From the NCBI RefSeq assembly GCF_910592395.1, contig NC_088322.1, positions 4,955,431 to 5,019,430 on the forward strand: DNA of 64,000 bases, written 5' to 3'. This DNA is from Lineus longissimus. Taxonomy: Eukaryota > Nemertea > Pilidiophora > Heteronemertea > Lineidae. The notes beneath the pieces were generated by a model. It saw only the letters and a list, made by a program, of their open reading frames with translations, was not told the origin of the DNA and made no database searches. Positions 1-64,000 of this stretch are shown here, one piece after another. Numbering within the stretch: the stretch's first letter is position 1; each line of letters opens with the position of its first letter. Made by a program: the position numbers and the translations under genes.

Positions 1-1130
1 GGTTAAATCATGAAGCCATTTTCTAACCAGCATTGGAATGCTGCTTGCAGGGAGACTCAACCACATTGACAAGCCTATCATAATCATGCTATGCCTTCAT
101 TTTATGGAGGCTTGTTTCTGTTTTATCATGACATCTGCTCTTTGGTGCTCAAACTTACCTTTCTGCAAGAGGTCTTCATGGCTGAAACACGATATTCCAT
201 GCTTTGTCTTGCCTATCTCAACTCGAAAAACCAAACTGAAAAGGAAATAATGAAATTATTGACATTTGTTGGAAGTCGAGAGTTGTGGGTGTCAACAATA
301 AACCTCGCGTATTGCCGATGTAGGCCCTATTGTACTTTTATGTACATTGTCAGTGTTTTTTTGCCTAGGCTAGGGCGAGGCTTTTGTTGACACTCACGCA
401 GCGAAACGTAAGGGGCTTATGCATGGCCATGGGCCTAACCAACAGGCACCGCCATCAAATCTAACCCAGTGACAACACTATATAGTGTCTGATTTAAGTA
501 GGCCCACACACTAAGGCATATTGCTAGATTTTACAAAAGGAAATAGATTACTGGATTGAGCCCTTCAGAATAAAACCGTTCGACATGCAATGCACTAGCC
601 TATACACATTGATACACACATGAGATGTACACATTCCATGCACATGTGCATGCACCAAGCATTGAATGAAGCGTGTTCTGCAGTGTGAGTGTGCAGATCG
701 ATCGGCAGGTAGCCATTTCTTCTGAATACTCGGTAGATTCTTCCGTACAGTTCTCAGCAATAAATCAATTGTATCTCGAAAGCCTTCCTTAAACACTGTG
801 CCACTTTGATTTCATTGTTAGAGCAACACATTTTGTAAAAACCGTCGTAAACACTACAAAAATTACCAACCTTTTGCTACCGGCAGCCATCTTTCCGGTT
901 CTGTGCGTAACATGTGCGTCAGCCGACGATCCGCATTTTCTTTTAAATTTTATTTCTTGTGGTTTATTGCTTGACAGAAACTTGACATTTGCAAAATCTG
1001 GCAACCCCAGACATTCGTCGAATTTTCGACACCTTTCCCAATCCCATTCGCCAGAAACTCGACGTTTGAAAATGATCAGGTACCACAGCACTCGACACGA
1101 ACTCGACGTCGAGTGCGTGTCGACCGCTGA
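1..1130. other. No gene seen; left flank of a repeat
   Basis: I see no convincing coding exon here. Short open frames on both strands lack splice context and family motifs. The only structure of note is a near-perfect 30-base palindrome at about 1093-1122 built from CGACACG, ACTCGA and CGTGTCG, just before the CCCCGGGG that opens the repeat module at 1131. Confidence 0.6.
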
Positions 1131-1553
1131 CCCCGGGGGGTACAGACATCTGATTGACTGCTGCATTAGTAGGCGAGTCAATATATGAAAAATATGGCCT
1201 AACCTCAAAAAAATTGCAACAAAAGGTTTTATTGCTTTAAATGTATTGGGGGGTCATAGTGAACCCCAGAAAAAAAGTCTCCCAATTTCTGACCACGGGA
1301 AAGGGGTTAATTAGCATAAATTTAAAATGGCCGCGCCCTGAAATATTAATGTACTAGAAACTTTTTAATGGTTGGATTTATACCCCATAAATGTATTATT
1401 GATAGATAGGAATATTATACCTCTGAACAAGATAGACATGGTTAAAATTATCTGTGACGTCACAGTGACATAGAAATGACGTCATCATGATGTAGAAATG
1501 ACTTAACGGTCTAATTTATGCTACCTTTAGGGTGCTCAGGCAGTTGAAGTTCA
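1131..1553 (+). repeat. Repeat module 'core', copy 1
   Basis: This stretch of about 420 bp starts at CCCCGGGGGG and ends at GTTGAAGTTCAT. It recurs almost unchanged, with only a handful of differences by eye, at about 37975-38405 in the same direction. A more diverged copy of its outer three quarters lies in reverse at 41592-41917. The latter two copies flank a broken PIN/CxC gene and act as its long inverted repeats, so this copy is probably a solo end or deletion derivative of the same family. It carries two perfect CRE/ATF octamers. Confidence 0.85.
1455..1484. promoter_or_regulatory. Two CRE/ATF octamers in the repeat module
   Basis: TGACGTCA occurs at 1455-1462 and again at 1477-1484. 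Both are conserved in copy 2 (38310-38317 and 38332-38339), and one survives in the reverse copy (41601-41608). This octamer is the known CREB/ATF palindrome. A role in driving element transcription is inference. Confidence 0.55.
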
Positions 1554-2060
1554 TGGTAGGCCGTAGGGGACATTAATGCCGATTTAAGTTCTAGAACATA
1601 ATTATTTATTGTCTGGACCATAAATCAGCCTATCACAGTGCAGGAATTTAGTTCTAGCATGTTAATCAACCAACCAGTGACCAGGAATAATGGTCTAGAA
1701 CATAAATCAGCCTATCACAGTGCAGGAATTTAGTTCTAGCACGTTAATCAACCAATCGCTGACCAGGAATTTAGTTCTAGCACGTTAATCAACCAATCGC
1801 TGACCAGGAATAATGGTCGAGCACATAAATCAGCCTATCACAGTGCAGTAATTTAGTTCTAGCACGTTAATCAACCAATCGCTGACCAGGAATTTAGTTC
1901 TAGCACGTTAATCAACCAATCGCTGACCAGGAATAATGGTCGAGCACATAAATCAGCCAATCACAGTGCAGGAATTAAGTTCTAGCACGTTAATCAACCA
2001 ATCGCTGACCAGGAATAATGGTCTAGCACATAAATCAGCCAATTGCAACCATCGTTTCAA
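1554..2060 (+). repeat. CCAAT-containing tandem repeat, copy 1
   Basis: A tandem array of units of roughly 80 bp (some 40-bp half units). Each contains a segment like TTAATCAACCAATCGCTGAC followed by CAGGAATAATGGTC and CCTATCACAGTGCAGG. The array ends in GCAACCATCGTTTCAAA. The whole array recurs in reverse orientation at 37487-37974 with the same borders. Each unit supplies a CCAAT pentamer, the site bound by NF-Y. The array lies directly upstream of the integrase-like gene at 2186, so it might act as a promoter, but that is inference. Confidence 0.85.
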
Positions 2061-2185
2061 AAAATCGTCTACTTCGGATATCTTCGTGATTTTCCGGGCG
2101 CACTCGTGGTGTGTTATCTGCGGCCATATTGGATTAAATTGTCAAAACTTTTCAGTTCACCAAATCTCAGCCTGTAAATTATGAA

Positions 2186-5049
2186 ATGGCGCGCCGCCTG
2201 AATGATATTCACCAATTTTACGATAATTTTCGAAGCAGCGTGAATGCTTGTTGTCGGTCACTCATAGCAGAGGAAAATAACGCTGCCAATTCTCAATCTG
2301 TACTTCGACAATTGGAGGGTCTAAGAAGAGATCTCTTTCTTGCAAGGGCAGGGAGGGAGCCCCTGCTCACTCCAGAGCAATTCAGGGAGATCTCCACGCC
2401 CCTCAGTGGCCTAATTGCTTCGGCATCACAGTGTTATGATCGGAATAGAGCAGGTGAGATTTCAGAAGTCATGCCCGCTTAGCATATAGCCTTGCCCACA
2501 CCGGCCACAGCATCCAAGTATAACGGCAAACCAGTGTGCAGACGCCTGCAATGGCCCTACAACAATGTCCACAGTGACGACGGTGAGCCTACATTGCCGG
2601 AATTAGAGGGACGATTTAGTCTAACCCCTTGCCGGCCTTGGCCTTTTTGATTGGGTGTGGCGTTTAGCATGCACGTATTTATTGTAATATTGGTAAACCT
2701 CCACTCTCCAGACGGAGCAATAAAACACACATGTAAGAAATTGAACAAATATAAGGTAGGCCTAAAATGGGGGAAAAGCAACACCCTACTTATCCCGCCT
2801 ACTTTATATCTTATTCACTCGGTTTTCTTTTGCAGCTGAAAACCTTACAACTCCATACACTGCTCCTCGTACTGCACAGGGGGGTAGAGGTGCCCCGAAG
2901 TATGAGATCACCAGGGGCCAGTTGGAGTTTTTGGTGGCCTGTCGCTTTTCGAAGAAGAAGATAGGCCAACTCCTTAAAGTTTCAGCAAAGACAGTTACCA
3001 GGCGCATGAGGTTAGTACATCAGTGTCGACAGTGAGCCAGAAACACTTCTTTTGTTTTTGAACAACTCTTATTACGTAGGAAGCAGTTACCCTAGGTATT
3101 GAGTATTGTATTACCCAGAAGTGTTTTCTCTTTATTCTCTACTAATTTCCATAGTTACCCAAACTTATCGCCCATTTATTTTGTATGTAACGGTAAGTTA
3201 CTGCAAGCTGGCAAAGTCTTCGAACTACCTGTTTTCTGCTCACTTAGCATACATTCATTATTTCAGGCATTTCAACCTGGCAACAAATAAGACCACTGAA
3301 ATTTCCGATGAAATTCTTGATGAAAGGATTACCTTCCTCTTGGAAGGTAACAGACAAATTGGTGCTAATTCTGTTCGAGTGCGCCTGGAAAATATTGGGA
3401 TATTTGTCCCGAGGGAGAGGGTCCGTGTAGCAATGAGACGAGTCGACCCTGCAGGTGTGGCTTGTCGTTCAAGACAAGCCATCAAACGACGTTCATATAA
3501 AGTACACGGGCCAAACTCCCTCTGGCATATGGATGGCAACCATAAACTGGTTAGGTTAGTATTACCTAAAGGCTTATTATAAACCGCGAGATGCACAGTG
3601 CGAAATCGCGAGATGCCAACCTCGGTGAGAGTACCATCCGCCCACATGAAGTATTGCAAATATGGAACCTGAAAAGGCGAACATTCATGAGACCGAGGCC
3701 ACGTTGGGGAGGTCTCCTTACTTTGATGATCCCATTTGCTTCGCTCTGTACTATATACCTCGATCCGATGAATAGCTGTTTGGAGTGTGCTCAGACTTTA
3801 TGACCTAGTGCTATTTTAGGCGTGGCGAGACGGTTACCGCGTGCAATGCCCAGTGTCGGTCAATCACTCTCTGTATGGTGACCTACATGTATGACGATAT
3901 GCGTACTGTAGAAATAATTGGTGCGATTAAGTTCTCAACTTAAAAAAAAATGATTACCCATCTCGCGATATTGCGATTTCGCGTCTTGCAGTTTATAATA
4001 GGCCTTACCTAAGCTTTGACTGAATTATTTGATAAACACTGATGAATGAGTCAAAACTGTGTGCTCTCATACACGTAGGATCTTCTCTGCCAATAAATGT
4101 AATCCTAGTCCTACGTTTATGCAGAATACTATAAGGTGGTTTCAGATGTTCTGCTACATACATGCACCATGTATGTGCAGTCGGCCCTTGGTCATGATCA
4201 CAACCAACGCTGTTGATGAAAACCACCTCTGTTTATAAATGTTTTGACTTCATTTGTTGGTGTTCCAGATGTGATAAAATTCTAGTCAGTAAATTGATTT
4301 AGAGTGAAAGATGTGAATTTGCAATTTTAAGTTATTGTAGTCTCCAAAATGAAGCAGCCTCACATTAGAAGCATATTGGAATGTTATGTTTCTTTTTGCC
4401 GAGTCAAGAAGATACGTGTACACATTTTTGTACACTTTTGTACTCATCGAATATTTTTTTTTTTTCTGCAGGTGGCGGATAGTTGTACATGGTGCTATCG
4501 ATGGATATTCGCGATTGGTTACATTTCTGAAGGCCTCTACAAGCAATAAAGCTGCTCATGTTTTCAGTTTATTTCTTAAGGCAGAGGAGGAGTTTGGGTT
4601 TGAATCCAAACAGTGAGGAACAGATTTTTGTACTTCATTATGTGTATCTTCCTCGCATACACAGGTCAATTGAAAGATATCTCATGCAGCATAACCACCA
4701 GAAAATAAGGACGGAAAATGCCTCGCCTTTGCAGATGTTTGTTGCTCGGTCGTTAGAACTTCGCAGTTCAACAGATACTGCTATGAGGGACATATTCACC
4801 ACAAACGAGGCTACTGATGAAAACCCTAATGAACATAGTGATGATGATGAACATGACATGGATGAAAATGAGACTGATGCAACACTTGTTGAGATTCCTG
4901 AGACACAAAGCCCACTTACAGTCGATGAAATGACAGAACTCTCTACAGTTATTGATCCTCTTCCTGACGATAATGAAACTGACAAGGGACTTGCGAAATA
5001 TTTTAGTGTACTTGATTTCATCTCGGAGAAAAACGGTTTTAATCAATAG
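2186..5049 (+). pseudogene. Integrase (rve/DDE)-like gene, catalytic core truncated
   Basis: Proposed exons are 2186-2453, 2836-3010, 3267-3554 and 4472 to about 4614, with further coding sequence to 5049. The splice phases match at each junction. Exon 2 encodes a helix-turn-helix-like segment (KKKIGQLLKVSAKTVTRRM). Exon 3 ends in the family signature NSLWHMDGNHKL, and exon 4 continues RWRIVVHGAIDGYSR, giving the first two catalytic Asp positions of an integrase-like core. The text then jumps, in a different frame, to FVLHYVYLPRIHRS, which in this family lies well downstream. The roughly 80 residues expected in between, including the third catalytic acidic residue, are absent. An acidic tail follows. 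This is an internal deletion with a frameshift, so I call it a pseudogene or a non-catalytic derivative. Family assignment rests on remembered animal integrase-core proteins. Confidence 0.72.
3575..4000. mobile_element. MITE-like inverted-repeat element in intron 3
   Basis: TATTATAAAC at 3575 is matched by GTTTATAATA ending at 4000. The inner arms continue the match imperfectly (CGCGAGATG and GCGAAATCGC against CATCTCGCG and GCGATTTCGC). It lies wholly inside the third intron of the integrase-like gene. No coding sequence is seen in it. Confidence 0.55.
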
Positions 5050-6300
5050 TAACTTGCACTATATTAGGGATCTTATTAGCTTTGGATGAGAAATACTAGT
5101 AGACCTGCACAATACCCGTAGATAAATTCATTTGCTATTCATTAGTCTCAATGAAAATAATCAAACTATGTGTATAGGGATGGTTTTCCAAAATGTTGCT
5201 TCACATCATATTCGAATAGACAATTTGTATAAGATGCTTGTATGCCAAGTTGAGGTGTAACAAGTGACTGGTTGACTGGTGGAACAGAAGCCTCCGTTTA
5301 CTTTCTTTGAGATAAGCTGCTGTTGACATCACAGCAAACATTTTACTTCTGTACGCAGGGTGGGTAGATTTACTGGTATCTACATGTATATGGATGGTTT
5401 TCCAAAATGTTGCTTCACATCATATTCGAATACTAGTAGACATTTTGTATAAGATGCTTTCATGCCAAGTTGAGGTATAACAAGTGACTGGTTGACTGGT
5501 GCAACTGAAGCCTCCATTTACTTTGAGATAAGCTGCTGTTAATTGACATCACAGCAGGCATTTTATCTATTGTACGCATGTAGTGGGTAGATCTATCTAC
5601 AAGTACAGGCATGACAGGTGGGTTGACTGAAAATGAAAATTGTTTATAATAAAAGCACAGTTTGTACCCCTCAACGACGCCTAATTAAGGACAAAACATG
5701 TTGACCATGGTTTTATTGTTGATTTCATCGATTCAGTGAGCCAAAACGTGTCATGGTTAGCCAATATGTTTTGTAAGAACACAATGCATTTCATTCATAC
5801 TGCCCAATTTGTTGAAGGAACTATTTGGATATTTTTTCAATTTTGCTTTCAATCAATCATTTTACTATATACTTTTTTTCTTGCTGCAATTTAGCCCTTG
5901 GCATTCCAACTGATACATGTAATTTGTTAATAAAAAAATCGAATTCTCAATTTTATTTTTGGTTAATATCATTTTCGGTCCAAAAATGGCAAAATCTATG
6001 TAGGGGGCCATATTATATCCAAGTAAAATGACAGATGAGGCCTATTATTTGAAATGATACTGGGCAATATACTGAACTTTCCAAGAAATAAGACATTTGT
6101 TTATTCATGTTTATTCGATGCTATGACTCGCCAGGCATGTTTCTAATAAAAAGGAATGAAATATTTAGGTTTTGTTTTGAATGACTACATTAAAAAAAAC
6201 AGATCACTTCAAATTTTGAAGATACTATAATAGTACATGTAAGTGTTTTTGCCTTGAGGCCGATTAGTTCATGTACCTGTCGACCCTCCAGTGGCTGTAC
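5050..6300. repeat. Two-copy direct repeat, otherwise no gene
   Basis: A block of about 210-220 bp starting GGATGGTTTTCCAAAATG at about 5180 is repeated at about 5395, ending near 5600. The copies differ by small indels (for example TACTAGTAGACA against TAGACA). I see no coding exon in 5050-6300. Confidence 0.7.
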
Positions 6301-9300
6301 ATGTAGAGACCCTGGGCAGTAATTCCACTTTTATTTCAGAAAAAATCCAACCACATTAATTTCAATTTTGGTCCTTGCCACAATTTTGCCAGCCATTCCT
6401 TGTTGCTAATCTGGCACATGTTTACATGCACTTCTAATGTGCTTTTGTCGATGATAATCGTCAACACAGCACATTGTATGATTACGCTAGTATCGCTTGC
6501 CAACATCCTCAAACCCTGTGGTCCCAATGATGAACTGCACAACATTTGATCTATTAATTTGTTCTTCCAGTTGATTTTGAAAAGTACAAATATGTAAAAT
6601 GAAATGTTCTGTGCTTGATTACCTGGGGATAATTTGGTACGAGACAAAATACCAGGAGTATGTTTTGATTTTGAACATTCAAAATGTTTGAATCTTCTCA
6701 GGGAGATGGATGTAGCAGTCGAAAAACGTCCCCCTGTAAGGTGTTCGGCCCTATTGTATTCTGCTATATGGTTCCATAGAGTCCATGCCTGACAATACAT
6801 GTAGCTCAGAGATTAAAGCGCATAACACATGTACGTGTAGAATGAATCCTTTTTTCCCTGACATTCTATCCTTATTAGGACATTGTGTAAACTACACCTG
6901 TCCAGCAGTCCAACAAGGTAGAACCATTTATTTCAAACGGAATAAATGGTCCTAAGAAAATTTGAAGAGATCAATCTTCAATACATGTACACGACTGTGG
7001 AGAAAATGGTCTGGGGATAACAGCAACATTGAAATGAAATGTCCTCAAGCGTGCTGGTTAACCTTAAAGGTGACCTGGTGAGCTTGAATGGTCCTTGGCA
7101 GCACCGTCTATCCAGACACCTGTAGTGCACCGGAAACCACCATAGGTCTATTTTCCAACACGCCACCCAACGAGTCTGAAGTAAAATTGGACAGTGGGCA
7201 AGTGCAAGCTGTAGTCATCCTCGCTCAAATTGAGTCCATATGACATGCCTGGACATGCCAAGACTTGCAGCATCAAAGAAGTTCGGTATTCAACTACCCC
7301 TTTTGCAGACCTGGGGAATGAGAGGGTTATTTTCATTCAATCTCTATGACCAAAAGGGTCAAATCCAACAGCACAGCCTTCCTTATGAAGACAACAAGAC
7401 TACTACAAGCTAGGTTTTCTATGAAATTTTATTTGCTACCCTATCTATACAATAAACTAAGCTACTATTTATGTACTTGTATATTCAACTGCAACATTCT
7501 TGCAATTGCTACATGTAAGGGGTAAAGTTTGCTTCTGCATGCATACATACATGTAACCCTTAACATACCGTAGTACTGATACATGTAAATGTACACTTGA
7601 AAATCAGATCTACATGTAAAACATTTTTGGTCTTTATCGAAATGTACCGTAGAGATTGGCCTTTTTGCTGTTACGTACAACCATTTGCGTAAAATTTGGA
7701 AAAGGTTGCCCAAAAGTATACGGTATCTTGAATCAGATTTATGTACCAGAACATGTTAACCACCATTATGCTAAGTTTTAGGCATGGCCATAGCGGTTGC
7801 CAAATGTACTCCTTTAACAGATCGTTAACCTCCCTGCAAGTGCCCTATTTATCTTGGTCCTACAGTAGACATCAAAAATAGCATCTTAAAATCAATAGTT
7901 TCCAATTGGTATCATAAACTGATAAGTGTACATGTACAAGACATGGGACATCAACAGCAGAAATTATTTAGTAGCCGGACCTCTCTGCAAGCCCTAGAAA
8001 TAACGATGCTACAACCGGACAAAACCCAGATCACTAGCCTACCAGAGATGAGAGAGAAAAACACCAAGATGCATGTATTATAAAAAGCAGTATGCCTTGC
8101 TATATACATGTACCATGAGTAGGTCGCTTATAAATGTGGTATTGGCATTAACATTGGCAATGAATATTTTTCAGATCGTAGAAATACCACAAATTTTCAT
8201 ATCAAGTGGTTTTTACCAACAATTTTCTACATTCATTGATATGTTCGCACCTGGTCTTCTACTAACCTGATGATGTACACGTTGGAAAAGCGTGGTCAAA
8301 GACAAGGAGGATAGTACATGTATGATGGAGAGCTGCCTAGATGCCCTCATATCGATCTTGCTGCCCTGAAAGTTGTTGCATTTATTGCCCCCTTATTAGA
8401 TGTATAATAAATGTGAGGTCAATGTTCTTTCCATTCTACATCATACTTAGTACTATAATCACTCCATGGCGCCTCGCGTGTGTTGTCTGCAACGTACATC
8501 CTCCACACGAGGGCAATAACCTGAAATCAGTGAAGACTATAATGGAAATTCAAATTCAATCCAAAAGTCAACACCAATCATGAGAGCAAGTCCCAACCTG
8601 GATCAATGGCATCATAGCTGCCAGTCCAACAAAAGAATGGAATCACTTCATTTATTCAACTACATGTAGGCTACAGGTAATTCCAACTGTAGTTCGGACG
8701 TTAAGTCATTCCTTTGACAATTTAAGTCCGTGGTTGATCGAGACTCCCGATTCAACAGTCAACAAACAATTCTAGCCCTTAGCCAGAATCACTACTTTTA
8801 CACCAAATCCTGTTAGCCAAGTTGCCTTTAAATCATTTTATTTTGCTATTCTGCAATAAGCCTTATGAAGGATTTTGCCCGTGTGGTCTGCAGCTTATCC
8901 AACTTCAATATTTTCATGAAGACACAATATAGTACTCATTTCACAAGATTGCCAATGCCAATTTCAGTGCCAATTGTGCATTTAGAACCAACTCACCATG
9001 ATCGAGTGCGTATTGAGACTAATATACTATACACCATGCATACATGTATGCATAATATGCATCTTAGCAACCCAAGAGCAAAGACAGGCATTATTCTATA
9101 TAAGTGTCCTTAAAACCCCGAATTCTGTATGTATCTGCATACATTCCCTCCACAGAAATTAGATAAAATGGCCAGGGGCCATATGTGCTCACTTGTTGTC
9201 AATGAAAGGAACCCTGATGGTTGAAAGAGTTTGACCCCATGTGAGCTTGGAAATACTCTAGTTTCTTCTCAATAACACACCTTCTAGATATTCAAGCTTG

Positions 9301-11582
9301 CATTCTAGTACAGCCCCTGAAATAAACCCAATCGCCAGACATGGTCTGGAACACTCGAGTAGTTTTGTACGCCACAATATAGTAGGCCTAACGATTCTGT
9401 ACTTATTTCGGGGGCGGTACTAGAATGCAAGTTTGAATATCTAGAAGGTGTGGTATTGAGAAGAAACTAGAGTAAGTTCAAAGTCTAGTGTTTTCTGCGA
9501 TGTCAAGTTTGAACAATTCATGACAAGGCATGTCAGTGAAATTTACTAGTTTTACCTCTTAAACCTCCGGAATTCGGAAATTTTTTTGCACAGTGCTAAG
9601 CTGGTTCAGATTTTCAATGACAACAGGGGAGCGGAATATAAAACTTTTCACAAAAGTATATTTTACAATGGGTGATTTTAAAGTCGGTTTTACCACCAGA
9701 TCTGGCACTAAACCCACCATCAATTTGTCATCCACCAAACACTTCAATAAACCATACTAAGATAAAACCATGCTTAAAGACTACGTAAGAAACACATGCT
9801 TCTCAGTGTAAAGATTAAAATATATGTACTGTGTCGACTCTATTTAGCCGGTTTTGGTCTGGTACATAGGCATATTACACATACAGTCTCTTCAACCAGC
9901 TCAATAGCGTCTCAACGGTGTCTTTCAAAGTCTCCAAATGCAATGAATTAAATCAAAGCTACTGTTTTTACATGTAATAGAAATCACCATTGCTGACCAG
10001 AATACAACTAAAGGAATATTTGAAATTATGAAAAATATTCATCAGATGCAAGTTGATAACCAACACCAACTTCGAAATCTGGTCAGTGTTTAGCCGAATG
10101 CAGTACGTATTGTTAACAGTAATGTGAAATATATTGCTTGTGCCAAACATCACACCAAGATGGGATTAAGACCCCACTCTTGGTGTTAAGTGTGACACTA
10201 AACCTGCAGGATTAGAAATCCAGGTGTTAAAACTAACACTTTACCAGGTTTCGATTCTGGGTTTATCATAAGGTATTCTTTCAGGGTCAGTTTAAGAGTT
10301 ACGTAAGAGAAAACAAAGTACTATTTTTAACCCGATAGCAGTATTTTAACACTAAATCTCATTTTTAAACCAAAACCAACTTCCAAACCACCCAATCTAC
10401 TGGTATTGCAATTCCCTTGTACAACCTTGGAAAATTATCAAAAATAAACAAGCAGACTGATTTAAAAACATCAGCAGTACATACATCAGCAGTAAATCCG
10501 GTTTGGTACATGTACATGTATATAAGGGAAACTTTCCACTCAGAAGAACTTTCTGAAATCTCAGTTTTAAGGTATATTCATTACAAGTAGTAAACCAGCG
10601 AAGAAAAACCTTTTTGTCTATGTAATAAGGAACCTAACATAAACATCCAAATTTTTATGTTAGGATCGGGCGACTTCCCACATGGACCTTACGTACCACT
10701 CAACGTACAAAATAATGTAACGTGACATACAATGTACTACATGAAGTGCAGGCATTAAAACGAATGGACTGGAAAAAATCTTCACAATCCATCCCCGTGG
10801 CTTTTTTGCTTTTAGGAAAGTGAAACACAGATTGACATTTTGAGCCCCTTTTCACATGATCAAAGTGTGGATAATATTGCTCTCACAATGATAACAAATT
10901 CATTGACACCTTTAAAGATCAAGTTTTATACCAGCAAACTACAAAACTGATGCAGTTATCAAGACCTATTCCCTATTTGAATTAAGATCACCATTATGCC
11001 ATACATGTATGGGCCAAATGGGCTATTGAAAGTTTTAATTGGTGCTCTAAAGGAGAGACTATAAACAGATTCCAAGCTGGTCCAACTGAATTACACCAAT
11101 AATGATCTCTCCCATGTGACAGCTAACCAAAACTATTTACGCTAGAAGGTTGATTATGGATGCTGTATGAAAACAACCCATTTTTTCAAATGTGCATAAT
11201 CACTACAAGATAACCAATTTACTATCCTAACTCATACATGTAGTTCCCCTTTAATGGGTTGCAGGTTGTTAAAACTCAGGAAGTTGTAACTTCAGATTCA
11301 CTTACCTATTTGCCCACGCTTTTTTTTACATGTACAGACTGTTTAAATGCCTTCACACGAGTACATACAAATCAAGTCAATACTTTTATACAATCCCAAA
11401 AAATTAGACCAAAAATGGTTCATACATGTAGCACCTTTGGACTGTTTACAGCTACATATTATAATGTAATACTGCCAAACATTGCTGTCACAGATCAGAG
11501 AGGCAGTTGCAAACATCATTAAAAACTATTAGTACTTTCTGAATAAACTTTCATGTGGATGACAACTGGAGGCAGTGAGCAG
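6301..11582. other. No gene recognised; possible 3' flank of the HECT gene
   Basis: I find no family motif or splice-bounded open frame in this stretch, including the 154-codon open frame on the minus strand at 6336-6800, which looks non-coding in composition. TACATGTA-type palindromes are common. One foldback element (9256-9472) is listed separately. A short hairpin built on ACACCAAGA and TCTTGGTGT lies near 10152-10186. Confidence 0.5.
9256..9472. mobile_element. Foldback/MITE-like element, 217 bp, TA flanks
   Basis: The left arm (CTCTAGTTTCTTCTCAATA onwards, about 70 bp) is matched in reverse by the right arm ending TATTGAGAAGAAACTAGAG at 9472. TA dinucleotides flank both ends (9254-9255 and 9473-9474). 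The form is that of a Tc1/mariner-type MITE. Family is inferred from the TA flank only. Confidence 0.7.
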
Positions 11583-14519
11583 TTAAGCTTGCCCAAATAC
11601 TCCTGAATTTAGGATGCCAAATGTCATTTGCTCCATGAACTCATCATAGTTTTTGTTGTTGAGTGGAATGCCAATCCGACACCCACAAGTGTCGCCATGA
11701 GGTAGGTTTCCTTTGCAGTAATATGCTCCTTGTCCATCTTCAAAGCCAAGAGGGGGAATGTTTTCTAATCCAGTCGCAAATGCCAAAATGTTAGCAAGTG
11801 TAGGCCCGGTAACATCTTTTCCAAAATCGTCATCTGAAACATTGAAAAGGCATCATAAGACTTAATTGCATTGACTACGTACATGTACGTAGATGTACGT
11901 GCAAGCTTCATCTTCAATAACACATATTATACCCAGCGTTGATCACACTGCATTTCCAGCTCTAAAATTATAATTAATTTTTTCTACCCCTCATGACTTT
12001 CATTAATTGACCCCCATTTGAGCCCTTTTGGTTGTTCCATGAGATTGGCCTGATGACCTTTGGGACCAGCTACTCAGTTTGTATATCTCTTTAATATATA
12101 CCAGCTTGGTTATCAAGTTATGGGGCAGAATGCGAAAAAGGTTTGTGGTCTGGCAGCCATCATGGATTGGGGCTTGGGAACCTTCGAGGCCCTAGGCCTT
12201 CATGCCACAAAAATTCTGCTGGACAAGCTGTAATTGTATGGTCAGTTCGAGGCAGGAAATTCAAAACCGGGGTCATACAGGGTCAAACTAGATTTTGCTC
12301 ACTACCGCCAACTAGTGATCTAAATCGAAACCAATCTTTTTACTGCAAATCATGCAAACCTCTTCAACGTTATTTCAAGCTTCTACCTGCTGGAATAAAG
12401 CGTTTTTTTGTGATTTACGCTGTTTGCCCTCTAGTATAAATTTGAATTCAATTTGAATTGTGCTGAATCTTCTGTCAGCAACATACATGTATCTATTTTG
12501 GTCAAAATTGAAGTGCCCAGGTCTTACAGTTACGAAATCCCCAATCTTGTCCACAGGAGAAGGACAGACACCATTATTCTACGAGCTCAGCTGCTGACTG
12601 TTTATGGCCCTCGTTGCTCTTTTTATCAGCGGTGACTGTGAGGGAGAAGAGACTTGTCATGGTTTCAGCAGTCAATGGAGTTGGGGAATGGCAAAACAAA
12701 GGCCTGAATTTTTCCCTATTTGCCCTTATCATGGGGAGGAGACCCAGAGTTTCAAGTCCAGAGCAGAGGCTGAAAAGAATTAACAGAAAATTAATACATG
12801 AAAATGTAACATGCTATAGTATGCAGGCAAAGAGAAATTTTATGCCACTTCACTGCTGTGACCTCTGAAAGTGTGCCATAATGAAGACACTTGCCCTCGG
12901 CCAGATGTACAATGTACCAATGGTGACAGACTGGTGGCAATCAGGCAAGTAGTAAAGCATAATCATACATGTAAGTTATGCTCAGTTTTCAGATATGGCT
13001 TACACTTGACAATAAAAGGATTTTTTGCTTTGAATTGCTTGATCTTGCTTTAAATTGAAAACACAGATCGTGCATTGTTATGAAAAGAGTTCTGATCTAT
13101 TTGTGTAAAATGCAGATTTTCACCTGTCAACGCAGGATCTTGCCCTGTCAATCACTTGGAATCTGATTGCAGACTCTGTTATCTTAGTTTTATCTGACAG
13201 CCTTTTCACGTGGATGAAGTTGCCAGATATTTCAAGAAATGAGGCTGCAACATCACTCATAAGAGCTTCACGCAGTTCATTTAAATCAGAAGCATCATGG
13301 ATCTGAAAATATGAAAATATCATCAGATTATAACTAACTAAAGTCTTCCTCGCTAGTGCAGTGGACCAAAATATAGCCTCATAAAACCACCAGGGTATCC
13401 TCTGTTCATGTTTTGGAGCCTTTAAAGGAACTGGAAACACTGATCTCTTCCATGGTCTTGCATTGCTTTCAGTGCTGCTGCATGTATGAAGGTAATATTC
13501 TCACAATTTCAAATTGTCATTGTGAAACAATACTGCGGGCAAGGCTGATCTTGTCTTTTACATGTAAGTTATTTTAAGTTGTTTTTGAAATCAATAAATG
13601 TACCAGACTCTTTGCTCCATACAAACCTTTTCAATTAATGCTCTGATTTCCTCTGGATACACATTGTCAATAGTTGGTTTTGCTCCCTCATATCCCAAGG
13701 TTACCATGTCATATAACAAGTCAGAAAAGAAGTGGGGACCACTACATCCGTGAGCGAGGGACAGGGCTATTGTCTGCCCACACACTTTGTAAAGGTTCTT
13801 TCCAGTCGCTGAAGTGAAAGAGATGTGAAAAGAAGGGTGCCGCAAAATTCAAATCATTATTGACCTGCATACGTAGGTCACTAAATTGGTCTGCTCTCAG
13901 AACAATATCCCATTCAAAAATTTGAGTTGATATCTATGTCAATTCATTGTTTTTGAGACGGCCAATATAAATGAAATCCTCCGCAAAAGTAATGACTTGT
14001 CGTACATGTAGTGGTTAGGGGCGATGGGACGAGGCCTAATCACTACATATGTCCGTAGTGTAGTACATGTAGACCACCAGCGAATATTGTATCCCTTTAA
14101 GGCCAATACAAAAGTGTGCAAACTAAGCAAAAATGTGCTTCATACATGTACCAGAGATAACTTTTGTAGCGTGGGCATGAAAAATATGTATTCGATATAA
14201 CCTACCTGCAAGGCTGGGTACGACCATCTTTGCCCCTGCTGGCCCAGCAAACATGCTAGACCTATGGAGGGCCTGGTACATAAGGGTAAACCATTCCCGT
14301 TTTGGGCCACCGGTGTCCAGGGCTCCCTCCGAGATCCCTGCGTTGTCCATGAATTTGACGGAAACCTTTCCATCATCTCTAAACTTCTTGCGGTTTAAAG
14401 CTCGTCCACCTCCATCTAGCACATTATTGCGGACAACATTGATGTTATTTGTGCCGTTATCTGGGCTGATCAATGACCGCAGCAAGGTCAATAGTTCCTT
14501 CAAGGAACTCTCATCACTG
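11583..14519 (-). CDS. HECT domain exons of the E3 ligase gene
   Basis: Exon 14519-14206 carries the HECT opening: VKFMDNAGISEGALDTGGPK followed by REWFTLMYQAL and an LFAG-like turn, equivalent to the family's VDxGGPxREF motif. Exon 13808-13627 has YKVCGQTIALSLAHGCSGPHFF. Exon 13302-13124 is helical. Exon 12769-12583 reads GLETLGLLPMIRANREKF and ends AAEL. The last exon, 11833-11583, gives the C-lobe: IPPLGFEDG, then HGDTCGCRIGIPL with the catalytic Cys in the TC pair, and a final FGILNSGVFG. All hallmark positions that I can check are present, so the ligase core looks functional. Confidence 0.85.
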
Positions 14520-17500
14520 CTGAAAAATTAAAAGAAGCCTTTTTGAACCTCAGTCGAGTGGCTGACGTAACGGGCACTTTATTTTGATTTCGTTTGATTG
14601 TTTTGCTCAATTTACCTTGGGCAATTTTTGCACTGGTGTATTCTAAACCAATTTAGAATCTGCTAGTTTGACATTTCCTCAACTTTGGCCGTCACGAAAA
14701 AAGCATCCAATCAAATGGACTAGTCCAAGCAAAAGGGGCCAGGATCGGAAAATAAGAGCAAGATGCGGGATCCATGCTAAGGTCAACTTACAGTTGGTGA
14801 CAGCTCTGGACACTGCCGTCTGTGCAGCCACATTGATGTAACTAGTGAGGGGGGGAGGGGTAGCTGGCAAATTCCATCTTGCCTGTGGCTGGTGGCAGAC
14901 ACAAACAGGAAAATGTGACAAAGCAAAACTGGAACACACACTCATGTGCAAAGTTCCAGCGTTAGAATAGTGTTTTGGTCACATAACCTCTCTGTTTGCA
15001 CCCTAAACATGCTAAATGCTCTGGCACGAACCTCACTCCAACCCTTGGCGATTAAAGTAATTAAGGAGGCCCGTGAAACTACTACTAACCGTTTGCTGGG
15101 AGCAGCAGGAACCTGGTGCCTAGGACTTGGCGGTGGTGTAGGAGACCGAGGACTTAATGAACGTACAGGAGAACTTTGGCTCGATTGTGATGGTGGACTG
15201 AACTGTGGTGGTGGTGGTGATGAATGTGATCCTGCTGCAGAGGCTGCCTAGGATAGAAATTAACGGCCTTTTAAAAGCATGCACCACAAAAATAGTCTTG
15301 CAGTAAATAAGGAAGTCACCATTGCAACCTTCTTTCTACAGCTTTCTGCAAAATGGGTTACAATAATCTTATCGAACTGGTGCTTAAGGTTTAGTCAACT
15401 ATGCCATAGAATATTGGCACAAATATATTGCCAACACAAATTAGGAGCTGAACTCTTAAATTCATCCAGGCACTTTTAGTGTGACAGTCAATATCGACAG
15501 TGCAGAATCAATTTCTGATCTTGAACACCGATAAAATGATTAAATGTGATTTTGAATCCTTTTGAATTTATGTTGTATTATATTAAAGATATAATAACAC
15601 AGGTTCAAACTGACCTTAAATCGTTCTGGCTTTACATCGAGGTATACACCCTTCCTATAATTCCTCGGCTTATTTTGGAACTAGCATTTTCCTCCTTTGA
15701 CGTCATAATAACATTCAAGGCTGCTGGTCAACCATGACTTTCACCTTTGTCAGTCCTCGTCATAGGCCGAGTTTCCTCTAATGACATCACTATTGAACAT
15801 ACAGCACCACCATTATAGGAATTGTGTATACAGTATACAAACACGCCTCCGAACAAAGGCTTTATGGTCATGAACACTTTGTGTAGCCATTGTTCACCAG
15901 CTTGTCCATATACCATGTAGCTTAATATTGCCCCAGTCATAAAATTCTACCTCTGCGACCATGGAGATAAGGTTATAAGGTCAAAACTGTTAGTTACTCT
16001 TACAGAAAATGTCACATTTCTTTAAAATGTATACATACACTTGTTGCAAGCAGCACCTCTCCTGGCATGAAGTCATCACCACTATCCAATGTTGATGCTT
16101 GAACATCATTCTGTAAAGCAATGATTTGTCAATAAAGCAAAGCATCATTGACTCGAACAAAACAGTCAAACTAACACTTGTTCATAATTTGAGCTAACTG
16201 ATAAATGTTGCTGACCTTAAAATATGGCAAATGTTATTTTTTCATACCGAGAGCTCTGGTAATTCACCCGGACCAAGTAAGGTATCATCACTGTGGTTCT
16301 CTCTACGGCGCTTAGTCTGTAATCAGAGAGAGGGAATTATCATGCTGTAAAAGGTAATTAAAAGAGAGCAACAGACATCAACGAATAGTGAATGCAAAGC
16401 TGTTTAAAACCGCCAATGACCTTCAGCTAACAACTGATTATGTTATGCTGCCCAAGCTGCATTTTTGATGGTTGCTTAAAAACTGAACAATTGAAAAAAT
16501 CTGTCTCTCTTAAAAATTGAATACTTGTGCCTGAAAAAATATATTTTCCCTTGAAATTTGTGACTATTCAGTAATCTTCGGAATTTCGGAAGTCACAATA
16601 CATTTGTCTCAATCTTTGCATTGACCTCCTTTTTTCTTCATGAATTTACTGGTTGGAACTGATCTTTCCGGATGCCACTTGACTACATGTATAACAGGTT
16701 GCTGTCAGAGCTGAAGAGCAAATGTTACATACCGGGAGAACAGGTGATTCCCTTGCATTATTAAGTCCATGAACATCATCGCTGTTTAGGCCCTATGACC
16801 TTGAAAAGTAGTACATGTATTTCCACAAAGCCAGATTTGACAAGGTATGGGCATTTGGATTACATTTGGATGAACATATACAATCAACGTTTAACCAAAA
16901 CTGAACTTACCGATGGTGTGCCTGCAGGCACATGATTGAATTCAAATTCCTCTGTTTCACTGAGGTCCACAACCTAGGACAATAAAAAGAATTACATGTA
17001 TTTCTACCTGTTTTTGTGAGTGAGTGACCATACCTTTCATAAAAATTTTAAATGTTTACTACGTGCCACATAATCGTATGTATTCATCAAAAATTATGTG
17101 TGTCCCAGTGTAGTGAATCATTGCGTCAAAATGAAGGCTAAGGGAGGCATGTAGCCATCGCAGATTGCCAACGAAGCATACTTTCTATATCAGAAGGATG
17201 ATTTCTTGAATTTGGTGCAGAGCTTACACATGAGGAGCATCACAAACATCACATACTATCTCATTTTACTGACAAAGCTGCAACCTCGCATTACCACTGA
17301 GAGACAGGTGGTGATAGTTGCCCGTCATGTTTTTTACATCCTAAGGCAGTCCCCAGGTATGCTAACAGGGACCTGCAATGTTTGAAATGTACACTATATA
17401 ATATTACAAGACCGCTCACTGAAATATCTTGACTAAACCCTGTCAACATACCACATGTCATCGCATTAGCCCACAAGGTGAGCAATTAACTCACCGTTTC

Positions 17501-20500
17501 ATAGGTGTCCCAAAGAACATTCAAAACAATGTTTGAGGAAATTCCCATGTCCCCCAGAGGCGTTTGTCCGGGCGACATGGAAGAAATGTGCCTTGTCGTT
17601 GTGGCAACATTGATGCTGAATTGCTCTGTTGACTCACTGTGAGCACCAATGAAGTCTACTAGGAACTGAAATGACAGAAAAAAGCATCCAAAAATGATCT
17701 CATTCAATCTTTGGCAATACAGATACCGGTACACATATTTTCATTGAACCTTTACATCTCAGGTCATACGACATTGTTTCAGTTATTTTCTCAGATTTAA
17801 AAACAAAAACAAACTGTAAAGCAATGAGGAATGGTTGTCACTTGGGTCTTATAAAAGCTGTATTTTATGGAATTCGGTGAAAAGTTGGGGTTTTCCGTGG
17901 TCTCCTTTCGGATGTTTCTCTTAGGATATATGATTGGATACATGTAGCTCAAATGCTTAGACAACAGCCCAATGTTTTTTAAATTTCAGACAGAGGATGA
18001 CAAACAGTGACAACGAATGCTGAAGTCATTGAAAAAATTTCATCTCCACGTAACAAAATGATAATTTTTTTAACCATTAATGAGATATACATACGCAAAA
18101 AGGGTCTGAAGGCAGGAATCGCCTGACGCTGGAATCGCCTGAAGAGGTCCGAATTTTGATTATAAACCCTTGGCCTTCTTGAATGGTGGGAGAGTCATTC
18201 AACCGAGCACGTCTCCTCTCCCTAGCCTGAGAAGAAATAAAACTTAATTATAACTTAATCAAACTTGATTATATTCAAAACAGAGAGAACTCCTGCTTCG
18301 TGAGGTCAATAAATAATGACCTGACATGTGACAACGTGGTATAGATGAACCTTGAATTTTACTTGGAATAACATGTACATAGTACATCATTCAGCAGTCC
18401 CCAGTCAACTTTCTATAATTAAAGGTGTATGAATATCAACCAACCCCTATAATTGGATTTTTTCAAATACCGGTAAACCAGCTGACAGCTGGTTGTTACG
18501 AACTCAGCACAATCCATAGACTTTAATATGGAAATGAAATTGAACTGACCTGAGCATCTTCAAACAAACGTTTCACTTTTTGCTCTTCAATTATCCTGTC
18601 TGCCACCTAAAAGTGTGAAAAAAAGATGATTTATGCCAATTGACCTATGGCGACCTTGAAAAGCAGGTCAAATATCTTGCGTAATATGACATATATTTCA
18701 TATCATTTCATGTACCTTTGATAAAAACTTGTGATGACGAGCACTTAGCAATTGAACCTGATCCACGCTGAGCTTCTAGGTGTCATCACGGAGGGGAACA
18801 TGCCCCAAATTTCAAGTCAACGAGTCAATCAGCCACTGAAAACACCTTGCTTAAAAATAAGGATGGCAGAGCCTGCGTCATAAGACAAGCTCGTCTTACT
18901 GGAGGTGAACCAAAAATTAAACACTTTGGCAAAGCGGTATAGGAACTGATAAGAGAGATAACGAAATGATTATCCAAGTCTTGCTCTTTCTACCCATTAC
19001 CGCCGGGCAAAGTAGGTTGAGAATTCTCCAATAGATAGCAGCTTACTTTCCTTTGGTCAGCCTGCAAGAATGCATTATACTCCTCGTCTTGAAGGCAAAG
19101 GAGGCACGTTTCACCGCGACTAATTCCAACAGTCCGTTTGCAACGCAAACAATGATGCTGAAGAAGACACAAGACACATTTTGTTCATTGAATTCACATC
19201 TGCCTGACAGCATTTTTACGAGAAACCGGAGTGACTGCCCATAGAAACTTCACTATATATGCCATGATGAAATTACTTACTGCCATCCCCTCCCTGTTTG
19301 GACCTCTTCCCTCGGTTGCGCTTGCGCTAGTGGCAGTGGATGCCGGATGATTCTATGATAGAAACAAACATAGAACAGTTTTCCCAATATTTATCACTCC
19401 ATACCTAGATCACTGCAATGCAATTCCAATTTGAGTAGCAAATGTAAAGAGAAAGTGTATAAGTTGCTCATTTAAATTACCTCTGGCCTGATTACTAGTT
19501 TTTACCAGAAACTCGAGTGACTACCCATACCAACTTCACTATATACGCCATGAAGAAATGACTTACTGCCATCCCCTCCCTGTTTGGACCTCTTCCCTCG
19601 GTTGCGCTTGCGCTAGTGGCAGTGGATGCCGGAGGATTCTATAATAAAAAACAAACATAGAACAGTTTTCCCAATATTTATCACTCCATACCTAGATCAC
19701 TGCAATGCAATTCCAATTTGAGTAGCAAATGTGAAGAGAACAAGTATAAGTTGCACATGTGAATTACGTCTAGCCTGAATACTAGTTTTTACGAGAAACT
19801 CAAGTGACTACCCATACCAACTTCACTATATACGCCATGAAGAAATTACTTACTGCCATCCCCTCCCTGTTTGGACCTCTTCCCTCGGTTGCGCTTGCGC
19901 TAGTGGAAGTGGATGCCGGAGGATTCTATAATAGAAACAAACATAGAACAGTTTTCCCAATATTCATCAGTCCATACCCAGTTCACTGCAATTCCAATTT
20001 GAGTAGCAAATGTGAAGCGAGAATGTATAAGTGGCTCATTTGAATTACCAATAGCAACTACACTACATAATGCCTTGAAGAAATAACTTACTGCCATCCC
20101 CTCCCTGTTTGGACCTATTCCCTCGGTTGCGCTTGCGCTAGTGGCAGTGGATGCCGGAGGATTCTATAATAGAAACAAACATAGAACAGTTTTCCCAACA
20201 TTCATCAGTCCATACCCAGTTTATTGCAATTCCAATTTGAGTAGCAAATGTGAAGCGAGAATGTATAAGTGGCTCATTTGAATTACCTCTGGCCTGATTA
20301 CTAGTTTTTAAAGGAAACTCAAGTGACTAACATGACTGACCATAGCAACAACACAACATACGCCATGAAGAAATTACTTACTGCCATCCCCTCCCTGTTT
20401 GGACTTCTTCCCTCGGTTGCACTTGCGCTAGTGGCAGTGGATGCCGGAGGATTCTATAATAGAAACATACATAGAACAGTTTTCCCAATACCCGGTTCAC

Positions 20501-21055
20501 TATAATTCCAGTTTGAGTAGCAAATGTGAAGAGAAAATGTATAAGTGGCTCATTTGAATTACCTCTAGCCTGAATACTAGTTTTTACGAGAAACTCAAGT
20601 GACTACCCAACCTGCTGAATTCCAGTTCATAAGTGATATGGATGAAAATGTGGAAAATAGGGATGTCAACAGGTTTCCATTCAGAAACTCAATGATCGAT
20701 GCATAAGTTGATGATTGACTGAGTGGTGAGAATGGCATTGTATTGCTCGCAGTGGATGATGGACACTGTGGTATTGCATAGCTTCCCTTCCGATGAGCCA
20801 AAAAAATTCGAAAGGGAAAAATATTTGACAGAAACAATCAATGAATGGAACATACATTTAAAGGAATCCTCTTGGAAGGCACCACGTAAAGTGTCTTCTT
20901 CCCAGGACAATGCTTAAACAAATCTCGCGGCGTCCTGTGGAGTGGGGGCAGTGGCAACAATAAGGCTTTCTCATTTGCCTTTCTGTATGCCCAGGTGTGC
21001 CCCTCCAACTTTGGGCAATGTGTTCTCAGGAACTCTTCGAATTCCTCTCAACTAA
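11583..21055 (-). CDS. HECT-type E3 ubiquitin ligase, G2E3-like, multi-exon
   Basis: A long multi-exon gene read right to left, likely an E3 ligase that passes ubiquitin from an E2 through a cysteine thioester. Proposed exons from 5' to 3': 21052-20856 (N-terminal domain), five copies of a 72-bp exon (20453-19281), 19157-19047 (Cys finger), 18606-18550, 18226-18095 and 17665-17495 (ubiquitin-like segment), 16973-16911, 16781-16733, 16316-16248, 16110-16041, 15243-15090 and 14841-14792 (Ser/Pro-rich linker), then HECT exons 14519-14206, 13808-13627, 13302-13124, 12769-12583 and 11833-11583. The stop is at 11583-11585. The true first exon was not found. One junction (12583 to 11833) does not agree in phase, so a small exon is probably missed there. 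Single-locus host-type gene or a member of the expanded G2E3-like family in marine invertebrates; role in the cell unknown. Confidence 0.8.
14792..16973 (-). CDS. Short Ser/Pro-rich linker exons of the HECT gene
   Basis: A run of small exons with good GT/AG borders: 16973-16911 (VVDLSETEEFEF), 16781-16733, 16316-16248 (TKRRRENHSDDTLLGPGEL), 16110-16041 (DVQASTLDSGDDFMPGEVL), 15243-15090 (SPPPPQF, SPRSPTPPPSPRHQV) and 14841-14792. They look like a flexible, acidic then proline-rich connector between the ubiquitin-like segment and the HECT domain. No catalytic motif is seen. Confidence 0.6.
17495..18606 (-). CDS. UBX/ubiquitin-like segment of the HECT gene
   Basis: Exon 18606-18550 is a charged helix (RIIEEQKVKRLFEDAQ). 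Exon 18226-18095 continues ARERRRARL and then IIKIRTSSGDSSVRRFLPSD. Exon 17665-17495 reads FLVDFIGAHSESTEQFSI, followed by a TPLGDMGISS turn. The order of basic helix, strand with IR..SG....RRF, loop SDP, helix, and F-I/L strand is what UBX domains show. UBX domains bind p97/VCP. The assignment is by pattern only and the binding partner is inference. Confidence 0.55.
19047..19157 (-). CDS. Small Cys-rich finger exon of the HECT gene
   Basis: The exon encodes HHCLRCKRTVGISRGETCLL plus CLQDEEYNAFLQADQRK, that is two CxxC pairs 16 residues apart, then a helix. It is bounded by a TTCTTCAG acceptor and a GTAAGC donor. It probably folds as a small zinc finger joined to the charged helix of the following exon. 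Confidence 0.65.
19281..20453 (-). repeat. Five tandem copies of a 72-bp exon
   Basis: Exon-like units lie at 19281-19352, 19567-19638, 19854-19925, 20092-20163 and 20382-20453, spaced about 286, 287, 238 and 290 bp. In minus sense each has a TATAG acceptor, 72 bp of near-identical sequence and a GTAAGT donor. The intron flanks are also repeated (AGAACAGTTTTCCCAATA and relatives). Each exon is 24 codons long, so any number can be spliced in without changing frame. The peptide in the phase-0 frame is rich in A, S, T and G (SASATEGRGPNREG). The phase actually used depends on neighbours I could not fix. The 19281 copy has a changed 5' codon (CATCC for CTCC). Confidence 0.8.
20856..21052 (-). CDS. 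N-terminal exon of the HECT gene
   Basis: An open frame reads EEFEEFLRTHCPKLEGHTWA then YRKANEKALLLPLPPLHRTP, RDLFKHCPGKKTLYVVPSKR and IPLN, up to a GTATGT donor at 20855. The pattern FPKL...(G)F.L.R....LL.IP.P..T...L.......LYI.P resembles the N-terminal region of marine G2E3-like HECT proteins. The acceptor at the 5' side is not certain. Confidence 0.6.
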
Positions 21056-23545
21056 AGTTCCTTGGAACTTTCACCCGCTCCTTTTCTCCATCTTGGAGGG
21101 TGCCTTAAATGACAAGAATAGAATAGACTTAAAGGAGTAATTCTAAAAGTAAGGGAAATATTACCAAGGGTTGGCTGCCTGGTCACCTTCCAGTTCCACT
21201 GCAACTGTTCATAAAATGGAAAAATCAAGGAATCAATACAATGTGACGTGCTGCGCGGAGGGAGGATTCTGCATTAGACGGCATCGATGATGTGAGTGGA
21301 AATGGAGTATATGTTGTGAAGGGTACACAGAAGTAATTTAATTTCAAATGCTAACCATATAAATTTGTCAAGTTTAGCGCCCCGTAGATTTCTCCCAGAC
21401 ACTCAGATGTAAGTAAGTAATATCCAGCAGGTTTATAGTCCGGGGCTGGATCTTCAAACCATTTTTAATTGTCGGTTGATCGTGATGATTTCAGGTTTGG
21501 GGGGGGGGGGGGGGGGGGGGGTTTGTCTGAACTAAAGCATGGAGGTATTAAGTGCCTAAAACTTGCCTCGACGCAATGAGAAACCCATTTTCTGGTTGTA
21601 CTATACGGGACCAATTTTGTCAATTAGGTGGTGAGGCCATTTTGAAGCCACACAAAATCATTAGACCAGCAGCATCTCATTAATTCTATTCATTATGACC
21701 AAAAAATGCATGCAAAAATACTTTTGGGTTGCCATGGCACTGATTGAAGAAAAATATCAGAAACTGTAAATCAATTTCTTGCATACAATACAACCTATTC
21801 TCCCGCATCAAATTACTTGTGTGTAACCTGAAGTCGAACATCGGTGTGCAGTGACATGGCAGGAAACGTCTTTTGCGCCAGGACTTGTGCATGCTAAAAA
21901 ATTTTAAAGACGGCTTTCTGCTTTGCTCATGGCATGTCTGGCCGTGAATACAATAATTTGCTTCAAAACTGCAAAGACTGTTTTTCGTATGGGGGCCATC
22001 CAAGATGGTTATTGTCATGGAAAAGAATCTGCTGGGGCGCCCTCTCTCTTTTTTTACAGAATGACGCTTCCCTGTGCGGGGAACAGCCTGGCCACTCCTA
22101 TTCATGCTGAATCTGAAGAGAAAAAGCAGATTTTAAAACAAGAAAATCATAATTTAACTGCAGTGCTTAAATGGACCATTATGCATGTTTGGAAAATTCT
22201 AGGTAGTGATCATGAAGTCCCAACCGCATGCTGCCAACAAGCAAAATTCGTTGCCTATAGACCCGCAAATATACCTTTTCAAAGAAGTTTGTTTTGGAGC
22301 TGAACATTAGTAATGTGCTTCAACAGGGAACAAGCCGACACAAAGGCATGGCTTACAAGTTTACTTGCGCTGTCTAATTCTGATGCTTTAATTCTCCAAG
22401 GCCTGGAATTGTATTCATGTTATTGGGATTTGTTTGGCATGAATAAGTTTGGGATAAGTATTTTTAGCTCAGCTGACAAAGTCAGCCGAGCTTGTCAAAT
22501 AAGTTGTTCAGTGGCGTCCGTCTGTCCATCCATCCATCCATCCATCCATCCGTCCGTTAAACCCATGGTGCACATTTTGTAACCGTAAGACCTAGAGACT
22601 TCAATTTTGCATTTCTGGATACTTCTGGTCAAACTCTACTTTCAAAACAAAATTTGTCGCCATTCGACCTACTTCCTGCGAGCGAGAGTGCATAAAGGAA
22701 ACTGGCCTATATCGGCCTAGGAGCAGCAGAATTAGTCGAAATATGCTCTAATATTAAGATAAAATTCTTGAAAATCTATTTTATTGAGAAAAAGTTCAAA
22801 ATTTTAACAGGAGAGGGCGCTACCTGCCTTTTAATTATTTCTGCCGATTCAAATTGCCGCCCGATGACGTCAGCCATCAATGAAGTCTCCTATTTGCCAG
22901 TTCTCAAAACATGGCAGCACACAACAAAAGCAGTAGCTCCAGGAATAAATCACTGTTCACTTCAGCTTCGTAATCGATTGTACCCCCACTTTATTGTGTT
23001 TTGTGTGGTGTTCCTATTCAATCAACGATGTAAGGCCTTATTATGTTGGTTTTAATTGAGAAGGTGCATTATAAGCGGCGTACGAAATACCGAAGCGGAG
23101 ACAAAATGGCGGCATGTTGTTTACGCGCTTACCGGTCAAATCGTCCCCGATCAAAGTCGTCCCCTGGAAAAATCGTCCCCGCTGATACCAAATCGTCCCC
23201 GAGTCATATCGTCCCCATGTCAAGTCGTCCACGTCTTCATATTGCACTTCTGTTGCGTGTTTCTCCGTCATCTCAACGGCCAGTATTGTAGTTTTTTACG
23301 GTTAAAATACATGTAGGCCTACTCATATGAATTTTAGTAGAACATTGATGGCGTTTTGGGGTATAGAGTTGTTATCTTGGGAAAGGGTTCGGGTGATGTG
23401 TAGGCCTACCGGATGCTACCGGTATGCGTGCTGGATAGGCCTGGCCTACCTACTTTTGACTTTGGACTTCCTCTCCAATATGTAGGCTAACATAACATTA
23501 ATTCGAATGAATAAAATATTTACAATGTGCTTCTGCTAACAACCT
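21056..23545. other. No gene recognised; microsatellites and dispersed repeat
   Basis: Contains a run of 23 G (21499-21521) and a (CCAT)n stretch (22525-22550). The latter lies inside a dispersed-looking sequence beginning TTTTTAGCTCAGCTGACAAA. Minus-strand open frames such as 21686-22105 show no motif. This may hold the 5' UTR or promoter of the HECT gene, but I cannot show it. Confidence 0.5.
23117..23240 (+). repeat. Clustered TCGTCCCC motif repeat
   Basis: The short motif (A)ATCGTCCCC occurs about six times within roughly 110 bp (AAATCGTCCCCG, AAGTCGTCCCCT, AAATCGTCCCCG and so on). The same motif in reverse (GGGGACGATTTGAC) is clustered at about 33848-33950. The unit is irregularly spaced, so it is not a simple satellite. 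Confidence 0.6.
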
Positions 23546-23625
23546 GGGCCTGGTTGTTCAAAACAATTTTTGTCACAACCCTGGCGTCTGAAGGCTTGAC
23601 AAAAATTGTTTTGAACAACAGGCCC
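23546..23625. mobile_element. Short hairpin element, about 80 bp
   Basis: GGGCCTGGTTGTTCAAAACA with the following TTTTTGTCA (23546-23575) is matched almost perfectly in reverse by 23597-23625, with a loop of about 21 bp. This is the form of a very short MITE. No clear target duplication is seen. Confidence 0.6.
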
Positions 23626-24613
23626 TGATGCTTTCTTGCGTCTGTTTTTTTATATGCGGTCCCGGTGATGCCATGCAGAGTACCTGCGTCTTCGTCGCAC
23701 TTGTCAGAACGCAGAGGATTTTCATCAGAATAGTGTTGTGGGAGCCAAGTATCCGGGGGTGGGTCAGGAATTCGGGATGGGTGATGCAGTCGCTCGGCGG
23801 GGGCTCCGGGTATGAACAGTGTATCAGTGTTGGCCCCCTATTCTGTTATATTTAAAAAATAATGGAGAAATAAACTCGGACTTTAGTTATCAATGATTTA
23901 TTAGGATGAAAAAGAAACAAAATTAAGTACAACAGCACAATCATTTAACGTTTAGTTTAGTGAACATAATATACATGATATAAGGAATTTCCAAGATGTT
24001 TTGGGTACAATAAAATAGTGGCGAACGCCATATTTCTGTTCAATTGCGGCAAATAAAAATAGCAAATTAGGCTACATCATGATATTGCAGAACACGTGGG
24101 CTTTGTGCATATAAAACACCTATTACATACACTTATTTTGTTTATCCGAGTCACGTTACAATTACAAACGAGAAGATGATAACTACATTAATAGGCAAGC
24201 ACATTAATAGGCTGTTACTCTAAATAGAGTTTTTAAAAATATACTTTCCATATTTTATTAGTGTAGGCCCTATCTGCTTTGACCAGAGTTTTCTTCAGTT
24301 ACATGTACCATTTTATGAAATGTATTGTTATTTCTCTTTCCCCAAATATGGGGGGTACAATAAAAATTATTATTATTATTATAGCCTACTACATGTAATA
24401 TTAGATAACACCTTTAATAGTACAGTATATATAAAACCCTGATACTGATAGTACAGTTATAGAGTGATAGGCATACGGTACAACTCTAACTCAGTCGCCA
24501 ATTCATCAATTAATTTACACATTATTATACCATTAAAAAAGAACGTCTTCCTCAGTTAAAGAGTTTATGGTTAGGCGCACCAGTGTCCGTTCGATTTTGT
24601 AACACCAGGTGGT
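23626..24613. other. Downstream flank of the MULE gene, no gene seen
   Basis: AT-rich sequence with an (ATT)n microsatellite at about 24367-24382. It should hold the 3' UTR and the 3' inverted repeat of the MULE, but I could not identify either. Confidence 0.45.
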
Positions 24614-26539
24614 TTAATTGTCCGTATTGCTGGCAACCAGATGCGAGCACTTTCGTAGGAGTTGAGTTGCCGTCTTCTTTTCCTGTATAAACTCGTCCCA
24701 AAGCGTGAAGATCTTCCCCTGTTGTTGTCTGTAGACCTTTCGCTGGCGGCGTTCCAGTTTGGCATCGGAGATGAAACGAACTTGCATCTCAATGAGACTG
24801 GCCTGCTCTTGTAGAAGGCGTGTCATCTTGTAGAATTCGAGATTCGACTTTGCGGCATGACGATTTAGCATTCCGTGCCATCCTTCGACGTCATTGTTCG
24901 TCCTCACGGGTTCCATGAAGATAGACCAGGTGCGCGGGCTCCACAGTTCGTTAGCGATCCATGTGCGGCGAACGTAATCCGTGAATTCTTGCAGAGCGGG
25001 CGTGTTGGCCTTCCTGACGAGCTTTTCGAACATCGGCTGGATATGTGCGTGCGGCAGGTACGGCAGGGCCATAAACTGTCTCAGCAACTTGTGGGTATCG
25101 TTATCGTTCTTGTATGCTGGCGAAAGACCGATTTCCTGAAACTTCCTCCATAAGCATTGGGCCCAGTGGAAGGAGCAGCCCATGATGCGAATATTGCCGA
25201 ATACGAGAGGTATGGCACGCCACATCGCCGCTTCAAAGTCCACAACGATCTTTGCAACTTTTCTGTCCGGGCACATCCTTCGTATGGCCTTGAGCACTTT
25301 CTTGTAATCTTTTTTGCGTTTCCCCGACATCAGGATGAAGGCGACTGGTACTTGTTTTACGTTGTCTCCGCTCTTCACGAATGCGTGGATGGATGCGAGC
25401 TGGGTGAACGGCGCCTTGACCAACTTGAACGTCCCGTCAATATACCACGTTTTGGCATTCGAAAGGAGCTGGACCATCTTGTCAGTTGCGAATATTAGGT
25501 GACGTTTCTCGCCTACGGTGATGTCGGCACGAAGGAATGTCGCTGGAACGTATGTTTCGTCAATTTCGAAATCGAGGGTGGTAGGATCTTGTGGTCTGGC
25601 CTTCTGACGGTGACGATTCGCAGCTCTGGCTAGATTCTCTGGTTTCGAAAGCGCCGGAAGGGGTGCCGAAGTTTCGTGTATGCCTTCGTCGAGTAAGGCC
25701 CGGTTCACAATCTCCGCTGCCGACGTGAATACCTGCCGGGTGGCCGTCTTCTTCACGTCCGCTCGGATCTTCGCGGCAACGGCTGCACCGAGTTGTGCCT
25801 CGTGGACATGCGGCTGCACGCCCCGTGTGAAATTGTCTCCTTTTTGCATCACGGACGCCTTACACCAAACTACTTTGTTCCTGACGCTGCACGTCCATGT
25901 CGTGGTCCCCTTCGCGGTTCGTGGTCGTTTCTTTACAGTGTACGTGTAACCGTTGCTGTCTGCCAACTTCGTTTTCCCTCGCTGCGTCCCATCAGTGACC
26001 GTCGTGTAAGTGGTTGCTGGTCCGTCATCGCCGCCTACGTACTCTCGTGGTGTCTCATCAGCCATCGACGATTCTTCTAAACGCTCCGGGACTTCGAATT
26101 CTCCAAGGGTGGGGTCGGGGTCGTCTGCTGGCTCATCCACTTCCATCTCTTCCAACAAAGCGTCAGCTTCCACTTGCATCTCTTGCAACCAAGCGTCAGC
26201 TGCCTCCTGGAGTTCAGATGGGGTTGGAGCTTCATCTTGTCGATCTGTGGGGGTTGGAGTCTCATCTGGTCGATCTTGGTCTGCCAAAAACCACGTGCGT
26301 CGGGTCTGCTCCAACGAAAGACGACTGCTCTCAGCCAGGGGTTGTGGGACGCCCGTGATATTCGCATCGCACTCTGCACACGACCACTCAATGTCACTTC
26401 CCTCTGTCACGGCTCTTCTGTACTCGGCACGGCTGATACCAGTGTGGCACGTACGATGCTGCCAGCTACCGCAACCATCACATTGCAGGCCTTCTTGTCG
26501 TGGTCTCACAGGTCTCTTGCAGGAAATACAATCGTTCAT
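24614..26539 (-). CDS. MULE-type transposase with PHD and FLYWCH fingers
   Basis: One uninterrupted 641-codon exon. Residues 1-55 form a PHD-like finger (CISCKRPV, CDGCGSWQHRTC, CAEC). Residues about 195-245 form a FLYWCH-like finger (YTYTVKK, TWTCSVRN, WCKASV, HVHE). Residues about 340-480 hold the MULE DDE core: the first Asp in WYIDGTFKLVKAPFTQL, the second in KIVVDFEAAMWRA, then the CSFHWAQCLWRK zinc-like motif, and a likely catalytic Glu in NNDVEGWHGMLN. It is full length and unbroken, so it could be active. The start codon lies inside the target-site duplication made by the retrotransposon at 26544-32745, so its own upstream region now lies beyond 32761. I did not find its terminal inverted repeats. 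Confidence 0.9.
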   Translation of the reverse strand: MNDCISCKRPVRPRQEGLQCDGCGSWQHRTCHTGISRAEYRRAVTEGSDIEWSCAECDANITGVPQPLAESSRLSLEQTRRTWFLADQDRPDETPTPTDRQDEAPTPSELQEAADAWLQEMQVEADALLEEMEVDEPADDPDPTLGEFEVPERLEESSMADETPREYVGGDDGPATTYTTVTDGTQRGKTKLADSNGYTYTVKKRPRTAKGTTTWTCSVRNKVVWCKASVMQKGDNFTRGVQPHVHEAQLGAAVAAKIRADVKKTATRQVFTSAAEIVNRALLDEGIHETSAPLPALSKPENLARAANRHRQKARPQDPTTLDFEIDETYVPATFLRADITVGEKRHLIFATDKMVQLLSNAKTWYIDGTFKLVKAPFTQLASIHAFVKSGDNVKQVPVAFILMSGKRKKDYKKVLKAIRRMCPDRKVAKIVVDFEAAMWRAIPLVFGNIRIMGCSFHWAQCLWRKFQEIGLSPAYKNDNDTHKLLRQFMALPYLPHAHIQPMFEKLVRKANTPALQEFTDYVRRTWIANELWSPRTWSIFMEPVRTNNDVEGWHGMLNRHAAKSNLEFYKMTRLLQEQASLIEMQVRFISDAKLERRQRKVYRQQQGKIFTLWDEFIQEKKTATQLLRKCSHLVASNTDN

Positions 26540-26543
26540 TATG
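26528..26543. repeat. Left target-site duplication of the LINE
   Basis: ACAATCGTTCATTATG is repeated exactly at 32746-32761. In minus sense it contains the ATG of the MULE transposase. It immediately borders the 17-base T run (poly-A on the minus strand) that ends the retrotransposon. Confidence 0.95.
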
Positions 26544-27630
26544 TTTTTTTTTTTTTTTTTGCAGCATAAACCCGCAGTGGGTATCTTTTATTTCACGTAT
26601 CCAAACGGGCATATACAATTATTCATTTACAATTACTGTATACAGGGGTTTTACAAAAGATGTATCTATTTGTTTAAAATTTTTTCATTATTTTACTGTG
26701 AGCCCGTCCGGTGCCGTCCCGACGCCCGTGCTGAAAGCCCTATTGGCGAGACAGCACTCGGCGTCGCGACGGCCCCGTCGATCCCACAGTACTCCATATG
26801 GAATTGGGGGACTACTGCGAAGCCGCCCCCGAACCGTCCCGATGCCCAGACCGACGTCATACTTTGTGTCGCCGACCCCGGCACCGAAACGGCCCGTTGC
26901 CGTCCTCACAGTACTCCCCTTACGCTCTCTGTGAACCCAGACTTAGTATTTACAAACCATACATACATATACGCCTTCCAAATAATGTCCATTGAAACTA
27001 ATTTTCACTTTATAATCTTAACTGTTTACTTTTTTTGTTTTAGCACCAATGGAAGAATTAATTAACATGTGAGCACCAAGTATATACGTGTACGGAATAT
27101 TCAAAACTATTGGCACCACTTATTGCATTTTGATATTTAACATTTTATTATTTTTGTTGTAGCCCCAATAGAAACGGAACATTTAATTATCTGATTAAAT
27201 CAATGTGGATAAAACGTGCCAGTGTAAATTGAAGGCATACTAACATAAAATAATAACATAATAACATAAAACATAAAGGTTTAAAACATAAATTAATAAC
27301 ATGATTCATAACTCATGTTTAAAACAATGTGCCTATAGTGCTCAATGGCAAGTATATACATATGTGCGCCCAGTGCAAGGGGTCGAGACCATCCATCTGG
27401 TCTCATTCTGACCCCTGCTTGGGAACTGGGCTAATCTAAGTCGCCAAAAAATTTTATACTATGTTTTAAAATTCACATTTCTGTGCGTGCGTTCAATTAA
27501 TACCCTATATACATATATTTACAATATTTACAACTAACTATGCAAGATGTAAAATGCAAAAAGAATGAAGGAAAAAGAAAACAAGAGGGAAAAAAATATA
27601 TTTTTGAAGGAAATTGAACAGTGGAATATG

Positions 27631-27705
27631 GCAGGTTCGAACCCGGGACCTCCCGCGTCCGAATCATGCACGTTCCCGACAGGCTAGCAAGCCGATACGC
27701 TAACG
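27631..27705 (-). other. tRNA-like segment in the LINE 3' UTR
   Basis: In minus sense this region runs TTAGCGTATCGGC (a good box A) and ends CCCGGGTTCGAACCT, containing a perfect box B (GGTTCGAACC at 27634-27643), with a TCCCGGG..CCCGCG stem next to it. The spacing of about 50 bp is tRNA-like. It starts about 50 bp after the ORF2 stop. It looks like a tRNA or SINE head captured in the LINE tail. I could not fold a full cloverleaf, so it is unlikely to be a functional tRNA gene. Confidence 0.6.
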
Positions 27706-27754
27706 ACGTGAATTTTTAAAATCGTATACCATTCCCACATTGTGGGGAATCCCC

Positions 27755-30700
27755 TTACAGTCTGTTTTGAACTCTGTTGTCGAATTCGTTTTGCTCATTT
27801 CGATTTTTCCCCTGCCAAAGACTGGCTCTCCCTGTCCAAATCGTGTGAATATAAATCCCCAAAACCCCCACTATTTTATCTACCCCTTTGCTATTTGCAA
27901 AAACCGGACATGTGATATTTTCCCAGGTTGGCGCTGGCCATCCTTGTATTCTTGACAAATTTGACAACGAGTTCAAAACAGGCTGTATCGTAGCGCAATC
28001 ATAAAAAGCATGTTTCATGGATTCCGTCTGCATTTTACACCTCGCACAGTTCTTCTGGATATTTGGCAAATATTTAAACAAGGATTTTACAGGTAATGCT
28101 CTGTGTACAAATTTATAAAATAGTTCTTTCTCATTATTATATAAAATTTTGTTGTGCCATATGTTTTTCCATATCTTTTTCCAGTTGATATTATACATTT
28201 TGGTACACACGGTATGTGGGATTTGAACCCCATTTTTCATAATTTTCTCATATAAAGCAGCAGCTGTGATTTTAACCCATTGTGACCTACCCATACCCAA
28301 CTTTGCCGCTTTACACTGGTATAAAACCTCTTCCCACACACCGTGTCTACCAATAACTCTGTGCATATAAGTATTTTTGGCAATTTCGGGGCAGTGATGC
28401 CGCAGTGTTATGCCCGCTTTGTAAATGCCGTACCCTATCCATGGCTGTGTGACCCCCTCGTCTTGTACGTGGTAGAGTCTTTTTAACCTTTCCATGAACA
28501 GGGCCCGACATTTACTGGCTACATGCGGCATCCCTACCCCTCCATCTTCAATTGCCTGCACCATAGTGCTTCTTTTAATCAATTCCATTTTGTTTGACCA
28601 TAAAAATTTAAACAATAATTTCACAAACCCGGTACAATATTTCATTGGCAATTTCATAATTCTCGCTCCGTACCATAATTTAGAAACGAGGACGGTTTTT
28701 ATCACCAAAACTTTCCCTATAAAGGACAGGTGTCTATTTTCCCATAACTTTATTGTTTTCCCCACTTTTTCCATGATTTTCTTCCAATATGTCTTCCCAC
28801 AAGGCCCTGCCTTGTTCCAGGGTATCCCCAAAATGTTTGAAATTTTCACTATATATTTCCTGTACTCTATAGGGATGTTTTGGTGCGAAAAACCGCCTAA
28901 CAATAATATTTCTGTCTTTGATATATTTATATCAGACCCCGAGGCTTGGCCGAAATCATTGTATATGGAGAATAGAGCTCGTATACAGGGTGCTGCGATC
29001 GGGTGCGTGGCATCATCCGCAAAGGCAATGTTTTTAACCTCTTGTTTTACGTTAGGCAGCTTAATGCCCCGCACCCGTTCGTCGGAGCGCACGGCGCAGG
29101 CGAGCGGCTCCTGGCAGAGTACAAACAGCAGCGGGGACAGACTGCAGCCCTGTCTAACTGATCTGCCCACCCTGAATGTCCCTGACAGGAATCCATTCAC
29201 CAGCACCCTACTCTCCGGCGCATCATACAGCACCCTCATCCATCTCATAAAATTTCGGCCAAACCTCATGGTCTCTAAACATTGAAATAGCCATTCATGA
29301 GATACTAAATCGAAGGCTTTTCGGAGGTCAACGGCCACCAGTGCACCCCCGGAGTCCGCCGCATGTTCGATGACGGTTTGAATATTGAACAGTTGATCAT
29401 TGATTGATCTTTTGGGGACTCCGCATGCCTGATCAGGGTGCACTAGGTCGCCCATGACCCCCGACAGTCTCGACTTTAAAACTTTGGTGATAATCTTATA
29501 ATCTACCGTTAGCAAACTTACAGGTCTATAATTTTTAATATCCCTCGGATCCCCTTTTTTGAACAAAATAGATATCACTGCCGTTTTCATCGTTCCCCCC
29601 AGTTTTTCCCGTAAAAATACATTATTTATAGTCTCTACCAAATCGTCCCCCAATAGCTCCCAGTAATACAAATAAAACTCTTTTCCTAACCCATCAATCC
29701 CCGGTGATTTTCCCGCCTTCATATTTTTTAATTCCCTCAAAACCTCCCCTGTAGATAACAAACCCTCCAATTTATTTTGTTGTTCCCCAGTTAGTTTCTT
29801 ATGGATTTTTGATGCGAACCTGTCCCTAGCCACCTTTACCGTATCACCTTTCCTATATAAATTCTCGTAAAACCTTTGTACCTCTTTTAAAATTTCATCT
29901 TGTTCTTCTAAAACCTTTCCATTTTCATCCTTTAACTGATCAATAACTGTCTTTGTCCTCACTTCTACCTTGAAAAAATCAGTGGTCGGTGCTTCCCTCT
30001 CCTCTATGAATTTTGCCCCCGCCCTCACTTTTGCCCCCTCCAAATCTGCCATTTCCAATTTGCTCAATTCCCCTCTTACTTCCCCCCACCGCCTTGTAAT
30101 GTCCACCCCTCTGTCCCTCTCCTTCCCCAAAAAGTCCAACTCCCTCTCCAAAGCTAAAATACCTTCCCCTCTCTCCCTGTTCACCCTCTTACCATTCCTT
30201 TTGAAGATCCCCTGTAACTTTTGTTTCCCCTTCTCCCACCACTCTATTGGACACCCAAAATTTCCCTTCCTTTTTTGCCAACCCTTCCAAAACTGTGTTA
30301 CCTCCCTTACTGTCCCCTCTTCCCCTAATAGGCTATTATTAATTTTCCAAAATCCCTTTCCCATTTTCTTCTTCCCTGTACTTTCTACCGCACCCAACAC
30401 ACCGTAATGGTCTGTAAAAACCAGTGGGACATGATCTACCTTACCTACCTTTAAATTCGTATAAATACGGTCAATTCTGGACCTAGTTTGGCCTCTATAA
30501 AAAGTGAAACTATCTACCGTGGGATTTAAATCCCTAAATGCATCTTTAATATTTAATAAATCTATAATCTCCTGCCAAAGCTTTTTATACAAGATGTCCC
30601 CTGGTAACAAAGTCCCCGTCCCTCTATCGTTCCTTCCCGAAGCAAAATTAAAGTCCCCCCCTAAAATCCACTGTTCCCCCCTAAATTTCCTCACATACTC

Positions 30701-31138
30701 TTTTAGCTTTTGACAGAAGATTATAGCTTTATCGTGGTTTTTAATTGGATTCTGTGTGGGCATGTATACAGAGAGAACATGCGTGCCGGACCCCAGGCGC
30801 ACATGGCATATTCTCCCCTCTAACCCCCCTGGAACTACAAACTCCCTTTCTACAGCAGTTCTGGTAATGATGGCCGCGCCTGCGTGGGCCTGGCTACTGC
30901 TATAGAAATGAAGTCCGTAGTTCCGATTAATCCATGGTCCCAAATTGTCCGGCACCACATGCACTTCCTGTATACATGCCACATCACACTTTAACCTTAC
31001 TATTTTATTTAAAACACTCGTCCTTTTTTCATATAACCCGTTCACATTCATTGAGACCACAGTTACCGCCATTAATATACAGATGAAAATAAAGAGAGGA
31101 TCCATTAAATTAATGTTTGAAGGGTTTTGCAGGCACAT
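27755..31138 (-). CDS. LINE ORF2: endonuclease plus reverse transcriptase
   Basis: 1127 codons. The N-terminal region carries APE-type endonuclease motifs (SMNVNGL near residue 30, CIQEVH, GGDFNFASGRNDRG, SRIDRIY, FTDHYGV). The reverse transcriptase follows from about residue 500: FKKGDPRDIKNYRPVSLL, DQACGVPKRSINDQLF, VAVDLRKAFDLVSHEWL, RQGCSLSPLLFVL and the catalytic FADDATH, where most elements have YADD. A late Cys-rich patch (CARCKMQTESMKHAFYDC) resembles the CCHC-like end of L1/Tx1 ORF2. The start overlaps the end of ORF1 by 29 bp in another frame, which suggests translational coupling or reinitiation. Confidence 0.93.
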   Translation of the reverse strand: MCLQNPSNINLMDPLFIFICILMAVTVVSMNVNGLYEKRTSVLNKIVRLKCDVACIQEVHVVPDNLGPWINRNYGLHFYSSSQAHAGAAIITRTAVEREFVVPGGLEGRICHVRLGSGTHVLSVYMPTQNPIKNHDKAIIFCQKLKEYVRKFRGEQWILGGDFNFASGRNDRGTGTLLPGDILYKKLWQEIIDLLNIKDAFRDLNPTVDSFTFYRGQTRSRIDRIYTNLKVGKVDHVPLVFTDHYGVLGAVESTGKKKMGKGFWKINNSLLGEEGTVREVTQFWKGWQKRKGNFGCPIEWWEKGKQKLQGIFKRNGKRVNRERGEGILALERELDFLGKERDRGVDITRRWGEVRGELSKLEMADLEGAKVRAGAKFIEEREAPTTDFFKVEVRTKTVIDQLKDENGKVLEEQDEILKEVQRFYENLYRKGDTVKVARDRFASKIHKKLTGEQQNKLEGLLSTGEVLRELKNMKAGKSPGIDGLGKEFYLYYWELLGDDLVETINNVFLREKLGGTMKTAVISILFKKGDPRDIKNYRPVSLLTVDYKIITKVLKSRLSGVMGDLVHPDQACGVPKRSINDQLFNIQTVIEHAADSGGALVAVDLRKAFDLVSHEWLFQCLETMRFGRNFMRWMRVLYDAPESRVLVNGFLSGTFRVGRSVRQGCSLSPLLFVLCQEPLACAVRSDERVRGIKLPNVKQEVKNIAFADDATHPIAAPCIRALFSIYNDFGQASGSDINISKTEILLLGGFSHQNIPIEYRKYIVKISNILGIPWNKAGPCGKTYWKKIMEKVGKTIKLWENRHLSFIGKVLVIKTVLVSKLWYGARIMKLPMKYCTGFVKLLFKFLWSNKMELIKRSTMVQAIEDGGVGMPHVASKCRALFMERLKRLYHVQDEGVTQPWIGYGIYKAGITLRHHCPEIAKNTYMHRVIGRHGVWEEVLYQCKAAKLGMGRSQWVKITAAALYEKIMKNGVQIPHTVCTKMYNINWKKIWKNIWHNKILYNNEKELFYKFVHRALPVKSLFKYLPNIQKNCARCKMQTESMKHAFYDCATIQPVLNSLSNLSRIQGWPAPTWENITCPVFANSKGVDKIVGVLGIYIHTIWTGRASLWQGKNRNEQNEFDNRVQNRL

Positions 31139-32405
31139 TCCGACCCCTCCCTGGCGGGCTACGCCTCGGGCGTGGTGGCACCCCCAAGTTGGGCTTTTTG
31201 ACCACCGGTGTAGTTTGATCTTTAACAGATCGGTCTTCTGGGCTTTTTTCTACCCTATCATTGCCCCTCTTGGCAGTGCCCTCACGCCGCTCTGCATCCC
31301 CGTCGGGAGTAGTCGGCCTGCTACCCGCAAAACCCTTCAAAATTCTTTCCACATTCGTTGGTGAATCTAAATCGATGCTTAGGGGTCTCGATAAGTCCCT
31401 TACTTCATTGTCACTGTCTTCTAACACTTCTTTTGCTGTTCTCAACCTATCTTGCACTTCTGTGGGCGTATCCCACACCGACTCTTCCCCTCTCCTCCTA
31501 TTCTTCACCACTTTCTTCCATTCTCCCGGTTTCACGACATTCGTTTCTCCCGCGCCTCCATTTCCTTCCCCGTCACCCTTCTCCGTCTCGCCATCTTCGA
31601 CACACACTCCCAACTCCTCAGACCTGCCAGCTACGTTCTCTTCTTTCCCGTCAATCGACTCCTTCTCGTTGTTCACCATGCTTCTCTCTCCTTCCTTTTC
31701 CACACTCCTCACCACACTTTTCACCCGTCTCTCTTCCTTCTCACTCTGCTCCTCTCCTACTCCTAACAGTTCTGTACATTCATATCGATAGTGCCCCTTT
31801 CTCCTACATCTATAACACGTGGATTCACCCCTTAGCTCATCTTCTTGTCCCCTGTACCATGTTCGGAATCGGTTTCCTTTGATGTATATCACCTTGGGGA
31901 CCTTTGCCCCCACATTCATTATAGCCGTCACAGTTCCACTTTCAACCGTCCCGTATTCTCTTAACATCTCCCTCTTTACTGCCTTCACCAGTCCGTATTT
32001 TTGCAACCCTTCCCTCACCCATTCTACATCACACTCTCCCGGATAGTTATGGATTTTTACATAGCGACTAGTGTGGAATCTCTTAACCTCAAAGTCAATG
32101 GCCTTTTCCATCCATAACCCTACCCCGTCTACTTCTAGCACTGCAGGGGCTTCCTCCATTTGGGGGTCCCCCTTCTCGAATCTCACACTAAAGTGCCCTT
32201 GGCTTACTTTCATCACTGTTTTTATACTTTCTATGGGGATTCCCCTTTCTACCAATGCCTTCACAATCTTGTACTGTTTAATTTCACCATCGTCCTTATT
32301 AGTTCTATAGTCAACCGACCTATCGCTTCTATTAATGACTTCAATAACTTCTGCCTCATAGGCCCCATCTTGATATGCCACGGCGCCGGCATACGTCGAC
32401 GCCAT
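31110..32405 (-). CDS. LINE ORF1: nucleic-acid-binding protein with CCHC knuckle
   Basis: 431 codons. The middle contains a folded, RRM-like region (GHFSVRFEKGD, FHTSRYVKIHNYPG, EGLQKYGLVKAV). This is followed by the zinc knuckle CYRCRRKGHYRYEC at about residues 195-208. The C-terminal half is charged and low in complexity (E/K/R-rich, then P/R-rich), suited to binding RNA. The arrangement matches Tx1-like ORF1 proteins, which coat element RNA. No stop interrupts it. Confidence 0.85.
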   Translation of the reverse strand: MASTYAGAVAYQDGAYEAEVIEVINRSDRSVDYRTNKDDGEIKQYKIVKALVERGIPIESIKTVMKVSQGHFSVRFEKGDPQMEEAPAVLEVDGVGLWMEKAIDFEVKRFHTSRYVKIHNYPGECDVEWVREGLQKYGLVKAVKREMLREYGTVESGTVTAIMNVGAKVPKVIYIKGNRFRTWYRGQEDELRGESTCYRCRRKGHYRYECTELLGVGEEQSEKEERRVKSVVRSVEKEGERSMVNNEKESIDGKEENVAGRSEELGVCVEDGETEKGDGEGNGGAGETNVVKPGEWKKVVKNRRRGEESVWDTPTEVQDRLRTAKEVLEDSDNEVRDLSRPLSIDLDSPTNVERILKGFAGSRPTTPDGDAERREGTAKRGNDRVEKSPEDRSVKDQTTPVVKKPNLGVPPRPRRSPPGRGRNVPAKPFKH

Positions 32406-32682
32406 GACTTAAAACGTTATTTACAGTGTATGTACAGTGTGTGTACACCCTAGGCGTTGGCAAGTTAAAATAATTGGTGCAGAAACACAAAGGCTTAAAA
32501 CTCGGTCCACACAAAGGCTCCAGCCAACTGAATAAAACGAATTGTTCACAAAAGGTCCAACTAAAACGGAATCGGTGCTGTAAAACGTCACATAGTGCTA
32601 AACGAAATCAACGAAATCAACGAAATAAATAAACGAATATGGCACGTGCTGCTCCCCGACCTGACTTGGAGTAAACTTGGAG

Positions 32683-32737
32683 TAAACAGATAAGAACAGA
32701 TACTACACTTTGATCTTAGCCAATAGGCCGAGAAACT
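32683..32737 (-). ncRNA. U2 snRNA-like 5' segment, fused to the LINE
   Basis: In minus sense it reads TTTCTCGGCC, TTGGCTAAGATCAA, GTGTAGTATCTGTTCTTATC, then GTTTA, following U2 snRNA from about nucleotide 5 to 58 with only a few changes. The branch-point-binding GTAGTA is intact. The match stops just before the stem-loop IIa region and then runs into LINE 5' UTR. It begins within about 10 bp of the right target duplication, so it is the very 5' end of the inserted copy rather than a functional U2 gene. Confidence 0.85.
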
Positions 32738-32745
32738 GAAATGGA

Positions 32746-32761
32746 ACAATCGTTCATTATG
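32746..32761. repeat. Right target-site duplication of the LINE
   Basis: Exact second copy of ACAATCGTTCATTATG (see 26528-26543). Sequence continuing to the right is the former upstream flank of the MULE transposase gene. Confidence 0.95.
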
Positions 32762-33577
32762 CTGCTGGATGTTGGATGTCGCATCTATTCGAAATCGAAT
32801 GAGGAACCCTAAAATCTGGCAGGTTTATATAGGGCCTATAGCTCTGCTTAATTGATGATATCTTCTCAAAAAATCATCTTCATCTCACCCTAATTGCAGT
32901 TATTGATTACTAAAGGTGTTAATTGTTGATTACGAATATAATGTGTGAATGCATCCATGGCCGAGTTGATCAAAGATCCCGCTAATTACTCGCTAATTAC
33001 ATCACCCGTGCTTGGTATGTCTATTGCTAGCAGTATTTTGTTTTGTTTGTATTTTTATAATTTTGTATTGACTATCTGTATATAATAGAGAGGATTTTTG
33101 GAAGGAGGGGTGGTGCAACCTTGGAAAAAAGGCACCGTTTGCAGGGATTTACACAATGACACATTGACCGCCAACATCTCACCTAATTAGCTAATTGAAG
33201 CGGCCCCTTTGATCAATTGGCCCAGTTGTGATATTAACTCACTGATCATAATGAATGGTTGTGTTCATCAATTTGCGGCCCCCTTGCTCAATAAGCCCAG
33301 TTGTGATATCAACTCACTAACATATTGAAGCGGCCCCTTTGATCAATATAGGCCCAGTTGTGATATTAACTCACTGATATAATGAATGGTTGTGTTCATC
33401 ATCAATTGAATTAGCGACCCCTTTGATCGGTTGTGATATCAACTCACCATGGAACTTCAAAAGATACCGTACTAAGTATTCACAGGTCCGTGAACTAAAC
33501 ATTGCTAAAGGCTATTTGAACGACTTTTCCTTTAATTAAACAACTCACTGCGTATGCTAATTTTTCTTTATTTCCAG
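32762..33577. repeat. Displaced MULE upstream flank with a tandem repeat
   Basis: At about 33190-33450 a unit of roughly 75 bp is repeated three to four times, with the signature GCCCAGTTGTGATAT, AACTCACT and CGGCCCCTTTGATCAAT. No gene is seen. As the MULE reads leftward, this is its original promoter side, now about 6.2 kb from the start codon. Confidence 0.65.
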
Positions 33578-33745
33578 GGGCGGATCCAGGAGTCTGAATA
33601 AGGGGGGGCGGGCATCTATTTTTTACCGGATATTTATGTCGATTTTATGACGATTTCCTAAAATTCGTGGTCAATTTCAAAGATTTTTCTCAAATAAGGG
33701 AGGGCGTACGCCGGGTCCGCCCCCCTCTAAATCCGCCTCTGATTT
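33578..33745. repeat. Dispersed GGGGCGGATCC-type element
   Basis: Starts CAGGGGCGGATCCAGGAG and ends GGGTCCGCCCCCCTCTAAAT, giving imperfect inverted ends rich in GGGCGGATCC. This is the form of a common animal MITE-like repeat. A related-looking element beginning CAGGGGCGTATCTAAGATTT lies at 55577. Confidence 0.55.
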
Positions 33746-33847
33746 CATCCCTTATACAGGAATAGACTTATAGAATAGACATATCATGCCACTACTGGCC
33801 TTATGCCATACCCCATACACCACCGGGTTCCATCATGCACTGGCGCC

Positions 33848-33950
33848 GGAAACCGGGACGATTTCACCCGGGGACGATTTGACGTGGGGACGATTTGACT
33901 CCTATGAGCGGGGACGATTGCTACTGGGGACGATTTGACTGGATACCGTT
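33848..33950 (-). repeat. Clustered GGGGACGATTTGA motif repeat
   Basis: Five close copies of GGGGACGATT(TGA), the reverse of the motif clustered at 23117-23240. The two clusters are in opposite directions about 10.7 kb apart, with the MULE and LINE between them. Confidence 0.6.
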
Positions 33951-35667
33951 TACGCTATGTGCAATAATCTTGGAGCTCAATGACACTCAAGTACCCAATT
34001 TTCTGCTTAAAAAGTAGTCTGGTAGGCGATATTATCACTAGTTCGTTTCAGTGGTAGTCATAAGGTCTTTAGGGACTAAATTCAGAAATTAGTTCTTGAA
34101 TATTTGGCGACATTTCTGTGAAAATGATATCGGAAGTGCATGCTCTGTTCGCGATGACATCGCCGATGTATTTTGAAGTGGAGAATTCCCACAGTATGTG
34201 CAGTGAATCGGCATGATTCTGTTCGCCTATTATGTTTTAGTTCTACGATTCTTTCATGAGTAAAAAGTAGACATTCTGAGCAATACAATAATGTCACTCC
34301 CATAAAAATTGATTGGAAATTGAGGGAGCTACGGCATTCTCTTCGGCAACTGGCAGCGCTGAAAAAATACATTGCATACTGTACAATACCAAATGGCACA
34401 TTTTAAAAAGCGCTCATTGGACAACGTAGGGAATCACCAGAAATGACGTCATCGCTGGTCTAAATAGAAAACTACGGTGGCGCAGTAGAGCACAAGAAAA
34501 GGTTTAGCATTAACTTCGTCATGCAAGCTTCAGCAACAAAACGATTTCTCATGAATGATTTATTTGATCATCATCAGCTTGTTTCCCCTGATAGATAAAA
34601 AAATGATTTACAATTTCCATCAAAGTTTTCTATTTTGTGTATAGTCACATGTTATTTAACTGGCAAGGAGCCAAGCAGTTTTGAATATTCGCGGGAAAAT
34701 ACTTCGTACTTGTAAACGAGGCTATGACAATGAGTATCCTCATTAATGGCATAAACTTCATGTTTCGGTAAATATTTTCATACGATGATTTCACCCGAAT
34801 TATGGTCAGGATTGAGGAATGAACAGTGGCATAATTATGTCAACCAAAAACATTGGTACCGTAGTGAACGCAAAAGGATATCAAATACCATGGAGCATGC
34901 CATTTTCATGCATAATGAACTAAACACCGGGAAGATATTAATGATATTAACTCAGCTGAGCGCCAGGCCCTTGGGCCTCTTGTTAAGAAATAAAAATATC
35001 AGAATCCATAAAATGGTATCACCTCATGGTCTCTCAGAAAGTATGGGGAATTCAGTTTTACAACATTTTCATCCATCTTCATCATCTCATCATACGACCT
35101 TTTAGGCTAGAAAGTTTGCATGGTTATAATGTCCCATTCAAATTACCTTACGGTGCCACTTTTATAATCAGTTTACTTTGTTTGAAATACATGTTGATAC
35201 ATGTAGGGCTACTCTCTGGTCAAGTCCAGCCTTTGCTAAGTCTTCGGCGGACTGTGCGTTAGCCTATAGGCTAGCCCTAACTACTACCCCTGATAGGAAT
35301 GAAGGCCTAGACTACTGCATGTTATTGTATGTAAGCAAGGATATGCTTTATACTAGACTATAGGCCCAAACATGAAGCTGATGGAAGTGTCTCAAATGTA
35401 AAGACGTGTAAGCTACCCGATGTAAGTTATTGATGGTACATGCATGCCAGCTGGCGAATTCGTAGAAGCAAGCCACAGCCATTTAGACAAACCTCAACCG
35501 CTCAAAGGCCTACATGTCATATAGCATGGTCATATACTAGGTGCATTTATTTTGCTATATGATATAGCAAAATAAATGCGCCCAGCCGCCACCACGTACC
35601 ACACTACTATCACATGTCATGTATAGCCTAAGACCTAATGGCCTCCTGACATATAATAATCAGGTCA
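33951..35667. other. No gene seen; one perfect hairpin
   Basis: No coding exon recognised. At 35543-35579 a perfect inverted repeat with 17-base arms (GCATTTATTTTGCTATA) and a 3-base loop stands out. Confidence 0.5.
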
Positions 35668-35671
35668 TTAA

Positions 35672-37058
35672 CCCTTAAGCTGCCTATAGGACGTACGTTG
35701 TACGTCGTCATTTTGGTAATTGATGTGCCATAGGGACGTACAATGTACGTCCCCATATTAAGTATCTACTGTGCCTGGGTCTAACGTTATTTCCAGTTAT
35801 TAGGACGTTTCTCGTACGTCCGATAGGCACATCAGCAATTATAAATTATGTTTACCTAAAATTTCGTCAGATGGCAGCACTGGGGTGACTTGATACCTGG
35901 ATGACCAACAGACAAATTTCACAACAATGGCGTCGTCACGTGCTGACAAAGCAGGTTGGTTTTATGCCGTTTTTTTGCTTATTTCTTTACCAATTTCGTT
36001 GTAGTTTGAATGAATAAAGGCTGTTCACATCGGAGATCATTGTCATTATTTACTTGGAGTCAAATTTTGAGGGGGGGGGGGGACTTGGGGGTGGGGAATG
36101 GGATACATTGGTTTTGACATAACCACGTGGTTACTCAGTGGCGCAAAATTCAAACTTATTTGGACCAAACATGCCACAGGACATTAGAGGCAAGATAGGC
36201 CGTCATAATTTTGAAGCTGGTTGGGTAGTGTTCAGTACTAGGCTTACTGTGCATTCTAATTGGCCAATAAAGTCAATGGCGCCAGATTCAATTTCAAATT
36301 CAAATTTGTGAAAAGTAGTAGTTTTACAAACATTGCCTGGGTGCTTTTGGTGATACTCTGCGTAGGTTTGCTGGTGTCCTGCGGATCAGGGAGGTTTGCT
36401 AGTGTCCTGGTGATCAGGGTGGGGTCTAGGGGGTCAAGGATGGGAGGAGTGGGGGTGGGGGTGGATAGAGGGGGTCGGATCTAGAGATGTGATTGTAACT
36501 GTACTGTTTTTTTTCAGGGCCTTCTGCATCAAGCAGCACTGGCCCAAGGCCAGGTACCAGCCAAAGGCCGACCCCTAGAATGAGTCTTGGAGATCTTTCT
36601 GGACTCAGACAGCGAAGATGGGGGCCTTGATTGTGATGACGAACTTTCTGACTATGAGGATAGTGAATCTGACAATCCTCCTTCTCCTCAAGATGATCCT
36701 ATGGATGCGTCTGATGGCACAGACGACGACGGGGATGATTTTCAGCCTCCGGACATAATGGATATGTCTGATGCTGATACGTCTGGTGACAATATGGCAA
36801 TATGGTGTCAATAAATAAAGTTTATTGAGTGAAAAAACACATTTTGTTCAGTTTTTTCAAGTTTCCCGCCAATTTTGGTGGCTATATTGGATTTTGTGAC
36901 GTCATATAGGTAATTTATAATTTGCATATTCATCACTAGGTAATAACCTTTACAATACAGGGTCTATTTTGCCATATTGGCATAAAATCTAAAAAAGCCT
37001 ATTTTTCCCTAAAAACCCCCGGCACACGGGTTACACAAGTGGTCCGGCACTCAAAGGA
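35672..37058 (+). mobile_element. piggyBac deletion derivative with TTAA duplications
   Basis: Flanked by TTAA at 35668-35671 and 37059-37062. The ends are CCCTTAAGCTGCC on the left and, reading inward from the right, TCCTTTGAGTGCC. These are imperfect 13-bp inverted repeats of piggyBac type. Close to the left end are internal palindromes built on GGACGTAC..GTACGTCC. Only the acidic N-terminal part of a transposase remains, so the copy is non-autonomous. Confidence 0.85.
35927..36814 (+). pseudogene. piggyBac transposase remnant (N-terminal acidic part)
   Basis: Exon 1 (35927-35954) encodes MASSRADKA. A GT donor and a TTTTCAG acceptor lead to exon 2 at 36518, which continues in phase (GPSASSSTGPRPGTS). 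After RPTPRMSL the frame shifts by one, and the open frame goes on as IFLDSDSEDGG and a D/E/S-rich run to a stop at 36812-36814. Such an acidic head is typical of piggyBac-derived transposases. The DDD catalytic core is missing altogether. Intact relatives elsewhere could mobilise the copy. Confidence 0.65.
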
Positions 37059-37062
37059 TTAA

Positions 37063-37486
37063 CGCGATACATAAGCAAGAAGGAGTCGTGTTCCTGTTTG
37101 CAAGAAGATGATGCAGTCGGGTCAGTGCACAGGTGCAGCGAAGTCGCAATGCACTAGCCACTTGCATGCATAGGCTAGTGTAGTGAGTGGGCAGTGAGCA
37201 CTGCACTTCTGCTTGGCCTATCAACTGACAGTAGGCTAAAGTATTTGCATATAAAGTTTCAAACCTACCTTGGCCCGAATTCACCAATAAAGGTTGCCCG
37301 ATCAACACTCTGATTGATCTCATTTTGCTGCAACAATATCGCCGGCATCATCTTTTGCTGCGGCGTTGACATGATGCAGGTTTCGATATTGAATTCACGT
37401 GGTGGCTAATAGTTGTTAGTGTCGTTGTAAAATAAACTGAGCTGCCTGTGATACTTTTTTGGCACGCAGGAAATATGAAATGTTTG
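37063..37486. other. No gene seen
   Basis: Unique-looking sequence between the piggyBac derivative and the CCAAT tandem repeat. No coding exon or repeat structure was recognised. Confidence 0.5.
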
Positions 37487-37974
37487 AAACCATGGTTGCC
37501 ATTGGCTGATTTATGTTCTAGACCGTAATGAATTTATGTCCAACACGGCCCTCATGCCAATCACCATAGCTATTTATGTGCTAGACCATTATTCCTGGTC
37601 AGCGATTGGTTGATTAACGTGCTAGAACTTAATTCCTGCACTGTGATAGGCTGATTTATGTGCTAGACCATTATTCCTGGTCAGCGATTGGTTGATTAAC
37701 GTGCTAGAACTTAATTCCTGCACTGTGATAGGCTGATTTATGTGCTAGACCATTATTCCTGGTCAGCAATTGGTTGATTAACGTGCTAGAACTAAATTTC
37801 TGCACTGTGATAGGCTGATTAATGTTCTAGACCATTATTCCTGGTCAGCGATTGGTTGATTAACGTGCTAGAACTAAATTCCTGCTCTGTGATAGGCTGA
37901 TTTACGTGCTAGACAATAAATAATTATGTTCTAGAACTTAAATCGGCATTAATGTCCCCTACGGCCTACCATAG
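37487..37974 (-). repeat. CCAAT-containing tandem repeat, copy 2
   Basis: Reverse copy of the array at 1554-2060, with the same outer border (TTTGAAACCATGGTTGCC) and inner border (GTCCCCTACGGCCTACCAT). Four to five units of about 80 bp carry ATTGGTTGATTAACGTGCTA. It is joined here to the start of the core module, whereas in copy 1 it is joined to the end. Confidence 0.85.
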
Positions 37975-38432
37975 ACCCCGGGGGGGGGGGGGGGGTACAG
38001 ACATCTGATTGACCGCTGCATTAGTAGGCGAGTCAATATATGAAAAATATGGCCTTACCTCAAAAAAATTGCAACAACAGGTTTTATTGCTTTAAATGTA
38101 TTAGGGGGTCATAGTGAACCCCAGAAAAAAAGTCTCCCAATTTCTGACCACGGGAAAGGGGTTAATTAGCATAAATTTAAAATGGCCGCGCCCTGAAATA
38201 TTTATGTACTAGAAACTTTTTAATGGTTGGATTTATACCCCATAAATGTATTATTGATAGATAGGAATATTATACCTCTGAACAAGATAGACATGGTTAA
38301 AATTATCTGTGACGTCACAGTGACATAGAAATGACGTCATCATGATGTAGAAATGACTTAACGGTCTAATTTATGCTACCTTTAGGGTGCTCAGGCAGTT
38401 GAAGTTCATAAATCAATCAATTGAACCAGAGA

Positions 38433-41400
38433 CTACCGGTCATCATTGTCATTTTCATTGTCATTATCTTGAGCCACCTGATAGGGGTTGTTACACGTAT
38501 CCAGTTGACACTGTCCGCAAGCAGATGTGCATGGAAGTCCATAGCTACGACAAGTGCAGCGTTGTGAGCTGCAGCCTGTTGTACAGTTGCAATGAACCAC
38601 TTTTAGCAGATGGTCTGGTGCAGCTTTCCTATCGCTCATTACTGGAACAAATCGATTTCCCTCAGCCTTCCATCCCCAGTCTGTCACGTCAAGAGTAGTG
38701 TCCTTTCCCATCCATGTCATAATCTGGTAGTATGCTCTCATAGAATGGTACTTTGTTGCTGACTCAGTTGGTGGAAGGCGTTCTGGTGTGACAAACGACG
38801 TGGCTGAAACGACTTTCTTAGTCAGAATGCTATGCCGCAAGGAGGTGAGTGCGTCGGTAATTTTTCCGCCAAATAACAACATCATCACCTTATTTCCTTA
38901 ATCCGCAACAATTTCCATTGTTTGACCGGTTTTAGTCAAAGCAATGGCAGAAGACTTCATCGCAGTCTCTCCTTTTGCAATTTTTTGAAACAATTGCTTT
39001 TTGCCTATTCCAAAGATGCGCGAGGTGGTATCACACCCTGTAAATGCGTGAACAAAGAGCAGTAGAGAACACAACTCGTCACCTAACAGGCATTTCAAAT
39101 TGCCAATGTTATAGACTCGAATTTGGGTTTTCAACTTGTCTGAACGATAGTATAGATCTTTTCTTCTTGGTTTTGAATGGTAGAGGAGGAGGATGAGCAA
39201 GCAGGGCTGCTTACCTGTACGGAAATCCCGTATTTTGTACGCCAAAAAAACCATTTTGTACGTTGTACGATTTTTGCTTCTCATTGTACACAATTTTTCC
39301 TTTCAAAAATACGCTGAAATTAAGTGTAAAATACGAATAAAAAAGGTCTTAACTTGAACGTTTTCTCTGTGTTTTGTACGTTATTCATTCCCTGATAGAG
39401 AACTATACAGCTCCACCCCCGGGGCGCACAATATGTGAAAACGGACCCGACATCCACATTATCTTGCGCACTTTAGATGGCACATATAGCAGTGACACCT
39501 CTGGATAAACAGACGAACTATAACTGTTGCAGACGATAGTCTCGCTCTCGCTACAGATCCTATCAATACACTAGTACAATACATTTTACACTGCGATTGA
39601 GCGAGACTTCTTCATTCACTGAAAATGGCTGAACATGATGAAGGCAGTAGCTCTGGCGTCCGACGAAAACGCGCTCATGTGCTTGTGGAATTTACTATTG
39701 AAAATTTGTACACATTTTAATGACAATCATACACATATTATTTGGGATTGCAGAAAATTGTACACAAAAATTTGGGGAAATACACATTTTTTAAAAGTTG
39801 ACCCACTCAAAAAAAAGTAAGGGTAAGCAGCCCTGAGCAAGTCAGTGTCTTCACCGATAAGAGTTGTTGACTGAAACTCTGCAGATGCAATAGCTGCTTG
39901 GACAATATCATAGTCAGCATCTGCCTCCGCATTGATTAAATGGCATCCTTTCTTCCTTAACTTTTGGCTGATGATGTTGATTAACCCTTGTTTGTTGCAA
40001 CCTCGCGACAAGAACTCATCCTTTTTCCCCATGAATACAGTTTCTGCAGTGAAGTTTACTATCGGATGTTGTGTCTGCTGACCCTGCTGATGAGTGCCGT
40101 CCTTTATGGATGGTTCATCACTATAGCCATCGAAAACAACCGTAGCTTTCCCATAATTGCGAAGGGTTAAGTCCACATAGTCATTAGCTATCGCGCCATT
40201 ACTGCTTCCCTTTGTCCATGTAACGCGGTGCATCAGTGACCCACCATCAAGCACATAATGTTCAGTCCTTGGTATTTTGTCTGACACGGCCTCATCTGAA
40301 GAACTACTTGCATATTCATCAATTGCTTTAGCAAGCTGTGGCTTGTCTGCTTTCCTTAGGATACCGTTTGCTTCAAAGAGGGATGGAGGAAATGGACTAA
40401 GTTCATAGTTGAGTGCCTCCTCCAAAGAGACGTCTCCTGATCTAGAAATGACAAGAAGCCTCTGAAACAACAGCGCTGGGTCGATAGTTCGATCGGCACT
40501 AACTCTGACTGCAGATGCCTCACCCATTGTTTTAGCTTTGTCCTTCCGCTTGCATGAATACGTAAACACTGGCTGTCCAGACATGTTTTCAATGACCTTT
40601 CTTCCAAGTGACTGAAAGTCATCAACGTTCACTTCATCTTTTGCAACAACCCCAGTAACAATATTTCGCAAGCTAGCATCAAGTGCGAAAGGTGAACACG
40701 ATTCGAACTTTTCCTTTATCTTTGCCATGTCAGAATGGTCACGCTCCATCCTCGATTCTGTCGCGTCCTTATGTTGTTCACTCCTTGTGAATGAACGATT
40801 AGTAAACTCTTGCATTGCTGCATTATACTCAGAACATACTTTACGTGACAATGTCCAAATCGCTCGCTGCTGCTCTGTCATTCCACTCCCTCTTATCAAG
40901 CCACCAGTGGACTTCAGCGACCTCATTAAAGTCTGTTCAATTACAAGGTCACAACCAAGACCAGCCCAGAATTGGTCAGTTCGGCGAATAACAGCCATCT
41001 TGAAACTTTTTGTGGACAGTTGGATTCGTCTTCTCGAGTTGTTGCATGTTTTGGAGGTACAGGTATGCCGATTTCAGGTAATTAAAATGGCCTGCAGCAG
41101 CAAATATTGGAAGGCATTCAGCCACTGCAGAATGATATGCATCCCACGAGCCCGTGCGATCAGCCATGAGCAGCATCCTAGCAAGTTTTACCATGTTCAT
41201 GTAAGAAATCCAGAGCCTACATGTCTGTGAACGACTTGAAAGTTCTTGTCTCTTTTTCTCCAGTGCTTCTTCAATCTGTATCTTTAAATCCGACGTAGCC
41301 AGGGAATCCACACTGCTCTCTCCTGCAGTCAGTGAGGTATACATATCTTCACGCTGAGTCACTGCGGTAGCAAACTCAGAGTCACTCTCAATGAGATCCG

Positions 41401-41515
41401 ACACGATCAAGCCGTTCAAACATTTCTCCACTAAAAGATGTCCACGGAATGCCCTTTGGACTGATTTCCCTGTCATCATATGCTTTACTGCATTTTCTCC
41501 GTAGACCACTTCCAT
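38433..41515 (-). pseudogene. Broken PIN/FEN1-like nuclease gene with CxC tail
   Basis: Read right to left. The first part (41515-40976) ends HKKFQDG, where a one-base shift leads to IRRTDQFWAGLGCDLVIEQT in the next frame (from 40998). The middle holds PIN-like motifs: VLDGGSLMHRVTWTKGSSNG, KATVVFDGYSDEPSIKD and TTLIGEDTDLL. A hAT-like insertion (39202-39833) cuts the frame exactly there. It resumes with LLFVHAFTGCDTTSRIFGIG, then a TAA between EIVAD and GNKVMMLLFGG. The end carries VVHCNCTTGCSSQRCTCRSY plus GLPCTSACGQC, a tesmin-like CxC motif. Three separate lesions make it a pseudogene. Similar full-length proteins of unknown function are widespread in cnidarians and deuterostomes. Confidence 0.8.
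39202..39833. mobile_element. hAT-like non-autonomous insertion, about 632 bp
   Basis: Ends are CAGGGCTGCTTACC and GGTAAGCAGCCCTG. TGAGCAAG is found on both sides (39194-39201 and 39834-39841); the TG is shared with the right terminus, so the duplication is 6 to 8 bp depending on how it is assigned. CAGGG termini with an 8-bp duplication are typical of hAT. It interrupts the PIN gene right after GEDTDLL. No transposase is encoded. Confidence 0.85.
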
Positions 41516-41591
41516 GATGTCTGTTAGGCTAAAAGGATATGTGAAGCCAAAGAAAAAAAAGATGGACCAGCCTTTCCTACATTAACCATTT

Positions 41592-41917
41592 ACGTCATGA
41601 TGACGTCATTTCTATGTCACTGTGAGGTCACAGATAATTTTAAACATGTCTATCTTGTTCAGAAGTATCCTATTCCTATCTATTGGTAATACATTTATGG
41701 GGTATAAATCCAACCATTAAAAAGTTTCTAGTACATTGATATTTCAGGGCGCGGCCATTTTTACTTTATGCTAATTAACCCCTTTCTCGTGGTCAGAAAT
41801 TGGGAGACTTTTTTTCTGGGGTTCACTGTGACCCCCCAATACACTTAAAACAATAAAACCTTTTTTTGCAATTTTTTGGGGGTAAAACCATATATTGACC
41901 CGCCTATAGTAAATCAT
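41592..41917 (-). repeat. Repeat module 'core', copy 3 (right inverted repeat)
   Basis: Reverse, more diverged copy of the module, with GGGGTTCACTGTGACCCCCC, ATTTATGGGGTATAAATCC and TGACGTCA. It lacks the terminal CCCCGGGG and TACAGACATCTG found in copies 1 and 2. Confidence 0.8.
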
Positions 41918-41939
41918 AAATATAATTTATCCCTACTTC

Positions 41940-44061
41940 CTTCCAATGTTTATGAAAGATCATTCTTTGATTAATTTTGATTAATTTATTGTACCATAAA
42001 TTTCCTTCCAATGAAGGTGGCAGCACCATACTGTAGTGACTCTTAAAGGGGCAATAGGGATTACACTACATCTCCCTTTCTAAATTGTCTATGTTATTTC
42101 TGAACTTGGAACTGAACGTTCGTGCACTTTGATGTGGCTTGAAACACTTTGAAAAGAAAAGTCTGACTTATCTTAGACATCTGAACATGATACATGAAAG
42201 TCCATACTTTTAGTTTAAACAAGAAATACTAAATTTAGGACATAACCTTGACATGCGTTCATAGAGGTTACATAACGCTGCGTAATTCAGGCCAGACAAC
42301 CTTTGTCAAAGGATAAGACTTCGAAAGCCGGACGACGTAGATGATGTAAAAGGAGCCCTCCAGTCAAATACTGTCATAGAACGATATATAGTGTGTAAAG
42401 CCGGGAACCTGGCCATACCAGTCATTTGGCCTTTCTTTTTCACTGGGGGATTGACACTCAATACCACAGCACAGAGGACCCTTCAAGATATTAGAATTGT
42501 GGACCCTTACAAAGAAATAGACCTACTGCTAAATGAATATGACACATTTTCCTACCGAGGATATTATGTATTATTTGATGAGAACACGCAAATGGAGTAC
42601 AACCTTGCGCCACCATGGACAACTCCATTGGCCGGCGACTTTAGCTGCAGCATCAACAGTAGTATTGTAACAATCTCTAGATCTGCAGCACAAGTGGTAA
42701 GTTGTGACAAATCTTGGTAAAAAAGACAACGGCAGAATAGACAACAGAAGAACAAAAAATTAAAAAGATAAGTTATCTTTTTTCTGAAAAAAGACCAGCA
42801 TCTGCTACAAAGTAGGCCTAAAAAGATTGTCTTGCTTTTGCCTCTTTTCCATTTACTTTTTCACCGTTGTCTTGTACTTGTTATTTCTTCTGTTGTCAAT
42901 TTTACCGTTGTCTTTTTTACCTGGCATTTTCCCCAAGTATAACCATAAAAGATTAGAGAGTTTAGAGAACAAAAACTATAAAATCAATGTAATCAGAAAG
43001 CGCAAGGAAGTCCGACTTTATATTTTTAAGGTCATCATTAGCGATACTAAGATTCTCAAGATCATTCTTTGATTAATTTTGATTAATTTATTTTACTTTA
43101 AGTATGTTTTTCCCGAGCCACGTTCTTGCAGGCGCCGCCTGATCTTTACCTTAATGAGCCAATCATATAACATCTTATATTGTAGCATGTGATGTATGTT
43201 TTACCAGACTATTATGTGGAAGTATTGTCCTTTACTGGATTGGGGGTACGGTCCACTTGAATGAGACAGATGTAAACAATGCAAGTTTGATAAAAGAATC
43301 AATTACACTGTTTACCCGTTGACATGAAGGTGGCAGCACCATACTGTAGTGACTCTTAAAGGGGCAATAGGGATTATACTACATCTCCCTTTCTAAATTG
43401 TCTATGTTATTTCTTAACTTAGAACTGAACGTTCGTGCACTTTGATGTGGCTTGAAACATGTTGAAAAGAAAAGTCTGACTTATCTTAGACATGAAAGTC
43501 CATACCTTCCAATGTTTATAAAAGATCATTCTTTGATTAATTTTGATTAATTTATTGTACCATAAATTTCCTTCCAATGTTTATAAAAGATCATTCTTTG
43601 ATTAATTTATTGTACCATAAATATGTTTTTCCCGAGCCACGTTCTTGCAGGCGCCGCCTCCTTTGCCTTAGTGAGCGAATCATATAACATCTTATAATGT
43701 GGCTTGTGATGTATGTTTTACCAGACTATTATGTGGAAGTATTGTCCTTTACTGGATTGGGGGTACGGTCCACTTGAATGAGACAGATGTAAACAATGCA
43801 AGTTTGATAAAAGAAGCAATTACACTGTTAACCCGTTGACATGAAGGTGGCAGCACCATACTGTAGTGACTCCTAAAGGGGCAATAGGGATTACACTACA
43901 TCTCCCTTTCTAAATTGTCTATGTTATTTCTGAACTTAGAACTGAACGTTCGTGCACTTTGATGTGGCTTGAAACACGTTGAAAAGAAAAGTCTGACTTA
44001 TCTTAGACATCTGAACATGATACATGAAAGTCCATACTTTTAGTTAAACCAGAAATACTAA
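41940..44061 (+). repeat. Repeat unit of about 500 bp: one partial, two tandem copies
   Basis: Units at about 43055-43505 and 43550-44061 share GATCATTCTTTGATTAATTT, a TTTTTCCCGAGCCACG block and GAAGGTGGCAGCACCATACT through GTTCGTGCACTTTGATGTGG. A partial third copy with the first and last blocks lies at about 41940-42240, before the exon at 42287. The tandem pair therefore sits downstream of the exon, inside what is probably an intron. Confidence 0.75.
42287..42696 (+). CDS. Exon of an unrecognised protein
   Basis: Bounded by an ATTCAG acceptor and a GTGGTAAGT donor. One frame is open throughout and reads PDNLCQRIRLRKPDDVDD, then IPVIWPFFFTGGLTLNTTAQ, PYKEIDLLLNEYDTFSY, GYYVLFDENTQMEYNLAPPW and SINSSIVTISRSAAQV. 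Composition looks coding, and I do not recognise the family. Its first 20 or so bases match the end of the C2H2 first exon at 44949-45054. It may belong to a duplicated member of the same gene family. Confidence 0.5.
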
Positions 44062-44948
44062 AGGGCATGTACACTATCCAGATTAGGTGACATAGGTTTT
44101 ACCAAGTAATTTTTGAACTACTTGGATGAGGTTTATAAAGATAAAAATGGATGTGGATGGTAGAATATAGCTAATAGAACATTATAGGACATTAAAAAAA
44201 TACATGTTTTCTAATTAGGATGCTTTTATTGGAGAAACGGTAGCAGAAATATAACATTTTGAAATCGTACCAAATAATGCAAATTGAATTTTAAAAAATA
44301 GCTAGGCCTATAGAATACCACCACTAAAGTTGATCTACATAAAAACATCATCGAAAATGACCCCTTTTCGCATCAAAATAATGAAAATGGTAAGAAAATT
44401 CATGTAAGAGGGAGGGAGAACACATTACAGAAGATCCTGCCATGCCTTTTAAATGGATTGATCAATTTGAAATGGATTATTGAGGTGATGTCAGTGTTGA
44501 GTAATTCTGTCAGGCAACATAACAAATGGTTAGCAACTGATTTCTAATAACCTTTTGGTTTCAGGTTATCTTGCAAGTGTATTGAACTCTTCAAGTACAT
44601 GTTTGTAGCGAAATGTTGTTGTGACTTTTAACATAGAAAACTTGTCATTTTTTGAGAAACAAGACCTGCCACTTGAACATCATTGAACCCAATGGTTTTA
44701 TTACATTATGCTAATAGATTTATGTTTCAGGTTTGTCTCTTTAAAATTGTTGTTATGGTTTTGATTGTACTCACAATGCCAAAGTAATAGTTTGAATGAT
44801 CTAGGAATAGGCCTATTATGACACAAACCCCAAAGATTGGATGATGTATTAAACGGGGGCACTGTAATACACAGAACTTCTTCATACACAGTTGTACTCT
44901 TGGACATGGTGGTGGACGAATGGTGTGTCTTGGCACTATGTGTTCACC
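44062..44948. other. No gene recognised upstream of the C2H2 exon
   Basis: AT-rich sequence without a clear exon. It would hold the promoter and 5' UTR of the gene starting at 44949. The antisense open frames here overlap that exon and look like shadows. Confidence 0.45.
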
Positions 44949-45054
44949 ATGGCTGACATACGACGCGACTTGCAGTGCACTTACTGCTTGCACAGATTTG
45001 CAAGACACCTGCATCTTCTGACACATCGGTGTCCATTCAGGCCAGACAACCTTT
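44949..45054 (+). CDS. First exon with a C2H2-type finger
   Basis: ATG in a strong context (CACCATGG) opens MADIRRDLQCTYCLHRFARH and then LHLLTHRCPFRPDNL. C-x2-C, then H-x4-H spacing, gives one C2H2-like finger. A GT follows at 45055, only four bases before the 17-kb inverted-repeat element begins. The element therefore sits in the first intron or at the exon edge. The downstream exon could be at 62099, but the phases do not fit simply (phase 1 out, phase 2 in), so at least one exon is missing or changed. Confidence 0.55.
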
Positions 45055-45058
45055 GTTA

Positions 45059-45456
45059 GTTCTATTAAACAGCACTTACCAAGCCGCTTTCTTCTATATT
45101 TGGGTTTCTGTTGGTCGCATTAGTAAGTGCTGTCGGTCACCTGTGTATCATGAACAGGTATGTACATTGAAAAAGGACACCTATTTTCAAGCTAAATACA
45201 AGTGGTATTGGCTCATAATTATACTACACGTATTCTATGTTGTTGGTTCTATGAACTGAACATCCAAAAATCGGGATTCCAAGACGATTGGGAATGAAAT
45301 CCATGTGATTGTTTGTTGACATGAAACGGCACTCGCTACTAAGAAAACATCATGGCCGCTCCTTGCTCATATTTCGAGATCGGCAGTGCTACCCAAGTAC
45401 CGGGCAGAAAGGAAATCTACGGTGGCTCATCGGACGACGGAAAAAGGTGGCGAGGT
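45059..45456 (+). repeat. Left terminal inverted repeat, 398 bp
   Basis: Begins GTTCTATTAAACAGCACTTA. Near the tip, CAGCACTTAC at about 45070 is answered by GTAAGTGCTG at about 45123, so each end can form its own hairpin with a 10-bp stem. It ends GGAAAAAGGTGGCGAGGT. Confidence 0.93.
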
Positions 45457-46491
45457 TTGAACACAGGAATAAATTATACTTACCTCGGACCTAACGACGC
45501 TATCACCTGAACGCCTAACAAAAGAATTTGCTTACGCTTCCCGGCCACCATAGTAATTTCTCGGCGTGTTCCCTCTTTCGGAGGCTATTGACACTAGCTA
45601 AAAGCGGCCATGATTTGTTGGATACACGGCAGCTGAATGTCATCTCCGATTTAGATGAGGGATTACAAAATATCAAGCACTCGGATGAAAGTAATAAGGT
45701 GTTGTTCTTAATGCGTAGTAACAGTAGAATTACTACATATCCATGCATTGGGCTCAATGTTCCGTTGTCAGGTGTTAATTTGGGGGCGAACTGCAACGTA
45801 TTCGGCCGGTCTTATACACTACGATCTACTGTGAGCTGGTACGTTGATGTATAGTCCAGAAGATGTCATGTTGTTGATGAGGACTTACATCACGTACCAG
45901 TTACTAGGACTACTCAGGAAATCTCAAGAAGAAGAAAGTAAGTATGAACTGTCTTTAATCGGTTGTTTTAATCTATATATATGTATTTACATTTTATATC
46001 TTTTTAAGCTACACGGTGAAAATAATTACTCTGGTACGTTGATGTATAGTCCAGAAGATGTCATGTTGTTGATGAGGACTTACATCACGTACCAGTTACT
46101 AGGACTACTCAGGAAATCTCAAGAAGAAGAAAGTAAGTATGAACTGTCTTTAATCGGTTGTTTTAATCTATATATATGTATTTACATTTTATATCTTTTT
46201 AAGCTACACGGTGAAAATAATTACTCACATTTCTAAAAGAAGGTCTAACAAGGAATCTAACAATTTAGGCAAAACCTTGTGGACATAATAAATATAAAAA
46301 TATAGATATGTAGATATATATCCATAACAAACTATTCCAATTGGAGATTACATTTGCAGCCGAAATACAAACAGAAGAGATATAATATTATGGCATAAAT
46401 AACGGAAAGACGCATATTGAAATAAACAACACGCCATCTGTCATATTGTAACGGTTAGACTAATTAAACCAATTTCTTGTTCTTTTGTAAG
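45457..46491 (+). other. 5' region of the helicase gene, exons uncertain
   Basis: An open frame at 45528-45854 (DLLDTRQLNVISDLDEGLQN and on) runs into the 195-bp duplicated exon. It may be the helicase N-terminus, but no GKS/GKT Walker A motif occurs in any frame that I checked. Treated as unresolved. Confidence 0.3.
45838..46227 (+). repeat. Perfect 195-bp tandem duplication in the helicase region
   Basis: The unit starting GGTACGTTGATGTATAGTCC at 45838 is repeated at 46033 with no difference that I can see. The period, 195 bp, is a multiple of three, and the frame stays open across both copies (SPEDVMLLMRTYITYQLLG, then LLRKSQEEES before a GTAAGT). It therefore looks like a duplicated exon plus intron of the plus-strand gene. 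The peptide does not match a helicase motif that I know. Confidence 0.75.
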
Positions 46492-48346
46492 ATATTCTAC
46501 ATGGTAAGGTGCAGATTGTGTTCTGCTCACCCGAGATGATTGTGAAAAAGCCATGGAGGCGAATGCTGACTTCAACAACTTATAAGGACAGATTAGCAAT
46601 CGTTGCTTTTGACGAGATGCATTGCGTTGCCACTTGGTAAGTAATATCAGCACTGCATTACATAACTTGCTACATAATCAAATACTATGTCACGTGTTCA
46701 TTTCGAGAAATGTACCATCTTTGGACTTTTTCACCTTTCCAAAGTTTCGCGATTAGCACCAAAAAGGCAACTGGCGGTCAGAAGAAATGGCGCATACAAA
46801 GTGTCCATTTTCGCCTCAAACGGGCTGGAGTTTTAGAATAACTTTTTGATATGGTTAACCGACTTGCATTTTCGTATACCAACCCAAAAAATGACTTTTT
46901 CCGACGAAAAGTTACGATTAGGATTCATCGAACTATATCTCCACAAGCAAACCACAATAATGATAAGCCACTTATATTATCCAAATATATACATTATTTA
47001 CAAGGTGAAACAAAACATGATACAAATATTTACAAATTGTCCCCTCTTCTAATCCCCCGTTAGGGGCTGGAATTCAGACCTGACTACCGCGCGACAGGTT
47101 TTATTCGCGCTTGCGTGACTTGCCCCATTGTCCTATTGACGGGAACATGTACAGATGTGGTGAAGGAGGACATTTTGAAGCTTCTGGCGTTGCCCCGCAT
47201 TGACGTCATCTCAGCAAATCCAGACAACTAAGAAGTAGGACATTTTCATTATCGTACCATACAGAAGAGAAACCAGGAAGAGGTAAAACTACTTTGTTGT
47301 TTCAGGGGTTCACGCGTGCATGAAATAAACTCCTCTCTCTTCAGGCCCAACATATATCTTGATGTCATACTAAAAAAACCAGGGGAAGGCATCGAGAAAC
47401 ACATTGATGAATACATCCGGGAACTGGGGGAACAGAAACAGAAAGCGCGGAAATCCATCATATATTGTTCGTAAGTATATAAATGTATTCGGGAAATCAT
47501 AATTAGCCTTGCTTTATGTTTGTTACGATAAGTTGACCACACATACATTTTACAATTTCCTGCTTTGCTTCAGAACGCGGATAGAGACTTTCTACAAATA
47601 AATTCAATGAGATAACTATTACTCTCTACTTTATATATAATAGTGAGCTTTCGCAAACGCCCGGTTAGACCCAACGACGACGTTTATGCAACGAAAGAAG
47701 CATCCATAATTACAAGCATTATTGACTGTGAACTCGGTCCCATTAACACTTCTATAATCTATATATTTTCAGTTCAATCAAGATAACATCAGAAATATAC
47801 ATCACACTCATCAATATATTGCTACAGCAGGGTCTGTCGAAATTGCCCGCCGAAAAACTGGTCGACCAGTTCCACAGTGCATTAGACAAGGACACGGCAG
47901 ATGTCATTGTGAATGAATTTCTGAAGGCAGACAGTCATATTCGCTGCCTTGTGTCCACAGTTGCTTTTGGGATGGGAATGTCTGTAAACGACATCGAAAT
48001 AATCTATCATTGGGGCCCATCCCAAAATGCGATGAATTATTGGCAAGAAGTAGGGAGGGCGGGCCGGGATGGCCGATCCTCACAAGCAACTCTGTTAATA
48101 AACCAAAACATGAGGACAGAGATCAATAAACACAAAGGCCAATTCCCGCCTGTTCATACTCAACATTTTCAGGAAGATATCTTAAGTTATTGTAAGGTTG
48201 CCATTGGCAAGAAAGACTGTCTCAGGCGAAACCTTCTCGGAAATTTCATCGGCTATGAAGGCGGAGAGGAAAGAGACTGCTCGGTCATATGCAATTGTAA
48301 AACCTGCTGCTGTAACTGCAGTGGTTCCTGTGGCTACACTGATTAA
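46492..48346 (+). CDS. RecQ-like DNA helicase of the large element
   Basis: Proposed exons: 46492-46636 (ILHGKVQIVFCSPEMIV, then the DExH box as DEMHCVATW), 47064 to about 47215 (GLEFRPDYRATG, motif III as LTGTCTDVVKEDILKLL), 47345-47470 (PNIYLDVILKKPGEGIEKHI, SIIYCS) and 47773-48346 (motif V as VSTVAFGMGMSVNDIEIIYH, motif VI as YWQEVGRAGRDGRSSQATLL, then a Cys-rich end CNCKTCCCNCSGSC like the RecQ zinc region). Phases agree at the first and third junctions. Two problems remain. No Walker A exon was found upstream. The frame after SANPDN meets TAA with no good donor. So it may be damaged, or exons are missed. RecQ helicases unwind DNA 3' to 5'. Confidence 0.8.
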
Positions 48347-48841
48347 AGTACATGTTTATCAATACGAAACTGTCAATAGTGAGTTTCCGCAAACCAGACG
48401 AATATGAAATCACGAATTACGAACTTAAAATTACAAAGAAACTCTCATCACATTTAGCAGTAAGCTGTATCGGGTGTTATATCTTACATCAAAGTGTATG
48501 CTTTCGTCCAGTTCGTCTTAACAAACGGACGCTGCGACATTGTAGACTAATTCGTAACGATTCGACGAGTTCATCACCACGACTTCAAAAGTCGCGGCGT
48601 CTAGGAAATTAGAGTGGTGTGGTAAAACAACTTTGGATCCTGAACGACTCTTCGAAGGGTAACGGACGTTGGTCACCTTAGACACCAATGATCTTGGGGT
48701 CATTTCCTCGGATAATTACCAATTCGTATTTCGTAATTTGTAAATCGTGAGATTTGCAGAAACTCGCTAATATTGGCACTTAACGATGACGAACGACATG
48801 TATAGCCTAGTAATAGTATCTCTCATCATTTTCCGGCAAAC

Positions 48842-49869
48842 CTATGGACGGACAGCTTTCTCGCGGTCAATTTTGAGACTCAGTGATTTTAGCTTCGCAA
48901 CATAGCGCGGAACGGATTGGATGATCAGATCTTGATGGACAAACTCCTCAAATCCATGATGGAATCGGCCAGGGATTTCATTAAACAGCTTATCCTGTTG
49001 GTATTCAAGCATTAGATCCGATACGATTTCCGTAACATCGTGCCGTGCGGCACCACCTTGGCTGGCGTAACTCTCACAGTACTTTTCTTCGTATAGGAGG
49101 AATATTTCCTTGCGGGTAGAGCCGCAAAGCCGGCTGATTTTTTCAGCATTCGTCTCTGATACTACACCGCGCTCCTTCAGACCATCTGCGAAATACAAAA
49201 TATTTCCATTTAAAATAGTTTTTAGTGTATTCGGGTACATTGACGAAGTGCATTGATGTTCACATTCATAACTACTGCTTGTATATAGGGATGAATGTCA
49301 CTGAAAATGTATTCATGATAGACATAAGAAATTGGTTGTTCACAAATGGTAAGTTGCATCAGAAAATATGAAGCGGCCCCCTTCTACAAATGACGTATGG
49401 TGCAAGGGCACCAAAAGAAGAAATACTTTTTTCACCTGCCCGTAAATTGCGTGTATCGAACTTATATCATTTCACACCTAATAATTTTAATGATGAATAA
49501 AATCAGACAAGTTAGTGCAGTTATTATTGCAGAGCGCCCAAAAAGACTCATGACATTTTAAATGTACCTCTCAAAAAGCCCATAAGCAATAGTTGGATGA
49601 GTATATGACTTGATATTTTCCCCTGGTATTTTATGGAAACCATTGCAAGTTGCAATGCCCTTACTTTGGCAAACATGATCATATAGCGTTCATTTCGTTT
49701 CTTGGTCAGATCATCCGGGTAAACATTGGTTTTTTACCTGCCACTTGTTTGTTGCAGAATTCGTTCTCTAGGTCAATTTCGTGGTTGGCTGCGGGCTTCC
49801 CGGTGGTGTTCACTGTCCGGTTGTTGACCGCATCAAAAGCCACACGTCCGTCATAATATCCGTTCACAC
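48842..49869 (-). CDS. C-terminal exons of the DUF6589-like gene
   Basis: Exon 49869-49738 reads GVNGYYDGRVAFDAVNNRTV and NTTGKPAANHEIDLENEFC, the VN.TG....IDLE motif of the DUF6589 family. Exon 49185-48842 reads DGLKERGVVSETNAEKISRL and on to KIDREKAVRP and a stop. The gene ends about 500 bp from the stop of the convergent helicase gene at 48346. Confidence 0.8.
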
Positions 49870-52800
49870 CTGTGGTACAAATTATTTTGTTGGTTTTCAG
49901 TAACATAGATTTATACCAGCCCTCTTCATAACATTAGCAATATTTATGGCCACGTTATGATAAAATTAGTACACACCAAAACATCTATATTAGCTCAACG
50001 GAATTTCATGCTCTTCCGGAACAATACTCATGGCGACTCTAGGCCGTTTGGGTTTATTTCGATTCAAGCAGCATGCGGATACATTGAGGGGCAATAATAA
50101 ACAAAATTGAATAATTTAGTGCGGAACTGGAGGAGTGCTAGAACTAGAAACCAACAGTCTCTGAAAGCGAATTAAACGAATAAATTTGTGATCGCTCTTC
50201 CTGAAAGAGCTGATAGGTCCGTACTGTGAAAATGCTTTAGTCCGGGATGCCTAATAATTAACTGCATTAGTATGGCACCCGATTTATCTGCATGTTTGGT
50301 ACCCGGACTAGCAGCGACCAGGAATTACAAACCGTGGACCCATTAACAACCGACGTTAATTAGTAGGCAAACTCTAAACATTAGATAATAAGTTTCTGTT
50401 ACCTGCCAGCAACCTATGACCGAGGATCACGTAATTGTAGTGATTCCCCATCCTGAATCGAGACATGTCCAGGCGCCAGAAGCGAAGGATGTTTTGGCCA
50501 TCGCCGTGCCTCACAACGAACCGCCGGGCCTCGTCGAGAAGGCCAAGGAAGATTACAGTGAGGGAGTATTCCCTGACATGATCTATGCTGTCCTTGGCAA
50601 CATTCTTCGCTTCCTTTCTGCATCGACTTGTGCAAAACCAATCTCCTTCTGAAAATAATTACGGAAATTTATTGATGTATAGGGGTTTGTAAACGTTTGT
50701 TTAAAGTATAGCATGCAAGAAATGACGTCTAGGAGATACGAAGAACATGCTTGAATTGCAACATGATCCCTGTCCGTGATGTAGAGCTCAATGAACACTG
50801 ACTGTTTACCGCTCATATTTCATAGAAAATTGAATACAGAGCTAAATCTGGGAAACGTTACCCTGCTACCAACTTCACCGTCGTCGTACTATAATCATAT
50901 ACCGGTACTTACTGGGTATTTTCTTAAGACGGGTGCATTTCAGGTGGAACCAGTGAGTGCTGCATTTAGGATTATCGCACATAATCCAGTCTAAATCCTG
51001 GTCGTCTAACTCCAGGTTGCGGCCACAGCAAAAAATGGACTTGGTCCGGCATTGGGGGCTGCCACACCACCAGTCTTCTTCAGTGATTTCCCTGTATTTG
51101 GCTGTCGGGATGTGGCCACAGGACAGATGGAACCATTGTCCGTTAGGGCAGGTTTTCCCCCCCGAACATTCAACCATGTTCTCTTCTTTCTCTGGAAAGT
51201 AGGACACATATTAAACGGACGGTATCTTTAACGGTTCTTTTGTGGAATCCCAAACATTGCCCGACGCTTCATCATATACGCTGAACCCAATCATTACTAG
51301 CTAGGGTATTGGATGAAGTTCTATATCATTACCGATGATTGGCGAAAAGGTTGTCCGACATACCTTCTTGACAGAAGCAGTAGGGAAAAATCCCCTCCTG
51401 TTGCTCTGGGTCCTCTTGCCATAATTGTTCTATCTCAGCCATCTGATGAGTCGGTATCTGCTTATAGACCAATTCAACGATTTCTGTAGCCACGGCCTCC
51501 AGTAAGTCCTCGCCTTTTTCACTGGTCCTGCATTTTAGTCGCTCATTTCCCTGAAAGAATAATTGGCGAGGTGTCAAGCATTTAAAATGTAATTCAGAAA
51601 AATCCATCTTTAGTGCGGCCATCATCGATTATTAATTCGAAGGACTTACCAAAAGACATACAAATGCTTCTGTGACCACTCTCAGGAAATGTGTCGTACT
51701 GTTAAAGGTTTTCATCAAATTAGTAGAAACATTCCTGAAGCTGAATCTGTCTTTGATGTTATACATGCTGCCGCGGTCTGCCCTAGACTGCTGTTTCAAC
51801 AGCAACTTCATTGTGTCCTACAAAACCAAACGGTATAACTTGACTTAAAATATATATACAACTGTACAACATGCGTTCACTCCCAAATAGCTATATAAAC
51901 GTGTTACTTTTGATGGCTACTTAAGTTCCGTTTTTCTCGGCCCAATTTGTTTATCGCATTTTTTACGTTAAATATATAATATAATGTCACGTCAAAATTT
52001 GTGCGGACGACCATTAAACCATCTGAAAGATGCCAACATATTAGCGAAAACTTTGGGTTGGGTGACTTTCGATGAGCATTTTGTCCGTTCAATACGCGTA
52101 GCTCTCCGATATAGACGATATAGGCAAAGTTATGATTATAGTCCCCTCTGTCGTTGAGCCGAACATATCGTCCAAAATAAACTCACTTCAACCAAAAGCA
52201 GCCGCTTGTGAAAATCCTGGGGCACTTGCTCGAAGCTCTCCAAGCGTTTCTCAGCGTCAATACATCATGAAATACAATTCAATCATGATAATATCACATT
52301 CTAATCATGTGACAATTATATATACATGTACAACATGATACATAGAGCGGTTCAGACACACGGCCAATCGGGGATACTTTATACGTATGCGGATAACAAC
52401 GTGGCAGAAATTGGGGGTACATTTTGATTAAGTCACGTTTTATGGTTTCCGTGATAGATCAATACTCCATCCAACCTCCCTAACTCATCGCTGACGTGGC
52501 GGCGGGAGTGACATTTGGGCACGAATGGAACATCGCTGACCACACCACAATCCTTGGCCGTTTCGACGACGGGTGAAAAGACTGCATTCCGAACGGATCC
52601 GGATGAATCCGGGTTAAAACCAAACAACGCGACGGTCCCTTTTTAATCCGGATGCGATCCCATTGATCCGGATCTTTTTGCGGGACGCATCCGGATTTTT
52701 TGACGTCGTCTAAACGGCCCTATTGCATCGCCCGTCACTTTCTTCTTCAAATGTGCGTGCGCTATTGTGCCCGTCACACACCATCCTTGTAGCCAGGGAG

Positions 52801-55800
52801 AATGGGACATTGAAAATTGTGACATTCCTTCCGTAAAATATGATACATGTATTGATTTCCGCCACATACCAGGGGCTCTTCAATTCCCTTATTCCGATCC
52901 GGAATATCAATAAAAACGCATATTCCTCCAATCGTACGTTCACTTGTTTTCTCATTATCGCATTATGTGCTTCCACACCAATTGAAATTGAAAAAATAAC
53001 GTGTATTCGCAATGGAGGCATTTATTCAAATAACTAAAAAAAACTACACAGTAAGGTCGGAAAAAAAATTACCACTTCGACTGTTTTTGGCATCACCCAT
53101 TCTTTGCACCGACAGCCCGTCTCCGTAGGTAACCACCTTATACCCGGTGTTGGTGTCAGGAACGTACCTAAAAAACGTGTAATGCGTGTTAATAGGGGCC
53201 TGATTTTATCAATACAGTAGTGTGCCGAAATCTAAACATTATTATGACAATCTCAGTGAAACAGTTAAACGCCTCAGTTAAATATTTTCGGCCGGGAGCA
53301 ACGAGATTTTTTTGTTTCTGATTGACTCGAGAATGTTACAAGCTGTGTCCATGCGAGAACGAAATGTGATATTGTTTTCGACACTGCGCTTGCGTTATAT
53401 TTGTACACCATTAACCCACCGCTGCAAGTGCTGCAGAATGTTGACCACTCCGGATATAGATGCGGGATGCTCATCAATTACTCCAATTGGTATCTGAAAA
53501 GGTAAGAGAAATACATGAAGCCTTTCAGTTTGAAAGTTACGTTTGTGAAAAATGTGAACCAAATTGATCATGTCACCACAGAGATTGTATGCAATATCGA
53601 GATAAAACACAGTGATATTCTTCGCGCTTTTTAATGTTAGAAAATGTATGACTAAACTACAAATGTTCCTTCCCGAAACAGTCCCATATGAAAATTGCTT
53701 ATAATCACCACTGGCGAAATTCTGTTGGTCTCTTCCGTATAACGATGAACATATGGCCCGACTGCGGATTTATCGTATTTTCCCAGGACATCGTGACTTT
53801 TGAGAATTTCTTTGACGATTATTCGCATGACAAATTTCTCTTGAAATATGTCAGTTTCTGTTGGGAAGAATACCTAAGTGGGTGGGAGACAATAAATGAA
53901 ATTAGAATACACAGCCACCTTCTCCGTATTTCCCACATTCGGGGTCGAACAAGGGATGGCATACTTCTCGTCGTCTCTGCTTATTAGTTCTGTTCAATAG
54001 ATTACCCTATTTACCGGAAATGGCGGTTGTGCCGTGTTGCCTTGCCTTGAAAGGCGTTGGAAATGAAAGTTTAGTAATCTACCGTGCACATATTGCGCAT
54101 ACGTATCAGATGGCCGTTTTGAAATATGAAGGGTGCACTTTACATCGGTATAGGTAGCCTTTAAAAAGACATTTGTATCTCGGTCGGAAGAGATAAAATC
54201 AATTAATTGGTTAATGATGATGGACGATATTATAATGCCATATTTCGGCATAAGATTACATTTACATATTGTATGGTTTACATACCGACATCGGCATGTC
54301 GGCTGCCTTCGTCTGCTCTTCATACAGTATCCCAGTTATCCTATTTTCAATAGCGAAAGCATTGGCCCACATGTTCATCTTGTTGCTGTGTCTTGCGTCG
54401 TTATGACGGGCTTTGCATGTCTTCTGTAAATTGTCCCAACATAGACAATATGTCTTAACATTCTCTGAAATCATGAAAAGTGGAAATTCATATAAAGGTG
54501 CGAATAACTGAACATGTAGCTTGGATAGTTTTCGGTCGATGTCTAATCGTGTATATCCGTCAGTGGGGTTATCAAATGTATCCTCTCTTCATAACCTTTC
54601 ATGTCGACATCGATTAAAACTAGAATGTATAATGACTAGTCTTTATAAATGACTCCTCTCTGTCTTTGGTAGTGTAACACCCCGGGCGTAGCACACTTAA
54701 TAGCAATGTAATATTTGGACCAGTCTGTTTGTCGCGATACATGTACAGGTATATATTTTTCATGGTTCCGTGCGGAAAAATGGTTGTTTTGACATATCAT
54801 ATGCTTCATGTCACCTTGGAGAAATAACATTACTTCAAGATGTCACAATGGTAGAGGTAAGAATCATCGGCGTAAATGTATACATAAGTTGCTATGTTAA
54901 CCACCAAAATTTGAGTGGGTGTACGTTTTGGGAAAGGAGATCGTACAAAACTTCCTGCTGATGTCATAAAGAGGGGAAATTGTTTCAAGCCGCCTTCTGT
55001 AACCTTCGTTGGTAATATACGCCGGGGATGAACGTACTTTCCGTCAAAAATCCCACTGTCTTCGCCATGGATCTGGGCTCTTCCTGGTCGCCTTGAAAGA
55101 CTTCCTGAAAAATAATTTTGATCGTCAAAAAACAATAAGGTGATTATGTCTTTTCATTTCTTATCATAGTGCAAATGTTTTGGATTGCGATTTGTCAAAT
55201 ACAAAAGCGGTGGTGAAAGGCTTCATATATGGCTAGGTTTTCATTGCCTTACTATAGAAATGGTTATAAGTTAGATATGCGCGTGGCATTGGCGGGAAAG
55301 ATGTTTTGGACGATCTTTAGGTCAAATATTGTTTCATAATTATTTGTACCTGAATAGAATTCTTCATGTCGACTATCTTTTCGACAGAACTCTTTCCCAG
55401 GCGTACAACTGCCGAATTCACCCCGGTTTTGCCTGCACTGATCCCCATTTGGTAAAAACAGCTGATAACCTGAAAAAGACCGAGCTTGGGTACTTTGATC
55501 GATGACAATATCATTGGTCGGCTGCAAAAATTGTTCCTAGTGAAAAGGGGGTGTCTTGGTACATCAGTGTCAGTCTCCAGGGGCGTATCTAAGATTTTTG
55601 GAGTGGGGGGGGGGCAGTTACGGACCCTGTCATACGAGCACCGAAGGTGCGAGTTATCAAGGGGGGTTCTTGGGGCCTCCCCAGAAAATTTTGAAAAATA
55701 AGTGATGAAAATTCGATTTCCTGGCTTCTCAGACTGATGATCACAACGCTTTTTTAGGTCTTTGGGAAGTGACCCCCAAATTTGTTTTCGGCTCTTGATG

Positions 55801-58800
55801 AGTTGGGGGGCAATGGCCCCCCCCCCCCCCCCCCCCCGCTAAATATGGCCCAATAGTGTTATAAGGATGGGACAGGATAAAGTTCAAGTCAGCTGGCAAA
55901 TTGTGTAGCAAGTATTCACACTTTAGGGCGCATACTTCAGATATTGTCTGCTCCAGCAAAATCACCCAATGCCCCTTCTGTGCATATCAGTAACCGAAGA
56001 TGGTCAATTCAAGATTTCACCGCTTTAAATGGCACTTTCCGTCGGTAGTGTGCAGTTGTTTGGTACCGTATATATTTCTGGCCAACATCACTCTCTGGAT
56101 TTCTCATGTTTTCGGAATCCAAATCCCTGTCTTAACCATTTGGCATTTTTTTGGGGCAACTGGTAATATTATGGAATCGGTTGACTAATTGCCGGTATTA
56201 CCTTTTGACTTGCGCCCCCAAGCCATAGCATTGCCCCATTTACGGTGGGCAGAAGCCGGAACTTCCGGCGATTTCTTCGATGGAGGATTATTTGTAAGAC
56301 AACACCTATTGCCATGCCGTTACTAAAATAAAAAGGAAGATGTTAAAATTCCGATCGGACATGTATTGAAGATGACAATGGTTTCACCCAATGTAGGCGG
56401 CATCTTTGTGGTGAAATTCAGCATTTAAGGTAAATGAGTATAAGTATACTTTATGTGAAGAGTATGATATGTTTTCATTCATTTAGTTCTTATGGCCTCT
56501 TGCACGTAAGGTGAGTTTGTGTCTTCATTAAAATGGTCTTCATGTACTTAATAGCCCGAAGGAGCTGTTTGTTCAAAGGAAACTTTCACTGACCATGACT
56601 CTGGTGAATGTGACATATACTACCATGTCCAGCAATACTCACTTCTCATTCACTCCCAAGAGGGTTGCCAAGAATTTGACTGTAGTGGGCATAACTTCCC
56701 GTGCTTCGCTGATGAAGTCCTGCCACGAGAAGTCTGTCAAAGAGTCCAGGCTTTTGAGGGTCTTCCTCGCCGACTCTGTCTTCAGCATGTTTTTGGCTTC
56801 CGTGTTCACCCCTTCCCTAACTCGATCTACCAGATGGTTCTTTATGACTGTTCTTTGTGCCATGGCTTTGGTGGCTGCTCTGTATCTACACGATATTATG
56901 CAAAGAAATCTTGTCATTGCTGCTTAAAGAAATACATGTGCCATCAGGGTGCGTGTTATCGCTAATGATATAGTCCTCTCAAGATATTTGACATATAATA
57001 AACGCCAATAATTTACGCCGGTAATTAGCACATTCACAAATCAAGTGACCCTGTCCGTGTGACAATTGTATAATTGTTAGCTCAAATTGTATGGCGCATG
57101 TGAACAATGTGAGATGTACGGCTACACGACAGTATCCAAAGGTCGTTACTAATGACAATTTAATAGAACCCCTCCATCTGCCCCTCACATCCAGACTATT
57201 TCATGGCGAGTATACCCGAATTCAGCCGATTAGTTACCTGTATGACTTCAGGTTGCTGCATATCCGCTCGATAGCGATCTGCGAGTTGTTCAATGAGGAG
57301 ACTGTTACCGTTTTGGCCTGAAAAGTATTCGTCGCGACGGGCAAGGTTGGTGAAGACGGTGGTGTTGTCGCTTCGACGGGTATAGATTCAGAAACGGTTG
57401 GGGAAGACGGTGGTGTGGTTGATTCCTTAATTGAATGAAGACAACATGAAATTAAGTGTTTTGGTTGCATCGGCAATGAATGTTTCTCTCCATCATCCCC
57501 GGTGATTTATGGGTCTTTTCGGCGTCGTTGCGCTCAATGGGATAGGCCTACTGCCGATCATTCTTTAAATCTTTAAAAGTGTTGGATGTTTACAGACAAC
57601 TTCCCGGAGGGTTTTTAAGGGACGCGTTAGAGTTTGCAAGTTGAACCACGAGATCACCGATTTAAGGAACAAGGCTGATTTGACTTAGCTTGTAACGAAC
57701 AACCCGCAAAGCCACCTCCTTCTCCATATATGTCCCCTTCCTTGTACTCAAGGGACAGTCAAGGAATTGTAACTTGGTATAAATACCCCAATCTTAACAG
57801 TTGACGTTATAGGGGGTGCTATGGCCGTTTTGAGTTCATGTAATGCTGTGCACACTAGTTACATAAAAGAAAAGCTGCCTTTTAATTGTTATTCATGGTG
57901 CAACGGAACGGGGGGCATTGACGGAGAGTCGCGAAGTCCATGATGGAGTACCGCTTCGTTACTACACTCTTAAAAATAAAGGTTTTTGAGCTTCTGAAAA
58001 ACCATTTAAGGGTTTTTGGCCAACACAAATATGCACCCCGTAGAGGTTTTTTGGCAAAATGAAAAACCCCAAATGGTATTTGAGATCGGTTTTTCACTTC
58101 GCCGAAAAACCTCTACGGGGTCCATATTTGTGTTGGCTGCAAAACCATTAAAGGTTTTTCAAGAGCTGAAAAACCTTTTTTTCTAAGAGTGTAGGTTGTC
58201 TGAGGAACAAGATATAAGGAACAGGGGGTGAAAAACGCCTCGGGGCTGTTGCCACTAAAGACTTAAATGTCCCCCGATCCCAAAACTGGTGACCAGAGTA
58301 ATGAAATGATTTATTGGTCACGTGGTTAACCGACGTGCCTTTAAATTCGCACCCGATTTGCATCGCCCGCAAGAATAGCGTCTTTGTCTGAGCATTGTTG
58401 ACAGCCATCCTTAGATATCTTGTGGGAAAAGTTGATTTCTCGTGTCTCAGAAAGATCAGCATTAGACTTTAGAGCGTATTTACCGTGAAATTTTCCTGCT
58501 TTTCGCAAATGTGCATATTTCAAGTTTTGGAGGACAATACGTCATGTCGACAAGTCGCGGGGAATATGTTGTTCGAGTTATACCGTCGTGTCTTTTTGGT
58601 TAAGCGTATTTCAACATTTCGTTTCCCTACTTTTGTCAGTCATGCCATTAGCGCACATAATAGGGCCGTTTAGACGACAGGCGAAAAGACCGCATTCGGA
58701 TCGAATCTGGATGAATCCGGATTAAAACCACCCAAGGCGATGGTACCTTTTTAGTCCGGATGCAACCACATTGATCCGGATCTTTTTGCGTTTACACGAC

Positions 58801-61096
58801 GAAAAATTAATCCGGATTCGGGACGCATCCGGATTTTTTCGCGTCGTCTAAACGGCCCTAATATTCAGAAAGATTCAAGCTTAACAAAGTGGGATGCATC
58901 ATGGCTCAGAGTGAAAATAATCGATTTGCACGTCAGGTATTGGTTGATCTAATCCTATCAGAGGCAACTTGTTTTCCACATTTTCTCTGCTACAGCATGT
59001 TGGTTCAACGCACCCTTGTCAAAATAATACTTTTGAGCTTTGTATCATGAAAATATAACAATTTCAAAATTCCACGAAAAATTAGTTTTCTTAAATCTTT
59101 AAATTTCGGCTTCAATTCACAACAGTTTCATTAATAGATCAAAATATCAGTTTCCGAGATTTGAGATTTTGAGATTTTTGATATCTTTATCAATTTTTTG
59201 GTTTCATATCATCCTTTTCATGATAACATTATGATTCATGACAGTTTTCACCGATTTACTGTTTAACTTACACTATAAACATCAGCCAATATGAAAATTG
59301 CTCCACATTTAAAGTTAAAGTACTTTCTTGTGATGATATTTTGATATAACTCCAAAGTGAAATGAGGTTTTTTTTCCCAGGAAGTCTTAGAATTGATCAT
59401 TTAGTAAAACTGTTGTTAATTGGAAGCGAAATTTCAAGATTTTAAAAAATCAATTTTTTTTGGTGATATTTTGAAATTGCGATATTTTCATGATACAAAA
59501 CTCAAAACTATTATTCTGACACGGGTGCGTTGAACCAACATGCTAGAGCAGTATGTGAGCAGTAGGTGACATGTATACAAGATAGAAATACCTAAATCCC
59601 TCCGAGGTATTGAGATATATTTGGTGTCCTTTTACTTTTCTGCAAGGGTGTACATACTATAACCAGCCTTTTCATGGCCACATGGCCTACAAGATTCAAA
59701 GTGAGTCGTACGCATGATGGATCCAAATATAATATAGAGTGAATAACCTCTGATGTTAAAATGATTTAATGCATGATGCGGAGGAAACCTGGTCTGTACT
59801 GTGTGGCTGAGGTTGAGAACATGAAACACACCTCCTCGACGCCCAAAAGGCACCCACCTTCCAATTTTTTTGGCTAGATATTGTGATATAGCGAGGAATA
59901 ACTAATAATCACTGTTCTGAGTGAAATTGGAAAACTGTTAACTCGGTCTTGAATGAGAGGCAAATGTGTGAATCTGTCATAAGTGCCATTTTACAGTTGT
60001 GGAAGATGAATCACACTAGTTATCTCTTTTTATTAGGCGTACAATTTTCAAAATACTCGAAGTAACGTAGTAGCCAGGCTGCCATGTGCCCGCTGGAACT
60101 GATTTTGAGCTCCAGGCCATGATGTTTCTTCCTTCTTCACAGATAACAGGGCATGCCGAGTATTAATTATACCCCGATACCTTTCATCTATGAGATTCCG
60201 GTTCAATGGGAACATGATTTGTTGCCAATTCTACATTGTATTCCATTATTCACTAGCAATTATTAATTCGAGCAATTACACGAATAGTACATGCAATTAT
60301 TAACCAGGAGTTAGTACAACGGGATTTTGAAGATTTAATATTGATATATCCAGAGGTATTTCCAGTTTTTGCGACAGCCTTATCTGCAAGGTTTCTACAC
60401 TGTATATTACAAGTATCTGGTCTGGAGACAAAAGTATAGAAATACTCAGGTCAGGTGTGGTGTCCAGTTCAATTTAAAGACAGGGTAAATGCCTATATCG
60501 GACATACGGACGATGTAATTGTAACCCCAACTTGCGTCGGCGTGAGTTTTCGAAAAGAGTCTAGAATAATGTCTGGCCGCGTGTCAAAGTCCATAATGGC
60601 GCTTTCGCCGGAGTCTCTGACGACATGGTTTAAATTTCAACTGATTAACGTTTCATAGAACTAGAAAATAGTTAGATAGCCTAATGTCTGTATTGTTTCA
60701 AAGCGTGTGCAACTAATGTTTTCCTACGACAATTTTGATATCCACGCGACCTGTACCACACCCTCATAGGCCAATGGATTTGGCGGGAAAAAGAAACATT
60801 TCAAATTTGAAACAGAGTGACTGGAAAGCGTGAATTAAACATACCTTCATTCTCTTCCTGAATTTTTCGGTAAACTTCGCCCACTGGACCAAAATGCGTT
60901 TGCACGTTTGGCAGAAGAAACCACGCGTCGACACAGTAGCATTAGTTACTGGAAAGCCAAGGAGAAGTCCTCGCAAATCACTGAAGGAAATTTCCGCCTC
61001 TTGGTAGGCAATCGTCCTCTCGGCAGGCACACGGTTGCCGTAGTTCCGCCCATTCTTCGTGAAGGGTTCCTCGCAATGGACGCAGCAAGACTGCAT
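48842..61096 (-). CDS. Tandem-PHD, DUF6589-like protein of the large element
   Basis: Proposed exons (5' to 3'): 61096-60845, 57317-57238, 56887-56643, about 56290-56202, 55469-55350, 55104 to about 55020, 54464-54286, 53493-53409, 53167-53073, about 52250-52187, 51817-51650, 51550-51364, 51191-50913, 50648-50403, 49869-49738 and 49185-48842. The last five join in perfect phase. The first exon has a Cys finger (CVHCEEPF, FFCQTCKRIL). The two PHD fingers span FPYCFCQ...MVEC...WFHLSCGH and FCCGRNL...MCDNPKCSTHWFHL...GDWFCTSRC. DUF6589-type motifs include VVTYGDGLSVQRM, NVKTYCLCWDN, YGDGQ-like RHGDGQNILRFWRLDM and NRTVNTTGKPAANHEIDLEN. Phases of the N-terminal exons are unresolved. No stop interrupts the C-terminal half. 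A transposase role is inference. Confidence 0.75.
50403..51550 (-). CDS. PHD-finger exons of the DUF6589-like gene
   Basis: Exon 51550-51364 ends PYCFCQE. Exon 51191-50913 adds MVECSGGKTCPNGQWFHLSC and WWCGSPQC (finger 1), then IFCCGRNLELDDQDLDWIMC, DNPKCSTHWFHLKC and KKIP. Exon 50648-50403 opens KGDWFCTSRC, which completes finger 2. The junction codons work out exactly (G+AG = Glu, A+AA = Lys). PHD fingers usually read histone tails, so these could guide the element or its protein to chromatin. Confidence 0.85.
52556..52720. mobile_element. MITE copy A in the large element
   Basis: Begins GGCCGTTTCGACGACGGGTG and ends GACGTCGTCTAAACGGCCC before TA. The inside has repeated ATCCGGAT. It is a diverged relative of the element at 58663-58858 and lies in an intron of the DUF6589-like gene. 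Confidence 0.75.
55577..55840. repeat. Dispersed repeat with poly-C run
   Basis: Opens CAGGGGCGTATCTAAGATTT and carries GGAGTGGGGGGG, CGAGCACCGAAGGTGCGAG and, at its right, a 21-base C run (55817-55837). Its ends suggest the same type of common animal repeat as 33578-33745. It is an insertion inside the large element's minus-strand gene. Confidence 0.55.
57965..58191. mobile_element. Foldback MITE, 227 bp, TA flanks
   Basis: Ends CACTCTTAAAAATAAAGG and its reverse near 58191 (TTTCTAAGAGTG), with TA on both sides. The arms continue inward (CAACACAAATATG against CATATTTGTGTTG), so most of the element is one long palindrome. It lies in an intron of the DUF6589-like gene. The terminal inverted repeats and TA fit Tc1/mariner-like MITEs. 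Confidence 0.85.
58663..58858. mobile_element. MITE copy B in the large element, TA flanks
   Basis: Terminal repeats GGGCCGTTTAGACGAC and GTCGTCTAAACGGCCC are perfect over 16 bp and flanked by TA (58661-58662 and 58859-58860). The interior is rich in ATCCGGAT, as in copy A at 52556-52720. Confidence 0.88.
58991..59545. mobile_element. Foldback element of about 550 bp
   Basis: The left arm (AGCATGTTGGTTCAACGCAC onward, about 90 bp) is matched in reverse at 59453-59545 with about ten differences. The AT-rich middle is also full of short self-complementary runs (TTTCATGATA, TATCATGAAAA). It lies in the first intron of the DUF6589-like gene. Confidence 0.75.
59546..60844. other. First intron of the DUF6589-like gene, nothing further seen
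   Basis: No exon, repeat or RNA gene recognised. The open frame at 60455-60658 lacks motif and splice context. Confidence 0.4.
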
Positions 61097-61669
61097 TGCT
61101 GTTACTAAAGGTTGAGGGTAGAAACTTGCCCCTTTTTATATTTTTTGCTTGACGATCTTTAAATAGTTTTTGCGGCCAAATGTATCATTTGAAATAGATT
61201 TGCAGCCAGTCCATTTATAATGGAGGGACTAGTCTTTCATTTTTGTTCTTTGGTTTATATTAATATAGTATTTTTGAGTGGTTAAACTTCCCCGTGCCAG
61301 CAATTTGGGAATGGTATCTTCCGAATGACGTGATCATGATATTAAAGGTGTGAGCTAAGACTGTCTAGACAGTGCGGCTTTAACAATGTTGCCTCTTCCT
61401 GGAAAAACCTGCGCACTAAATGCTCTTGTAGGCCAATAGGCACTGACATGCTATTGACAATGCTATCGGTATTGACAAAGCCAGTGGCATTGTATTTCCA
61501 CTCCAAGCACGTCCTAAAAAATAAGTTGGACTATGAAACCTAGTAGTAGGCTTCATTTCATAGTCAAACCTATTTTTGGTGCCTGGTCCGTGGTCTCGTT
61601 CAAGATTGACAGTCCACTTGGACCTTTCCCAGGTAGTTGCATATATTTATTGCCGCGTCATTTTTTTCT

Positions 61670-62067
61670 ACCTCGCCACCTTTTTCCGTCGTCCGATGAG
61701 CCACCGTAGATTTCCTTTCTGCCCGGTACTTGGGTAGCACTGCCGATCTCGAAATATGAGCAAGGAGCGGCCATGATGTTTTCTTAGTAGCGAGTGCCGT
61801 TTCATGTCAACAAACAATCACATGGATTTCATTCCCAATCGTCTTGGAATCCCGATTTTTGGATGTTCAGTTCATAGAACCAACAACATAGAATACGTGT
61901 AGTATAATTATGAGCCAATACCACTTGTATTTAGCTTGAAAATAGGTGTCCTTTTTCAATGTACATACCTGTTCATGATACACAGGTGACCGACAGCACT
62001 TACTAATGCGACCAACAGAAACCCAAATATAGAAGAAAGCGGCTTAGTAAGTGCTGTTTAATAGAAC
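61670..62067 (-). repeat. Right terminal inverted repeat, 398 bp
   Basis: Reverse copy of 45059-45456 with one difference by eye. It ends TGTTTAATAGAAC, followed by TA. The last exonic features of the inner gene stop about 570 bp before it. Confidence 0.93.
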
Positions 62068-62098
62068 TAGATAAGGGATATACCTTTGTTCCCTGCAG

Positions 62099-64000
62099 TG
62101 CTAGTCAACAAAATATCGAAAATGTGAAAAATTGGTGCCAGCAAAATGGCTGTTTCATCATTTGGCCTTCTTCTGATGATGATGAAATTGTGCAGGTTCA
62201 GAATGACAAGTTCGTGATGGTCAATTCTAAAGGGTGCTCCTTATTGACGAAAAACAGTTGGGCTATTGTTGGAAAACTACGTGCCAGGGTGGAACAATTT
62301 TATGGTGCAATTAACCAAGATAAAATTCTTCGTGATGTGCCATACCAGTACATGCAGCCATTGGGTGATGAGTTTTGCCAAAGATATGGTATACCTCTAG
62401 ATTGCAAAAACAATCCCAGGATTACACTGATCTGGCTCGCTGGTATAACAATCTACAATCGGTACCACCCATAGTTCAAACTGGAGTTTGCTGACACTCC
62501 GACCCAAGTCAGATTTGCAAGCATTGTCAAACATAGACTGAACATGACAAACCTTTTGTGCGATCCCGATATCACTTTCACTGTGAACTTGAACGACTTT
62601 CCACGCTCGAACAGTACTAGTACGGTCTGGCAACATGTCCCAGTCTCAAGGGTTGGCTATCTATGGAGATTGCTGGACATTCCAGTCATTGATGTCGGGT
62701 TGATGAAGGAAATGTGCCTTGGGCCATATTTAGTAAAAAGAACCTTTTCATACCTCTGTCACTTGCGCAATGTGGAAGTTAGCGATGAGAATCAGATGAA
62801 TCTCATCACAACCATTGAGGAGTACTGGGATGCTATTGGTGAGGTACCAGATACAACGAGGATGTATTACACAACAATAGCAAATGAACCGGAAGGATGG
62901 GATCCAGTCAAGTATTTTCAATGGCCCAGCGCAGGTCTGAGTGTCATCACGATGAAAATGCCATCTGCCAACAGGAGCAACCAAAATCAGATGAACTTCA
63001 AAAAGCGTATGTTGGTCTTTGCAGTAAACGGAGTGGACTACTTGAGATTTACACCACCTCTGAATAAGTTATGCGGTTGGAAGTGTGGCACACATGATTC
63101 AAAAGATTTGGGCAGCCGAATGCTTTGGGCAGATGCTCATGTTCTTGCCCTTCTCTTGCTACTTTGTTGCATAAGGGATCACCATCATCCAGTCATCAGA
63201 AGAAGCCATTTATGTGACCCAAAACTGCCCATACGACTGCAGCCACGATTGGGCTCTCAACTACCCCCTCCAATTCCTATCACGTCACCGGATGGGCTGA
63301 GGTGTCCTACAAGTACAACTACTGCAAGTAGGCCTACAATCCCTCTGACGGCTACAACTACACTTGATGAGCAAGGACCACCAGTGAGCAGTCAGAACTC
63401 TTCGCCCCCTAGTGCTACAACGACGTCCCCAGATGAGCAGAGCAGTCACATGACTATACCTTATGGTCAGAACTCTCAACTCCCTAGTGCTACAACGACG
63501 TCCCCAGATGAGCAGAGCAGTCACACGACTATACCTTATGGTCAGAACTCTCAACTCCCTAGTGCTACAACGACGTCCCCAGATGAGCAGAGCAGTCACA
63601 CGACTATACCTTATGGTCAGAACTCTCAACTCCCTAGTGCTACAACGACGTCCCCAGATGAGCAGAGCAGTCACATGACTATACCTGATGGGCAGAACTC
63701 TGAACTCCCTAGTGCTACAACGATGTCCCCAGATGAGCAGAGCAGTACTAGATGTACAACACCACTTACCAGAACTGAACCACCACCAACCAGAACCAGA
63801 ACTGATGAGCAAGGAGCACACACAGAAAGACAGAGACCAGGAACTGTTCGCCTGACTTCCTCTCAGCAGTGTCCATACAGGGGACTGGACAATGAGGCCA
63901 ATGCTTGCTACTGCATTTCTGTCTTGCAGTGTTTAAAGCGAATCAGTTTTGATACGCACATTCTTCCTTCAGAAGATGCAGTCACAACAGTGTTCTTGAG
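62099..64000 (+). pseudogene. USP-like (C19 peptidase) gene with an in-frame stop, 3' end cut off
   Basis: A CCCTGCAG acceptor precedes 62099. The frame runs from there (VKNWCQQNGCFIIWPSSDDD and on) to a TAG at 62472-62474, right after NRYHP, and then stays open in the same frame to the window end, over 500 codons (FKLEFADTPTQVRFASIVKH and on). A Thr/Ser-rich tract of five 25-residue repeats (about 63391-63750) leads to PYRGLDNEANACYCISVLQC, the Cys box of ubiquitin-specific proteases (usual form GLxNxGNTCYxNSxLQ), with the likely catalytic Cys in NACY. The N-terminal part is unrecognised. The lone TAG could be a recent null allele, a sequence error, readthrough or a sign that 62475 begins a separate start further on (ATG at 62544). 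Confidence 0.6.
63391..63750 (+). repeat. 75-bp coding tandem repeat, about five units
   Basis: Unit peptide LPSATTTSPDEQSSHTTIPY plus GQNSQ; the DNA period is 75 bp, so the frame is kept. Units 2 and 3 are almost identical, while the first and last are more diverged. It forms a low-complexity spacer before the USP Cys box and is likely variable in copy number. Confidence 0.88.

Follow-up and report, generated by a model that had tools for sequence, protein, structure and literature searches.

Target duplications of about 9 bp, like those reported below, are likewise made by MuDR-type elements, and in the RAG/Transib system the PHD histone reader of RAG2 is coupled to a transposase. The AcademH lineage of the Academ superfamily reportedly goes back to Kojima 2020, Mob DNA 11:15. 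Excerpted texts of other publications describe (i) a RecQ helicase in Academ (PMC3627910), (ii) target duplications of 9 or 10 bp in AcademH and of 3 or 4 bp in AcademX (PMC10045372), (iii) a RecQ protein encoded by KolobokH, with TTAA duplications and RR..YY termini in Kolobok (PMC9587614), and (iv) duplications of 7-8 bp in the KDZ families that are named (PMC12730594). An earlier note on the locus described here knew of no named superfamily with a RecQ helicase and a DUF6589-like protein as its gene pair; as regards the RecQ helicase, the first two of these accounts, as far as the excerpts go, leave that statement unsupported.

Here we characterize a 17-kb region from the nemertean Lineus longissimus, contained in a window of 64,000 nucleotides (C15:4955431-5019430) that constitutes the whole stretch of DNA analysed, and compare it with the remainder of a 391-Mb, 30-contig assembly. 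As assembled, positions 45057-62069 of the window join two members of a single DNA-transposon family head to head, a short non-autonomous copy (Y) and a gene-bearing copy (X). The best explanation of the whole, in which we have considerable confidence, combines this fusion with assignment of the family to AcademH and of a probable DDE transposase to its DUF6589 protein, and does not invoke one 17-kb transposon.

Inverted arms and the two-ended family they belong to

The region is bounded by near-identical inverted arms of 400 bp (398 bp in the earlier note), located at 45057-45456 and 61670-62069 and distinguished by a single difference at 45080. The left arm, on the forward strand, is end A of copy Y and is 99.75% identical to the reverse complement of the right arm; the latter, on the reverse strand, is end A of copy X, has its outside to the right, and is the same A end found in other copies. 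Both arms carry the 14-mer ACAGCACTTACYAA 12 bp from the tip and an inverted copy of it 37 bp further inward, and a single arm strand folds as a hairpin slightly better than shuffled sequences do (z -2.41; matched by 2 of 200 shuffles). Two convergent spliced genes lie between the arms, a RecQ-type helicase on the forward strand and a PHD/DUF6589 protein on the reverse strand, as had been described.

Interrogation of the assembly with the arm, a search that the earlier note had proposed, returned 15 matches, two of them the window arms themselves. Outside the window there are four long matches (398-399 bp in three cases; the fourth, of 255 bp, is accompanied by an adjacent one of 59 bp), six short ones with lengths of about 52-63 bp, and two diverged ones at about 70%. 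We read the sequence at 10 places, representing all outside matches except the two diverged ones, and these revealed common termini, 5'-TAGTTCTATTAA...TTACTAGGACTA-3' (end A and end B, respectively), enclosing copies of 107-915 bp. Perfect 9-bp target duplications of varied sequence flank nine of the 10 copies, the exception being the one at C1:10817171. When the 12-bp ends are compared as inverted repeats (TAGTTCTATTAA and TAGTCCTAGTAA), 10 of 12 bases match. Copies of 771-915 bp are about 98.6-99.8% identical and retain intact 9-bp duplications, which supports placing the gene pair in a family of DNA transposons with recent movement and, to that extent, the earlier note's reading of a recently moved DNA transposon. 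A diverged copy of 13.6 kb on C9, about 63-65% identical, contains reading frames of other repeats and also has a 9-bp duplication; two more places on C9 share a flank or an end of this copy and were not counted as independent.

Since the other copies have two distinct ends, the arm corresponds to a single end of the element and not to its inverted repeat, contrary to what had been supposed; the opposite end reads ...TTACTAGGACTA. The TA taken earlier for a target duplication likewise belongs to the element, whose terminus opens with these two bases (TAGTTC...), as the 10 other copies agree. No second close pair of inverted A ends occurs among the 15 genome matches of the arm.

Copy Y, at 45057-45912 on the forward strand, is complete at 856 bp, with end A at 45057 and end B at 45912. 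Counterparts with both ends and 9-bp duplications occur on C5 (856 bp), C6 (856 bp), C7 (915 bp) and C16 (771 bp), and Y is an internal-deletion derivative of the gene-bearing element. When the B half was used as the genome query, 16 matches were retrieved including the two in the window, six of them full length; for one full-length match, C6:7901686-7902141, the 15 arm matches include no A end, and this match lies within a second gene-bearing copy, described below.

The joint, the target site and the origin of the fusion

At the inner boundary of Y, its precise B end is followed by 5 bp, CTCAG, beyond which the helicase gene of X sets in midway (45912/45918). The CTCAG has no match in the helicase sequence of the C6 copy. 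An exact 195-bp tandem duplication on the forward strand (45836-46225) takes in the B end of Y together with neighbouring helicase exon and intron sequence.

The outer boundary of X is defined by its target, a multicopy repeat (62070-62700, forward strand) identified from genome matches of the right flank and interrupted exactly at 62069|62070. The flank retrieved six other full-length matches and a seventh in two pieces, and all three copies read, two on C12 and one on C14, continue unbroken through the corresponding point. From these unbroken copies it follows that X inserted exactly at 62069|62070, with GATAAGGGA as the expected duplication. The left edge of the 17-kb unit reads AACCTTTGT instead of the GATAAGGGA at its right, and this mismatch indicates that the unit most likely never inserted as such. 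No matching target duplication was found at the outer edges of the unit, and within the window neither Y nor X keeps one.

Two other candidates for a duplication were considered and rejected. TTAA, as in Kolobok-type insertion, occurs inside both termini, but the duplications of other copies are 9 bp long. A 9-bp direct repeat, ACCTTTGTT, lies at asymmetric positions in the flanks (45049-45057 and 62082-62090) and has the length that fits AcademH; a repeat as good arose in 340 of 400,000 random trials, so that chance at first seemed an improbable source. Its right-hand copy is 12 bp away from the true end of the element and belongs to the interrupted repeat, where the same site reads ATCTTTGTT in both C12 copies and AATTTTGTT in the C14 copy, and we regard the correspondence as coincidence. 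Separately, 22 bp of the left flank are matched exactly at 42285-42306.

We suggest that Y and X arose as separate nearby insertions and were joined later by deletion or rearrangement, not by transposition of a 17-kb unit. Such joining would have removed the B end of X, the 5' part of its helicase gene, the right duplication of Y and the left part of the target of X. Alternatively, the A-to-A composite might stem from a faulty transposition in which one copy attacked the body of its neighbour with its B end, as opposed to ordinary deletion or end joining. The base precision with which the B end meets foreign sequence resembles a strand-transfer product; the 5 bp beside that end nevertheless differ from the C6 helicase sequence, and no copy of CTCAGGAAA adjoins the A end. 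We consider this origin unlikely. The joint may also represent an assembly error.

Genes of the family and their surviving copies

The forward-strand gene of X retains four helicase exons: 46491-46637, which bears motif II (DEMH) as identified by protein comparison; 47064-47226 (FRPDY...LTGT); 47346-47470 (PNIYLDV...SIIYC); and the last, 47771-48346, encoding the C-terminal RecA domain and a Cys-rich end (Pfam Helicase_C, E=2.1e-11; WRN/RecQ in PDB). Together they encode an SF2 core, RecQ-like in sequence (WRN/RecQ, E=2.6e-32), that starts shortly ahead of motif II and continues through the Cys-rich end. A tblastn search of the window element with related proteins did not detect the 5' part, including Walker A, which those probes do detect in the C6 copy. 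Both the acceptor and the donor of exon 47064-47226 are altered here. Because of the missing 5' part and the damaged splice sites, we judge the window helicase to be broken. A public protein, P0002 ('WRN-like isoform X1 [Lineus longissimus]'), matches the helicase exons of the locus at about 98-100% and contains part of the 195-bp duplication, so this gene model extends across the rearrangement. In a tree of 22 sequences, consisting of the window helicase and 21 chosen out of 73 matches, the former clusters (96/91) with three ENA proteins and with short RecQ proteins from Patella, Mya and Diadema, while 12 others fall outside this group; two fungal helicases occupy long branches.

The second gene-bearing copy, C6:7894919-7902141, is 99.2% identical in reverse orientation to window positions 46113-52042. 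Beyond the matched stretch it has 835 bp without counterpart in the window element, followed by the B end. Helicase 5' exons encoding LPTGYGKS (Walker A) and motif Ia adjoin this end, and the splice sites damaged in the window exon are normal; at its other side the copy is cut off within a DUF6589 intron. The two overlapping partial copies suggest an element organized as A end, DUF6589 gene, convergent RecQ helicase gene and B end, for which addition would give about 17 kb. No full-length autonomous copy was seen in the assembly. DNA of two PHD exons occurs at least in the window and the C6 copy, the only places where it was found, and DNA spanning exons 6-9 of the DUF6589 gene at least in the window, its only occurrence found.

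The DUF6589 gene of X (48842-61096, reverse strand) comprises 17 exons encoding 971 aa without a stop. Exon borders are GT-AG with matching phases except at the donor of exon 53077-53167, which has no usable in-phase donor. The product matches the DUF6589 profile (PF20231) at E=2.5e-15 and 56.6 bits, above the gathering cut-off of 27. Among 5.8 billion proteins the sole relative found was P0001 (ENA; 1058 aa; E=9.1e-87), which is 30% identical over 95% of residues 300-971 and itself scores 127.3 bits against the profile. A repeat search again returned P0001 only, and no relatives were confirmed in viral contigs or, by a search with two short patterns, in prokaryote genomes. Over the last six exons, 452 codons, the window and C6 copies differ by four silent and three replacing changes.

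Motifs common to the window protein and P0001, which are 31% identical in the alignment used here, include WDN, GDGLSVxRM, (E/D)FH, NRTVN and a D...EF block, and in both proteins a tandem PHD insert separates the FH part from the C-terminal part. WDN, a candidate for the first acidic catalytic residue, is encoded by exon 54286-54464, and GDGLSVxRM, a candidate for the second, by exon 53077-53167. Exon 49738-49869 encodes NRTVN and DLENEF, the latter with a candidate third acid; NRTVN, the D and the EF are common to P0001. The PHD insert lies on three exons within 50403-51550 (50403-50648, 50913-51191 and 51364-51550; Pfam PHD, E=3e-7), all these exons being on the reverse strand, and its second finger is closest to YNG1/ING in PDB. 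In a PDB comparison of our alignment with P0001 (A1) the PHD part alone matched, prediction of the P0001 fold gave no usable model (mean pLDDT 33.9), and a Pfam scan of the gene found no MULE domain.

From these shared motifs we infer that the acids of WDN and GDG and the D/E of DLENEF form a candidate DDE site. DUF6589 is most likely the DDE transposase of the family, with a tandem PHD module built in; the earlier note had proposed it as the transposase or a required cofactor. It could alternatively be an accessory DNA-binding protein, with the true transposase encoded elsewhere or supplied in trans. The candidate acids are motifs from two sequences only, with no fold support from the P0001 model, a circumstance that favours this alternative. 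Set against it, P0001 has the same motif blocks and, in lists of open frames, some of them Pfam-scanned, no other clear gene besides the helicase was noticed between the ends; we regard an accessory role as distinctly improbable.

Classification, proposed mechanism and comparison with known systems

The earlier note had interpreted the region as a single 17-kb transposon of a new superfamily, with 398-bp inverted repeats, recently inserted at TA and near-pristine. Favouring such an element are the near-identical arms, the TA on both sides and the stop-free DUF6589 gene. The arm is nonetheless one end of a two-ended family, never again closely paired in inversion among its 15 matches; the TA lies within the terminus; the flanks differ; and the helicase 5' part absent here is present in the C6 copy. 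We consider a single transposon very improbable, and the region is instead the fusion of two family members. Nor does near-pristine describe a locus whose helicase lacks its 5' exons and Walker A, in which the splice sites of one exon are altered, and whose 17-kb unit has no target duplication. A KolobokH-like element is scarcely credible: TTAA lies within both termini and KolobokH encodes RecQ in the excerpted text of PMC9587614, but the duplications here are 9 bp of varied sequence, not TTAA, and the termini are TA..TA as opposed to the RR..YY given there for Kolobok.

The combination of a RecQ helicase with 9-bp duplications leads us to file the family under AcademH, most likely as a member of that lineage. 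None of the papers searched, a set without subscription titles and Repbase, mentions DUF6589, so that within this set a link of DUF6589 by name to AcademH is not in print.

In the mechanism we propose, the DUF6589 transposase would bind and cut both ends and join them to target strands at a spacing of 9 bp; unwinding or processing of DNA during transposition would fall to the RecQ helicase, and the tandem PHD within the transposase would direct the enzyme towards modified histone tails. The non-autonomous copies would be mobilized in trans, for which the genes surviving on C15 and C6 may serve. A more far-reaching reading is tentative, and we place it somewhat short of probable: that DUF6589 is the AcademH transposase; that its tandem PHD module, whose second finger is ING-like, separates the second catalytic acid from the third and reads histone tails; that the RecQ helicase, whose gene is on the opposite strand, aids the reaction; and that the two genes, surviving on separate broken copies (the transposase on one, the helicase on the other), could still move non-autonomous copies.

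These analyses define exact ends and 9-bp duplications for a nemertean transposon family that encodes a RecQ helicase and was active recently. The Pfam family DUF6589 is provisionally tied to a RecQ-helicase transposon family, with a PHD pair inside the candidate transposase, and an uncharacterised Pfam family would acquire a function if DUF6589 were confirmed as a transposase. The locus also carries a warning, that long near-perfect inverted repeats may be two copies of one end and not the inverted repeats of a transposon.

Compared with the systems introduced above, the family resembles AcademH in its helicase (RecQ in Academ, in the excerpts available), its 9-bp target duplications and its animal host; what the Lineus locus contains, though, is two fused members instead of a complete element. 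It shares with KolobokH, as excerpted, a RecQ helicase encoded beside a transposase, putative in the present family; unlike it, KolobokH has TTAA duplications and RR..YY termini, and its reports in that text are from fungi only (PMC9587614). The KDZ groups (Zisupton, Dileera, Kyakuja) are similarly eukaryotic DNA transposons with accessory genes or domains, but the families named in the excerpt of PMC12730594 make duplications of 7-8 bp, and the Pfam match here is to DUF6589. The likeness to RAG/Transib, in which a PHD reader also accompanies a transposase, is one of analogy only: the Lineus PHD pair sits inside the putative transposase itself, and we claim no homology between the two.

Sequence differences and left edge of the fused unit

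Across the entire 5.9 kb compared between the window and the C6 copy, the second gene-bearing member of the family, we counted 37 substitutions (~0.6%); within window 47056-47228 the differences are bunched at the acceptor, exon body and donor of a single helicase exon. At the left edge of the fused unit, a 22-bp exact match joins window 42285-42306 and 45035-45056, the latter copy stopping exactly at the unit's left end.

Other repeats and mobile-element frames

Repeat regions at window 1135-2046 and 37566-38409 contain 41/82-bp units in tandem arrays, inverted relative to each other and separated by ~35.5 kb, and they share a 420-bp direct repeat (98.8%; 1135-1554 and 37990-38409). With a third, inverted relative of 306 bp at 41591-41896, they possibly represent the ends of a different family. 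The intervals 57962-58194, 9254-9474 and 63391-63746 hold short palindromic repeats as well as a 75-bp tandem array.

A 657-aa open frame (24617-26587, minus strand) encodes FLYWCH and MULE transposase domains, its Cys-rich start being PHD-like in appearance when judged by eye. The 1164-aa open frame of a non-LTR retrotransposon (27758-31249, minus strand) carries endonuclease, reverse transcriptase and zf-RVT domains; immediately upstream lies a 432-aa frame (31113-32408) for which a Pfam search returned no match.

Diverged family pieces on C9

Diverged pieces of the family occur at three places on contig C9 of the same assembly (L045, L046 and L043-L044; C9:4.59-4.67 Mb). All share the identical 9-bp flank GACAGTAGC, which points to segmental duplication.
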